This document shows, piece after piece, positions 1-64,000 of a DNA stretch of 64,000 nucleotides. The stretch is from Edaphochlamys debaryana (lineage: Eukaryota > Chlorophyta > Chlorophyceae > Chlamydomonadales). How positions within the stretch are numbered: position 1 is the stretch's first letter; the number at the start of each line of letters is the position of its first letter. Both the position numbers and the translations under genes were made by a program. Location: positions 186,001 through 250,000 of the forward strand of contig JAEHOE010000102.1 in NCBI GenBank assembly GCA_016858145.1, in the 5' to 3' direction. The notes beneath the pieces are model-generated. The model searched no databases. It was given only the letters and a program-made list of their open reading frames with translations, and had not been told where the DNA came from.

Positions 1-82
1 GGGGGATGTCGATGGGGCTGTGTGGGGCCGGCCCTTTCGGGTCCCGATGTCGAATTCGTTAGCCTCGCTCCGCCCCTTGCAG

Positions 83-3000
83 GCCCGGCCCCAGAACGCG
101 GGTCGGGAGAATGGTCCTTTCAAGATTGAGGTGAACGACGCCGGATACTGGGCAGGTGAGATGGGATCAACGAAGCTTATCTGGGTCTGCGATATGCGAG
201 GCCATGCTCCTGCCGTTGGTAACCTGGGTCCACATCTTTGCTCCCGAAACCGCGTGCCTCGTACAGCCCCCACACCCTGGTCCTCACGCTACCTCTTAAA
301 CGATCTCATGCCCCGAGCGCCATGTACGGCCTGAGCTGCCCTAAAAAGATGCGCACCCTCTCAATTCCCCTCCGACGCTCAGTCATCAACAAGAACGGAG
401 ACGAGGCCTGGGCCAGTAACTCAGGTGTGTTAGCCATGCACAGCGGCGGCACCCCTGCAAACTTTTGGCACTTTTATTCCAGGCGCCATCTGGCTCCACC
501 CCTCTTTCAAGTCTGCGAGCTCCCATTGCAACCTCAGCCTCGGCCGCGGCCTGCCCCACTCCCTGACCTGCCCCAGTCTGCCAGGACGGCACGGCCACGC
601 TGCGCTCTGCGTGGTGCCCCGGCCCCGCCGCGCTCGTGTACGCCAATTGCGACCGGGACACCGCTAAGACCATCAACCCGAGCGCCACGAGCCCTATGAT
701 GGACGACGGGGTGTGCATGGACCTGAACACGGGCGCCATCGGGGTCACCCTGTCCAGCCGGTGAGCACGCATCACGAGCGCTGCAGCCAGCAGCAGCAAG
801 CGTGGTCCTTTGGAGTCATTCCGCCGGTATCATTCAAGCTCTCGTCAGGGTACTTGATTGCGCTCGCGGACACGCATGCATGCATGCTCCTTAACCCTGC
901 CGAGGCCCTGCCCTGTGAACGGTAACTCCCTAGCCCTTCCTTCCCTCCAGGTCTTGCGGCCTCGCCAACTCCGCTACGGGGTGGCCTGCGGCAGCCCCCG
1001 GGCTCTGCCCGGCGGTCATCCCAGGTGAGCAACCGACCAGCAGCGTGCGGCAACAAAGGAACGGTGTACCGGCGTGGGGTACCCGTGACTTCTTCGTCGC
1101 ATGGCATAAGTAACGTCCTTGCCCCCCTTCCTCCCTTGGCTCGCCCTCGCCGCCCCAGCCGCCGTCACCTCTCTGTCAACCACACGGGCTGCGTGCAGCG
1201 CGCAGCAGCCGCTGACCGCCTGCGCCGGCCCCGCGGGCCAGGCCTGCAGCATCGCATCCAACCTGCCCTGCAACTCGGTCACCTCGCCCAGCGGCAGCCT
1301 GCAGCTGAGGGTCAAGGATTCGGGATGGATTGGGCTCTACGAGCTTGGCTCAGCGAAGTGAGTGCTGTCGAGATTGCCATATAGTCTGGCCCTCACGGCA
1401 AACTAGGCCTAGCTAGGTCAGTCGCAGGAAAGAGTCTCCCCTGGTCAGGCGTCAGAGCGGTGCCCTGCCGATATGACATTGCGTTGCGCTGTCCTCGGTG
1501 CCCAACTGCCCATCCTCACACCAGGACATGGGTGGCCCCAACATCCCGGAACGCGAGCACCCGCAACCTCGTCCTGAACACCGACGGGACATGGCTGGTG
1601 ACTAACCCCGGGCTTCTCGCCAGCCCGCTGGTCCGCACCAGTGCCGCTGCCGGGCCCTTCCGCCTCACCCTGGACGAGTGGGAGGGCAGCCTCAGCATCC
1701 GCGATGCGGCCGGGCAGGAGGTCTATACCACTGCGCCAGGTGCGTTGGTTGCTTGGATTGGCTGCAGGCACCTCAGCTCAACGGGCTGAGCTGCTTAGGA
1801 GGCACTGCAGCTGCTTTTCAAACATGAGATTACCTTTGCCCGCCACCCCCGCAGTTTGCCCCCGGCCCCCCACCTGGTGCTCTGACGGCGTGCTGAGCCT
1901 CGTGGAGTGCGGAGACGGTGGCGCTCGCGACTGGGTATGCACCGGCAAGGGAGGCACGCGCGCTGTCATCACCAGTGGCAGAAGCTGCGAGGCGAGCGAA
2001 GCCAACACCGGATTCGTGAGTGCATGGGAAGATCACGGCGTTGGGCTGGATGGGTCGCTTGCGCAAAGTCATTGCCTCAGTTGTGGCCTTGGAAGACGGA
2101 CAGGGCTGGGGGTTGCATGTGCACCAGCGTCACCAGTTGCTCCATGACACCCGCAATAACCCTTGGGCCAACTTCCCCTGCAGCCCTACGCGCCCAACTT
2201 CTACTGCCCACTGGTGTTCCAAAGCGGTGAGCGGCGTGCTCGCGCAGGGGCCGAAATGCCTGCTTCAATGCACACAACAAGCCCGTATCACTACACAGTT
2301 GTCATTCCCTTTTGTCATGGCATCAATGGACAGTCTGTTGTCATGCACCGCTGCCACGGCTTGTACACCTCACACTGACGTGTCTGCCCTGCATCCCACC
2401 CTCCGTAGATGTTCACAATGCCCTGATGAATGTGCGAGTCACCCGCACCTGCCCCGCTGACATCACGGCGTGTCCCAGTACTGCTGCCGAGGTGGCGGTG
2501 CCCTGCGCGCTCTATGCCAACCCCGGCGGAACAGCGGGCCAGACATGGCCGGTGCGTGGGATGCATTAGCGCTCGCACCGTCGTTTCTGCATCACTTGCT
2601 TCATGCAAATCAGGCAGTTGCGGCTTGCCGCGGTGGAACCGAGGTAGAACGTCCGTGGTGCCTGACTTCCCGGCCCGCAGTGCGACCGCCTGGACTCGCC
2701 CTCGCGCCAGTACTACCTAGCCATGCGCAGCAACGGCAACCTGGAGGTGGCCAGCACCTATGACGACACGGTCGTGTGGTCCAGCAACACCGTTAACAGT
2801 GGAGGAAGGACGCTGCAGGTCCTCCGCGACGGCACATGTGAGTTCTGCGGGGCATTCGCGGCAAGGCAGTACTGTCCGGGCAAGAGCGCTTACCATCTCC
2901 CACTCACTATGACACGTATCATTCTCGTTCCCTCGCGCAGGGTCGCTCGTTCGCAAGGACGGCACCTTGGTTCTGCGCTCTACTAGCAATGCCACAGGCA

Positions 3001-4766
3001 TCAGCTACTCCGCGTTTGCGGGCGAGGCTCAGGGCCCCTTCCGGCTGCACATCTACGACGACGGTACCCTGGTGCTGCTCAACCGCAACCTCAGGGAGGC
3101 CTGGACTTCGCGGAGGGGTGCGTGCGGAGCGAGGGACTGCACTCGGGATCCTCGGGACAGAGGTCTTGAGCCAGCGGACCAGCCGAGCCTGGAACTCTGC
3201 CGTATCTAACCTGCACATGAAACCACTGGTAGGTACGGTACTGCGCTCTCTCACCGCCCCTTCGCTTGCCCTACTCTTGCGCCGCACACAAACCTGCGCA
3301 GCTTGCGCCCCAGCCAATGGTGGCGCCGGCTGGTGCACTGCCGCCGGGGACGTCATGTTCCGCCTGGACTGCGATGGGGATGGACTGGTGGACGTGGCGT
3401 GCCGTACGGCTACCGGGGTGCAGACGACCGTACTGTCAACGCGCAGCTGCCAGAGGCGTGTCAGCAACAACGCCGAGTGCCCTGCGGTCTTCATGGGTAA
3501 GCGGCGGCGTGTGGACGAGCGCAGGGGCGGGGGCTTGGGGTGGGGTCCGAGGCAGCACTTCTCCCACGGTCACCCTCACTGAGTACGGAGTACCCAACGC
3601 TCAACAATGTCTGAGTGTGCAACGTTTCGGCGAGAGTAGGGGTTGTGCTCTTGCCGTGTACCTTCCTGTACAGCTTAAGGGCTCTACCAACTCAAGGGGT
3701 TCATATGTCCATATGGGACGGACGGGCGGAGTCCGCAATCATCAAGCTCACCCCGACCGGGCTCCCGCCTGTTCCCGCGCAGGTGCCAACCCCGATCCCC
3801 TGGGCATTGAGCTGATCGTGTCATGGCGCACCCCCACAAACCAACGCCGCAGCGTCTCGCTGGGCAAACCTGCCCTCACGGGCGTGCACGAGGGCGACAA
3901 TGCAGCCGTCACTCCGCTGGCCGCTCAAACTGAGAGCATCATTTTCAAATCGAACGACGGCCTGCCGTTCCCCGAGACTGGGGACTACTGGGCCTGCTTA
4001 AGGCGGGTCAGCGGCGACCCCGTTGCGCCCAACGCCAACGCGATTTACGTGCGCTACGTGTCATTCACGTTCAACATGAGCGGGGCTCCCCGTGATCGCG
4101 GCTTCATGCGCCTTGATGCACTCCCTAGCAACACAACCTACTGCCAGCTCTCGGACCCTGGCTTCGTCTTCGCCACTTCCTACACGCGCCCAGAGGCGCC
4201 GCCCCCGCCTTTCCCGCCCTTGCTCTCTACGTGAGTCATTGCACCGCGCCTGGCTGGAGTGACTCAAACAGCTCACGCTCAGGGGTGCTCACGCTGTTGG
4301 TTCTGTCAGAGCTTGGAGCCTATCCTAACTGTGCAATGCTGTCACACTCTTAACAGCTCCGCGGCCCACCCTTGCTATGCCCTTATGCAGTTTCCTTCCC
4401 GGGTCCCCCAAGCCCCCAAGCCCCGCTCCTCGACCTCGCCCCCCGAGCCCCCGGCCCCTGCCCCCAAGGCCCCCGACCCCTCCACCTCGGCCCCCAAGCC
4501 CCGCTCCTCCGCCCCGCCCTCCTAGCCCTCCCACCCCCCCACCGAGACCGCCAAGCCCCCCCAGCCCCCGGCCCCGGCCCCCAAGCCCTATTCCACCGCC
4601 GCGGCCTCCTAGCCCTCCCAAACCCCCACCGAGACCGCCAAGCCCCCCCAGCCCCCGGCCCCGGCCCCCAAGCCCTAATCCACCGCCGCGGCCTCCTAGC
4701 CCTCCCACTCCCCCACCGAGACCGCCAAGCCCTGCCCCCAGGCCCCGGCCCCGGCCGCCGGTTTGA
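83..4766 (+). CDS. Gene A, 3' part only: secreted lectin-repeat protein with Pro-rich tail (paralogue of gene B)
   Basis: The coding exons run in from the left edge; the first visible exon is 83-155, followed by 383-424 and many more. In order they encode the end of a bulb-lectin-like repeat (NGPFKIEVNDAGYWA), a cysteine module (VYANCDRDTA ... DDGVCMDLNTGAIGVTLSS, 580-765, finishing with a CPAVIP piece at 950-1020), a lectin repeat (1555-1740), a second module (WCSDGVLSL ... DWVC, 1850-2220), lectin repeats (2680-3120, with NGNLEVAS and DGTLVLLNRN), a third module (LDCDGDGLVDVAC, 3295-3495), a beta-rich segment (3782-4230) and the Pro-rich last exon. The stop is TGA at 4764-4766. Exon for exon it matches the 3' 4.7 kb of gene B (25.97-30.6 kb), so the missing 5' part probably encodes a subtilase too. 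That is inference, since no catalytic motif lies in the window. No frame break was seen in the exons I checked. Confidence 0.82.
4392..4766 (+). repeat. Gene A proline-rich (HRGP-like) C-terminal exon
   Basis: About 120 codons made almost only of PPSP, PPRPPSP and PRPRPPSP motifs, typical of hydroxyproline-rich wall glycoproteins of volvocine algae. A 108-bp block is repeated (about 4525-4632 and 4633-4740), shown by the return of PPTPPPRPPSPPSPRPRPPS and PPKPPPRPPSPPSPRPRPPS. The C-terminus is RPRPRPPV followed by stop. The opposite strand is open only because the tract is low-complexity. Confidence 0.85.
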
Positions 4767-6772
4767 AAGCTGGCTCGCAGGGGGGGGGGTAGCATATGTG
4801 TGTGGTCGTTGCTGTTCTGCAATGTCCGGGCTCTGCGGAGCGCAGTGCTCAGGGCTTTCACGTGGCAGACTAGATGTTCCCTTAGCCCGCCCAGCTGGGT
4901 CGTTTGAAGTGTCATTGCTGGAGGGCTTCTACTGGCCTTGGAGGAAGCTATATGCTTAGGTAGCGCCACCCTATCAAGCAATGAGCGCGGCGCTCATGGC
5001 ATTTTGCATGAACCCACATGTGTGTGTTGGCTCTCGGTATGCTGCATGTATGACACTACATAAGTTGGCAACCTTTCTGCTTCCCAATGTCAAGGCAACC
5101 TGGCGCCCGGCTGACCATCAACGCTTGCAGGTGTTGTTGCTGTTGTTGGTCTATCTACTTCACTGAACTGCTGAACGGTTGGAATTTGAGCTGTCTACCC
5201 ATTTGCCCCTGCCCTTGACGCCCACCGACCGCGCCACAAGTATTCTCAGCCGCCGCCTGAGCCAGCCGCCGCCGCCGCCTCTGCCTCGGCTGCCAACCCG
5301 TGGCAGCACCCCGGTCTCTCCACGGCAGTGGCAGCGCCGCACTCTGGAACCAAGCGGCCGCCAGCCCGTACTGTATTGGCCATCGACGTACAGCAGGCCT
5401 AGGGCATGACTAGCGCGGATGCAAGGCACCGGAGAGTGTTCCATGGCCGCGGGGATGGTCAGGACAGGACCCAAGCCCCGCCGACGCTTCTGGTTCATGA
5501 GGCAAAGGCTGAGACAAGCGCTGGGCGCCCCCATGGGGGCGAAAAAGGGCTGAGCCCCTCACCCATCTGCTACGCGACCCATTCCCCGTGGTAACCGTGG
5601 GCGCACTATACTCAAACCGGCATCGCGGGCTAGGCGTGAATTGCATGTGGCTGAGAAAATCGGGCGACGCTTTGACCGTGTACGGCAATGTGTGCAGTGT
5701 ACGGCAAGGGGGTGGGGGGTAAACGGGGACGAGGTCGCGAAAAGCAAGGCCAGCAAAGTGCAATCCGATTTAGGCTGGGAGTCCCAGCCTAACAACACAG
5801 GCGAGGTTCTACCCGCAGCCCTGCTCTAGCAAGCGGTGAAGCAGTGGGGTGGGGGGGTGTAGAAGAGGGGTGGACAGGGTCTGGACAGCCGTTACTGCTG
5901 CACCACTGCTGTCCCCTTTGAAGCGTGTCGAAGCGTCGAACACATACTTCCGCAACCCAAACAAAAATTCCCGTCCCCCCGCGAGGCTCAACGGTGCCTT
6001 GCCAACAGCTATGCTGTGTCATGTTGAGCGCCCAGCCATCTAACCACGTGTCATACCGTACAGGCCCGGGGCCGGCAGGCCCGCGGCCGGGCCAAGCGGA
6101 AGCAAGTTCTGTGAGGGCATGACTCCAGGTGAATGAACATCTTGGCACGATGTTGTCGGCTGGCTAGGCGAGCGGCAGCAGGCAGGCAACCCATTGGGCA
6201 GTACCCTGGGGTGCCACAGCTTGTCGCGGCACAAGTCTGAGGGGTAGCCACCCCACCCACCCCACTGGCGCCGCGCCAACGCTCACAGTAAGAGATTGGG
6301 CAGCTACGCAACAGTGGCCTGGGGTTTGCAAGCTTCGAGCAAGCTCGTTGGGTCGACATGTTGGCCCGAGCATGCATGTCGGTCGACGCGCCAGTAATTG
6401 CCGGTCCCGAGCGCTCCCGAGCGGTCCCGAACCCGCTCCCGAGCGGTTACGAACCCACTTCACGTCCCCCCTTACTATCCTATGGTCTATCAGCACCATG
6501 TATGACCGTCCTGGTGCGTCGGTGGAGCTTCAAGGTCACCAAGCCGGTGCCGCCCTTAACCGTGCGTAACCTTGTAACCCTGGGCGTCACGGCCCCTGAG
6601 GCAAAAGCGTGCTGCCACAGCCTGCACCGGCACGCGGTGAGCCGCCTCAAAGGCATCGTGAAAACCTACAGGACCCTTCGGCAGGGATGAGCACAAGGGT
6701 GCAGAGCCACCCCCACGGTGGCGGGTCTAACCAACCCGCCTTCCTTAACCCACGTCTGTAAAATTGCAATCC
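4767..6772. other. Spacer after gene A, no gene recognised
   Basis: Open frames here are short and unlike any family I know. A 28-nt segment (5737-5764, beginning gcgaaaagcaaggcc) recurs almost exactly inside a gene B intron (14796-14823), so it is a dispersed repeat. A G/C-rich block at 5520-5562 faintly resembles part of the repeat elements at 34.3 and 48.0 kb. No clear polyadenylation signal for gene A was found within 400 bp of its stop. Confidence 0.5.
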
Positions 6773-7015
6773 GGGTATAGTCGGTGACCCCCCGGATATG
6801 AGTCTGAGGGCAGATAGTTCGACTATAGTTGGCGGCCTATACCTGCCTTTACCTGCCGGGTATAGTTGGAGCCCAATATAGTTGGGCCGAGTATAGGGCT
6901 GCGGGGTAAAGTTGGCGGACTAAAGTTGGACCAAATATTATGCCGCCGAGTACCCGCCGCCTATATGCGGCGTGCATTATACTCGGCCGACTCTCCACTG
7001 GGTATACTTGGCTCA
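6773..7015. repeat. Degenerate TATAGTTGG / GCCTATA array, copy 1
   Basis: Units such as GGTATAGTTGG, CTATAGTTGGCGGCCTATA and ACTAAAGTTGG recur in both orientations every 15-40 bp. The array ends near 7015. The same kind of array is found at 8785-9062. It is non-coding and satellite-like. The spacing is irregular, so it is not a simple tandem repeat. Confidence 0.7.
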
Positions 7016-7827
7016 CGCAGGGGCATTGCAAACGCAAGCCAATGTGGCAGGCGGGAGGGGCAAACAGTGCTACTGAGCAGCGGGTGAAAGGTGCCTGATC
7101 CTGGGAGGGGGCGCGGGTCCACTCAGGCACGCCCGGGCCCAGCCTGGCGCTGCTCCAGGAAGGGTACAAGCTCAGCTTGTACCCCGCTCGGGTGGCGATT
7201 CAGCCCCACCCAAATGCACAGAACGACAAATTGCATGTCTAGGAGCACATGCTGGGGGCGGCGGGGCCCTGAAGCAGGCAAACGCGCGAACAGGTTCATG
7301 AGGTCGGCCACGAAACTGCCCGCACTCACGCTCTTTCTCCCTGCTCAAACATACACCCACCTTCACGTTTACATAGAACCAAATGCAGAAAGCACATCTG
7401 TCGCTTCACAGAATACCAAGACTCGGCGCTAGCCGTGCGAGCGCCTCAAGCGCTCGCACCGTCTACAATGTCTTACGCTTGTCTAACACAGCAAGCTGCC
7501 TTGCTGCTGCGATCGAAGTCCTGGACGAGGTGGTCAACTCGCGAGTTGCAATGCCATTCAAACGCGGGGACCCGGCACGCGGCGTTCGACAGACAGCGAC
7601 TCGCGGCTGTCTAGATGCGTCGACCTTGGAGTGCGGTGTGTGGGCCGGGCGGACCTGGTCGGGGTAGTGGGCACGCGCCTTGTTGCCCGGACACGCCGGC
7701 ACTCCCGCTCGCGCCCCTCAGCATATCCGCCGGGGGCTTAGCACGGACCTCATAGCTTTCGACGATTCAGCCTCTGCAGATGACTCCTGCCCCCGGCTTG
7801 TCTCCTTCCTTTCCTTCCCACACGCAG

Positions 7828-7921
7828 CCCCCAGCGTGGCTAGACCTGTATGCCCGTGTCGTCATGGGCGACGCCATCACCCTGAGGCTCCCCCCGGAGA
7901 GCGCCGCAGTTGCTTCCCGTG
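7828..7921 (+). other. Isolated exon-like segment
   Basis: An open segment lies between a good acceptor (CACACGCAG before 7828) and a good donor (GTG/GTAAGTCC after 7921). It encodes a protein-like stretch around LDLYARVVMGDAITLRLPP. I found no flanking exons that join to it in frame, and I do not recognise a family. It could be an orphan exon left from a duplication, an exon of an unrecognised short gene, or chance. Confidence 0.25.
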
Positions 7922-7984
7922 GTAAGTCCTTTGCCACTACAGCAAGCAATGAGCGTAGCTTACTAGCGCCCTGTACTCGTTGCC

Positions 7985-8410
7985 CCCCCCCCCCTCGCCA
8001 CAGCGAAGCTGCATCCCTGGCCCCTTGCTCACCCTCAGTCCCTCGACCCCCCTCAGCCTCTTGACCCCCCTCACCTGGTTGCTCCGTCCCAGCCCCTGCT
8101 TCCTCCCTCAGCGCCCCACTTCCCCCTCAGCCCCTCCGTTGCCCCTCACCTGGTTGCTCCGTCCCAGCCCCTGCTTCCTCCCTCAGCGCTTCACTCCCCC
8201 TCGGTAACTTCAGTCCCTCAGTCCCCCCTCAGTCCCTCAGTCCCCCCTCAGTCCCTCAGTCCCCCCTCAGTCCCTCAGTCCCTCAGTCCCCCCTCAGCCC
8301 CTCACTCCCCCCCAGGTCCCCTCGCTACCCCTCGGTCCCTTGCGCCCCACTCAGTCCCTTGCGCCCCACTCAGCCCCTTCCACCCCCGCCCTTCACCCCC
8401 ACCTTCCTCC
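7985..8410. repeat. C/T-rich minisatellite region
   Basis: A pyrimidine-rich tract. Its core (8211-8297) is a tandem repeat of a 19-bp unit, CAGTCCCTCAGTCCCCCCT, in about four copies. A longer segment containing ACCTGGTTGCTCCGTCCCAG is duplicated at about 8072 and 8150. Non-coding. Confidence 0.85.
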
Positions 8411-8784
8411 AGGACCGGCAGTGGGCGGGCGGACGGCACCTGCCCTGGCTGCGCACAGGGGCGATGTGGCCTACGTGGCACAGCAACTGGAGATAGCACT
8501 GATGGTAGTTGCTGTCGTGGGGTATCGTGGCGGGATCTGCCCTGCAGTTGGGTGCAGTTAGGGCTGCCTTGGCGTGGTGGGACCTGCGGTTTAGCGGCTG
8601 CACTTTTTTGCTGGCCGAGCTTGATGTGGTGGGACCTGAATCACCTGATGCCCTGCTGCTGGTTGCACGCAAGCAAGGCCGAAAGTCTAGATGGCAGGGG
8701 TGGTGCAGGGGTGGCCGAAGCCTTTTGTAACGCTTGCACACGGAACCTGAGACGGCACTTGTCCCACCGACCAGCGGCGCAGAT

Positions 8785-9062
8785 GGGCCGCCTATAGTTG
8801 ACCAGTGGGCCACCTATAGTTGGGCGTGCCTATAATCGGCCGCCTATACGTGGCCAAGTATAGGTGGGCACAGTATAGTTGGTGCGAACTATAGTTGGCC
8901 GCCTTTACCTGGCCGGGTTGACTCGGCCGGGTATAGTCCGCCGCCTCAGCCGACTATAATTGATCACCAACTATAACCGGCATCCTGCCCATTATCTTAT
9001 CCGGATATAATGGGCCGACTCTCGTGCAGGATAGTTCAACTATAGCCGGCCTCCCATTTTAC
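8785..9062. repeat. Degenerate TATAGTTGG / GCCTATA array, copy 2
   Basis: At least ten variants of CTATAGTTGG, GCCGCCTATA, AGTATAGGTGGGC and GACTATAATTG lie within about 280 bp, in both orientations. Together with the array at 6773-7015 it brackets the C/T-rich region, so the 6.77-9.06 kb interval may be one composite element. A short TTCTAT microsatellite follows at 9091-9112. Confidence 0.7.
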
Positions 9063-9112
9063 AGACGCACGCCAGGGGTAACCCGGCGTTAGCTATTTCT
9101 ATTTCTATTTCT

Positions 9113-10524
9113 GTTGGCATGCATTGCCCTCATAGGCCGAGCCCTTTGCGCACAGCATATGAAACATGCCCTGGCGACTTGGCAGCGGGCCTGGCGAGCT
9201 CGCGCAGGCGCGAGCGGCGCGAGCAGGCGCGAGCTGGGCCCGCCCTCGACCTGCCCTCGACCGCGGGACAAATTAGGGTGCGGTTGGGCCCACCCAACGG
9301 GCATCGAGCGGCTAAGCACCCATGGCTGCCTGCAGCCTTGACGTGTACAACAAACAGCTGTGCACAAGGATTTGGCAAAAGAGGCGATGCGAAGGGTCAA
9401 CCGGCGGCGAGCAACCGTGCCTTCACCCCCGAGAGTCCCCCTCGCCCAGCCCTCGTCCTCCCCTCCGCCGCCCACCGCCCTCAAACTCAATTGTGTTCCC
9501 CGACGCATGTGCAGCTGCCCCGTACTGGGCTCGCGACAACAACCGTCTGACATCGTTATCGTCGAGTCCCGGCTGGTACGTGAGCGCTCAATGTTGCTCT
9601 CGGAGCAGTCAGCTCGATGTCCTCGGGGTTGTAGCACTCAAAACGGAAGCGTTTTGGGTGTCGGGTTGGGTGGCCGGCATTCCGCCGATGCCAATCGCGC
9701 GCCAGGCGAAGTGTGTCGGCATACGGGACCTGTCGCCTCAAGTCATCCGCTTTGTGTGCTTAGAGTGTGAAATAGTTCTACCAAGACGCCGCGCGCCGCG
9801 AAGCGAGCTCCCAAGGTCCTACCCTCAAGCGCGCAGCAGACGCATGCCACTGCCCCGCGTACCAGTGCACTTTTGTAAGCTCAGCAACTGTGTTTCTCGA
9901 GGACTGTGAGGCTCGGGGAGTGACCTCGCGAACACACCTCCCGTCGGGGCCTGTCACTCCGTCGATGAGCTGACGATATGAGGGTCTGTCTACGAGTCAA
10001 GTAACGACCTGTGTCACAGGTATGTCGCGGGAACGCGTAGCTCAGAGCGTAATTCCTTCGGCCCATGAGGCCCGCCCGAGCATCAGTTGGCTGCAGCGTT
10101 GGCGCACTGCAGCTTGCTGGTCAGCCAGTTAGCAGACTAGGTAACTGTGTGGTGGCGTCCGACCCTAAGCCATCATGCGCCGACGTGAGCAAAACGCACC
10201 GGGTGGCTGCACGCGGGCCTTCAAGCGCCGATCGCTGCTCAGTGCAGAAGTTTGTGCGACGGGGGGGGCGGATGTGGGAGGTCCTGTGCAGGCAGAGCTA
10301 GACCTCGGGTTGGCGGGGCCTGGTGGGAGTGTGGGGGTGGTCAGGAGCCGGAGACGCAGCTGTGCACGCCCGACGTCCGTTATTCCTGACCAGCTTCGAC
10401 CAAACCGTGTTCGTGAGCCGTTCAAACAAATTGAAGCCAAAGAACGATTGTCGGGACGCATCCTATCTCTGTGTCTGCCTCACCAACTTCCTGTCACCGA
10501 CCCCCTCTACCAGACCTCGGCGCG
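9113..10524. other. Spacer and 5' flank of gene B, no gene recognised
   Basis: No convincing gene. A 60-codon reverse-strand frame at 9556-9741 (motif RFRFECYNPEDIEL) looks somewhat protein-like but has no recognisable family or neighbours. The last few hundred bases should hold the gene B promoter and 5' UTR; I could not identify a TATA box or other element with confidence. Confidence 0.4.
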
Positions 10525-12163
10525 ATGCCGCGTGCACAGCGCATGGGGCTGACGTGTGCGGCGGCTTTGGGGCTGGTGGTTGCTGCCCTGTGCTGTGCGC
10601 TGGGGCACGGCACGGAAGTCTCGACTGAGGTGGAGCTGCGGACCGGCACTGTCACTCTGTGGTGGGTTGGGTTTGGGCGTGGTCCCCGGTCCGACGTGAC
10701 CTCGTCGAGAACCGATGCGGGAAGCCCACGTGACGAGGTGTAATCTTCTACTCATCCCCACGCTTTGTCTGCAAACGCGCAGGCCGGCTGCGGAGGGCCG
10801 CTTCCCCCGCGCTGATGGGGAGGGCGGCGACAGCCCGCAGCTCTTCCTGGTCAGCTACCGGGCAGGTAGGCACCGGGGGGCGGGGACAGGCTCCTATGGG
10901 CCCTGGGACAGGAGGCACGGCACCTGCCGTCACGCACCGAGACCCTTGAACTTGTCCTCTCCCATCTGCCCGCGCCTGCCCCCAGACACGGTCCAGGCCC
11001 TGAGGGACGACCTGGTGCACCAGGGAGGGGCACAGATACTGGCCATTGCGGCCGAAACCACGTTCCTGGTCCTCGCCACACCTTCGGCCGTTGCCAAGTA
11101 CGGCAGCAGGCACGGCGCGTTCGCGGTGAGTTGTGCAGGGGGCGGAGGGCCGCGCTGGCTGGATGATTCAGTCGGCTTCACTCGCCACCCACGCCCGCCG
11201 CAGGCCGAGTACGGGGCCGGACACAAGGTGTCCCCTGAATCGGTCCGCCTGGTCAAGGCTGTGAAGGAGAGGGCGGAGCACCAGCAAGAGCGCCGCATGC
11301 TTGCATTTGCAGCCGGCAGCGAAGCAACGCAGACAGGGGATGTGGACGAGGGCTCACCTCGATTCGGTGTGCAGACTTGGGATGTGGTGTCACGGACCTC
11401 GCGTGGAGTATCCGAGCGCAACTTGCTTGCGTCTCGACCCCAGAAGGCGGCGGAGCTCTTGGGCTCGGCCGTGCAGCTGGTCCCCACTCTCCCGCTGGAG
11501 GACAGGCGGGCCCTGCACCGGGCCTGGCCTAAGCAGCTGGCGGCGGCACTGGGCCGAGGCGAGGAGAGCTCGGACGCCTGCTACCCGAGGGTGGAGGATG
11601 ACGGGCTGTACGGCAGCGGGGGTGAAGTGTGGCTCTATGTCTACCTGTGCGAGGAGGTGAGGTGCGGTCCAGAGGAACGTAAGAGGCGAGAGGAAATTGG
11701 GAAGGCACGTATCTCCATTACTCCCGGCCTGCCTTGTCCCCTCGTCCCCACTCCTCATACCCCCTCATATCCCTTCAGGACCTGGACCGCGGTACCGCCT
11801 GGCTGGCGGGCCGCGGCGAGGTGGTGTGGGTCAAGCCGATGATGAGTCAGGAGCTGCACAACGCAGTCGCGTCAATTATCGTGCAGACGGGTGAGGCGGC
11901 CATGGCGTGGGTCTGTGGATGTGCCCCGCCCCCGGAACGCGGTCGGGAGTCCAGCTGCTGACTGCCAGGACCCAACATCAGTAACACCAGCATCACCCAT
12001 TAACATCATCGGCCATGCAAGCGAATCCGCGCATGAATGCATTTCGCCCTGCTGTATGTCGCGTTCCCCCAGGTGGTCTGGGCCGCGATGCCAACCTCAA
12101 CCCCGGGGCGCAGGCCCGGCCCTTCTGGCAGGCCGGAATCCTGGGCAGCCGTGAGACCGTGGC
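10525..12163 (+). other. Gene B: signal peptide, prodomain and pre-catalytic region
   Basis: Exon 1 (10525-10661) carries the signal peptide. The next exons (starting after the acceptors at about 10783 and 10985) read ...LFLVSYRA and DTVQALRDDLVHQGGAQILA ... ETTFLVLATPSAV. This is the pattern of a subtilase propeptide of the Kp43 type, in which an initial strand is followed by a 'GA-ILgyip-nt-LV' core. Exon 11204-11656 and exon 11779-11890 (VWLYVYLCEE; GEVVWVKPMMSQELHNAVASIIVQTG) complete the region before exon 12074-12163, which leads into the catalytic Asp. Confidence 0.75.
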
Positions 12164-15100
12164 GGTGGGTGTCATGGGCTTGTGTATATGCTGATCTGGA
12201 TGTAGAGACTTGAGAGCTTTCCCTAGGCATGGCTGGAGCGAGGGCCTGTGCTTAGAACTGGCGCCTCAGGTTTCGCACTCCCCGTGGCTATCCTATGCTG
12301 TGCGGACACCCCTTGTTTGCCATGCATGCGGGCTGTGGAAGGCGTCGTGCGGCTGCTGGCTTGCTGTTCCTTGACAGCTTGCCTCTTGCCTCTCCCTCCC
12401 GTCTGCGACACACAGGTTACTGACTCGGGGCTGGTGAGCACGGGGAAGGGCAGGTTCACGGTCCACAATTGTGTGTTAAGAGAAGGCCAGGCACCCAGTG
12501 GCATGGGCGCTAATACTTTCGCATGCCAGGGGGGCCTCCCCCAGGTAGGATTACGTGTCGTACCGCTTATTGGGCGTGACGTGTTGCCGTACAGGACCTG
12601 CGCATGTGCGCCTTCCTGGACGAAACAATCCAACCGTACACAATGGTGACCAGCCCGCCCGTGATGCCTGGGAGGCCGGACATCAAGGGATCATTGTTTC
12701 CTGACCACCGCAAGGTCGTACAGTACCTGCTGCCCAGTGAGTCACATACGTGTACGACAAGCAGCTGCTGCTGCGGGAAACCCCGGCATGTCCAAATGCA
12801 TGTCGGGGGTGTAGCACAACCGGTACTTTGTTCCCGAGGCGGAGCTATGGGGCTGTGCGTTTGTGGACTCGCTCCACCCCCCACATGCCCCCTCGACCCC
12901 CACCCTCTCTGTGCCTTACTGCGTAGCGACATCCACCATTGCTGATGTCAACGCTACGCACGGTACGCATGGGCATGAGGTTTCCGTGTGTTAAAGGACT
13001 GAATAGCAGCATGTCAGGTGGCATGGTGTGGGCTGTCTTGTGCCGCCTCCTAATCTGTCTGTCTTGCGTGGGCCTTACTGCGGTTCCCCACAGGCACCGC
13101 GGCGGCAGGCACGGTGGCGGCCTCGACGGGCCCCACGGCGGATGTGGCCTTCATTAATGACACCTACACGGGCGCAGCGCCCATGGCCCGTCTGAGCATA
13201 TTCCAGGCAATCTTCAATCAGTTCAACACCACATACACAGTTCCCTTTCCCCAGGACACAAAGGTTCTGCCGGTGAGAGCTTGTTTGGCAGGGCATGCGT
13301 TGATGCATGGTGATCCGGGATGTCCTTCTTATCCCGGATCCGCCGAGCCCTATGTCCTCCCCATCACACGTGCTACTGTTTGCGGCCAATGACCCGTCCA
13401 ACTGGCGCCCTGCCCACAGTTCCACTACCGCTCTGGTGCTCGTATCGGCTCTGACAGCTGGGGCACTGTGGGCCTGGCGGGCACCGCGTACGACGATTCG
13501 GCAGCTCAGTACGACAGGTTTGCGTTCCGGAACCCGGATTGGCTCTCGGTTGTGGCCGCGGGCAACCAGGGTGAGTCGCGGGGGCCAGGCCACGGCAAGA
13601 TCCTGCGCTTGGGTAGCATACTAGCGCCGCCACCACAATGCCATGGCGCCATGGAGCCTTACGTGATGCCACCCCAGCGACCCTTGCCCTTCTTGCTTAC
13701 TCATTCCTCACTCAGGCACAAATGGTCACATGCCGTCCACTGTCTCGAGCCCCGCCAATGCCAAGGTGAGGACTGGTTGGGCCGCCGGTTAGCCAGGCCG
13801 TCGCACGTCAATGCATGATACGGCCAGCGTGACAGGCGGGCCGTATTAGCGCATGCCACCGCAGGCGTGCCTTGACACGTGTCACCGCAACCCGCGTACC
13901 GCCCCAACCGCAGAACACGCTTGCCGTGGGCGCATCGCTAAACCAGTTTGACGCAAACGTCAGCGCCAGTTCCATCGATGAGCAGTTCCTTTTCACTTTC
14001 CGGAACGGCACCACGGGTGTTGCAGCGACTCAGATTGTGGGATCTCCAAGCGCGGTAAGAGTGTACGGGCGGGAGCAGCCAGTGTGCACGTGGGCAACTG
14101 TGCATTTGGGCAGCCGTACCGGTACTCATGGCCCCGCCTCATAGAAGCCAAGAGATACACGCACAAGCGGCTTGGGTTCCGCTCATAATCAAGGACAACC
14201 AGGCCTGCCCACGTAGCCCTGAAGCATTGAATATGCCGAGTTCCACCACGCTCCCATCCTCCCTTGCCCCCAGTTCCACCCCGTCTCTGGGTCGGCGGCC
14301 GTTTTCTCCAACTGGCAAATCCTCCTGGGCAACGCTACCGGGGTGGGTAACTGTCGGTGTCGTACAGTTGTGGTGCCGTGCCTGCGCGCCATGCCGTGCC
14401 ACTGCAAACTGCCCAAGCGCCATCCGTTTGACGCTTGGACCATCAACCTAAAAAGTTCTCAAACCCGGGCTCGCCCTGCAGAAGACTCTTGACGTTGTGC
14501 TCGCCAACCCGGCCCACGCGTGTGCCCCTCTCATTGGCGGTACCACCGTCTATGGAGGCAACATTGTGCTGATCGACACTGCTCGGCTGCCCGAGTTTGG
14601 CAACATTAATTGCACCATTACCCAACGCGCAAACAATGCCAGCGCCTCGAGCCCCGCAGGCATCATTTTCATCAAGGATGATGATGAGATGGTGCCCAGA
14701 ACCCCACAACCGCCCGCGGGAACTGTGAAGAACTTTGTGTGGATCTCAAGGGTGAGTGCATGTCGAGGGGAATGAGAAACGGGGGACGGGGTTACGCGAA
14801 AAGCAAGGCCAGCAAAGTGCAATCAATATCTCTGGCGTATCGGGGGGCGGCGAGTACGGTGCAGGGGCTGGGTGCGTGTGCAGCGAGTGGCCAATGCCGC
14901 ACGCCTGACTGGTGCCTCGTTCGTTTCGTCCTTCCTCTCTTGCCCCCACAGGCTCAGGGCCTCTGGCTTAAAACCAACATTGCAACGTTGGGCAGCGGCA
15001 AGCCCCTGAAGCTGGCCTACTACACCAACACCTCGGCCTTCCCCGTCAACTCGTTCAACATCAAGGCCATCGCCAACGTCTCGAGCTACGGCCCTGCACG

Positions 15101-18100
15101 CGATGGCCGCATCAAGCCAGGTGGGACAGGGTATGACTTGATTGACAAAGCAATGATGGCTTCATTCAACAGGCAGGTCTGCGGGACCCCATGGCCCGGC
15201 TCACTATAGCACATAGAGCTCACTGACGTCCTCTGTTCTGTGCTCTGTGCTCTGAGAGTACTTCCACGGACCCGAACAGTCTATGACTAATGACGTGCTC
15301 TGACGTGTTCCCCCTGCTCTCCCGCCGCGCATTTGCTTCGTTCGCAGACCTGGTGGCCCCAGGTGGGTGGTGGGCACTGGCGTTTGCAATGGTGGTCCAG
15401 CTGCACTGCCAGCCCGGGATGGGCACGCAGCAGGCCCGCTCGAACCTCACTGCCCCGAGGTTTGACAGGCTGGGTCACGAGTTCATCGCCCCAGACAATC
15501 TCATGGTGGTCCCCGCCCCCTACGCCTGCAGGTCAACTCTTGATGTCTCTTCAGGGTGGCGTGGATCCTCCACCCCCACTCCTCACGAGTAGGTCTGCCG
15601 CATGGCAGCGATCGGCGCTGCAGCTTCGTGCCTTGTTACCTCTCACTGACGCCAAGGATAGTCCCCTACACCAATGCAGCACTCGGCTCAAGCCTGTGCG
15701 TCCTGCCTGCCTAGTAAAGGCCGAACTCGTGCCCTTACCCACTCAGGCACTACCTGCACCCGGGGAACCTCGCTACGATCTGGTGAGTGCATGATGGAGC
15801 AGATTCAACCCAAACGAGCCGCTAGGTCCTGAGTTGAGATCCCGCATGAGCAGGATCCCGCAGAAGCCTCACACTCACAGAGTGCGCTGTCAGGATGTCC
15901 TGTCGTACCCAAGACCCTGCCTAGGAGTCACTAGGCCGCCAGCGAAGCGCGAGTGCCAATCTGTGGACACTGACATTGTCCTGACATCGCCTCTTCTGCA
16001 TCACTTGCAACGCAGGCACTTCGTATTCTGCCGCAACGGTGGGCAGAGGATGCATACATGCGTGTACCGGTATTGGCTCTTCCATCACGCTACGACCAGC
16101 TCTCACGCTCCAGCTCTCTGCCCTCCTCACTGTTTTGGCCACGCTCCTACCTCCACCTCGCAGGCCGCTGGACACCTGGCCCTTGTGCGTCAGTACTTCA
16201 GGTGAGTTTGGTATCGCCATGCTTTAGCTCGTCCCTGCATCTAGTCGATTGCACGTGGCTCCACCCTACGCGCCCTCCGCTCGACCCATGACTCCCTCCC
16301 TCCCTCTCTCCACCCACACGACTCCCCAGGGACGGCTTCTACCCCGAGGGCTTCGTCGGTGGACAGTCGGCCAACTTCACGCCCAGCGGCATGCTGCTGA
16401 AGGTGGGCCCGAGCAGCTACGAGGTTACATGTGATGCCACCTTGTTCCTAGCAGGATGCAAGCTGGGCAGTGAAGAAGGCAAGCACTTTGTCAGCGGTGC
16501 AGCGGTTGACATTTTCCCTCGGCGTGTTCCGCTTCCCGCTGCAGGCTGTTGCCATTGCGGGAGCGGAGGACCTGCAAGGCGGCTTTGCACGCAACCTAGG
16601 AACCCCCATTGCGGCCGCTCCAAACGGGGTCCAGGTACACACGGGCCGCATGGACTGTCCCGGTCGATGTGACACTGGTCACTTCGATCTACGACTTCTT
16701 TGCTTGTACCACATGACCGGTAGCTGGCGTGTCACTATTAGTGCCTTGCAGTGGGGTACCTGCCCCCTGCCGCATCAGACCTAACGCTCCTTCTGTTTGA
16801 CAGCTCGGGCTTTCCCACTTGCCTCGATCGCCATCCTCAGGGCTGGGGCCGCCTAGACCTGTCCAGCTCGCTGCCGCTTACCGGCCTGAACGCCCTGGGC
16901 ACACGGCTCCAGGTGGCTGACAATGGGGCCTTCACGCGTGCGACCAACGGTACCACGGTTACGATGCGCGGCATACGCGCATCGGTCAACGGGTGAGCGA
17001 GGCGGAGACGCCTAAGGAGCGTGTCCTGGCATCAGGAATCGTGTCGAGACGACCCCAACCGCGCTGCTCTGCACCCCGTCCCGTGTTCTTGATAGCTAGT
17101 GCAGGGCACCGAGCACAGACTAAGCTACCTTCGGTTGCGCCGCCCGCCCCTTCCCTACCCAGATTCCTGACGGGCGTGCTGGTGTGGCACGACTTTCCCG
17201 CCGCCCTCATCGCGGCCAAGCAGTTGGTAAACGACCTTGATCTGCTGTACGAGATCAACGGCAACGGAGCGAAATTGCCGATACTAGCTGGTAAGTCTCT
17301 GCGCACCGCGGACGGCAGGCATGGTCGCAGGCTGGCGGCGGGGCACGGGATGCCAATACCCTGGCATCACTTATGGGTACATGGGATTACTGCGTTTGAA
17401 TTGCCGATGTCCGCCTCCCCTTACCCCCAGCCCGGGATACCACCAACAACGTGGAGCGAGTGCGGGTGCCGGTCAAAGCCGGGGACACGGTGACGTTCCA
17501 CGTGCAGGCCACCAACCTGAGGCACGTGCTGCTCACCAGCGACCCTGACGCAGCGCTGCCTCAGCGCTGGGCGCTGGCTGTGATTGGGCAGTTCAAGGGA
17601 GTGCTCGAGACGCCGCTCAACCCCTCGTACCTCGTGGCGCCCAAGTTCACACCCCAGGTGAACCCTTGCCGAGCGAGGAAGTGGGTGAAGGCCGGGTCAA
17701 TGGTGTCATGGATCAACGCATCAACTTGCCCTGCTGAGCCCTTGCTGCACGTCAGCCTTCTTTGTGAAATAGTGTCATGGAGCAACGCATCAACTTGCCC
17801 TGCTGAGCGCTTGCTGCAAGTCAGCCTTCTTTGTAAAGTAGTGTCATGGAGCAACGCACAAACTTGCCCAGCTGAGCCCGCGCTGCACGTCAGGCTTCTA
17901 TGTGACTTGCTTCCTGTGTAAAGTCTCGCTCGTCCCAAGTTTTGCTCAGCTTCTCGGGCTTTCGGACTTGCCCATGTGGGCCATGGGCTGAGCATGCACG
18001 CCTTTGCTAACGCTTGCCGTTGACCGCCATATGCTTGATGGCCTCCCCCCGAACATCAGGACATCACGGCGGGCAGCCCCTTCATGCTCCAGTTCCCGGA

Positions 18101-21100
18101 TGGTCGCTGTGGGCGCGTAAACGGGACGGGCGTGCTGATTGCATCAGCAGATTGCGCGCTAAACTCGGATATGCGGTTCGCACTGTCAGAGGCGACGTCC
18201 TACAGTGAGTGCTCGCACTCACAGCGCCGTTAAACTGGAGGGTGTCATGGAGCCGCACACACATGCGATTCCCGCCCAGCAAAGACCTGCGTGTGCCGGT
18301 CCTGCATCCCTCATCTTCGAAATTGCTCTTTTCCTTTCACGTCCGTGACCACAGGCATCCAGCGGACGCGCCTCGGCACGACCACTGCCGACGCTGGCGT
18401 CAAGTGTTTTACGGTGCCACAGGATAACCAAACTGCGGGAGTGCCCCTGCAGCAGTGGCCGTGCACCACGGGGCAGAACCAGAGTTTCGAGCTGGTCCCC
18501 GTCACAGGTACGCAGGGCCACGTACGCACAGCAGCATACATAGCGGGTCATGGCTGGCGGGGCTCCCGCCCTTCGAGAGTCATCTGCCCATTGCCTGTTT
18601 ACAACCTGAGTGCGTGTGATATGCCCACGCGGTCAGCCCTCCCTCCCGCGCTCCCGGCCATCCAGGCCTCGCCAACACATTCAACGTGCGCACCACCCGG
18701 GGAAAGTGCTGGACCACGGCCGGCAGTCTCGGCGCAGCCGTGGTCCTGGGCAACTGCTCCACGGCAGCGACCTATCGCTTTCTGCTCACCGGATACTCCA
18801 GCGGGTGAGACCGGAAAGGCGGATGGAAGCTGCCATAGGGCTTCGGTCTCATACGTCCCGCCTTTGAATGTTCCTCGCTGCTATAATCATTCATGTGCAT
18901 GGACCTGCCGCGTCCGTCACACTCTCTCACTTTCATCTATTTTGGACTGACCCCTCACTTATTCGCTGTGCCTCCCGTACACCCGCCTACACATCCAGGC
19001 TGTGGTCGCTCACGCCCGCCTCCAACCCCACCGCGTGCGTCGCCGTCAACCAGACCTCCACAACTGATGGGTCGTCCATCCTGCTCGCCACCTGCTCCGG
19101 CACGAGCACCAGTACACTGCAAAACAAGCTTCCCCGCGTACGGTTGATGGACTTCCCAAGGCCAGGCAAGCAAGGGACCTCGGGGCAAGCTAGCAGCAGC
19201 AGCTAGAATGCCGCTGGGTGTACTTTGGGGGGCTGAGTGTTGACGGCGCGGCTTCTGCCAGGCTTCTGCGGGGGCGAACAAAAGTCAGGGTGTCATGGAG
19301 CCACGCACATATTTTCGAATTGTGCCGAGCACGCGCGCCGCACTTCCTTAGCGCTTTGCGCCGTGCCTGCATGCATGTCCAATTGCCCAGCCATTCCAGG
19401 CTTACCTCATTCCCAGCTTTGAGGAAGGTGACATGTGATCTTATCTGACCCAATCATGCATGCCCCACCCAATCATCTGCGCGTGCAGGCATGCCCAACC
19501 CCCAGGGCTTCCGCTACATCATCAAGGACACTCAGAACCGTTGCCTCACGGTGCGGGGCAACACGACCAACGCGCCGGCAACCTTCGAGACGTGCGACGG
19601 CTCTCCTGCTCAGGATATGGCGCTCTTCAACCCCTCGCAAGACGGGTGAGCGCGCGGGACTGTGTGCTGCGGTGCACGGGCACATGCACGCACCGGCACC
19701 ATCTCCATCCTCCGTACTTGCACTTTCCCATAGATTGTGCATGCGTATTTCGTTCCGCTCACTAACTCCCCCATGACGGGTCCTCCGCCGCGCCCCGGAA
19801 AACAGGGTGACGTACCGCTTCGTGCCCCAGACGGTGTGGGATATGACCCAAGGTCCCCGCTTCTGCCTGGATGTTCCGCCGGCCCCTGCCACCGTCCTGG
19901 CTCTCGGGGCCTGCGCCTCGACGGACACGGGCCAGGACATCCGCATCACAGCGCTGCCCCCCTACATGCGCTTCACGGTCGGGTGGTCCCTCGGCGGCGG
20001 CCCGCAGGGTGCGTTCCGCTTGTGGGAAGCCGAGGGTGTTGTGGAAGGTTCCAACCAAGGGTCGGTTGAGCAAAAGGTGTGACAGGCATCCCACGAGCGA
20101 GGCATGGTTCTATCTGGTGGCTTCCCCTTACTGCCCTGCACGTGCGTGCCCGCTTGCCCGCAGAGTGCCCCCGGCCCAACAACTTCTGCAACGGCGTCAT
20201 TTTCCCGGTGTACTGCAATGATACCAACATCAAGAGCTGGGTGTGCATGGACCCCGTGACCAATCGGCGAGGAGTCGTACTGCCGAGCACCGGTTGCAGT
20301 ACGGCGCCAGTTGCAACGGGCTGGCCTACGGCCGACAGCCGACAGTGCCCCGGGTACCTGCCAGGTGGGTGACGGCGGGGAAGGACTGCGTGGCAAGCCA
20401 AGTCCACGCCTTTCACCAATGCCCTCCGCTCCCACACAAGCTGGGCTCGCTGTTGCCATCCGCCTGGCCGCCCGCCCCCATGCGCCCTTGCCCAACGTTT
20501 AAAAGCCGGTTGCGCCCACGCGCGCGCAGGCCCCGTTTACGACATTGGTGTGGGAAGCGACGGCGTCACCCGGCGGCTGTCGTACGCTTCAAACTGGACC
20601 ATCGCTACCGGGGGATCCTTTGCAACCTTCACGACCTCGTTCAACCTCACGGCCCAGCAGTCCTCCATCATCCCCAACCTGGACTTGATATGCGACGACC
20701 GCTGTGAGTGTGCTTGGGCTCATTGCTTTTGCTCAGCTCAAAGCGGCGCGTGGCGTTGCAGGGCTGGGCAGGGGTGACAAGGTCCCTCGGGTTGCAAGCC
20801 CGCATGGGCTCTGGGCAGTACGTTTGGGGAAGCAGGTAGCCAGGCCAACGCAAAGGTACCCTGTGAACTTGTGGCGCTTAAGCCCACAAACCCAATGTTG
20901 TCCCGGCCGCATTAAACCCTCCCCACCCAGGCGACGTATTCATGGATGGCATCCGGCAAGAGAACCCGGTGAACCTCCAGGCCACCCCCACTTCGATTTA
21001 CCTCCGTGGCACGAGCGTGGGGCGCTACGTGCTCTCCGTGGTGGCAGCAAACGGAGGCTCCTCTCCCAACCCCGGGTACATGGAAGCCTCGCTCAAGGGC

Positions 21101-24100
21101 AGTGGCTCGGTCCTCCCGACCACCGGATGGGTTCTGGCGGGTGAGTCCGATGCAACGTGCACGCATGAGTGCTTGAGCGCCCGCGTGCTGAACGGCCGGC
21201 GTGCCGAGCGCGAGTCCCGCAGATAGAGTGCGCATGCACCCCGGCCCCTGACCGCTGCTTGTGCTCCCGCCTCTGCCCGGCCCCCCATTCCCACCTGCCC
21301 CAGACGAGTGGTCGGCTCTGTCCATCCACCCCTTCAGCCCCCCCTGCCCCGAATCCATCACGGAGTGCCTGCCCGGCACCGCCACCCGCTGCGGCCTCTA
21401 CCGCAGCCCTTACACCAGCGACTGGGACCTGCGCTGGCAGTGCAACAAGTAGGTTTGGGGCGAGTGGCAAATTCCTTGGAGCGGCGGAGGTACTGGCTGG
21501 ACTCCGTACATGGAGGGAGCAGAGGGACTGGTACGATGCTAGGGCATTCGGCGGTGGCCCGCAGGCCAGCACCTGTGCGCGCCCGTGGGTGCGGGTGAGG
21601 GACGACGCCTCGATGGATAACCCGCTGCCCCCTCCCCCGCCACACCCCCAGGCTCTGGTCGCCCAATCGCAAGTTTGTCTTCATGATGCGGTGAGGCGCT
21701 AAGGGCTTGCTTTGCAGGCGACTGCCAGGCAGAGCGGGCTGGCCAGGGGCAGAAAGGGTCCCGCGGAAGCATGCGGGGGGCGGTCGGGCCGTCAAGCAAG
21801 GTCCCCCTGTTCTCTTTCTTCACCTGAACCTGTTGTCTGCCCTCTATGGAAGGCGCAACGGTGATCTGGAGCTGTACTACAGTACGGATGGCGCCTCGCC
21901 CTCGGGGCCCTCCGTGTGGTCGTACTTCACGCGAGGCCCCAACCGCAGCCTCATCCTCCGGCCAGACGGCGTGTGGGTCATCCCCAGCGCCCCGGGCGTG
22001 GGGTCCTTCTCCTTCGGGACCATCCAGTCCCAGTCGGGCTACGGAGACGCTAACTACGAGTCGTACTTCCGGTGGGTATGCCGTACACTAGTGCATGCGT
22101 GCATGGGACCTTGGGGACCGTGGATCAGCTTGGAAAAAGTGTTTGAAGCTCGCCAGCAGTGTTCTTTGCATTGGAACGCTCTTACGCTCCTCAACCCGAC
22201 CTGCTTCCCTCACATGCAGCATGACCGTTACGGACGACGGCGTTGTACGGCTCATCGACGCCTTGACCAACGGCTTGGCCTGGTCCAGCGGCCGCCTGGA
22301 GGGCAACCGAGGTGCGCAGGTTGTTGCCTGGGCCCGGACTCGAGTGCAAGACCAAGTCCGTGCGATCCGAAGACGGGACCAGCATCGGATCATGAGCTTC
22401 CCAGCTCCTGCCTCCGTGCGTGACTGCTCTACGGAACCCAGGACAAGATGCATGCGCCTACTTACCTCCTCGCCTCGCCTGTGCCCCTGCCCCGCAGACA
22501 ACTGGATGACCGAGGTCACCACCTCCGTCCCCTTCTTCCTGCAAACCCCCTGTGCCTCCACCATCTCCGTCTGCGCATCGCCGGGCATGCAGACCGAGCG
22601 TGAGTTCACAAGGAAGCCAGCAGAAGCGTAGCTCCCGCAGCAGAGTATGGTTTGGTGCTCCGACGACAGGGCGTTGGGCTAATCTCTTGAGCCACACCTG
22701 GAAGCACTCACCCGCCCCCTTGCCCTCCGTGCCCTCCCACAGCCTGGCGCGTCGAGCGCAACGTCCGCGCGCCGTACGACCCCGCGACTGCCTTCGATGT
22801 GCCAAACGTTCACGGCGCTGAGCACTGTGCCTACCTGTGCGGCCTGCGCTTTGATTGCTGGATGTGGTCCTACGTCCGCGCGACACGAGTATGCACGATT
22901 GCCGGTAGCAGCCTTGGAGGAGCTAGCCAGTCGACCGTGCAGGGGACGGACTCCGGAGTGTTCCAAGGATTGAAGCCCGGGTTGATCAGTGAGTGGTGCA
23001 CGTGTTGGGTGCGGGAGTGCAGATAAAGAGACCCAGGTGGTTCCTGATCCCCGCCTTCACTCCCTGCGCAGACCGCCGCACGGAGTTCGTAAGCACGGCG
23101 ATTTCGTCGTACAGGTCAGTTGGCGGGCATTGTGCCGAAAAGCATGGAGGCGGGTTGTCAGATCGCAAGGTGCCCTACCGGCTGTCGGGGCTTTGGACTC
23201 TGAAGCCTAGGATCAACATGTCTCGTCACATGGCCGACTGAATTCTGGATTATTTTCGCTGGCTCACAGGTGTGGCCTGTACGCCGGCATGGGCCCATGC
23301 TCCTACCTGTGGTCCGAGGACCGATCCCACATGGCTCGTATGGTGGGTGCCGGGGGCGGGGGCCGGCGGCCGGGAAAGCGCGTGACAGCAGGCTCGCAAC
23401 CTGCCGATTGTCTGGCTCTGCAACTACGCTTACCTGTATCATTCCGATGCCTTTCGCGACCACAGCAAGAGGACGGCAACCTGTGCGTCTACTCCATGAC
23501 ATCGGGGGTCAAGTGGTGCTCCAACACGCCAGGCGAGGCTGGACGGGGCGGGACGGAGGGGCATGCCTTGAACTAGGTCTTGGTGCACAAGGCCATCCTA
23601 GTGCGCCTCTCTTGCCTGACAATGCCACGGCGGCTCCTTTGGTTCGCCCGCAGGTCCTTACACCACTCTCTACATCAGTACAGACGGCCGTCTGGTGCTG
23701 TCCGGCCCCACCGATGGAACGAGCTCGCCTCCCAGAGTCACTTCTGACATGTTTGGAACCAGCGCCAAGGGCGCGCAGGACGGAACGCTGGCGCCATTCC
23801 GCTTGGTGCTGACCAATGACGGCAACCTCAACCTCTACAACGATCTGCAGGAGCTCGCATGGACCAGTCAGGCTGGCAGTGAGTGGGGGCGAGTAGATGC
23901 CGACGAAAGGTTGACCGCGGCCTACTACCTGCCGTTGCTGTGGCCCGTCCCTTGTGCTCTGTGCGCCGCTAGCCCTGCTTCAAGCACCCGCTCCCTCCCG
24001 CGCGCCCTGCAGTCTGCAACTCCCACCCTACCACATGGTGCTCCCACTCCACCGGTCGGGTGAGCGCGGGACACGGGGCACGGAAGGAGCGCACAGTACG

Positions 24101-27100
24101 AGGGGTTGAAGGTCACGCCGATCGAGCAGCATGGCTGTGGTGATGTCCCGTGCGTTTGCAATGCTAACGTGTCCTCTTCTATCCACAGCTTCTGCTGGTT
24201 AACTGCGACACCGACACCATGTGAGTCCTTCCACGAGGCGCGGGCGCCTTCCAGCCGCACTGGATGGCCTGTGGTGCACCGTTGCGGATTATATCCCGAA
24301 TCCCGTCCTGATGCCACCCTCTCTCATTCGTGTGCCCCTCCCGCCGTGACCCCCAGCCCCGACTGGGTCTGTGCTGACGTCACCAACGGCTGGTACGGCG
24401 TCATCCGCAGCACCGTGCCCGGCGGACCAAAGGACGCCAACTGCATCTGGTTTAATGAGGTCACGGGATGGCCCTCCGCCCAGTTGGCAGGCGACAGGTT
24501 CTGCCCCGGATATCTCGGTGCGTCGGTGCTTCTCCGAGCCAAGGGTCCGTTACAAGAGCTCGCCAGCAACCTGCGAATCCACTCCCGCTGACCCCGCCGC
24601 CCTTCATACATGCGCCCGCAGACGCCAAGCGCACGAACGTCTGGTCGCCGGCCCCAGCCACGACTTGCGCAGTCAACGCGCCCTCCGGCGCTTGCCCCGC
24701 CTTCGGCCAGCCTAACACGTGCGCCCTCTACAACAAGAATCCCGGTGACACGGACGACGCATCCACCGCCTGGAACGACGCCGGATGGTAAGCGGGGCCC
24801 GAACCTGTGCAGCGGTCCTGGAAACAGCGTCGCAAATGTCCGGGACTGACGTACCGCCTCCGTGCCTTTTGCCCTCGCAGGAACTGCAACCGGTGAGCAA
24901 GACAGGCTGCAGCTCGCGCTGGGCACAGGATACCGCGCTCAGCCATGCGCCTGGAACGCAATAATGGGCAGACTCGTGAAGGGATGGCCGCCGGCCCTCG
25001 AGTACCACTTCCCTCCTCCTGATCCGCTCAGCTGATGCCGGGGCTTAAGCAGATCAGTTTCTTGCTTGCCGCCTCTGCCCCTCCCCGTCAGGCTCTACTC
25101 GCGATCCCGCAAGTACGCTTTGGTGAGAGGGGCGAACCGGCGTATGAAACTGCGCGCAATTGCTGCGCAGGGGGGTCACTGTGAGGCCTGGGCATCTGCA
25201 ATTGTGGCCCTGCCCGGCTGCTCAAAGTGCGGCGTACACTTTCTCGCAGGTGGTCCACGGTTTCAAGGTGTCCTTGTTCGAGTGAGTTGAGACAACGAGT
25301 TTTCTGCAGGTTTCTGTACCTCCCGCGTTGCTATGTCCCCCCCCGCTCCATCCACTCGGTTAGCTTTATAACATCTATGCGTGTGCGATTCCCACCCCAA
25401 TCCCGTACCCGCAGCATGTCGGCTGCCCCACCTACTCGCCTAACAACCATTGCATCGGCGTCGGGAATTACCTCGCTCCAACTTACCGTCGAGGGTCAAT
25501 GTGAGATCGTAGGCGCTGCCATGCACATGCTCGGGGTCGGTTGCCACTGCGTGCACGTCACAAGGGCCCGGAGGCTGGTGGGCGTCGTTTGATGGGTTCG
25601 GGTGGACCTTTAGAATGGCAGGATGGAGCGCGGGCTTAGGGGCCGGTGGGAGTTATGTGGGCTGCAGTTGCGAGGGGATGCAGGCGGGCCTGAGGGAGGC
25701 GATGGCAAGGGTGATAGACGCGGGACGCGGGCCTGCTGTCCTGCGGGCGCATCAATCCGCCCCTGCCCTTGCCCACTCCTCCGCTCGCTATGCTCGCAGG
25801 GTGCATCAACTCAGCCACCCCCTTTTGCTCCAACGCCGCCGACCTCGCTGTGAACGTAAGAGGTTGTGCTCGAAGCCAAAGGATGGGTTTTCACAGTGGC
25901 TTGCATTGCCAGCCATCATGGGTCCCGAGGTCTGATATGTTTGCCGCTTACCGCCCCCGCAGTTCCGGCCCCAGAACGCGGGTCGGGAGAATGGTCCTTT
26001 CAAGATTGAGGTGAACGACGCCGGTTACTGGGCAGGTGAGGTGGGAGCAACGAAGCTTATCTGGGTCTGCGATATGCGAGAGATGCTGCTGCCGTTGCGG
26101 TGACCTGCGCTAATCTTGGTCCACATCTTTGCTCCCGGAACCGCGTGCCTCGTACAGCCCCCACACCCTGGTCCTCACGCTACCTCTTAAACGCCCCCCT
26201 GGTGACTCATACTCCTTCCTCGCACCTGCCCCGCAGTCATCAACAAGAACGGAGACGAGGCTTGGTCCAGCTATAAGGGTGCGTCGGGCGCATGACTGCT
26301 CTCAAGCAGTGGTGGTTTCGCGACAAGACCTTGGCACGTACCCCGCACTCCGCAGTTCATCTGTCCTGCCTGTTTCCCACTCCTGCTCCCCCGCGTTGCC
26401 CCCTGTCGACCCCCCCCCCCCCCAACACCCCCAGTCTGCCAGCAGACCACCCCCACGACTGCCACGCTGCGGTCCTCGTGGTGCCCGGCCCCTGCTGCGC
26501 TGGTGCACGCCAACTGCGATCGGGACACCGCTGTCGCCCTGAACCCGGGCGCCACGGGCCCCCTGATGGACGACGGGGTGTGCATGGACCTGAACACAGG
26601 CGCCATCGGGGTTACCCTGTCCAGCAGGTGAGCATGCATCACGAGCGCTGCAGCCAGCAAGCGAGGCTACAAGGGGTTTCCGGTAGTGAACGCTTGCGGC
26701 TCATCAAGGCCTACCCAGCCCTGCCTTCCCCCAACTGCCTTCTCACCCTCGCTCCTCCTTTCCGCTCGCTAATCTGCCCCCAGGACTTGCAACCTTGCCA
26801 ACGCCACCACAGCCTGGCCCGCAGCAGCGTACAATCTGTGCCCCTCGGTCATCCCAGGTGGGAGCGCGGCTGGCAGGGAGGCACGGGGTACCGGTGACTC
26901 CTTATCGCATGGCATTCGGAGAAGTCAAGGGGTGACGTCCTTGCCCCCCTTCCTCCCTTGGCTCGCCCTCGCCGCCCCAGCCGCCGTCACCTCTCTGTCG
27001 ACCACACGGGCTGCGTGCAGCGCGCAGCAGCCGCTGACCGCCTGCGCCGGCCCCGCGGGCCAGGCCTGCAGCATCGCATCCAACCTGCCCTGCAACTCGG

Positions 27101-30100
27101 TCACCTCGCCCAGCGGCAGCCTGCAGCTGAGGGTCAAGGATTCCGGCTGGATCGGGCTCTACGAGTTGGGCAAAGTGAAGTGAGTGCTATCGAGATCGAG
27201 ACCTACCGACAGCTCTGGCCAATGTTGCAATCTAGGTCTGGGTCAGGCGCAGGAAAGAGTCTCCCCTGGTCAGGCGTCAGAGCGGGGGCAAAGGTTGGCA
27301 CAGGGCACAGAATGCTCCTACTGGCTCACATTGTCTTTCCACAACAGGACATGGGTGGTCCCAACATCCCGGAACGCGAGCACCCGCAACCTCGTCCTGA
27401 ACACCGACGGGACATGGCTGGTGACTAACCCCGGGCTTCTCGCCAGCCCGCTGGTCCGCACCAGCGCTGCTGCGGGGCCCTTCCGCCTCACCCTGGACGA
27501 GTGGGAGGGCAGCCTCAGCATCCGCGATGCGGCCGGGCAGGAGGTCTATACCACGGCGCCAGGTGCGTTGGTTGGATTGGTTGCAGGCACCTCAGCTCAA
27601 CGGGCTGAGCTGCTTAGGAGGCAGCAGCTGCAGCTGCTTTTCAAACATGAGAGTATCTGTGCCTGCCACCCCCGCAGTTTGCCCCCGGCCCCCCACCTGG
27701 TGCTCTGACGGCGTGCTGAGTCTCGTGGAGTGCGGCGACGGCGGCGCTCGCGACTGGGTGTGCAACGGCAGGGGAGGCACGCGGGCTGTCATTTCGAGCA
27801 GCAGGGGCTGTGACGCAACTGACGCCATTACCGGATTCGTGAGTGCATGGGAAGATTACGGCATTGGGCTGGATGGGTTGCTTGCGCAAAGTCATTGGCT
27901 CAGTTGTGGCCTGGGTAGACGGACAGGGCTGGGGGTTGCACGTGCACCAGCCTCACCAGTTGCTCCATGACACCCGCAACGACCCACGGGCCAACCTCTC
28001 CCTGCAGCCCTACGCGCCCAACTTCTACTGCCCACTGGTGTTCCAAAGCGGTGAGCGGCGTGCTGCGCACAGGGGCTGACATGCCTGCTTCGATGCACAC
28101 AACAAGCCTGTATCACTACCCAGTCTGTTGTCAGCCCCTTGTGTCATGGCACCAATGGACAGTCTGTTGTCAAGCACCGCTGCCACAGCTTGTACACCTC
28201 ACACTGACGTGTCTGCCCTGCATCCCACCCTCCGTAGATGTTCACAATGCCCTGATGAACGTACGGATCATCCGCACCTGCCCCTTCGACATCACGGCGT
28301 GCCCCAGTACTGCTGCCGAGGTGGCGGTGCCCTGCGCGCTCTATGCCAACCCCGGCGGAACAGCGGGCCAGACATGGCCGGTGCGTGGGGTGCATTAGCG
28401 CTCGCACCGTCGTTTCTGCATCACTTGCTTCATGCAAATCAGGCAGTTCTGGCTTGCCGCGGTGGGACAGATAGAGTGATGGCATCGCTGCGCTCCTTCG
28501 CTGCCCTGACTTCCCGCCCCCCAGTGCGACCGCCTGGACTCGCCCTCGCGTCAGTACTACCTAGCCATGCGCAGCAACGGCAACCTGGAGGTGGCCAGCA
28601 CGTATGACGACACGGTCCTGTGGTCCAGCAACACGGCGGGCAGCGGCGCGAGGTCGCTGCAGGTCCTCCGCGACGGCACATGTGAGTTATGCACGGCATT
28701 CACGGCAAGGCTGTAATATCCGCGAGGGAGCGCGAATCATATCTCTCTCACTCTGGAATGTTTCTTTCTCGTTCCCTCGCGCAGGGTCGATTGTGCGCAA
28801 GGATGGTTCCCTGGTGCTGCGCTCAACGAGCCTCAACACGGGTAGCACCTTTTCAGCATTTGCGGGCGAGGCTCAGGGCCCCTTCCGGCTGCACATTTAC
28901 GATGACGGCACCATGGCGTTGCTCAACCGCAACCTCAGGGAGGCCTGGACATCGCGCAAGGGTGAGTGCGAAAAGGACTTGTTGTGTGGAGCTAGACGCT
29001 CTCGGGACAGAGGTTGGGGAGCCAGCCGACCAGCCCGGCCTTGAGTAACCTGCACATCAAACCACTGGTACGGTACGGCGCTCTCTCACCGCCCCTTCGC
29101 TTGCCCTACTCTTGCGCTCTACACAAACCTGCGCAGCTTGCGCCCCGGCCAATGGCGGCGCCGGCTGGTGCACTGCCGCCGGGGACGTCATGTTCCGCCT
29201 GGACTGCGATGGGGATGGACTGATAGACGTGGCGTGCCGTACAGCTACCGGGGTGCAGACGACCGTACTGTCGACGCGCAGCTGCCAGAGGCGTGTCAGC
29301 AACAACGCCGAGTGCCCCGCGGTCTTCATGGGTAAGCGGCGGCGTGTTGACGAAGGCAGGGGCGGGGGCTTGGGGTGGGCCCGAGGACTTCCCCAGGATC
29401 GAAAAGTCTGTCCCAGGGCCACGCACCCGCCCCCGATCGTCGGCGGTGCATGGGTTATGCCGTGATGGGCACGGAGCTTACAAGCGTGCAACATTGTTCC
29501 GCACTGTAGCTCACACACGCCCTTTGTCCTGCTAATCCCATGCAGCCGCCAACCCCGATCCCCTGGGCATCGAGCTAATCGTTTCGTGGCGTAACACCGT
29601 CAACCAGCTTCGCAGCGTCATGCTGGGTAGACCTGCCCTCACGGGTGTGCACGAGGGCGATAATGCAGCCGTAACTCCGCTGGCCGCTCAAACTGAGAGC
29701 ATCTTCTTCAAGTCGAACGACGGTCAGCCGTTCCCGGAGACCGGGACCTACTGGGCCTGCCTGAGGCGGGTCAGCAACAACTCTGTTGTGCCCAACGCCA
29801 ACGCCGTGTATGTGCGCTACGCAACATTTACGTTCAACATGAGCGGCGCTCCCCGCGATCGGGGCTTCATGCGCCTTGACACCATCCCTACCAACGCAAC
29901 CTCCTGCTCGCCCACGGACCCTGCCTTCGTCTTCGCCACGTCCTACACGCGACCACCGTCACCACCCCCGCCCTCGCCGCCTGTGTGAGCCCTTGCGCCA
30001 TGTCTGGCGTTGCGCACACCGCTCGCCCCCTCTGCCGCTGCCGTGTTGTGTCGTCCTCTGCTGAACCGCTCAGTGCTCTAACCCTCCCTGGCCGTGCCCT

Positions 30101-30636
30101 TACGCGATGTCTGCCGCAGGCCCCCCAAGCCCCCAAGCCCAGCTCCTCCGCCAAGACCTCCGAGCCCCCGGCCCAAGCCCCCAAGCCCAGCTCCCCCGCC
30201 TCGGCCCCCAAGCCCAGCTCCCAAGCCCAGTCCCCCGAGGCCGCCCGTTCCCCCGCCTCGGCCCCCAAGCCCTGCTCCCAAGCCCAGTCCCCCGAGGCCG
30301 CCCGTTCCCCCGCCTCGGCCCCCAAGCCCTGCTCCCAAGCCCAGTCCCCCGAGGCCGCCCGTTCCCCCGCCTCGGCCCCCAAGCCCTGCTCCCAAGCCCA
30401 GTCCCCCGAGGCCGCCCGTTCCCCCGCCTCGGCCGCCAAGCCCTGCTCCCAAGCCCAGTCCCCCAAGGCCGCCCGTTCCTCCGCCTCGGCCCCCAAGCCC
30501 TGCTCCCAAGCCCAATCCCCCAAGTCCGCCCGTCCCCCCACCTCGGCCGCCAAGCCCAGCTCCCAAGCCCAAGCCCCCAAGTCCACCCATTCCCCCGCCT
30601 CGGCCCCCCAGCCCGCGGCCGCGACCCCCAGTATAA
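10525..30636 (+). CDS. Gene B: secreted Kp43-like subtilase fused to lectin, PAN, cysteine modules and an HRGP tail
   Basis: A single multi-exon gene of about 20 kb with dozens of exons. The start ATG (10525; alternative in-frame ATG at 10543) opens a hydrophobic signal peptide (MGLTCAAALGLVVAALCCAL). Exons then encode a prodomain, the subtilisin core with all catalytic motifs, a Kp43-type C-terminal beta domain, ricin-like segments, bulb-lectin repeats, a PAN domain, five copies of a cysteine module and a 19-residue Pro repeat, ending TAA at 30634-30636. Exon phases join in frame wherever I checked (signal peptide to 17.65 kb, and several exons downstream). It should be secreted and act in the wall or matrix. 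Known volvocine wall-digesting subtilases (sporangin, VheA) make a wall-lytic role plausible, but I cannot say it is their orthologue. The alternative is two adjacent genes split somewhere in 17.7-25.6 kb; gene A's matching architecture and the absence of an internal stop and start argue against that. Confidence 0.8.
12416..17655 (+). other. Gene B: S8 subtilisin catalytic domain (Kp43-like)
   Basis: The catalytic Asp lies in VTDSGLD (GAC 12422-12424) on an 18-nt microexon (12416-12433). The catalytic His lies in the THGTHGHEV segment (candidate codons CAC 12959-12961 or CAT 12968-12970). The oxyanion Asn is in VVAAGNQ (exon 13419-13571). IKP-DLVAPG spans a 15-nt microexon (15348-15362). The catalytic Ser is in GTSYSAAT (TCG 16021-16023) on a 23-nt exon (16016-16038). 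After it come AAGHLALVRQYFR, GWGRLDLSSSLP and LVNDLDLLYEI, then the TTNNVERVRV...VTFHVQ beta domain typical of Kp43-type subtilases. Phases join exactly across the Asp and Ser exons. The domain looks active apart from the unusual His motif. Confidence 0.88.
14482..14751 (+). other. Gene B: PA-like insertion in the protease
   Basis: An exon following the FHPVSGSAAVFSNW exon reads KTLDVVLANPAHACAPL, then GGNIVLIDTARLPEFGNIN and PAGIIFIKDDDE. This is the strand-and-Cys pattern of a protease-associated (PA) domain, inserted between the Asn and Ser motifs, where subtilases of plants and Kp43-like enzymes often have it. PA domains usually govern substrate access or binding; that role is inferred here. 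Confidence 0.65.
17702..17915 (+). repeat. Three tandem ~70-bp repeats in a gene B intron
   Basis: Units start near 17702, 17772 and 17842. Each contains GTGTCATGGA(G/T)CAACGCA followed by CAACTTGCCC(A/T)GCTGAGC and CTTC(T)TTTGTG. They lie in the intron between the exon ending at 17655 and the next at about 18061. The first 12 bases of each unit match the end of the inverted-repeat element at 32278-32813. Confidence 0.85.
18061..20020 (+). other. Gene B: ricin-B-like lectin segments
   Basis: Exons after the protease encode repeats with a Cys-V/T start and a QxW-like end: CFTVPQDNQTAGVPLQQW..C with QSFELVP (18353-18507), CWTTAGSLGAAVVLGNC (18663 on), ACVAVNQTSTTDGSSILLATC (19000 on), CLTVRGNTTNAPATFETC (19493-19648) and FCLDVPPAPATVLALGAC (19805 on). 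The pattern fits a beta-trefoil (ricin B type) carbohydrate-binding fold. Whether the sugar-binding residues remain intact cannot be judged by eye. Confidence 0.6.
20161..25900 (+). other. Gene B: cysteine module, beta segments, bulb-lectin repeats and PAN domain
   Basis: The first cysteine module (NFCNGVIFPVYC, WVCMDPVTNRRGVVLPSTGC, CPGYLPG) lies at 20161-20367. Unassigned beta-rich exons follow (20530-20700, 20932-21140, 21303-21448). Bulb-lectin-like repeats appear at 21855-22075 (NGDLELYYST, ILRPDGVWVI) and 23463-23880 (EDGNLCVYS, TNDGNLNLYN). Exon 22741-22987 is PAN/Apple-like (AEHCAYLCGLRFDCWMW ... RVCTIAG). A second cysteine module runs through 24012-24520 (WVCADVTNGWYGVI, FCPGYLG). 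Exon boundaries are approximate here, and some short exons near 24.6-25.9 kb are not placed. Confidence 0.55.
25960..29985 (+). other. Gene B: lectin/cysteine-module block duplicated in gene A
   Basis: Alternating bulb-lectin-like repeats (TWVVPTSRNASTRN...LNTDGTWLV at 27355-27560; MRSNGNLEVAS at 28567; VRKDGSLVLRS at 28793; IYDDGTMALLNRN) and three cysteine modules (26434-26855, 27678-28050, 29130-29330), ending with a beta-rich domain (29546-29985; WRNTVNQ ... FNMSGAPRDRGFMRLD). The block is collinear with gene A 83-4230. Several stretches, such as 26945-27150 against 1119-1320, are nearly identical, intronic bases included. Confidence 0.8.
30121..30636 (+). repeat. Gene B proline-rich tail with seven 19-residue repeats
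   Basis: The last exon encodes PPPRPPSPAPKPSPPRPPV repeated seven times. Five copies are alike at protein level; then come variants with NPPSPPV and KPPSPPI and a closing SPRPRPPV. At DNA level the unit is 57 bp and the middle copies are nearly identical. Such (S)PPxP tracts are hydroxylated and glycosylated in volvocine wall proteins. Gene A's tail differs in repeat type and number. Confidence 0.9.
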
Positions 30637-30872
30637 CCGCTTGGTTCGCAATCAAAGTCAATTGCTTACTGTATAGGTCTTCGAGTGCACCACTGGCGGT
30701 CGATGCCAGTGCCTGTGTTAGCCGGGCTGTGGGGCATGCAGTCCGCAGGGCTCTGATCCTGACCCGACGCTAGATTGTACGTGTGCCCTCAGTCTGGCCG
30801 CATAGCCAATTGCCTGTTCATGCCTCAAGCATTGTTGATGTCATCATGGGGCACCCAAGCTTGTGCCATCTT

Positions 30873-30877
30873 TGTAA
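30873..30877 (+). terminator. Candidate polyadenylation signal TGTAA for gene B
   Basis: TGTAA, the usual poly(A) signal of volvocine algae, lies 237 bp past the gene B stop and is the first such motif I noticed downstream on this strand. It is a five-base motif, so the support is modest. Confidence 0.4.
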
Positions 30878-32277
30878 TCGTCCTGCAAGCTCGTCATTGC
30901 GTTGCATTCATGTGTAGCGGACTCGAAGTTGGCGCAAGCGCACTCGACAAGGTGCCTTCGTCCACATCCCGGAGCACACTTCGATGAGCATGATGATGGT
31001 GATTGACGGGGTCCAGACGTTCGAAGACCTCGGGCCTTCTGGGTCCAAGAAAGAAAGAACCGCGTTTGCCCCGCCGCTGCCTCGCCAGCGGTCACTCTCC
31101 AGATTGCCTGGACGACCCCACCCATGTCTTCCCGTGTAAGATTTGCGCTGAGCCCTTGCCGTCAGGCGTCTGCGTGCCTACCCGACAAACTGAATCGATA
31201 CTTTGTTTACGCCTGGCTCGCTGGCGCGGCGGTGCAGGCGGTCAGCATGCAGCTATACATGTGCGTGTGGTGGACACTCACGGACATTTATAACTTACGT
31301 GGCAGCTTGCAAGCCCTTGTGGTGGGCAGCGAGGTGGGCTAAGGTAGGAAGGGAACCAAGGCCAACCAAAACAGGAACCAGGGTTAGTGCATGAAGTGGT
31401 TGCCGCGCGACTAGGGTCCGTGGCGGTACCCGGCCGGTTGGGACCTGCGGGCGGGGGGGTCTTGCTGGGTCATGGAGCAACAGTGCAACACACAAACCTG
31501 CCTCTCGCTTTTGCTCCGTAATTCCTAAAGCTATGCTTTGCTTGTGATTGTTGAGCACAATGTTTAACTGCCGCTCGTGACAAAACGCGTAAAGCCAGCA
31601 TGTTTCAGGATCCTAACCATCTCATGCTGCGGGGCGAGCAGAGAGCGACGTCCCTCAAAGCTAGGCGGCACATCGAAGCCTTCCAAAGCCGCCCGAAGCC
31701 GTCCGAGCCTCCCACACACGAGTTACCTGGGGCAGGTTACCTGAGCGTGCGGGTCGGGTGCGTAGCGTCTCCGGCGGCTCGCTATAGGCCCGCCCAGCAT
31801 CATCATACAGACCTGTAGGTGACGGAAGAACCGCCGCAGGAAGGTGAAAGAGCGTCAGGAACTTCTTCTCGAAAGCGCGTGCCAGCGCGACGATGAGGCA
31901 GGCAGTGGAAGGCCCGAAGTCGATGAAAGCATTCGTGCCAAGCCGTGCAGTCCCCAGGAATCGGGGCCAAATGCAAGCCCAGATCCTTTTTGGCCTTTCA
32001 TTTGCGGAGCGACGGGCGGCGCAGGGGCACCCCGCAGGGGGGCCGCGGCGCGGGCCGTTGGGACGGAAATGACCGTATGGAAAGCCATTGTGAGAGATCG
32101 AGGAAGGTCAAAGTATTGAAGTGCCAGAACGAGCCCTAGGCTTGCCGCCCAGGCTACTGTACACCTCTAGAGGGCTGCTTTGGGGGACCGAATCCCCGGC
32201 CCCCCACGGCTTCTGCGAGTTGCCGGGAGTGTGGCGTGTGGGCGAAGTCCTGCTTTGCGTGGCGAGTTGAAACGCAA
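30878..32277. other. Spacer between genes B and C, no gene recognised
   Basis: No family-like open frames and no splice-linked exon chain. A GGGTCATGGAGCAACA stretch at about 31470 resembles the end of the inverted-repeat element that follows. Genes B and C converge here, so the interval should hold both 3' flanks. Confidence 0.45.
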
Positions 32278-32813
32278 GGGTGTCATGGAGCCACGGCCAA
32301 ACTTATTACAAGTTATGCCCGAACCGCGATGCCAAACGCTATTGCTTGCTTATCGTTACACTGCAGCATTGAGACCAGCGAAAGTTATCGGCCCGGCGCG
32401 ATTTAAACGTGTCAAGAACCCGGTTGCACCATAGCGCGAGAAAGGATGAAACTGTATGGTGTCATACGCTGTAAGCCTAAGAGCAAGGTGATTCCGGCAG
32501 CTGTGGGCGCAGCTTTTGCGAGGAACGAAGCATGCATGTTGCGGTTGCCGACTTCGGGCAAACGTCACCACTCAAACTCGGACCGAGCGCGATGCTGCTA
32601 TCTAGCCTTACTCATCCAAGCAATAATAGAATCGCTCCTCGCGCTATGTGTGCGCGTTGGTGCACCGAGTTCTGACATGTTCAACAAGAGCGAGGTTCGC
32701 GCCGGGGCGATAACTTTCGCCGGTCTCATGGATGCAGTGTAAAGACAAGCCAACAACAGCGTTTGGCATCGCCGGGCATGTTGCGTAAACTTGGGAGTGG
32801 CTCCATGACACCC
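32278..32813. mobile_element. Non-autonomous inverted-repeat (MITE-like) element
   Basis: The left end reads GGGTGTCATGGAGCCAC and the right end is its reverse complement (GTGGCTCCATGACACCC, ending 32813). The inverted similarity continues inward for about 155-175 bp on each side. For example, GATGCCAAACGCT and GAAAGTTATCG appear on the left at 32328-32390 and in reverse complement at 32700-32770. The short centre has no open frame, so the element is non-autonomous. A target-site duplication could not be defined, partly because another GACACCC copy abuts the right end (32819-32825). The same terminal motif is scattered in introns of genes B and C. Confidence 0.75.
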
Positions 32814-34263
32814 ATGCATGACACCCGAGCAGTACTTCACCGCCCACACGTCACACACCTGCCAACACGGGGTCGTCCTGGGGGGCTCGCCATCAGGGGG
32901 CTCACCCCCCGCATGAACCCGCTATGTGCGTGCGTGCTGGCGCAGAACGCAGAAAGGCAGTGTGTGCCCAGTCATGCATGGCGCTGGATGGCGCGGAGTT
33001 GGTCTGTGCGGAACCTAGTCCAGGCGTATGCGCGCCCGCTCCTGCATGCCTCGGCTTAAGTACGACCGTCCTGTTGGTACACGCTGCTGGCCCACGTGAA
33101 CCACCGCATACTTCACGCAAGTTCTGCGTGACTCCAAGTTAGACACTGGTTTGGGGGCTGGGCCCCAGGCCGTCACTTAATCCTCCTCAAACGCTGACAA
33201 AAGCCCCCCCGCCCGCCGCGCGGGGGCGTAACCTGATCCCCGTTTCCAATCCACCCCGCGCCCCCCCCGCATGACGCCTGACGCGTTCAGCAGCATCTGT
33301 CCCCGTCATCGTTTTAAGTACACTGCACGACAAAGAATCCCCACAACGCTTGAGCGCGGCGAGGTCTCAGCCCCCGAGGAGGGCATTTGGATAAATTATA
33401 GATAGGCTGCAAAGGAAGGCCAGCTGAGGCGCTTTTGAAGGGGGTTGCAGGGCGGGGTTGAAACGTAGAAACGGTTGGTGCCACGCCGATGCGGCTGCGC
33501 CTTCCCTATCAGCCACTACTGGTTGGCCATCAAGACACTGTTGCAGTTAACGCCGCACACAAAGCTTCCGGTGAACTCTGTCACGCCAGCCTCGGCCTGA
33601 CCTGGGCTTGAGACCGAGTAGGACTTACAGTGGGAGCCGTGTGGACCCGACGGTACTCTAGCAGACATACAGCGGCGCATACGCAGTAATGCAGGGCGCA
33701 CAAGAAACATTGCTTCATGCATCGAGCACTAAAGACGTCAGGAGCTAGCTAGCCGGACCGTGGCTTGGAAGGGGTATTCACATGTGACGGGGTGCGTTAC
33801 GGTTAGGGTCCAAGGCTCGCCGGACCATGGCATAAATGCCCTGCAGATCAGCAACGCAGCAAGTTAGACGGGTCCAGATAGAAGAATCGGCCCTTGGCAT
33901 ATCCACAAGAATAGGACCTCAACAGGCCACAGCAGATGCACGCAGGAGTGTCATGGGGCCATACAACCAGAGGTCCGCACAGTACAACCCGGCCCCCACC
34001 AGCATCAGTAGTCTGGAGCGGCCGAGCGAGCGAGAAGCTAGAGAAGCCAACAAAGGAACAAACGTGGAATGTGAAGACGGGTTGTGCTATCAATCCCGCA
34101 TGCACATGCAAGGTCTTGCCTGAGTATCCGATCCAGCCATCATCAAGGCCTACGCCCAAACAAACACGAGGAGATGCATTACCCAAGGGCAGCACAGCAA
34201 CACGTTTTCCGAGGAGTCCACAGTTCTTGAAGGTCCATCAGTCATTATTCGCGTGCGTGATGA
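32814..34263. other. Spacer downstream of gene C, no gene recognised
   Basis: No gene supported. A reverse-strand frame at 33516-33722 (ending GSFVCGVNCNSVLMANQ) has a Cys pattern slightly like the gene C C-terminus but is not needed by it and has no clear acceptor. TTACA at 33625-33629 (TGTAA on the - strand) is a possible distant poly(A) signal for gene C. Confidence 0.35.
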
Positions 34264-34640
34264 CAAGGGTGGCTGCCCCAAGGCAGGAAAAGGGCCGAGC
34301 CCCGTGGTCCCCCCCAGGGGGTCCATTAGTTGGGTCTGGCTCGCCCCCTGAAGCCCTCAACCCCTTTCCACCACCAGCTCTCACCATGGCACGCCGTCTC
34401 GCACCCAGCCATACATGAATCCGTTCAAACCCTCACTACACAAGGTGATGCGCTCTTCAGGCGGCGTTCACCAAATCGGCCTGGACATAGCCTGATTCAC
34501 CCGCAGCTTCGGCCCCGCCTGCCGACGGCTTCGGGAACCTCCTCCTCATCCTGCAACACCGCCCCCTCCGCCTCCACCCGCGCCTCCGCCCGCAGCTGCG
34601 GCCCCGCTCTTGCACCCCCAGAGTCTGACAGCGGGGGCTC
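34264..34640 (+). mobile_element. Dispersed repeat element, copy 1
   Basis: It starts at CAAGGGTGGCT and contains AAGGCAGGAAAAGGGC, GAGCCCCGTGG and GGCCTGGACATAGCC. For about 380 bp it matches the reverse complement of 47600-48051, with differences in the Ser/Pro-rich middle. The right limit is uncertain. No transposase is visible. It lies just past the 3' end of gene C. Confidence 0.65.
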
Positions 34641-34806
34641 AGCCCGGAACCACAGTGTCATGGCTGGCATTCAACACCGTGCCAGGCGTAATCACCGGGC
34701 GGGGTCCCCCACAGGTAGTTGCCTCCACGTCAACAAAAGGTGGCGCCCAGCAAGCACACACCCGGTCGATAGCTCCTCGGTGGTAGGCTGCTGCCATGGC
34801 CGTCTC

Positions 34807-35760
34807 CTAAGCGCACATACTGAAGAAGAGGTAATTTGTGCACGTCCACGAGCAGCATTCCTCGTTTGAGGAGCAAAATGAGCCGCCGGAAATGCACTGC
34901 GCAGGGAGATGTGATGGTTGCAAGGGGGGGGGGCGCATGTGCGTGACCAGCGCTGCAGGATGCCAGTCCATTTCATGTTTGCGCTGGTTTGTAACCTTAT
35001 GGCTTCAAGTGGACTTGATTCTTGCCTCCTCGAGCGCTTTGCAACCCCGCACGATCTTGCCATTTTGTGTGTTTGGATTTGGCTGCTCGTGTCATCCACA
35101 TGCTTAAACCCCAAACGCTCCCGACTATTCGGATCTAACCTACCGGCTCCCCCCCCAAGCACCATAATAGCAGGGAACATGCACACCCCTAGAGGTGACG
35201 TACCGTTCGGCACGAGCCTGACACGCAATGCTGGCTCCAGCATTCTTTGTGAAGAGAACAACTACTTCCGTCAGATTTCTGCAGGGCAGACCATTGCAGC
35301 TCAGCGAGGTACGCGTACCAGGAAGCGCGCACACAGCACAGCAGTACGGACTGCTGTCAGCGATCAAGCGAGCCTGTTGCAATCTGCTCTGGTGTATGCG
35401 TCAGACACGTCTAGTACGTCGTACGCACCTTCTTGACGCAATTGGTGCCCATGCACACTGAATCTGAGGGACAATGGCTGTCGATGATGCAGGCGATGCA
35501 TCTGCCGTGAAAGGAGGGCCAGGAAGGGCTTTAGCACGTGCGGAGCCAAGCCCTGGCGGGCTGCATCTGCTTCAGTAGCATGCTCTGAAGCATTTGACAC
35601 CGCTGGCTCACTTTGTCAAGCTGAAAGTGGCAAGTGCACATATCCCGCTCTGACAATGGCGGTCTTGAAGGCAAAAGCCACCGTTCGCAGACTTGGGCAC
35701 GCAGGCGACACCCAGACAGTACTCGTCTGAATCGCACTGATAATCGTTCCAGTCCATGCA
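34807..35760 (-). other. Gene C: knottin-like Cys-rich C-terminus
   Basis: Four small exons with repeated Cys pairs: CDSDEYCLGVACV and GFCLQDRHCQSGIC (ending 35612), CIACIIDSHCPSDSVCMGTNCV (35501-35429), CSLHKECWSQHCVSGSC (35278-35204) and FCSSNEECCSWTC (34896-34807, stop TAG). Phases fit exactly (2, 0, 0). The C.....C....C spacing resembles small disulfide-knot repeats; the function is unknown. Confidence 0.7.
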
Positions 35761-38700
35761 GATGGGCATATAACGGATGACACCGCTTTGTAGCAAGGCC
35801 AGTCTGTAAGAGGAGCCTGGCAAGGAGAAACGGAGAACCAAGCCGTCTGCCGCTTTCTCGACTCCATTGTACAGCTCGCCAACTGAGGGATTCAAATCCT
35901 GAATGCTAATATCAAGGTTGGCGTTGAGTGAATCAATGTCTGCCCGAGTTGAGGGAGGAAGTTTGGTGGTAATCTGTATGCCGCCTTGGAGCAAGATGCC
36001 CCAGCCGTCCTGACGCACGTGCACCTGCATGAAGGGAGATTGACCGTGGCCGTGCGTTCAAGCGGGGCATAACCAGTGCAAGGCTGGGCGGGAGGGGGAC
36101 ACCAGCCAGCAGCACAAACGTCAAGCCGGTTGACATGACCTCACATGAAAGTTCGCGGGTGTGTTGATGGCGGGCAGGCTATCGATGAATTGAGTAATAG
36201 TGGATGATAAAGGTTGGCCATCCACCTGTAAGGCAGAAAGCAAGGCAATGTGAGGCTCGCTGATGGGCATCCCGTGATAGCTGCGCTGCGCTGCGCTGCA
36301 CACAGCAGCGTGATGAGTCACCTTGATGATGCTGACCAGATCGTCAAACACAGAACCAGTGCCACCGTACGCCACTTTCAGGTCGAGGTTGCTGTTGTCA
36401 ATGTACTGCGGTGCCGTACAGCAAATGTGTTGATGAGCGTACGCTTGCTCCATGTTACCACATTGTATCCTGCCTCTAGAAAGCTTACCCTCCAGTAAAC
36501 ACTGGTGAGGCCACCGAGTCCGCCTGCTGGGTAGCCTACAATGAACTTGCCTATGCCAGTCTGCCAACTGGGGTCATAGGTAATGGTGGGCGCCACCGTC
36601 AAGTCCAAAACCGCAGCATGATCACCATTGTCGAAGTTGTTATCACCCCTTGGGTCCATGTCGAGACCCAGATTCCCAGTGGCTGTGATTTCGATTCTTG
36701 CGAAGAACATGTTGATCGCCAGGGACACCTGCCCTACGCTCTTAGCGTGCACGGACAGGGACTGTACTGCTAATGCCAAATTATCACTGGTGACGTCCCA
36801 CATCTGCGGACGAAACCAAGAAGAACGACGGATTACATGCGGCGAGATAGAACAGCAAGGGTACGTAAGAGGAGTTATTCAAACTTGAGCTATGATTGGC
36901 AGTAGCAGCTGATCGCAGTTCCCCTACTCATAAATCGCTCAATGACATTGCACTTGCCGGCTGGATGGAGCTCTGGGCAAATTTCTTGAACAAGGAGAAC
37001 CCAACAAACTTGGGGGTGAGTGCCATGAAGCTGAGCTGGATCGCAATGCCTGCAGTCAGGGCGGCAAGAAACAGCTTGTGAGTTCGCTATCAAACTTCGT
37101 ATGTAGCGCCCACCTGGCACCAACCGAGCTGCACTGGTGGTAGGTCATGGCATCAACCCTCGGCGTTGGCACAGCGTACAACGCACCTGACAAGCCGAAC
37201 AGGAATTCCTGCTGCTCTCCAACGTCACACGGCCGCATGGCAACGCATACTGCCAGGGACTCGTCACGCACGCCGAATGTGATGAACTCCTTGTAAGGAT
37301 CCATCCCGCGAACCGGCAGAGCGCTGCAGGCCAGTGCCAGGGCGCTGTTGTCAATCCACGGAGGAGACTCGTACCCAAACTGCTCAATGTCGACCACGAA
37401 GGCGGCCTGCCATTCTTCTTTGCGTAGTTTCATCAGCTCGACTGTGCTAAGCAGGTTGGAAATCTTGAGTGCGGGGACGGCAAGAACGGGTAGGCCATCG
37501 TAGGCATGCACAGTAACCTGACAGTTGCCCGAGCTTAGCGCAGCAGGTGCTGAGGATGAAGGGGAAAGGGTAAGGTGGTTGTGTGCTGTGTCATGGGGCG
37601 TTCCGAGGCAGGTTCCCTTGCACTGTCCAAGCTAGCACGAACGCCCACTACATCCACTCAGAAGTGAGTCTCTCACGCTTGCCTTGGCTGTCGCAATTGA
37701 TGGCCCCATAGGACGGCTGCAAGTCGGCCGGCATATTCACCCAGTCCACGAAGGGCTTGATGCCGTACTTGGACATCCTGCGCCAGCCGGGTCGGGACTC
37801 CCGGTAGTCATTAGACGTACATGGCCCATGATGACACAAGCCCGCCCCCGCCTAGCGAGGTTGTGCACAAAGAGAGCTGCATCCACCCGCCCCTGCCCAC
37901 CAGTAGTGGCAGATCTTTGCTGGCTCGCATTTGCTGTCGCTCCAAAGGATCAGCAGATTGTCAGGGATTGAGCCTCTGTCGATGCCGGGGAGCACGCCAT
38001 ACGTCTCCTGGAGAGCCCCACAGCCCTCGGCGTCCAGCACTGAGGAAGCGGCAAGGCACAAGGCTAAGGCGAGCACTTGTGTGTCCCAAGTACGATAGTA
38101 GGCACGCTTCTCCTGCCCATTTAGTGCATGCTGCGGCGGCATGGACTCACCAAAGTAGCTGTTGCATGAAAGCATTTCCCATGATGGTTGGAGGCTTGTG
38201 GGCATGGAGCCGTATGAGGCAAATGGCTGGATGCCGTACCTGGCCTGCCTGTGCGGTGCCAACCAAACAATCGGGGAGCAGGGCGCAGGCCGAGTTAAGT
38301 GTCTTGACTTTGAGCGCATGTACGTTTGCCTGGTCACAGTCAATGATGCCCGTTGCACGGTAGTTGACACAGGCTTGTGATGAGCCAGAGCAAGCAGCGC
38401 GTGGTGCGCTAGTCATGAGCACACGGGGTCATGTACCCACCAGTAGCGGCAGATCTTCTCAGCTTCACAAGAGCTCGAGTACCACAGCTGCAGCTGATCG
38501 GCAGGTGTTGAGCCCTGGCTACTGCCAGGGATCAAGCCGTACGCCTCCTGTGGGTTGATGTTTCAGCCCGGTTACCAACATGCCCTGCTTTGCTTCATTC
38601 CCACGCTCCATTTGCAAGTAGAACCACACCCCACACCTACCTGAAGCGCGCCACACTCATCAGAGTCAAGCACTGCAAGCAACATGGGATAATCATCAGT

Positions 38701-41700
38701 CGAGGACCAGCTCCCGAGATCAGGTGTCTCACAATGCGCTGCATGCGCTGTCGTACGTTTCAGCGGCGTGGCGGACATGTACGGGATCCGTTTGGTGTAT
38801 AGCAAGGCCCCCGGCATATATACATCCTGCTTACCGTGGCGAGCTTGGTAGACGCTGATGGCCAAGACGCCTCCGCAAACCTGGGACGGATCCCCGGGGC
38901 ACAGCGCAGTGCATGCCCCACTGCCACCGAGGCCCGTAGCACGAAACACGCTGTTGCCGCCGTAGCATGCTGAGCGCTGTGTGCCGTACAGGAGATAGCC
39001 TGCGTGAGATTGAGGTTGGCGCTTGTAATGAGCTGAATGTAAAAGTAAGGTGCTAGGCAATGAGCAGCGGGAAACGTTGCGGCACAGGTAGACCCCGACA
39101 CGCCCCCACGCACCTTTTGCTACGGCCAGTGCGCGGCAGTTTTGACGGGTCATCAGCGAGGAGTTCCCCAGCCGTATGGGCAGTCTGCGGTCGGTGTCAA
39201 CAAAGCAGCCCAGGTACTCCGCTGCAGGCGCGGAGGAAGGGGGGTAGGGACAATTAAGAGACGACGTGGCATGCTATCTAGAGGTTGGACCGTGCGTGCG
39301 GGGGGCTGCACCCAGCCCTAGCCCCGCAAAACATTCGGAGCCAAGGGTCCGGTATTCGGCGGGGCACCGTGGGGCACCGGGGCACCTAACCCTGCCTCTC
39401 CCAGCATGGGCCAATCACCCTTCAGTACTGCGGGTTCTGTCTTTTGCAAGCACGTATGCACCTTTGGGGGTGAGCCCGTGGGAAGCTAGCTAGAATGGGA
39501 ATGGAGAGGCCTTTGCCCATTGCATTGGTCCCGTTTGCGGGCTGGCGGGTGTCATGGGGTTGGTGTCATGGAGCCGCCAACTTGCTTCTCACGCCTATCC
39601 TAGACTGCGGCAAGCTCCAGGTTGTCACCACCAGTTTGTTACGTCCAGCGAGAAGGAGGAACACTTCTGAAGCAGCACGCATTGCGAGCCTGGTTAAACA
39701 TGCCTTGCTATGTAGGAAGCTAGCTCACGCACGGCCCTCGGTCGCTCGCACTTGCACTACGTACCGTACTTGTCCGACGGCCGAGCCGAGCGTGGGCGCA
39801 ACCCCAGTGTCAGCTTCGTGAGCTGCGCGAGGCCTCTACGCATGGGCTCCCTGTCTGGAACCCAGTCATGGCGTATGCGCCCTCCGTCCTGCATGCCCCA
39901 ACCCAAAGCCACTCACCGTCGCGTCGGTACACGCTACTGGCCCACGACCCGCCACAGATTTCGCCCGGGGCACCAGCGCAGGTCGAAGCACAGTTGCCTG
40001 GTCCATAGCTTATGGCGCGGTTGGGGTCGTTGCCGCCCCAGCACTGTGTCCCGGTCTGAGTCCCGTATAGTGTCAGTCCTGCAAGCGTCAGGCCAGTGGC
40101 ATGGGCAGGAGCTGAAACCATTGTTCTGTGTCCTGTGCTGCCCCATGAAACCCATGAAACCCGACAGCAGTAGCCCGACTACTAGCTGCCCCTTGACTTC
40201 TCACCGGCGGCGGCGGCGAGAGCCCTGCACTTGGCTGTCGTCATTTCCGGATCTCCAGATTGTGCAAGGTTGATTGGGAGGCGCCGATCGGCATCATCCG
40301 CAAAGCAGCCCAGGTAGTCGTCTGCAGCGGTGGGGCCACTGCTAGCGAGGCTCCAGCGAACCGCTCAGACGGCCCTAGCTACTAGCCCTTCGTTACTGCG
40401 GTATCCAGCTCCGGTCTCACCGGCGCGGCGGTATATGGTTTGAACGTTGGGCCCCCCACACCACTGGGAGCGATCTCCGCTGCAGGTCATGCTGCTTTCG
40501 GCCACTCCCTTGCTAGTGGCCAACTCCACATCGTTCCCGCCCCAGCACTCTTGGGAGTACTGCGTGCCGTACAATGACAGGCCTGAGGCGGGGATGCGCC
40601 AAGGGGCAAGCGCATGCGAGCAGGCAACGACGTTAGCATAGGCCAGACCAACTTGGGTCGAATACACCTCACAATGCCCCTCGTTGCTTGCCAAGGCCCC
40701 TCGACTCTCTAATCCTCAGCAGAAACTCGCGAGGTTCTCCGCTGCTCCTCACCATTGTCAGAGGCCAGCGTCTTGCAGTAGGCGGCGCTCATGTAGGGGT
40801 CGCCCAACGCAAGGGCCACAGGAAGTTTCCGCGGACCATCGCCAAAGCTGCCAATGCTACCGTCATCTGAGGGCAGCAAAAGCCGCAGTACCGCGTTCGT
40901 ATAAAGTCGGACATTGCCCATAGAACAGCAAGCAAGCCGCTCTTTCCTTCGCTGCATGACGTAGGCGTTAGGGCCCGACCCCCCACAGGCCCCACCGGTG
41001 CGGACGAACAGGCTGAGCACGTTGGGCCCGCCACACATCTGTGTGTTGTCTCCTGTGCATGGCACGGAGCAGTCCGCGCCGCCGCCGCCGGTGGCCAGGT
41101 CCAGGTCGTTGCCGCCGTAGCAAACCCTGCCCGCCTGCATCCCGTACAGCGAGAGGCCTGCATGCAGCCGCGGGAATGAGGGATAGGGCAGCGCATGTCT
41201 CAGGGGTACGGCAGCGCATGCCTCAGGAGTCGGAAGGACACCGTAAAGGCTCCGCGGTACGAAGCGATCGATACATTGCCGGGCGAACCTTGGACCACGC
41301 ACGCACTGGCAGACTTGCCTCATCCACCTCACCAGCCCTGCCCGCCTTGCCTTCGCTCCCAGTATCGAACTAAACGGAACTGCCCCTGTAAAACCCGAAT
41401 GGGTCGAATGGGTATGACGCCAGTTTGGAGGGGCTCGAAAAGAGTTACCATGTCGTTTGTCGCCCTCGCTGCGAATCTCGCTTTACCCTTTGCACTACTG
41501 CTTGTCATACCCCAATGGTCCAGCATACCGAGTTTTAGGGGGTGTTCGGAGGTCGGTCCTCGCATACATGTCGGGCACCATGTCCCTGATATGCCGAGCA
41601 AGACGCCCGCAGATGACTCTTATGCTGCCTTTGTACTATATGAAGACGCTTGCAGCGTGAATCGGGGATCAGTTCGGCACAACGCGAGACCTCGCGATGA

Positions 41701-44700
41701 TGCCGAGCAGTTTCGCGTCGCACAAACAGGCTTTAGAAGCCCCCCACCGACCTTCCTTATGCATATAGACACCATATAATTTATGCGGAAGGGTTGGAAA
41801 GCACATTTGGGGAGGTCGGGTTCAGCGGGTTGGCAGGCGTGCCAGACCGCGCTCACAGAACCCCACGGCAGAGGGTCTCCCCCTTCGTGAACAACCTAGC
41901 GGACTTTGCACGTCCCGAATTCCAGGTTTGTTCACGTGGGGGGCGGCCCCTAGCCAGGCAGTGCCGTTCGACCGGATTTCAGAGCGGCGTCATACCCATT
42001 CGTGTACAACCCCAGCCTTTTGGCATGATGTGCAGCATGTGTGCCCACCGCCAGACCAACTCACCTGCGGCCTGTGCAAGAGCCCCACAGTACGAGGCAC
42101 TCATCCTTGTGTCATGGAGCCCAAGGAACACCGGCAGCCTGCTCATGGGACCGTCCTGATAGCAGCCCAGAGATCCCACTGCGGAACCGGGGTTGCATGG
42201 GCACCGCCTCAGCATACTCAGCATGGAACGCTGGCAGTCAAGTCGTGCTGCAGTGTCATGGGCTCCCTGCTGCATGCCCTTAGCATAAACACACGCACCG
42301 CCGGGAGCACGCACTTACTCGCTGAACCCAGACCTATCAGCGGCTTGGGTCCGCTTGTTAAGCCCCAGGCCGCATTGAAGTTGTTTGCGCCTTGGTCGCT
42401 CTTGAGATAACAGTCCGTGCTGCCCTGGCCCCACACCCAATACGAACACCCAGTGATTGCGCCGCACACTGTGCAGCAGGTCTCGGCCGATGGAATTCCC
42501 CGAACGGTCTGAAACTCGCTACCTGCGAGCATGAAACACGCGGGTAGCACTTGTCAGCCCAGGACGCGACCCTTCTTAGAGGGGGGTCTGGGCGTGGACA
42601 CGCACCGGGGCCCCGCCCCCCAGCCTAAACAGGCCAAGGGTGCTACGCACTTGACCAGGGAGATTCCTGAGGTGACAGTTCATAGCAAGTCCGGCACATG
42701 CAGAGCTGACCCTGACGGCATGACACCGCCCCCAAGAGAACCGCGCTGCCCCACGTACCTCCGGCCCCATAGTCATAGTTGACCCGTATGTCGCACGCGC
42801 CTGCGCGCATGAAAGCCAGCATGGGGCGCAACCGTTGCGCAGAGGAGGGTAGCAAAATGGGCTCATGGGTAGAGGGGGCAACCCAAGCAAGCGAGTAGGA
42901 AAAGCAACCGCAGCCCAAGCCATACTCACGCGTTTGGCCACATACGCTCCAGCACCACTCTCCGCGGTTGAATATTGAAGAGCCGCATGGATTCACGCAG
43001 GAGAGGGGCTGGATGTCTTGAGGCGGCGGCGCATCGAGCAGGTTGCAGTTGCCCCACTGGCAACACACAGCAGTAGGGTGGTAGAGGGAGTTTAGTGTCA
43101 TTGGGCGAAGGGTGACGTACACAGGGCCAGCACACATCCCACACAGACCACATTCAGCCGTACCTGGCAGTTGGTCTTATCGAATGAAAGGCACTCCGGG
43201 ACTCCGCTGTCTCGGTTCACTCTTGCCGGGAGGGTATTTCCATCCTCCAGGGTTACGCATGACCAGCCCAGCAGGCGAAGCGTAGGAACTGATAACGTGT
43301 CATGGGGCGGGGCGGGCAGCGGCGTGACAGGTTCAGCTCCAAACGACTGGTCGCTTGGAGTGCGTGCGAAGGGCGCGATCCGGTGGGAGCTGCAACGCCT
43401 GGTGGAGGCCTGTGGGTCACGCTTGCGCTTCCATCCCCGGGCGCCATGCATGGGACTCGTACCTGGTGTGGATGAGGTGGATGGCGGCCGTGGCGGCGAT
43501 GGCGGAAGAGGCGGCCGGGACACGCCAGTAACCCCGAAGAGCACCGGGCAGGCTCGGTCCAGGGCCGCCGGGTATCCGCTGACTGCCGGAGAGGCGTCGC
43601 AAGCCCTTCGGGAGGGCACCACGCCCCGCTGCCCGCCCTCGCCCAGGCACACCCAGTCCCTGACACCATCGTTGTCTGTGGGCAAAGGGGCGAGCAGGTT
43701 AGCTTGGGCCTGAGGGGCGGTGAAAGAAGCTGCGCCCCTCGGTACCTCAACCCCAGCAAGCACGCAAGGCAACCTACCGCAGTCGACGCTCAGGGTGCGT
43801 CCCTGGCTGCAGAGTGAGCCGGCCGGGTAAGGGCAGGAGCCTGCGGGAGCAGGCGAGCAAGAGGGACGCGGCTGACGGTGCGCTATACATCTGGGCAACT
43901 CACCCGCACGCATGCGATCTAGGGAAAAGCACTTACGCGTGGCGGTGAGGGGCGGGCAGACGGAGTCAGCGGATGCCAGAGAGCAGCCCCGCCCCGATCG
44001 GACCACGGTCATGTTACGCCGATCGTCGCTGAAAAGGCAAGCCAAATCCTTGACACCGTCGGCGTCTGCAAAGGGGCATTTGGGCCGTGCCAGGGGTCAG
44101 GAACCGCCGAGTGCTCCATGACACCCCATGACACACAGCCCACCAGAGAGAGGGGGCAACCTCCGCCCGCCCCATCACCCACGCACCGCAGTCCAGCTGC
44201 ACGACCTCTCCACCACTGCACCACTCGCCATCCGGCGGCTTGGGGCACAGGCTATTGAACACCGCCGGGCACGCTGCCGTCGGCGCGTCGGGGTGCCCCG
44301 TGTCCGCGTCCTCCGTGCTGCACCCCTTGGAGCTGAGGGCCACGCCCCGGGCTCCGCTGGCGTCCACCAAGACAGCGTCCAGCAGACCGTCGCCGTCTGG
44401 TTAAGAGAGTGGGGGGGACGAAGAAAGATCAAGGTAGAGCCGAAGTCTGGAGGCGGAGAGTGAATTAACGTGCGTCCTCCAGTCTGAACGCACCGCAGTC
44501 GCGCTGCAGCCTGGTCTCCCCGGGGCCGCCTTTGGTCCACTTGCCGCACTCCACGGCGCGGGCTGAAAGATAGAGCAGATTGGAAGCAGCATCAATTAGG
44601 AGCACAGGACGTGGGGGCATGGGTCAAAAGCGTGGCATGCACAGGTCTGACGCAAGACCTCAACACGCAGAGGAGGTCCACAGCTGCGCTACTCACGATA

Positions 44701-47261
44701 CACGCGAGCCTTGATGCAGGCCTCAAATGCCGCCCCCAGGTCAGTCCGGGGCTGCGTAACACCGTTGGCGCCAGAAAAGATATCCGTGTTCATGATGCAG
44801 TCAGTGGACGAACCCACTGCAACCAGGACATACCTAGGGAGGGGAGAGAAGGGATAGAGGGTGTCATCACGGACGTGTCATTGGGCACACTTCTCGAACT
44901 TAGCTGCTCCTCAAGGATGCCTCAACGAGCGGCTTGAGGTTACTCACTGGCACTGCGTCGCGTCGCAAGCGCCCAAGCACGTGCTCTTGTCCGCGGGGGT
45001 GAGGAACCGCATGTTGGTTCCAGCAATGTCCCTGAGGGAGGGGGGAGGAGGGGTATGGCAAAAGAAAAAAACTGCTCAAGGCACGACTGGTCCCATCTCA
45101 TGAGACGCCTGCTTGCCAGCGCCAGACGTATCCCTTCTCCCTCACCAGTTGCGGACGCAATAGTAGTTCCCGTAGTTGGGCCGGCTGAAGCAAGTGGTGA
45201 TAGTGGCATTTGCTTCACTTGCGCCCTCCGTCCCGTTGACGGCGTTCCTCCGCAGCAAGCCTGCAGACAACAAGGTACCAATTGAGCCCGATGTCAAGCA
45301 AGGTAAGCTGCCCGGCTCCTTTCCTTCGCCAGGCCCCTACATGCTTTGGTCGAGTTGTTGAACACACTGAACTCGCAGGCGGCGTTTAGGTTGCACGCTG
45401 TAAGGCAGACAGTGGCGTTCGTAGCTGTGGCGGTAGCCACGGGGCTGCCTCGGATGCTGATGCCAGGCAGGCACACGGGGCTGCCGCCTGCAGGCGGGAA
45501 CGGCCAACACAGCTCGGCTTAGGAGGATCAATGCCGCCTGCGAAGGGCAGGGGCTCAAACCAGCTACCAGAGGCTACGAAAGGGTTGAAGCGAGGGACAG
45601 TGGCCCTCGTTGCAGCCAGGCGCGCTCACCCCTTCCCGCCTCACCTCCCCGCGTCCAGTTGAAGCGGGGCGCATAGGACTCGTGAACTCGCTTGAGGTCC
45701 GTGACACTCAGCGCCCGGTTGTACACCAGGACCGCGCCCAGCTGGGTGCGGCTCTTGGCCGTTGCCATGCACCGGGACGTCCCAACCGTCAACCAGTTGG
45801 GACCAATCGCGATGGGTGGCTGGCCTGTAAATGCCTCGCGCAGGGCTATGCCCCCGCTGGCACCCGCATAGTAGTAGGCGCCTTCGGTGCCGCCCTTCCT
45901 CCGGACGAAGGCGTGCAGGTTCCATCCTGGCTCCACAGGCACGGGCTTGGAGGTGTGGAAGGCGGTGACACTGGGTGTCACACCTGCTATGTAAGCTTCC
46001 CGGGTGCCAAACAGCAGGCTTGCCGTTCCGCTTCCAGAGCACCCCATCTCTGCTATCAGGTAGTTGGCCCCCCAGTCAATGGTCTGTGTATTGAGGGACT
46101 GGACCACGATGACGGTGAAGGGGGCTGCCGGGTCCGTGCTCCAGTTCCGCAGGCCATTAGTCATGACCCCTGCCGTTGCGGTCAGATCCAGATACCCGTC
46201 GAGGCTGTACGTAGTGAACCCGGTTCCCTCTACGCCCTCAAAGGCTATCGCCTGATCGCGCCCGGGGCCAAACTGCACCGGTGGGAAAGGGGGGTCTGAG
46301 GCGCATGCACGCACAACTGCACGGGGTAACCAGCAGTGCGCAGTCGTCAATACACCTACCTGCACATCCCGCCAGCCCGTCGCCTCGCTGCTGTCGAAAC
46401 GCGACACCAGGACGTTCCTGGCTGAGTCGAACTGAGCACAGTCCGGCCGCAGGTCGGGGGGCAGGACCGTAGCTACGCCTGCAGTTAGGGAAGATCACAC
46501 GAAAGCATGGCACGATGGCAGGCCCTGGGCTTCAAGGCTCACGCGCACACGTGCAGGTTGCGTATTTGCGGGCCCTACGCAATGCAGCAGACACTGCAGC
46601 GCTCCCACCAAGCGACCTCTCTTCGATGTACGCTTGCAGCCTGCCGCAGCTGTCCTCCCGTGACCAGGGGGTACGCATGCCCAAGCGCACTCAGGCGAGG
46701 GCCCCTGACACAGACTAGCCTCTTCGCCGCCGCGACACCGCTACCTACCGTTTGGGCCGGCCACGAAAGGCGAAGGCGGGGGGGTCGGAGGGCGCGGCGG
46801 AGCTGCGGGAGGGTCGGGGGAGTGTCGAAGCCCGGTAACCAGTCCGCGTGTGGAAACGCATTGCACGTGATGTGTATATACATTGCAAGAGTTGCTCTTT
46901 ACTTGTACCCCCGGGCCGGTTGCCCTAGAAAACTTCCCGCGCCAGGAGCATCGCCCGCCGACCGCCCAGACGACAGCTGCCTTAGGCACGAGACCAGGTT
47001 GTAGCCAACAGACGTCCATACTGGTTTGAACACGACGCTTGCACATATCTCTACTGGGCGAACAAGGCAGCTCAGGTGCTCAGTGCACACAGCCTCACGC
47101 CCTCGGCACCTAAAGCAAGTATATGGTCTTCTATCTACGTGTAAAATGAACTGGCTTGGCTTTAAACTTTGGCACGGTCTGACACCATGCCTTCCTTCCT
47201 TACCTTGCGCACAAGCGACGCCCAGCCATACGAGCAGCAGTGGGATAGAACGGCTCGACAT
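34807..47261 (-). CDS. Gene C: large secreted mosaic protein (LamG, PAN, cysteine modules, WSC x4, Cys-rich C-terminus)
   Basis: The start ATG at 47261 opens a signal peptide (MSSRSIPLLLVWLGVACAQ; exon 47261-47204). Exons 46802-46749 (Pro-rich), 46478-46360, 46272-45645, 45487-45341 and 45260-45146 join in frame. The chain runs to a last exon 34896-34807 ending TAG. Domains in order are ConA/LamG, PAN, several cysteine modules like those of genes A and B, PAN, four WSC domains, LRR-N-cap-like repeats, beta-rich unknown segments and a knottin-like tail. The terminal exons 36803-36489, 36405-36322, 36225-36145, 36024-35612, 35501-35429, 35278-35204 and 34896-34807 all join in phase. The link near 36.8-37.1 kb and some joints in 38-43 kb are not resolved, so a split into two genes is possible. 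It is probably a wall/matrix adhesive protein. Confidence 0.7.
36145..37511 (-). other. Gene C: beta-rich segments of unknown family
   Basis: The exon at about 37511-37110 (LSTVELMKLRKEEWQAAFVVDI, DNSALALACSALPVRG, GALYAVPTPRVDAM) and exons 36803-36489, 36405-36322 and 36225-36145 (NLALAVQSLSVHAKSVG, ARIEITATGNLGLDMD, IDNSNLDLKVAYGG, STITQFIDSLP) are hydrophobic and strand-rich. I do not recognise them. A small exon around 37040-36920 may read SFMALTPKFVGFSLFKKFAQ, but its downstream donor is unclear. Confidence 0.45.
37680..38700 (-). other. Gene C: repeated LRR-N-cap-like segments
   Basis: Two related units read LDSDECGALQ-EAYGLIPGSS...LQLWYSSSCEAEKICRYWW (38690-38438) and LDAEGCGALQ-ETYGVLPGID...LILWSDSKCEPAKICHYWW (38050-37905). 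They are followed by NVHALKVKT and by RYGIQPF...LQPSWEMLSC and KYGIKPF...LQPSYGAINC. The D..AL..W...C..WWG and V.AL.L pattern recalls the N-terminal cap of plant-type leucine-rich repeats, but full LRRs are not obvious. The identification is tentative. Confidence 0.4.
38850..42170 (-). other. Gene C: four WSC domains
   Basis: Each domain is split over two exons. The starts are LGCYQDGPMSRLPVFLG (about 42155), GSFGDGPRKLPVALALGDPY (about 40860), YLGCFADDADRRLPI (about 40310) and YLGCFVDTDRRLPIRLG (about 39225). The ends are SLYGMQAGRVCYGGND with CTGDNTQMCGGPN (41165-40980), LYGTQYSQECWGGND with CSGDRSQWCGGPN (40600-40400), LYGTQTGTQCWGGND with CAGAPGEICGG (40090-39920) and LYGTQRSACYGGN with CPGDPSQVCGG (39005-38850). 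WSC domains bind glycans in fungi and algae. The second copy lacks the first Cys (Ser in its place). Confidence 0.85.
42330..43085 (-). other. Gene C: Cys-rich segment and PAN domain 2
   Basis: Exons around 43080-42930 (CCQWGNCNLLDAPPP; SCVNPCGSSIFNRGEWCWSVCG) are Cys-rich and unassigned. The exon at about 42525-42330 (PSAETCCTVCGAITGCSYWVW, TDCYLKSD) is a clear PAN/Apple pattern in which C..C......C.Y..W....C.LK is conserved. Confidence 0.6.
43170..44566 (-). other. Gene C: cysteine-module array shared with genes A and B
   Basis: At least three full modules: ECGKWTKGG...LQRDC with DGDGLLDAVLVD, GVALSSKGC and CPAVFNS (44566-44190); EWCSGGEVVQLDC with ADGVKDLACL, VVRSGRGC and CPP (44260-43940); and CPYPAGSLCSQGRTLSVDC with NDGVRDWVCLGEGGQRGVV, RRAC and CPVLFG (43850-43500). 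An intron regularly falls just after the 'l.C' cysteine, as it does in genes A and B. A Pro-rich linker and a CVTLEDGNTLPARV segment follow. Confidence 0.75.
44696..45487 (-). other. Gene C: PAN/Apple-like domain 1
   Basis: Four small exons read VCLPGISIRGSPVA, NATVCLTACNLNAACEFSVFN, STKACLLRRN, NYYCVRNW, KSTCLGACDATQCQ and FEACIKARVY. Regular Cys spacing with C..AC...C.....F marks a PAN-type fold. One exon (45487-45341) uses the donor CAT/GTAGGG; reading past it meets a stop, so the splice is required. Confidence 0.6.
45645..46478 (-). other. Gene C: LamG/concanavalin-like domain
   Basis: Exons 46478-46360 and 46272-45645. The second is a single long exon reading AIAFEGVEGTGF, LDGYLDLTATAG, WNLHAFVRRKGGTEGAYYYA and LGAVLVYNRALSVTDLKRVHESY. 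A strand-rich region closing with 'vyNRALs..dl..v' is the signature of LamG_3/ConA-like jelly rolls, usually carbohydrate- or protein-binding. It is preceded by a short Pro-rich linker (PPRPPTPPPSP). Confidence 0.75.
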
Positions 47262-47599
47262 ATGGTGGGGAGAATCCCAGCGAGCCAGTCTACGAGAGCC
47301 GCGCTGCTGCATGGGTCCGAACGGCGCTGGACGTTCGTGCGAAAGGGAGTAGGATGACGTGGAAAGCTAATCCTACTAGGATATCGGGCGTCAACTAATG
47401 AATGCTGCGGTGCAGCCTGGAAAGCTGGCCACAGACGTGGTCGAGCCGGCATGACGTACGCACCTGATCCCCCGCACTCCCCCGAGGTCACACTCCGGGC
47501 GAACCGGCTGTGGTGGACTCCAAGCTCTCAAGACCTTACTGCTGTGTTGTCGTATGTCACATACGATTCTAAGCAAAACCTTCCTGGTTTTCTTAGCGT

Positions 47600-48051
47600 C
47601 TCCTGACGGTCTGCCTTCTGGAGGGCCTGGCGAGGCCGGCGGCTCTCAATCGCGCTCTCGTGCGCGCTGCGGGGGGCGCGGGCGGGGCCGCAGCTGCGGG
47701 TGGAGGCGGAGGCGGAGGGGGCGGTGTTGCAGGATGAGGAGGGCGGAGGTTCCCGTAGCCGTAGCTGCGGGTGTAGAAGAAAACAACGAAGCGAAGCGCT
47801 TGGTTGTGGCGTAGGGCGTGTGGGTCCGGCCGGCTATGTCCAGGCCGAGGCGAGTAGACGCCTGACGAGCGCACCACCTCGGGTAGTGCGGGGTTCAAAC
47901 GGATTAATGGCCGGGTGCGAGCCCGCGTGCCGTGGTGCGGGCTGGTGGTGGAGAGGGGTTGAGGGCTGCACGGAGCCAGACTCGAATATTGGGCCCCCTG
48001 GGGGGGACCACGGGGCTCAGCCCTTTTCCTGCCTTCGGGGAGCCACCCTTG
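47600..48051 (-). mobile_element. 452-bp dispersed element, copy 2, flanked by 9-bp direct repeats
   Basis: TCTTAGCGT occurs immediately before (47591-47599) and after (48052-48060), as expected of a target-site duplication. The interior, read on the - strand, begins CAAGGGTGGCTCC and matches the element at 34264-34640. No clear terminal inverted repeats and no transposase. A long reverse-strand open frame through it is low-complexity Pro/Ala and is not proposed as a gene. It lies about 340 bp upstream of gene C's start. Confidence 0.75.
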
Positions 48052-48386
48052 TCTTAGCGTGATATGCATCAGTATGCATCAGTAAGCTTCTGGAGCACAT
48101 ACGGACGCGCTCGAAGCGGAAGTCATGTGACCTCCTCGCATGCGAGAATCGCCCACTGAACCGCTGGAGCTACCGGTCGGCCCTCCATCGGCATCTTGCT
48201 TACATGATGAGCTCCTAAGTATATGCATCGGAGGTCACCGCGTGCCAGCGCGTTAGCGCGTTTGCGCTGGGCACGTACCCGACACGGTCGTCAGTGCCCC
48301 CATCCGCCCGCTCCGAACACTTCCAGTTCGCGTTGATAGATACATACGTGTAGCACGGTAGCGTGTCCACGGGGGTGCCTTGCTGC

Positions 48387-48682
48387 GTACCGCTCCGCAT
48401 ACTGCTATAAGTCCTCGTAGCTTGTGCACTACGCGGCGATGCCCGCCCCGCCCCCCCCCCCTCCCGCCCCCGCGGGGGACCTCGACACCATGAGTGGCTC
48501 AGGAAAGTAGGCTTCCAATAAGGGCCGTCGCGCGCTTCCCATAGCATGCCCATGTCTGCTAGCTGCTCTCAGCTGCATCCCCGACTACATCGTCTGCGCG
48601 TACCGCTCCGTGTAGTGCGAGAAAGCCCCGTTGCTTGTGTGCTACGCGGGGGCTATGCCCGCCCCCCCGCCCCCCCCCCCAC
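48387..48682. repeat. Local direct duplication with poly-C tracts
   Basis: Segments 48387-48465 and 48599-48682 share GCGTACCGCTCCG, CTTGTG(C/T)(A/G)CTACGCGG and ATGCCCGCCC followed by C runs of 10 or more. They lie downstream of the FKBP gene's 3' end and are non-coding. Confidence 0.7.
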
Positions 48683-48958
48683 CGGCCGGTAATGCGACAA
48701 GGTCCTGGGGGTGTGCCAGCCCCTCCCGGCACTCGCACCATTCCAAGACTCACATGCTTGCGAGCACCATGGGTGGAACACCCGCCAGGCTTGGCCCTCC
48801 AGCCTTCCACGCCATTCGTACACCTGGGTGCATCCTCCTGACACAACGCCAGCAATGCATATGTGCGGTGCCCTGGGGCCGCCCCAGGCCCCCAGCCCAC
48901 TGATCGCCGTGGTACGGCGTCGTACACATGCCGTCCGCACTGCACACCGAACCGTACA

Positions 48959-51900
48959 CTACGAGGGAGGAACGGACACGCGCACGAGCTCCAGGTCGTA
49001 CTTGAGGGTGGCACCGGGAGGCACTTGGCCCTGCAGCGGGGAGGCGGGCGGAGTGGGGGGTCCGGGTCAGGCCGGCAGTTTCAGGGACAAGGAGGGCCGG
49101 CGTAGCTGAGGCCACCCCCACCATGGTGCACCCCCACCATGGTGCACCCCCACCATGGTGCCCCCCCACCATGGTGCACCCACACCGCACAATGAAACTG
49201 TCCTACGAACCGACCTCTCTTGAAAACAGGACTTGTCTCGAAACTCCCCCAGGTGGTGCTATCGCCCTGTCACTTGTCACCCCCGCAACCTACGAGGCGC
49301 CTTCACAAGGCGACACGCCCTCCCACAGGGGCGCAGTCTGCCTTAGCCCCACACAAACGAGCCCCCCTCGAAGCCCGTCTCCCCGCTGCTGCCCAGGCAA
49401 TAGCATTACTCCCACCTGGCTGAACGTCGCCCCACGCTCGCCGAAGCCCAGCGCAGGCGGGACGACGATGGTGCGCCGTCCGCCGGCCCGCATGGTTGCC
49501 AGCACCTGGCGGAGGAGAGGCAGAGGCGGAGAGCGGGTGCGGGTCATGGGCAAAGTCCTCGGGTTTATAATGAAGGATCCTCAAAAGAATCACAGCGCTG
49601 GACGCTGCGGCCGTTCGGCCTACTCCACGGGCCTTGCCTCCTGCAAGACCTAGAACTGCGCAAAGCGCGACCATCAACCGCCTGGGGCTTGACCCCGCCC
49701 GTAACTGGGCCATAGAATCGCCCATCCCCTAAGGGTACCCCTGCCGCATCCAGCCCCCCCCCTCACGAAACAGGATATCCGCCCCTTTAAACCAGCGAGG
49801 CGCCAGGCCCTTGGCTTGCAGCTCATCGAAGATAGGCTTCCGCTCCTTCCTCAGCGCCCTGCCGAGCGCGTTGAGGTAGGGCGTCACCACCACCCCGCTC
49901 ACCACCCGCACCTCCTTCGCCCTGCGCCGAAACTCAGCCCGCTGTGCTGCCGTTACCCCGACAACCACATTCCACCCCCCCTCCCCCTTCCAGCTCCGCT
50001 GGGCAAAGCACGGCCCCAATCTATGCCGGTATTCAGCCGCACAGCTGGTATGCCCGTGCTCGCACAACCCTCTCCTCCCCTGCCAGCACAACGCTTTCCT
50101 CTCTCGCAAAACGGCTCCACGCCACGCAACGGTCCCCAACAGCAGCAGCAGTCTTAGCCCCCCAACAGCAGCGTGGGGCGACGCACGCCCGAAGCCCTCT
50201 CCCCTACACTGGAGGTCTAGAGCGGCCCGCCCGTGCTCGCTCGCAGCCCCGTATCCCACCTGCTCGACGCCTTCGCACATGCCCCCGCTGTACGGCCGGC
50301 TGCCGTACGTCAGGACGATCGGGCGGCCGCGGGCACGAGTGGACTCGAAAGGCTGCCCATCGGCCGTGGCGCTGACAGGGAGGGCAGTGGGTGAGTTGGT
50401 AACGGGGGAGGGGCACGTGGCTCGGTGCACGGGGTGCGGCGGCGAGGTATGCGCAGGGGTGTGTGGCTGAGAGGGCCACGGCGCAAGCCCCTTTCCCCCT
50501 TCACGTCCGCAGCTGCCCACACATGCGTGAACGCCGGCGCGCGTGTGCTGGCTCTCGTGCGTTGATTGAAGCGCACGCCAGGTCCCCGCTTACACCACCG
50601 CTGACCCTTGGGACGCCCACGTCCCCCACCCTTCCACCCCTCTCCCCCCACATGCCCTCCCCCACGTGCCCTCCCCCCTCCTCACGTGAACTCCAGCACC
50701 ACCAGAGCTCCCCTGAAGGGGCTCTGGCCGCCGCCGATGCGAAGGTCCCTGTACGACACGCCGCTGGGCAGCACCACCTGTGGGGGCAGAGGGGCGGGGG
50801 GCAGAGGGGCGGGGGGCAAGGAGGGAGGGCCGGGCAGCGTCAGGCGGGGAGCAGGGGGTGAGAGGTGCACTACGCGAGAGCGTGAAGGGGGGAGGAGGCC
50901 GCGCTTGAGAGGCTGCGTCGCGGCCACGCAGAATGACACCACACCATGCCCTAGGACAGAGAGGAGGCGCCGCGCCCAGAGCAACTCCGCAAAGCTTTGC
51001 GTTCTTCCTTGCCTCTCCGCGTCCACACAACGGCAGCGCAGTCCGCGCCGCCTTTCGCCCGACCCGTTCGCTGCAGAGGCCTGCTCCCTGCCCGTCCACC
51101 TTCCTCCCCACCCCCACCCTGCCCTCAAGCTCCCTTCGTGTGCCTAGCTTCCCTTGCGCAGGCGATCCCGCTCAGCCCACCCCGCTCGCCCACCCCACGC
51201 CCACCCCCCGAGCCCCCACCTCCGGCGCGTCCTCCACGTCCCGTACCCCGCTCTCCTCGCTCGCAACCTCAAGCCGGGTCTTGATCTGTTGTGCAAGGGA
51301 GGCCGGGTAAGGTAGCGGAGAGGGGGAGCCATGGCCAGTTGGCGTTAGAGCGGGGCGACGAGCAGCGACGAGTCGGCCTGGAGTTCATTTTGCTCATGAT
51401 TTACGGTCAGGCAACCGTCAACCGTCAACCGTCCTACACGTGCCCTGTAGCGACCATGCGTGTTGCCGCTGGCCGGCCCCACCTGCTCTCCCAGGCTGCC
51501 AACCGCCAGGAACCCGAGCCACGCCAGGCCGCCGGCAATACTGGGGGGGGGGGGGATCGGGGGCACACACACGGGATGGGGGCAGGTAGCAGAAGCCTCT
51601 CCCGTGAAGCCAAGCGTCACACCTGAAAACGCACAGCGAGTGACCGGTCGGCTGCTCAGTCCCAAACCTCCCACTGCACATGCACGCCCAGCCCGAGGGG
51701 CCCCCTCACAGGAAGCTCACAGGAGGGCACAGGTGAGGGCACAGGCCCCCCACGCACCCGAAGCGACGCGTCAAGAAGGTCGCGATAGCATCCGTGGACT
51801 CTGCCTTGCGCTTCCGCGTCTTGCGGATGCCGCTGGAAAGCACGTCAGAGGAGCTGGTGGGGGAGGGCAGGTCCGTGGAGCTGGTGGGGGAGTCCTCGGG

Positions 51901-51972
51901 CTGTCCCCGGGCTGGCGAGTCCACAGTCTTGGCGTCCGGGCCACTCCGCGTGCGCAGGCTGGGCCGAGGCAC
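48959..51972 (-). CDS. Thylakoid-lumen FKBP-type peptidyl-prolyl isomerase
   Basis: Exons in coding order: 51972(?)-51758, 51540-51483, 51285-51220, 50777-50686, 50371-50260, 49505-49416 and 49030-48959 (TAG). All phases match. The N-terminal part is Ser-rich, followed by a twin-arginine signal (FLTRRFG + IAGGLAWLGFLAVG) whose RR and hydrophobic core are joined by splicing at 51758/51540. It is therefore probably a plastid protein exported by the Tat route to the lumen. The FKBP domain reads LPSGVSYRDLRIGGG, LVVLEFTATADGQPFEST, TMRAGGRRTIVVPPALGFG and LKYDLELVRV. Against FKBP12, the active-site FD is FE and the 'VI.GW' Trp is replaced (CEGVE), so catalysis may be weak. The start is uncertain: ATG 51972 is the best in-frame choice, but an upstream exon could exist. 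Confidence 0.85.
49112..49182. repeat. 16-bp minisatellite in an FKBP intron
   Basis: About four to five tandem copies of CACCCCCACCATGGTG, one with a longer C run, within the last intron of the FKBP gene (49031-49415). Confidence 0.9.
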
Positions 51973-53134
51973 GACTCGCGCCAGGCCCAGGCGTAGAGCC
52001 GCACTGCCTTCGCGGAGGGACAGTCACCGGGCCAATCGTGCAGCATGTCAACAAATGTGTGGCTGGTGAGAGGCGCTTTGTGGCGGGCCGCCCGTAAAAT
52101 CAAGTACCTGACGAGCTTCGAGGCGAAGCGTGCCGCGCCCCCACGCGCTGAGGAAGCGCGCTGAGCATTCTGGGCGAGTCGCTCCTCAGGCAAGCAGAGT
52201 GCACTTGGCAAGTATTGAAGTCGCAAGCTCACTAGCACGCTATGAAAGGTCTGCCGACGCGTTGGCGCGACCAGTTGGTTGGTGAGCTTGCACGTCGGCT
52301 TGCAAGCCGACCCGCGAGGCCACACTTCGCTCTCAAAGCCTAAGGGGTGAAACTCTCGGAGCAGGCAACTCAACACGCAATTTCACCCCTCAGGTGCAAC
52401 GAGCCAGCGAGCACGTCCCAGGGGTCAGCACGTCGCCGGATCCCTGCCCGTCCCTGCAGGTCCCTGCCCTCCGGCCCCTGGCCCCTGCTGGACCTACCCC
52501 TAAGCGCACCCAGAGGCACAGGCACACGACACACAACCTGCAGCGAACTGGAGGCCGCCACCGCGCAACAACCAACGAGTGCGGGTTGTCCATCCAGAAG
52601 GGGCATGGAAAGCCTTCCTCGAACGCCAGGCACACGCCACACAACCCGATGTGGGCGCCAAAACCCCCGTAACCCTGCCGCAGCAAGTCTGAACAACTTC
52701 AAATCAAAGCCCAAAGCAGAGCCAAAACCGTACGGTACTGACCCGGGAAAACCCCGCAGTCCACATCGTCCACACCTGGACTGGCACCCTGGTGGCATGC
52801 CCCCCCGTCAGCGCTGCCCTCTATAGCCATCACTGGGGCCTTCCGTGGCGCGGGCGCCCGTTCGCCCTGCCTCACTGGGCCCTCCCGTTGTCCTTGCCTC
52901 TGCCCTCTCCCCCTGGCCTTCGCTGCACCACAGCCGGCGCCCCCTGCTTCGGCCCCCGGCCGCTGGGACGTTCGACGTCAAAGTGCCTGGTCCCCGCAGC
53001 TCCCCTGTCTGCCCTTGCCTCCCGCTGACCCACACACGCCAGGGCGGAACCGAAGAGGCGTGCCAGTGGACTAGCGGGGGCTCTCCGCTTCCCCAGAGCC
53101 CACAGCCCCGCCCCGCCCCGCCAGGCGCTGCTGC
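51973..53134. other. Interval between FKBP and ML-domain genes; possible decayed coding remnants
   Basis: On the - strand, frames at 52376-51940 (containing FASKLVRYLILRAARHK and HTFVDMLHDWPG) and 52686-52500 (GGFGAHIGLCGVCLAFEEG; FWMDNPHSLVV) look protein-like but do not join into a gene that I can define. They could be remnants of a transposon-encoded protein. The FKBP promoter or a first exon may also lie here. Confidence 0.3.
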
Positions 53135-54279
53135 TCACGCCTGCCGCCGCCGCGCAACAGCGCTCCCGCCCCGCAGCCGCCACTCCTTCCCACCGGCCCG
53201 CTGCTCCGCCGCCTCTCCGGAAGCAGCCGCCACGCTAGATCCGGATCCGGATGAGGATACCAGTCCTGGGCCCGTGGCCCGGACGGCCGAGGGCAGCACG
53301 AGGCTGAAGTTCACGTTGACGCAGGCAAGCTCGGAGCCATCCGACCCTCGGGCCACCACCTGAAGCCCGTAGTCCCCCTGAGGAGTTATTAGGGGACGGG
53401 GCAGAGGGCGGATGGACAGGCAAGCGAGAAGGCGGTCCAGGGTTGCTTGCCCTCCTCTATTAATGTACCGGTCGCGGTCGTGGCTAGCGCTGGGCGGAGG
53501 GGACAGTTCACTAAAAGGGACTGCAAGCCCGGGCATCCTCGCCTCCGCAAACTGGCCTCGGCTTCAAGGTGAGGCAAGGTCCATCCGTTTAGATGCCTTG
53601 GCGGAGCCAACACACGCCCACAGACTGGCTTGCGTTTGCCCTGTGACAGTACCCCAACGCATGCACCCTTTCAGAGGCTGTGGCTTCCTCACCGGAGGAG
53701 CGATCGGGGGCAGCGCCTCCACCAGCGTAAGAGCAATCGGCCCGGCGGGCACGGGACACGTCGTCTTGCTGCACAGGTCCGAGCTAGAGGAATAGATCGG
53801 CAGCCCCGAGAAGGACACGGTCATATCCACGGAGCCGCCCTGCAGGTCGTTGGCTGCGCAGTAAGCGGCGGGGAGGGGGGCACGGGGCGGTATGCGCGGG
53901 AAGGTGGAGTGGCAGACTCCAGGACCAGGACTGGTGGAGTGGTGACTGCCTTGTCACGCGAGTCAAGACCTGTTGGTTGCATTGACCAAAGACGACAGCG
54001 CGTGCGCTATAGGTCTGGAGGCCGTTGTCGCATGCCAAATGCCCCACGCACCTGGGCCCTCGCTAGTCCAGAACTCGCCTCACCTATCTCGCCGGTAATG
54101 ACAAAGGTTGCCGGTGAGCCGATAACCGGCGGGTCCGGCGTGAGCGTAACCGAGCTGGGCACGAAAGCCGTGAGCTCGTTATCGCATGGGCTCCAAGTCA
54201 TCTGGTCTGCGGTGCAACCAGCCAAGAAGGCCAGCGCTGCGGCCAGCAGCATGGCTCCGCGCTTTGAGCTCGGATGCAT
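53135..54279 (-). CDS. ML-domain (NPC2/MD-2-related) lipid-recognition protein
   Basis: Three exons, 54279-54084, 53853-53693 and 53377-53135, join in phase (1, 0) to give 199 residues. The start MHPSSKRGAMLLAAALAFLAGC is a signal peptide. The mature part begins WSPCDNELTAFVPSSVTLTPDPP and continues VITGEIA-NDLQGGSVDMTVSFSGLPIYSSS, DLCSKTTCPVPAGPIALTL and GDYGLQVVARGSDGSELACVNVNFSL. This is the NPC2/ML pattern: a Cys near the start, a central C-x5-CPVPAG pair and a final 'ac-.v.f.l' strand. Such proteins bind sterols or phospholipids in the vacuole or extracellular space. About 50 residues of low-complexity Ser/Ala/Arg-rich sequence follow the domain, which is longer than usual. Confidence 0.88.
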
Positions 54280-56385
54280 GGCAGGGCTTGTCGGTGCTTT
54301 CTCGAGTTGCTGAGAAGTCAATTCGGGTGGTATGACAGCGAGCGTCTTGCAATGACTTGTAACGGGCAGTAGGGGAGGCTGTGCGGGGCGTGTGGAATGC
54401 GGGGCGTCCAGGCGCATCTAGGGTTAAGCCCAGGGCGGCCCTGGGAGGGCCCGTCTGCCCCGCCGCCCGGCCCTGCCGGCGTTGGCCCGAGGGACAGACC
54501 GCTTGCCCTGCGCCCCCTTGTCGATAATAACCCCTGGCCCTAAAGTGGCCAGGACTTCCACTTCACACGGATTCACCAGGCTCCTGGAGGCATGCCCTGT
54601 CTGTGCCCAGCGGTGCTGACTGTCGAGGGCGCCCTCAGGTGTCAGAAGTCCTACTGACTCCATCGCCTTCAGGCCGAGACAAGGAAGCTTCGACTGCGCC
54701 CACTCAACGTGTTGTGCGCTGAACCATGCGAGTGAGGGCTGAGGGGCTCGAGTGGCTGGGAGGTGTACGTGGCAACTTGGCAATCAGGTGGCCATACCCC
54801 CGCCCCGGCTGCCGGCTCCACTTGGGGTGCCAGTGTGCGCACGCTCGCGGCCAAGCACAGCTCCGTAGTGTTGTGTACACTGGTGTCAAGTCCTGCCCGA
54901 GCGGGCCCGTCTCAGACCAGCACTGCCTCAACGCACCTTCAGCACTCCTAACCAGATCCAACAGACAGATACACAATGGCCCCACACACAAGCTGCCTGT
55001 CTTGAAGAACGAAATGACCTGTGCCAGAACACGCGGCCCCACGCCCCTCCCGGCAAGAAGAAATGTCAAGGGGACAGCCCCGAGAAATCCCCTGTCCACA
55101 GAATATGCAACTGCTCATGGAGCCCTGCAAAGCACCTTCATAACAAGGGCCTTCGAGCAGCCGAATCGACTGAGGCGGCGCAAGCAATAAGTAGTGCGGG
55201 ATGTCCACGGCAGCAAGCCAACACTCCGCTGGCTCACCCCTCCTCGTCGCCGCATACGGTATCGCCGCGTCCAGCCCATGGCCCGGCGCGCGTCTCCGCT
55301 AAGTGCCTCTCAATATTGATCGATCTCACGCAACGCGCCCCCCAACGGTCGCCGCAATCTCCGCCGGGCCACTCCGCTATGGCTGCGCCCACTCAAGGGG
55401 CCAACCCCCGCGGCCCGTAGTGTAGTGAGCCACGCGCTCTAGACATACGCATCATAGCTCCCCGGCGCAGCACCTCCAACGCAAAATGCTCGGCAGGTGG
55501 CGGCGCAAGGGGCCTTGTTATTGGTCACGCCGCGGACGGCAGAGCCACGGCGTGGGCCACGCATCTTCCGCTTGGCCCAGCCCCAAGGAAAATCCGCCGC
55601 GGGCGGGGCTTGCACCGGCCGGCTCTTCTTTCGGCCCACACGGCTGCTTCTGTATCACCCCGCCACTGTCCGACGCTCGCTCGGGCAGGCTCTGTGTCTG
55701 CGGCTGCCTATGACTGCACTGTGGTACTCACCCGACGCAACGCGGCCCCACTCGACACCCGGGCGACCTGGGCTCACGCGCCACCCCTGACCCGACAAGC
55801 TCCCACACCTTCACACAGCCCCCAACCCGCATGCACACGAAACGCAAGGCGACAGTCCTCGGGTCGACACGCACTAACACGCAACGCCGTCAACGCCCGG
55901 CCCTAAGCCCTCGCCCGACACGTACCATCGACGCAGGCATGCGCATTCCTGCGAGAAGGCGAAGCTTGCCGTTCGCTGAAAACAACAGGCCCGGCCTTTG
56001 GTCAGGCGCACAGCGTTGTTCTCCGCGCCCGCGCCGCATCCTTCAGGGCAGCATAGGGCCGGCCGCCGTGCTCCGGTCGCCGCAATTGAAACAGAATGCC
56101 TCTCGCCTCTCTCACTCGAGCAGTCCACTCTCAGCTGGCTTGTCACTCACACGCACCACCGCAAGTCCCGTCTAGCGTACAAACGGCGGCAGGGCCGGCG
56201 GTGGCGGCAGCGGCACCTTCAGGCCGCCCTCCTGCTCCACCACACGCCGGGCCCCGGCCGACCGTCAAGTCATTCCGCGCGCAGCCTCCACGCCTGCTCG
56301 CCCGCCCGCCGTGGCCCACATCATCACCACGATGCCGGCTGAAACAGGGGGACGACGCAAGCGGGTGCACTGCAGCGCGCGCCGC
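54280..56385. other. Gene-poor interval between ML-domain gene and PSY
   Basis: About 2.1 kb with no recognisable gene or RNA. Frames are short and of biased composition. It should contain the ML-gene promoter on its left and the PSY 3' UTR on its right. I saw no TTACA (TGTAA on the - strand) within a few hundred bases of the PSY stop. Confidence 0.5.
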
Positions 56386-58586
56386 TTACGGCCGCTTCGG
56401 CAGCAGGGACCGCGCGTAGGCGACGGGCAGCGAGGCCATCTTGCGCCACTTGGGCACGTACGCCCGCTTGGTGAAGTTGTCGTAGTCGTTGCGCTCAATG
56501 GCGTCCAGGATCTGGCGGTACAGGATGAGCGCGGACCTGCAAAGCGGGGAATCAAAGGGGAACGGAGGTTCAGGCAGTGGCGGAAACACGGGACAAGGCT
56601 TCGCAACCCGAAGCTCCCCCGCGCTGTGCGTTCGTCCGGACGGACGGGAGGGTAATGCAACGCACTAGGAGAACAGCGGAGGGGCAGGGAAGGGCAGGGC
56701 GCCAACAGTACAACAACGACGCAGCCAGACGCAACCACGCCGGCCCCGTCAATTTAGCCCCGCACAGCTCGCGCACGACGCAGCAAAACCACCCTGACAA
56801 CACCGCCCGCGCTACTAATCGCCGAGCTTCGCACAAGTTTAGGTTCGCAAGAGATTCCCCCAGCCCGGCTCACCAGACGGGCCAGCGCGCCGCAGGAGAC
56901 AGCAGGTCCACGCCGGCCTCCGCATCGGCGAAGTACTGCCGCGCACGCGTGATCTGGAAGCCCATGAACCCGCGCCAGCGGTCGTCCATCTCGCCCGTGG
57001 AGGGCGCGTGCAGGCCCACCAGCATCTGCGCGGGCAGGGCGGCGGGTGGTCTCAGCACGAGCGTGGGGGTTTCACTTTGGGGAGAGGTGCAACGAGGCGG
57101 CTGGTGCTGATGACAGGTGTTGGGGAGAGCGAGGACCCTTAGGAAGCCCGCTCGGACTCCATGTGTTGCCCACGCCCACTGGCGCTGCGTTCGCGGCCCC
57201 AGCTTTGCCGAGAGGCCACGACTAGCAGGCAGGCGGCCTCAGTCCGCTCTTGCTTACTGACCAGCTCGGCCCTTCCCACCCCGCACCCCCCGGGGTAGTG
57301 CAGAGCTGCAGCAAACACGTCGAGCACTTTACGGCGCCATGGCTGACTGAGCCCTCACCTCCTTCTCGGCGATGTTGTACTTCTCCAGCTCGTCCAGCGG
57401 CACGTAGACGCGGTTGCGCTGGTAGGCGTCCTCGCCCACGTCGCGGAGGATGTTGGTCAGCTGGTTGGCCGTGCCCAGCGCCAGCGCGGCGCGGTACACC
57501 GGCTCCAGCGGGCCCTGCAGGTGAAAATAGGGCGCACAGGCGAAAAGGAGGGGTGGCTCAGCGGCAAACAAACTGAGGGCGGCGAAGTGAGTGCTGGAGC
57601 GTGATGTGTTTGCGGTGAGCTGGCTGCGTGTCCAGCGGCATGAGTGCGCTGCCCCGCTCCAGAAGAGGAGGGCAGACGGCGAGCGGCGCAGAGGTGGGGT
57701 CACGTGCTGCCCGACCTGGGGCACCGCACCTCCGCAAGCGTGCCCAGGCCAGGAGAGCAACCTACCACCGCCCGCCACCCAGTCCCCCCCGACCCCATAC
57801 CGTTTTTGCCGCCCCAACCCTGCCTTACCTTGTAGGACGGGTCCACGCCCATGATGGGCATGCACATGAGCGCGACGGTGCCAGCCACGCGATAGCAGTA
57901 CTCATAGAGCTCGTCGAATGTCTCATAACGAGACTTGACGAGGTCCATGCGCATGCCCTCGATCATGTCGCGGAACGGCTGGATGTGGAGCGGGAACTTA
58001 GCTATCGTGTCTGTGAGCGCGGCATCGAGCTCGTCGTAGGGCTTCCCCTCAAAGAGGGCCTCCAGCCGCTCCTCCCAACGGTCGAGAGCCTGTGGGCAAG
58101 TGAATTATAAGGCAATTGGCGGCGGATGTCGATAGAGAGAAGAGCGTGCGCTCGAAGACGAACCTTGGGTGTGATTTTGGACGCATTCGGGCCGTCCACG
58201 AGCTCATCCGTTCGCCGGCACCAGACGTAGACTGCCCAGACGGCTTTCGCTTGTGCTGGGGTCATCAGCTGCGTGCCGAGGTAGAAGGTCTTGGCGTACT
58301 CGCTGGTAACCTGCCCGCATTTCGCGTATGCCTGGTCAAGGACCCCGCCGTTCCACTTGAAGCTGCTGGGCACGCTGGTGATTTGCGCCTGGTGCGCCTC
58401 AATGCAGCGCCTCATGGCATAATCCTCTACGTCGCGGCCTTTCAGAGCCGGCCGCGGCGCTGGGGCCGAGGAGGACGGCGCTGAAGTGGAGACATCCTGC
58501 GGCCTTAGCAGCGTTGCCCGCGCGAGGGCTGCACGCCGCGATCGTGCGGGGCAAGTGCGGCTGCTCTGGGCGCTCCTGAACGACAT
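56386..58586 (-). CDS. PSY: Phytoene synthase, chloroplast
   Basis: Condenses two geranylgeranyl diphosphates to phytoene, the first committed step of carotenoid synthesis in the plastid. Five exons: 58586-58164, 58089-57829, 57514-57359, 57025-56874 and 56536-56386 (TAA), with phases 0, 0, 0 and 2, giving 380 residues, which is normal for algal PSY. Residues 1-50 are Ser/Ala/Arg-rich with few acids, as a transit peptide should be. The first Asp-rich motif is DELVD (127-131) in [11 protein letters not shown]. The second is DVGED (253-257) in [22 protein letters not shown]. Other hallmarks are [32 protein letters not shown] and the C-terminal [28 protein letters not shown]. It diverges from SEM1. 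Its promoter and first exon are copied, inverted and broken, at 60.7-62.0 kb. Confidence 0.97.
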
Positions 58587-59074
58587 GGCTAAACGGTGGG
58601 TCGTCGGCGGCAAGCTCAGAATCAGTCGCGCATGGCCTTGCAAACTGTCGCGGGGTATAACGCTGTGGAGTGAGTCGCGTTGATGCTTGGAGTGCAATTG
58701 GTATTGATGCCGGCAGGCTGCACAGCTGGGTCAGTGCACTGGGACCGCATCTCCTGGCTGGGGCTCATCCGGCACCCGCTTGCAAAGATTCACCTCTCAC
58801 CCCGGCACGACTGCAGGCGTTTACAGGAGCTCCATCACACCCTCAATTGACAACTGCGCAGGCCAGTCGGGCCCTTTCGGTGGCCGCACTGTCCAACAAC
58901 CTGCACTTTGAGGAACCCTCGAGAGCGCCCAGACCCTATCAGCAAGTACTCAACGTCCACACTGTCGCGTTTAAAGCAAGCTTACGGCCTCGCGCCCGTC
59001 TGCGATAGAACACTCGCGCGCGATCTCAGAGCTTCTCGTTATTCAAGCCGACCCGGCTTTCTAGTCTCGGAAAA
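58587..59074. promoter_or_regulatory. Shared upstream region of PSY (-) and SEM1 (+)
   Basis: Only 488 bp separate the two start codons, so promoters and 5' UTRs of both genes lie here. A TTATA-like motif on the - strand near 58655-58660 is about 70 bp from the PSY start. About 295 bp of this region (58587-58881) is duplicated in inverted orientation at 60710-61011. No specific light-responsive element could be assigned by eye. Confidence 0.6.
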
Positions 59075-59802
59075 ATGACCGACGCCAAGAAGGACGATGC
59101 TAAGGGCAAGGCCACTGAGAACGGCGCCGAGAAGGTGGAGAAGAAGGAGGTCGACATCCTTGAGGCGGACGACTTGTTTGAGGTGCGCGTTTGACTGAGA
59201 AAGTACTTCTAGAGGAGACTCTCCAGCAGTGGGGCCAGACGCGAGCCTACCGGGCGTCGTTTCGTTCCCTGACGCTCCGCCTACCCGCCCCCCGTGCCCG
59301 CCCGCTGCGCCTCCCCCACTGCTGTCGCCGGCGCCCCTCCTACCTCAGGAGTTCGGCAATGAGGGTGAGCCTGGTCCGAAGGCGGCGAACACGTGTGCAG
59401 TCATAGCGAAGGGGGAGTCCGCGCTTCACAGGGCGGGAAGAGTCGGTGTGGGTAGGCCGAGCGTGCGAGGGCCGATCGACCGCGGGCCGTTCACACGGTG
59501 CTCGTGCATGCATGCCCGTCCCTAAACGCCCGTCAGCTCCAAATGCAGCCTTCCTCTCAGCGACCTGGCTCTTTCCACTGCTGGCGGTATCGGCCGTCAG
59601 CTCCTTCCCTTCCCCCCCTGCCGCTTCTTCCATCACCCCCGCCCCATCCACCCCCCGCCCCGCCCCATCGCCAGAGTGGCACGCCGCCAAGGACGACGAG
59701 TCCGTGCCACTGTGGGAGGCCGACTGGGAGGACGAGAACGTCGCGGACGACTTCACGGGGCGGCTCAAGGCCGAGGTGGAGCGGGGCGTCATGAAGGACT
59801 AG
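59075..59802 (+). CDS. SEM1: SEM1/DSS1 (Rpn15), small acidic 26S proteasome lid and TREX-2 subunit
   Basis: Three exons, 59075-59182, 59349-59364 (16 nt) and 59675-59802 (TAG), join in phase (0, 1) to give 83 residues. The N-terminus is Lys/Glu-rich and disordered. The family core is LEADDLFEEFGNEEW and then DDESVPLWEADWEDENVADDF, the two acidic/aromatic patches by which DSS1/Sem1 binds proteasome lid subunits and BRCA2- or TREX-2-type partners. A C-terminal helix (FTGRLKAEVERGVMKD) follows. The length is typical of the family. The middle exon is a microexon without which the frame fails. Confidence 0.95.
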
Positions 59803-60204
59803 GGCCCGCGAGTACCGAGGCGGGGATGGTCAGCCCAGGAGGGCCCCGTCTGGGTCAGCCTGGGATTGGGAGCCTGGGATAGGGAGGAGCGGCGGTGCAT
59901 TGAGGATTTCAGATGGAGCATAGGAGATAGGGGCGGATGCGGGAAGGCATCGGCAGCGCGCCCCTGGGTGCCCATCGGGGGCGCTAGAGCTGCGGGGCAG
60001 AGGTGATGAATGCCGCACACCTGACAGTTTAGGCGCATTGGCTTAGAGCGCGTCTAGACGGCATGCGAGGACGGCCTGTAGGAAGGCCAGGTAGCAGGGC
60101 AGGGCCCCGGACACAACTGCTACGCGCGTGAGGGGCTAGTAGTGGCTAAGTGCGGCCCGCGGTTGGCGCTTGGGTTTGGGGAGGCTCGGTGTTGGGAACG
60201 CTGG

Positions 60205-60209
60205 TGTAA
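60205..60209 (+). terminator. Candidate polyadenylation signal TGTAA for SEM1
   Basis: First TGTAA seen on the + strand after the SEM1 stop, 403 bp downstream. A plausible volvocine poly(A) signal, but motif-only evidence. Confidence 0.4.
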
Positions 60210-60409
60210 TGCTGGTGTCCGGATTCGCTTGCTCCAGGCCCTCTCCGAGTTTCGCATGGCTGTCCCGTCCCTGGATGCCTGTGCGTCATGGGGGTGCGGG
60301 ATGGTTTTACGGGCAGATCCCCGCAGTCAGCACCCGGAGCTAAACCTGGTGTCTGCCGCGGAAGGCCTCTCCGTGAGGATATCTCAAGGGCTTGTCCTTG
60401 CAAGCCAGC

Positions 60410-60537
60410 AGGCACAGCATGGCGGGATTGGCAACTGGCTCCCACGCACTGACGATGAACACATGAGGCAGTATGAGGACACCACTTGAGCTCCTCCTGT
60501 ACGGTACGTCCGGAAGCCCGCCTGCCCGACCGGATAC
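60410..60537 (+). repeat. Direct repeat, copy 1 (partner 62326-62433)
   Basis: About 125 bp containing AGCATGGCGGG, CACGCACTGACGATGAACAC, TTGAGCTC and CCGCCTGCCCGACCGGATACGA. A similar order occurs at 62326-62433 (AGCATGGCGGG, CACGCACGGACGACGAACACC, TCGAGCTC, CCGCCTGCCCCAACCGGATACGA). The two copies bracket the broken PSY copy. Confidence 0.7.
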
Positions 60538-61033
60538 GAGGACTGGAGTCACAATGCCTGGTGAAGCGTACCGTAGCCGCCTATCACCCGGGGACCCTTG
60601 CGGGCTCAAAGTTGGTATGGCTGGCGGAGGCCTCGGGCTACTGTGCTGATAGCGGCAACATTGGGGTTAGTTCGTTCGGGGAAGGGAGGCGTGTTGGCCT
60701 AGTCCCCATCGAAAGGGCCCGACAGGCCTGCGCAGTTGTCAATTGAGGGTGCGATGGAGCTCCTGTAAACGCCTGCAGGCGTGCCCGGGTGAGAGGTGAA
60801 TCTTTGCAAGCGGGTGCCGGATGAGCCTGGCTGGGGGAGATGCGGCCACAGTCCTCCCGGGCCCTGGACCCACCTCTGCAGCCTGCTGGCATCAATACCA
60901 ATTGCAGTCCAAGCATTAACGCGACTCACTCCACAGCATTATACCCGCGACAGTTTGCAAGGCCATGCGTGACTGATTCTGAGCTTGCCGCCGACGACCC
61001 ACCCTATAGCCATGTCATTCAGGAGCGCCCAGA

Positions 61034-61850
61034 CAGGAGGGTTGCGCCTCTGCAGCTTTTGACCATATGCCCCTCCCCACCTCCGGACCCCCCGCATCTA
61101 ATAGAGGTCCACGAAAGCTGCCGAATGACACTTTGTCGTACCAATTTGGGGGGGGTCGGGGGGGTGGGGGTGGGGGGGGTGTCTGGGGGGGGGGGGCGCC
61201 AACTTTATCCAACTTTAACCCGATTGCGAGTTTCGCGCCCACAAACACACTGCTGGACTCCTCTTGCAATTCTCTATCGTTTGCACACGTTCACGCATCT
61301 AGACTTAAAATCTACGCCACTTACGTGCTAACATGCCGGTCACAACCGAAGCCATAGCACCCTAGCCGGTGCAGATAACCCGCCCAATGCAGTAGGGGAT
61401 GTCGCCCATACGCCCGATACGCCCAGTAAATGTCCCTTTCGCTCCAAGGATTCGGGCATGCCATGTCTCGCTGGCAATCGTTTGGCTCGCTGTGCAACAA
61501 AAGGCGAAGCACGTGACGGTCCGCCAAGCGGGCAACCAGGGCAGTGGCCAGAGACCCCTGCGCCCGCTGGAGGGAGAAGGCGGGGCGTCCGGCTCGCGGG
61601 GAGGAGGGGGGGCATTTGGTTCGCAGGAAGGCACCGCCGCCGTGACCGGTGCCGAGCCGGCGTCCATGAGCGGAAAAAAAATGGTATGCAATAGAGCTTA
61701 ACGAAAGGACCCCGAAAACACGTTGTCGTACGTGAATACCTCGTGCCGTACAAGCGGGGTGGGGGGTGGGGGGGTGGGTGGGTCCCCTCGGGGGCTTGGG
61801 GACCCAAAAGGTGGCATATGGTCACAAACTTCTTCCTCGCAACCCTCCCG
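61034..61850. mobile_element. 817-bp hAT-like insertion in the PSY copy
   Basis: The left end is CAGGAGGGTTGCGCC, and the right end in reverse complement is CGGGAGGGTTGCGAGG. Just inside both ends comes TTGACCATATGCC / GTGACCATATGCC. GCCCAGA is repeated on both sides (61027-61033 and 61851-61857), as a 7-8 bp target duplication would be, and the original PSY sequence has it once. TIRs starting CAGG with about 8-bp duplications suggest the hAT group. No transposase is visible. Subterminal sequences (TACGACAAAGTGTCATTCGGCAG and TACGACAACGTGTTTTCGGGG, reverse strand) also resemble each other. Confidence 0.75.
61146..61199 (+). repeat. Poly-G tract inside the insertion
   Basis: Runs of 8, 8, 5, 8 and 12 G separated by one to four bases. 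It has strong G-quadruplex potential and is prone to length change and polymerase error, so the exact base count may be unreliable. A similar but weaker G-rich run lies at 61757-61782. Confidence 0.85.
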
Positions 61851-62325
61851 GCCCAGAGCAGCCGCACTCCCCCCCCGTCGCCCCCCCCCCCCGATCACGA
61901 CATGCAGCGCTGCAGCCCTCGCTCGGGCAACGCTGCTAAGGCCGCAGGATGTCTCCACTTCAGCGCCGTCCTCCTCGGCCCCAGAGCCACGCTTGCCACG
62001 CCGGGCACCGAACCGCGCCTGCCACCTCCTCCATAGCAGCCGACGTCAGTGCTTCCCAGTCCGTTCTACGCTCGCAATACGCCCGAGCACCGGGGTATGA
62101 CCAGAAGTGTCGCTCCCCAGGCTCCCCAGGGCCACAGGGGCAGCGGGGAGCACCGGACCGGAGTCATGACGCTTGGCCCCAGACTGGCCCCGCCCTCGGC
62201 CCCGACCCCGACCCCGACCCCGCCCGCGCCCATGCCCCCTGCGCCCCCGACCCGGACAAAATGCCCCTGCGCCCGCACCGCCCTCGTGCATCGATGGCCA
62301 ACGCACACACAGCGCCGTTGCCTTT

Positions 62326-62433
62326 CAGGCATAGCATGGCGGGGTCAGCGGCTGGCTGACACGCACGGACGACGAACACCATTCGAGCTCTTGCTGTACC
62401 TACGGAAAGCCCGCCTGCCCCAACCGGATACGA
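62326..62433 (+). repeat. Direct repeat, copy 2 (partner 60410-60537)
   Basis: Matches 60410-60537 in order and orientation. A (CCCGAC)n-like block at 62195-62225 precedes it. The stretch to 62848 shows no gene. Confidence 0.65.
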
Positions 62434-62848
62434 CCCATGCCGACAGCTGCTGCAAGGCGCATGTGGGCGGATATGCTCAGCCCTTCCAGCTGCTAGTTCT
62501 TCTCAGCCAACCCAAACTTATGACATTGACGAGCTCTCCAGGACACACTCCAGGTCTGGCTTCAACGCTCTCTGACGACACGCCAGGGCCCGACGCCTAT
62601 CAGTCTCTCCAACAAGTGCCCACCTACCTACCTACCCACCGCGTAGTTTACCGGTACCTAACCCCACAGAGGTCATTTAAAGGGTGCGCCCGCCACCGGG
62701 GCCTAGCCCGAGCACCGTGTCATCAATTCATCATACAGTCCTAGCCAGGGGTGTATCTTCCGAGAGATTATCAATGCATGAATGAAGCTAAGCTGATCTA
62801 AGCCGCGCAGGCCAACGTGCGGGCCAACGCAAGTGCATGACGCACACA

Positions 62849-63652
62849 TTACAGCCGGCGGATGGTGAAGAGCCGCGCCCTGGCCTTGCCGCCCCAGAAG
62901 GTGGGGTGCAGCTCCTCGACGGTGTCCTCCACGGCCTCCACCTCCCAGCCGGTGGAGGGGTTGAAGGTGGCAGTCATGTCCGCCACAGGCACGCGCCTGC
63001 ACGGGTGACATGGGAGCCGAGGTGGGGCCCAGTGGTGGGAAAGTTGCTTGGAGATGCGTTGCTGAAGGGGTGCGAGCCCATAAGCCGTATGATATCGGTA
63101 CAGGCCAGTGGCAGTAGAAGAGACTCGTACAATGCACCCCCGGGCGGAGGGGACAGTGTGCATGGTCGACATGGGTCTGCGCCACGCACTAGGCTGCCAT
63201 GCATGACAAGGGTGCGTACGCGGGCAGGGCAGCTCAGGGCAGGGCAGCTCAGCTATGCAACAAGCGCTCACCTGGGCCCCCCGGGGTTTTGCTCGTCCTC
63301 GTGCATGCAGCTCACGAAGAAGTGGCCTCCCTGCCGCAGCCAGCGGCGCAGGTTGGACACGTAGCAGGCGCGGGCCTCGTCGCTGCGGGTCGTATCAGGG
63401 CAAGCAAGCTGAATGAACACAACACGACCGCACGCCACACGACAGTACGGTACACAGTGGCGTGTGTGCCGCAACCGCTAGTCTCGCCCGATGTTTGTGA
63501 CGCAGGACCAGAGCAGGTAACTGCCTCTTTATCTGGCTCCCAGCTCGCCTGAGGCAGTGGAAGGTGGCGGCATCCAACACGACATCGACGGCCCCCTCCT
63601 GGTTGAGCGGCGGAGGCAGCCTGGAGGGGTCGGCCTCGGCCACGCTGGCGAC
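62849..63652 (-). CDS. Class I SAM-dependent methyltransferase, 3' part (gene runs off the right edge)
   Basis: Three visible exons, 63652-63549, 63382-63272 and 62996-62849 (TAA), join in phase (2, 2). They encode the second half of a Rossmann methyltransferase. VDVVLDAATFHCLS is post-motif II, DEARACYVSNLRRWLRQGGHFFVSCM is the helix and strand with the RxGG turn of motif III, and GPRRVPVADMTATFNPSTGWEV ... ARLFTIRRL is the C-terminal part common to small-molecule (TehB/thiol-methyltransferase-like) enzymes. The SAM-binding GxGxG exon must lie beyond 64000. The first intron appears to be GC-AG (CTCAG/GCGAGC), the only reading that keeps the frame. The substrate cannot be told. Confidence 0.8.
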
Positions 63653-64000
63653 CTGCACGGCCAGGGACGGAGGGAGGGAGCAGGGTTCAAGAGTATGACT
63701 GCTTGCCACAAACAGAGGCACAGACGCTGTGCGTCGGCGCTCAGCCCAAGACATGTACGCGCTAGCATGTGTGAGGGGGCAGGGAGTACGACGTCCGTGC
63801 TTCCCCGAGTCCCCTTCCCGGATGGCTCCCTGGAGCAGTCCCCAGCTACGCGCAGTTTGGGCTTCGGCTCCTGTGGGCCCCAAGCCCCAAACCCTAAGCC
63901 CCAACTCCCAGGCCTGATGAAGGGGGCGGGACAGCAGAGTCAGCGCCCCGCCATTAGCTTGCGCTGTTGCTCCCTACTGCGCAGTGCGCACTGCGGGCAA
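63653..64000 (-). other. Intron or upstream part of the methyltransferase gene
   Basis: The acceptor CCGTGCAG precedes the exon starting at 63652. I see no SAM-binding motif or other family-like exon in the remaining 348 bp, so this is probably one intron. Confidence 0.5.

What the first reader, a model, noticed from the sequence alone, without database searches (positions are those of the whole stretch)
10525..30636. A subtilase welded to a lectin array and a hydroxyproline-rich tail
One gene appears to encode signal peptide, prodomain, Kp43-like protease with PA insert, ricin-like, bulb-lectin, PAN and cysteine modules, and a 19-residue HRGP repeat. Known volvocine hatching enzymes are subtilases, but I do not know of one described with this lectin load. 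The design suggests a protease tethered to wall glycoproteins or glycans.
Basis: partly seen in the sequence, partly recalled or inferred. Interest (0 to 1): 0.78.

Follow-up and report, generated by a model that had tools for sequence, protein, structure and literature searches.

The report
Protease carrying a sugar-binding array
A green alga has a tandemly duplicated gene for a very large secreted-looking protease fused to a row of sugar-binding-type domains and a wall-protein-like proline-rich tail, which suggests a protease built to sit on the cell wall, though what it cuts has not been tested here.

Summary
The window is Edaphochlamys debaryana; 10525-30636 (+) reads as one 68-exon gene for 3,043 residues: signal-like N-terminus, pro-region, intact KP-43-type subtilase with PA-like insert, ricin-type trefoil, five bulb-lectin-like domains with Cys modules, a weak PAN, a conserved C-terminal domain and a proline-rich tail. 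The deposited, unnamed model HYH03_014294 is identical except for one 61-residue gap, but stops before the tail. Comparison supports the tail: 7 of 8 paralogues carry one, in three without an intron; in A's repeats 11 of 17 changes are silent in the proline frame, against 2 and 1 in the others. Eight collinear paralogues (7 with the C-terminal domain) under purifying selection argue for one gene. Five other volvocine species and one E. debaryana locus (C80) share protease and C-terminal domain without the array, so the lectin load looks lineage-specific. The wall-tethered-protease idea is plausible and untested. Kinship with sporangin is not supported: this core is KP-43-like, sporangin is described as furin/PC7-like. 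A subtilase-ricin fusion is already reported (Saprolegnia), so this is a new variant of a known kind. No expression, substrate or glycan evidence was available.

The parts
10525..10661 (+). exon 1: start codon and hydrophobic signal-peptide-like N-terminus (MPRAQRMGLTCAAALGLVVAALCCALG...; called by eye)
   Evidence: same start in deposited P0001
10783..12164 (+). exons 2-6: pro-region (about residues 46-339), no Pfam hit; exon 4 (11204-11656) read continuous, unlike deposited P0001
   Evidence: conserved in paralogues and partly in volvocine relatives
12416..17657 (+). exons 7-26: KP-43-type subtilase, Asp (VTDSGL), His (THGTAAAG), oxyanion Asn (AAGNQG), Ser (SGTSYSAA), with PA-like insert and C-terminal beta-sandwich part
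   Evidence: Pfam S8 3.6e-28 residues 335-807; 1wmd E 1.5e-27; motifs
14482..14751 (+). exon 15: PA-like insert within the protease
   Evidence: PF02225 20.5 bits as single exon, below cut-off 23.9; passes cut-off in P0005-P0007
18060..20008 (+). exons 27-32: ricin-type beta-trefoil region
   Evidence: PF00652 43.6 bits, 2 stretches
20164..20364 (+). exon 33: Cys module 1
20530..21140 (+). exons 34-35: unassigned segment, conserved in paralogues
   Evidence: alignment; no Pfam hit
21304..22311 (+). exons 36-39: bulb-lectin-like domain 1
   Evidence: alignment with the other four
22498..23114 (+). exons 40-42: linker and PAN-like segment (exon 41, 22743-22988)
   Evidence: PF00024 17 bits for an ORF over exon 41, cut-off 21.4; conserved in paralogues
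23270..24517 (+). exons 43-48: bulb-lectin-like domain 2 (QEDGNLCVY) and Cys module 2
24622..26857 (+). exons 49-58: bulb-lectin-like domain 3 and Cys module 3
26981..28050 (+). exons 59-62: bulb-lectin-like domain 4 and Cys module 4
28238..29331 (+). exons 63-66: bulb-lectin-like domain 5 and Cys module 5
   Evidence: PF01453; fold match to monocot mannose lectins
29546..29984 (+). exon 67: C-terminal domain shared with volvocine relatives (DxDLxVAW...GGDN...YxxCVRW...C...GY), no Pfam match
29985..30119 (+). intron 67 (GTGAGC...CCGCAG); the deposited protein ends at the stop 29986-29988 inside it
30120..30636 (+). exon 68: hydroxyproline-rich-type tail with 57-nt/19-aa repeats, ends RPRPPV-stop
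1..4763 (+). 3' part of the upstream tandem paralogue U (deposited HYH03_014293), incl. its C-terminal domain (3782-4189) and proline-rich tail (from about 4391)

Best explanation
One gene, a member of a lineage-specific tandem family, encodes a secreted subtilisin-type zymogen. Shown by sequence: KP-43-type catalytic domain with complete triad and PA-like insert, ricin-type trefoil, five bulb-lectin-like/Cys-module units, a C-terminal domain common to volvocine relatives, and a proline-rich tail. Inferred: after secretion the pro-region is removed; the lectin array docks the enzyme on glycans of hydroxyproline-rich wall or matrix glycoproteins, and the tail, itself hydroxylated and glycosylated, helps it associate with the wall, so that proteolysis is confined to that surface during wall remodelling or release of daughter cells. 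The array was most likely added on the Edaphochlamys lineage to an older volvocine core (protease, trefoil-like segment, proline-rich linker, C-terminal domain).
For: Model and Pfam; deposited single model of identical sequence apart from a 61-residue gap, made with BRAKER from one stranded RNA-seq library (passages of PMC8226300). Collinear protease-plus-array in 8 of 8 paralogous loci examined, 7 with the C-terminal domain. Triad: Asp and oxyanion Asn motifs 8 of 8, His 8 of 8, Ser 7 of 8, not seen in C92d. dN/dS 0.08-0.55 in 39 of 39 computable cells (8 pairs x 5 parts, one cell without data), protease and array alike. KP-43 match, bulb-lectin fold. Tail frame test. Array-free relatives in five species and at C80 and a tree with the six array copies included as one clade, 100/100.
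Against: No transcript, protein or activity data seen. Of five deposited models seen, two (P0016, P0017) end inside the trefoil, one (P0003) in the second lectin domain, and P0002 lacks the N-terminal exons and part of the C-terminal domain. Most lectin sites do not keep the recalled mannose motif, so binding and sugar are unknown. No localisation evidence; hydroxylation of the tail is assumed. PAN and PA are below Pfam cut-offs in this gene. dN/dS uses only codons that align by similarity (2,108-2,621 of 2,872 per copy), which favours low values.
Confidence: 0.6

Rival explanations
1. The protease and the lectin/HRGP part are two adjacent genes that were duplicated together.
For: Deposited models of two C92 copies end inside the ricin region (1,085 and 1,073 aa), and P0003 ends in the second lectin domain.
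Against: The three ends fall at three different exons, each inside a domain and at or just past an exon end. The deposited proteins of A and U run from protease to C-terminal domain. The A model splices through with no in-frame stop. Order is kept in 8 of 8 loci down to about 48% identity.
Confidence: 0.07
2. The tail exon is not translated: the protein ends at 29988 as deposited and the repeats are 3' UTR or a separate gene.
For: Deposited P0001 ends there; the donor overlaps the stop, so a retained intron gives that product.
Against: Contiguous tails in C92a-c, phase-matched introns in A, U, C128a, C128b, RPPV ends in 6 of 7; silent changes favoured only in the HRGP frame. The deposited U protein also runs into its repeat exon, in another frame.
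Confidence: 0.12
3. The enzymes are not for the alga's own wall but act outward, binding glycans of bacteria or other microbes as a defence or feeding protease.
For: Bulb-lectin profile and fold matches include lectin-like bacteriocins (pyocin L1/L2, putidacin L1/LlpA); the same genome has an expanded SRCR/C-type lectin orthogroup (passage of PMC8226300); tandem expansion fits variable targets.
Against: The proline-rich tail and the C-terminal domain shared with colonial relatives point to the matrix; fold similarity shows no target; SRCR/CTL are different families.
Confidence: 0.2
4. They are the species' hatching autolysins proper.
For: Chlamydomonas hatching uses a subtilase (sporangin, PMC8643629 passages); a protease with wall-binding-type parts would suit the task.
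Against: Known sporangin is described as PC7-like and type II membrane (PMC6313938 passages), not KP-43-like. No cell-cycle data. VheA is recalled only; no sequence compared.
Confidence: 0.15

Closest known systems
Volvocine KP-43-type subtilases without array: V. carteri VOLCADRAFT_106328 (P0005), V. africanus (P0007), Pleodorina (P0006), Astrephomene Agub_g14014 (P0004), C. incerta HXX76_012202 (P0008), E. debaryana C80
   Same: S8, PA-like insert (PA over cut-off in 3 of 5 deposited ones), trefoil-like segment (ricin profile seen below cut-off in 3 of 5), proline-rich stretches, 1-3 copies of the same C-terminal domain
   Different: No bulb-lectin match at E <= 1 in 5 of 5; query coverage only 28-36%; the two Volvox proteins end in a transmembrane-like stretch by eye
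KP-43 and SubHal alkaline proteases (PDB 1wmd, 5fax)
   Same: Catalytic domain and C-terminal beta-sandwich part align, E 1.5e-27 and 2.5e-25
   Different: 434 and 433 residues in the chains; no counterpart of the PA-like insert in the alignment shown, no lectins or tail
Sporangin/VLE1 (Cre01.g049950)
   Same: Volvocine S8 protease acting on wall (as described in PMC6313938 and PMC8643629, passages)
   Different: Described as 1,117 aa type II membrane, PC7-like; no lectin array mentioned in the passages seen
Saprolegnia parasitica subtilase with ricin lectin domains (SPRG_15005)
   Same: Subtilase fused to ricin-type lectin (PMC3681718 passages)
   Different: Oomycete; no bulb lectins or HRGP tail mentioned in the passages seen; sequence not compared
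Monocot mannose-binding (bulb) lectins, e.g. gastrodianin 1xd6
   Different: 17-28% identity in the bulb-lectin rows; mannose motif mostly not kept

Membership tests
Peptidase S8 (subtilase), KP-43-like | S8 profile over curated cut-off | tested here: met
   99.1 bits against 21.8
Peptidase S8 (subtilase), KP-43-like | Asp/His/Ser triad and oxyanion Asn | tested here: met
   VTDSGL, THGTAAAG, SGTSYSAA, AAGNQG in gene A
Peptidase S8 (subtilase), KP-43-like | Closest solved relative by sequence is KP-43 | tested here: met
   1wmd 1.5e-27; only other match SubHal
Peptidase S8 (subtilase), KP-43-like | Proteolytic activity | not testable with these tools
   needs recombinant enzyme
Sporangin/VLE1 | Catalytic core closest to proprotein convertases (as stated in PMC6313938) | tested here: not met
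   No convertase among PDB sequence matches at E <= 0.001; VLE1 itself not compared
Sporangin/VLE1 | Expression at division/hatching | not testable with these tools
   no expression data
Ricin-type beta-trefoil lectin | PF00652 over cut-off | tested here: met
   43.6 bits against 29
Bulb-type (GNA-like) lectin | PF01453 over cut-off | tested here: inconclusive
   27.9 bits against 32.4 for A; 4 of 14 rows of A2 match at E <= 0.1
Bulb-type (GNA-like) lectin | beta-prism II fold | tested here: met
Bulb-type (GNA-like) lectin | mannose motif QxDxNxVxY (recalled) | tested here: inconclusive
   near matches QEDGNLCVY and TNDGNLNLY, both in domain 2; a third loose hit (YGDANYESY, residue 1668) lies off the aligned sites
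PAN/apple | PF00024 over cut-off | tested here: inconclusive
   17 bits (single ORF) and 10.3 (whole) against 21.4
PA domain | PF02225 over cut-off | tested here: inconclusive
   20.5 and 15.2 bits against 23.9 in A; over cut-off in P0005-P0007
Hydroxyproline-rich glycoprotein | Long Pro-rich repeats (PPRPPSPAPKP...) encoded in frame | tested here: met
Hydroxyproline-rich glycoprotein | Proline hydroxylation and O-glycosylation | not testable with these tools
   needs protein chemistry

The most novel reading that the evidence does not exclude
A lineage-specific arsenal of about eight lectin-guided wall proteases: in Edaphochlamys a bulb-lectin/Cys-module array was inserted between the trefoil and the C-terminal domain of an old volvocine subtilase and then multiplied in tandem, so that the sugar-reading array, not the active site, sets which wall is digested and gives the species its own lytic specificity.
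Probability: 0.17. Interest if true: 0.78.

Novelty: new variant of a known kind. Interest (0 to 1): 0.55.

Why it matters
How volvocine algae dissolve one wall (a mother's or a partner's) without harming their own is an old question. If a protease carries its own glycan-reading array and a wall-like tail, specificity could reside in binding rather than in cleavage, which is directly testable by domain deletion. The same-genome array-free gene (C80) and array-free Volvox relatives give natural controls. The shared C-terminal domain had no Pfam match in 15 of 15 rows and the Cys module none here, so both look like unnamed matrix-protein modules.

Tried and rejected
Whole-genome search with PF00082 did not list this locus among its 32 matches; the search runs exon by exon; single ORFs gave only weak Pfam hits. 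PF01453 genome search found nothing, and its controls also rang nowhere, so it says nothing. Rfam gave 0 matches in the window. My own gene finder joins neighbouring genes when run on whole stretches, so it was used only inside bounds set by homology; on C92c it still gave three pieces. Some first exon choices (tiny exons at 17872, 19400, 20762, 20836, 21516, 25171, split exon at 12595) were dropped or replaced after alignment with paralogues. The C-terminal-domain model was poor (mean pLDDT 63.8) and Foldseek gave no match at E <= 0.001; PDB profile search 0 matches: no fold is claimed. FMG1-type ciliary repeats as a source of the Cys module were considered; the passages read (PMC12021028) gave nothing for or against. 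Literature: the listings of searches (0 papers) and 85 of the held open-access library, and the passages read in five papers, showed no account of this gene or of a subtilase with a bulb-lectin array; most subscription papers are not held. A chance or artefact reading was rejected. The Cys module fold was not separately tested.
Full report
What the window is. The window is G000:C102:186001-250000 of a 141.9 Mb, 502-contig assembly. The best protein match to the gene is HYH03_014294 of Edaphochlamys debaryana on a contig of 478,567 bases, the length of C102, so the species is E. debaryana, a unicellular volvocalean green alga.

The gene. A small Viterbi gene finder seeded with peptides visible in the ORF list, corrected by comparison with paralogues, gives 68 exons from ATG 10525 to stop 30636, 3,043 aa, introns of 78-402 nt, 65 GT-AG and 2 GC-AG. 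The deposited model P0001 was seen only afterwards. All of its 2,811 residues are in my model, including those of the exons of 12, 15 and 18 nt and across both GC donors; the one difference inside its span is 61 residues of exon 4 that it removes and that U and C128 copies keep. It ends at the stop at 29986-29988. PMC8226300 (passages only) says these models came from BRAKER with one stranded RNA-seq library per species, so the tiny exons may rest on reads; I did not see the reads.

The tail. In A the C-terminal-domain exon would run into TGA at 29986. A GTGAGC donor at 29985 and an acceptor before 30120 are phase-matched and open the frame PPKPPSPAPPPRPPSP..., which ends RPRPPV-stop at 30636. 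Other in-phase acceptors inside the repeats are possible. U, C128a and C128b have the same layout with phase-matched sites; in C92a, b and c the proline-rich tail follows the domain without an intron; the eighth copy, C92d, has no detectable C-terminal domain. So 7 of 8 copies have the tail, six ending RPPV and one RPPA. Among 17 differences of the seven 57-nt units of A from their consensus, 11 are silent in this frame, against 2 and 1 in the other frames. This supports translation of the tail and suggests that the deposited model is short.

Single gene. tblastn shows protease, trefoil, array and C-terminal domain in the same order in U (C102), C128 a and b, C92 a, b, c, and protease to last Cys module in C92d. 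Identity of mapped codons to A is 0.82 (U), 0.64 and 0.63 (C128), 0.48-0.50 (C92). dN/dS is 0.08-0.55 in all 39 computable cells of 40, protease and array alike; mapping by similarity biases this downwards. Against: deposited C92 models P0016 and P0017 end in the trefoil, C128b's P0003 in the second lectin, and U's P0002 lacks the first exons and part of the C-terminal domain. The three early ends differ between copies, lie inside domains and at or just past exon ends, which looks like annotation breaks, but shorter isoforms are not excluded.

Origin of the array. A search with the whole protein gave 15 proteins at E <= 0.001 among 7,982 scored candidates; only the three E. debaryana ones cover the array, and five other volvocine proteins cover 28-36%. 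The array alone gave one hit, P0003, among 7,991 candidates (P0001 and P0002 are too long for that search). The other volvocine proteins have S8, in 3 of 5 a PA match over cut-off and in 3 of 5 a ricin match below cut-off, and no bulb-lectin match at E <= 1, with one to three copies of the same C-terminal domain: a profile of four E. debaryana copies gave weak scores at first (best 0.0009 in the deposited proteins) and strong ones in all five after iteration. At C80 the same genome has a gene with protease, trefoil-like segment, C-terminal domain and proline-rich end, and no room for the array. In a tree of 26 S8 domains the six array copies included form one clade (100/100) within a volvocine group (100/99), C80 joins C. 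incerta (88/90), and the array clade is next to the colonial species only weakly (82/72). The simplest reading is gain of the array on the Edaphochlamys lineage; loss elsewhere is not excluded. A query of two Cys modules and a lectin gave 119 exon matches, many in the family's own loci on C102, C128 and C92 and the rest on 27 further contigs, including a place 13 kb downstream in this window near WSC domains, so the modules are common in the genome.

Function. What is shown is an intact, conserved, secreted-looking protease with a glycan-binding type of array and a wall-type tail. That it is held on the wall and acts there is inference. Polybasic stretches in the pro-region of copies and relatives (for example RRRLERR in P0003, RRRRR in P0016, read by eye) suggest convertase maturation; this too is inference. 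Sporangin is described as PC7-like type II membrane (PMC6313938, passages) and is not this clade by the PDB test. Saprolegnia has a subtilase with ricin lectin domains expressed in germinating cysts (PMC3681718, passages), so a lectin-bearing subtilase is not new; five bulb-lectin units, Cys modules and an HRGP tail on one are, as far as my searches reach.

Verdict. Observation confirmed; interpretation partly supported; a new variant of a known kind; interest 0.55.

Noticed in passing
window 38572-46494, minus strand: Neighbouring gene(s) with WSC domains (two ORFs, 2.9e-7 each) and Cys modules of the same type (43536-43691, 44251-44394) followed by a proline-rich stretch: the module is shared by other secreted-looking proteins. 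Whether it is one gene was not settled.
   Followed up: partly
window 58002-58730, minus strand: ORF with squalene/phytoene synthase match (2.6e-8): probable phytoene synthase exon.
   Followed up: no
window 1-4763: 3' end of the tandem paralogue HYH03_014293, whose deposited model drops part of the C-terminal domain and reads its tail repeats in another frame.
   Followed up: yes
window 19166 and 23533 (intron starts): Two GC-AG introns (GCAAGC, GCGAGG) in the gene; the deposited protein agrees with both.
   Followed up: yes
window 17699-17905: Three 69-nt tandem units (88% matches) that lie wholly inside the intron 17658-18059.
   Followed up: no
L038/L026 (C92 fourth copy): Fourth C92 copy lacks a detectable C-terminal domain and its Ser motif was not seen; possibly decaying.
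   Followed up: partly
G000 C47:591605, C34:860526, C34:875600: Further loci with the KP-43-type C-terminal exon (53-62% identity) but no C-terminal-domain match; not fetched.
   Followed up: no
P0005 and P0007 C-termini: Volvox relatives end in a hydrophobic, transmembrane-like stretch followed by basic residues (by eye), unlike the E. debaryana tails.
   Followed up: no
alignment A1; window 29546-29984: C-terminal domain shared by volvocine subtilases has no Pfam match (0 of 15 rows); invariant V, W, D, N, E, P and two Cys in 15 rows.
   Followed up: partly
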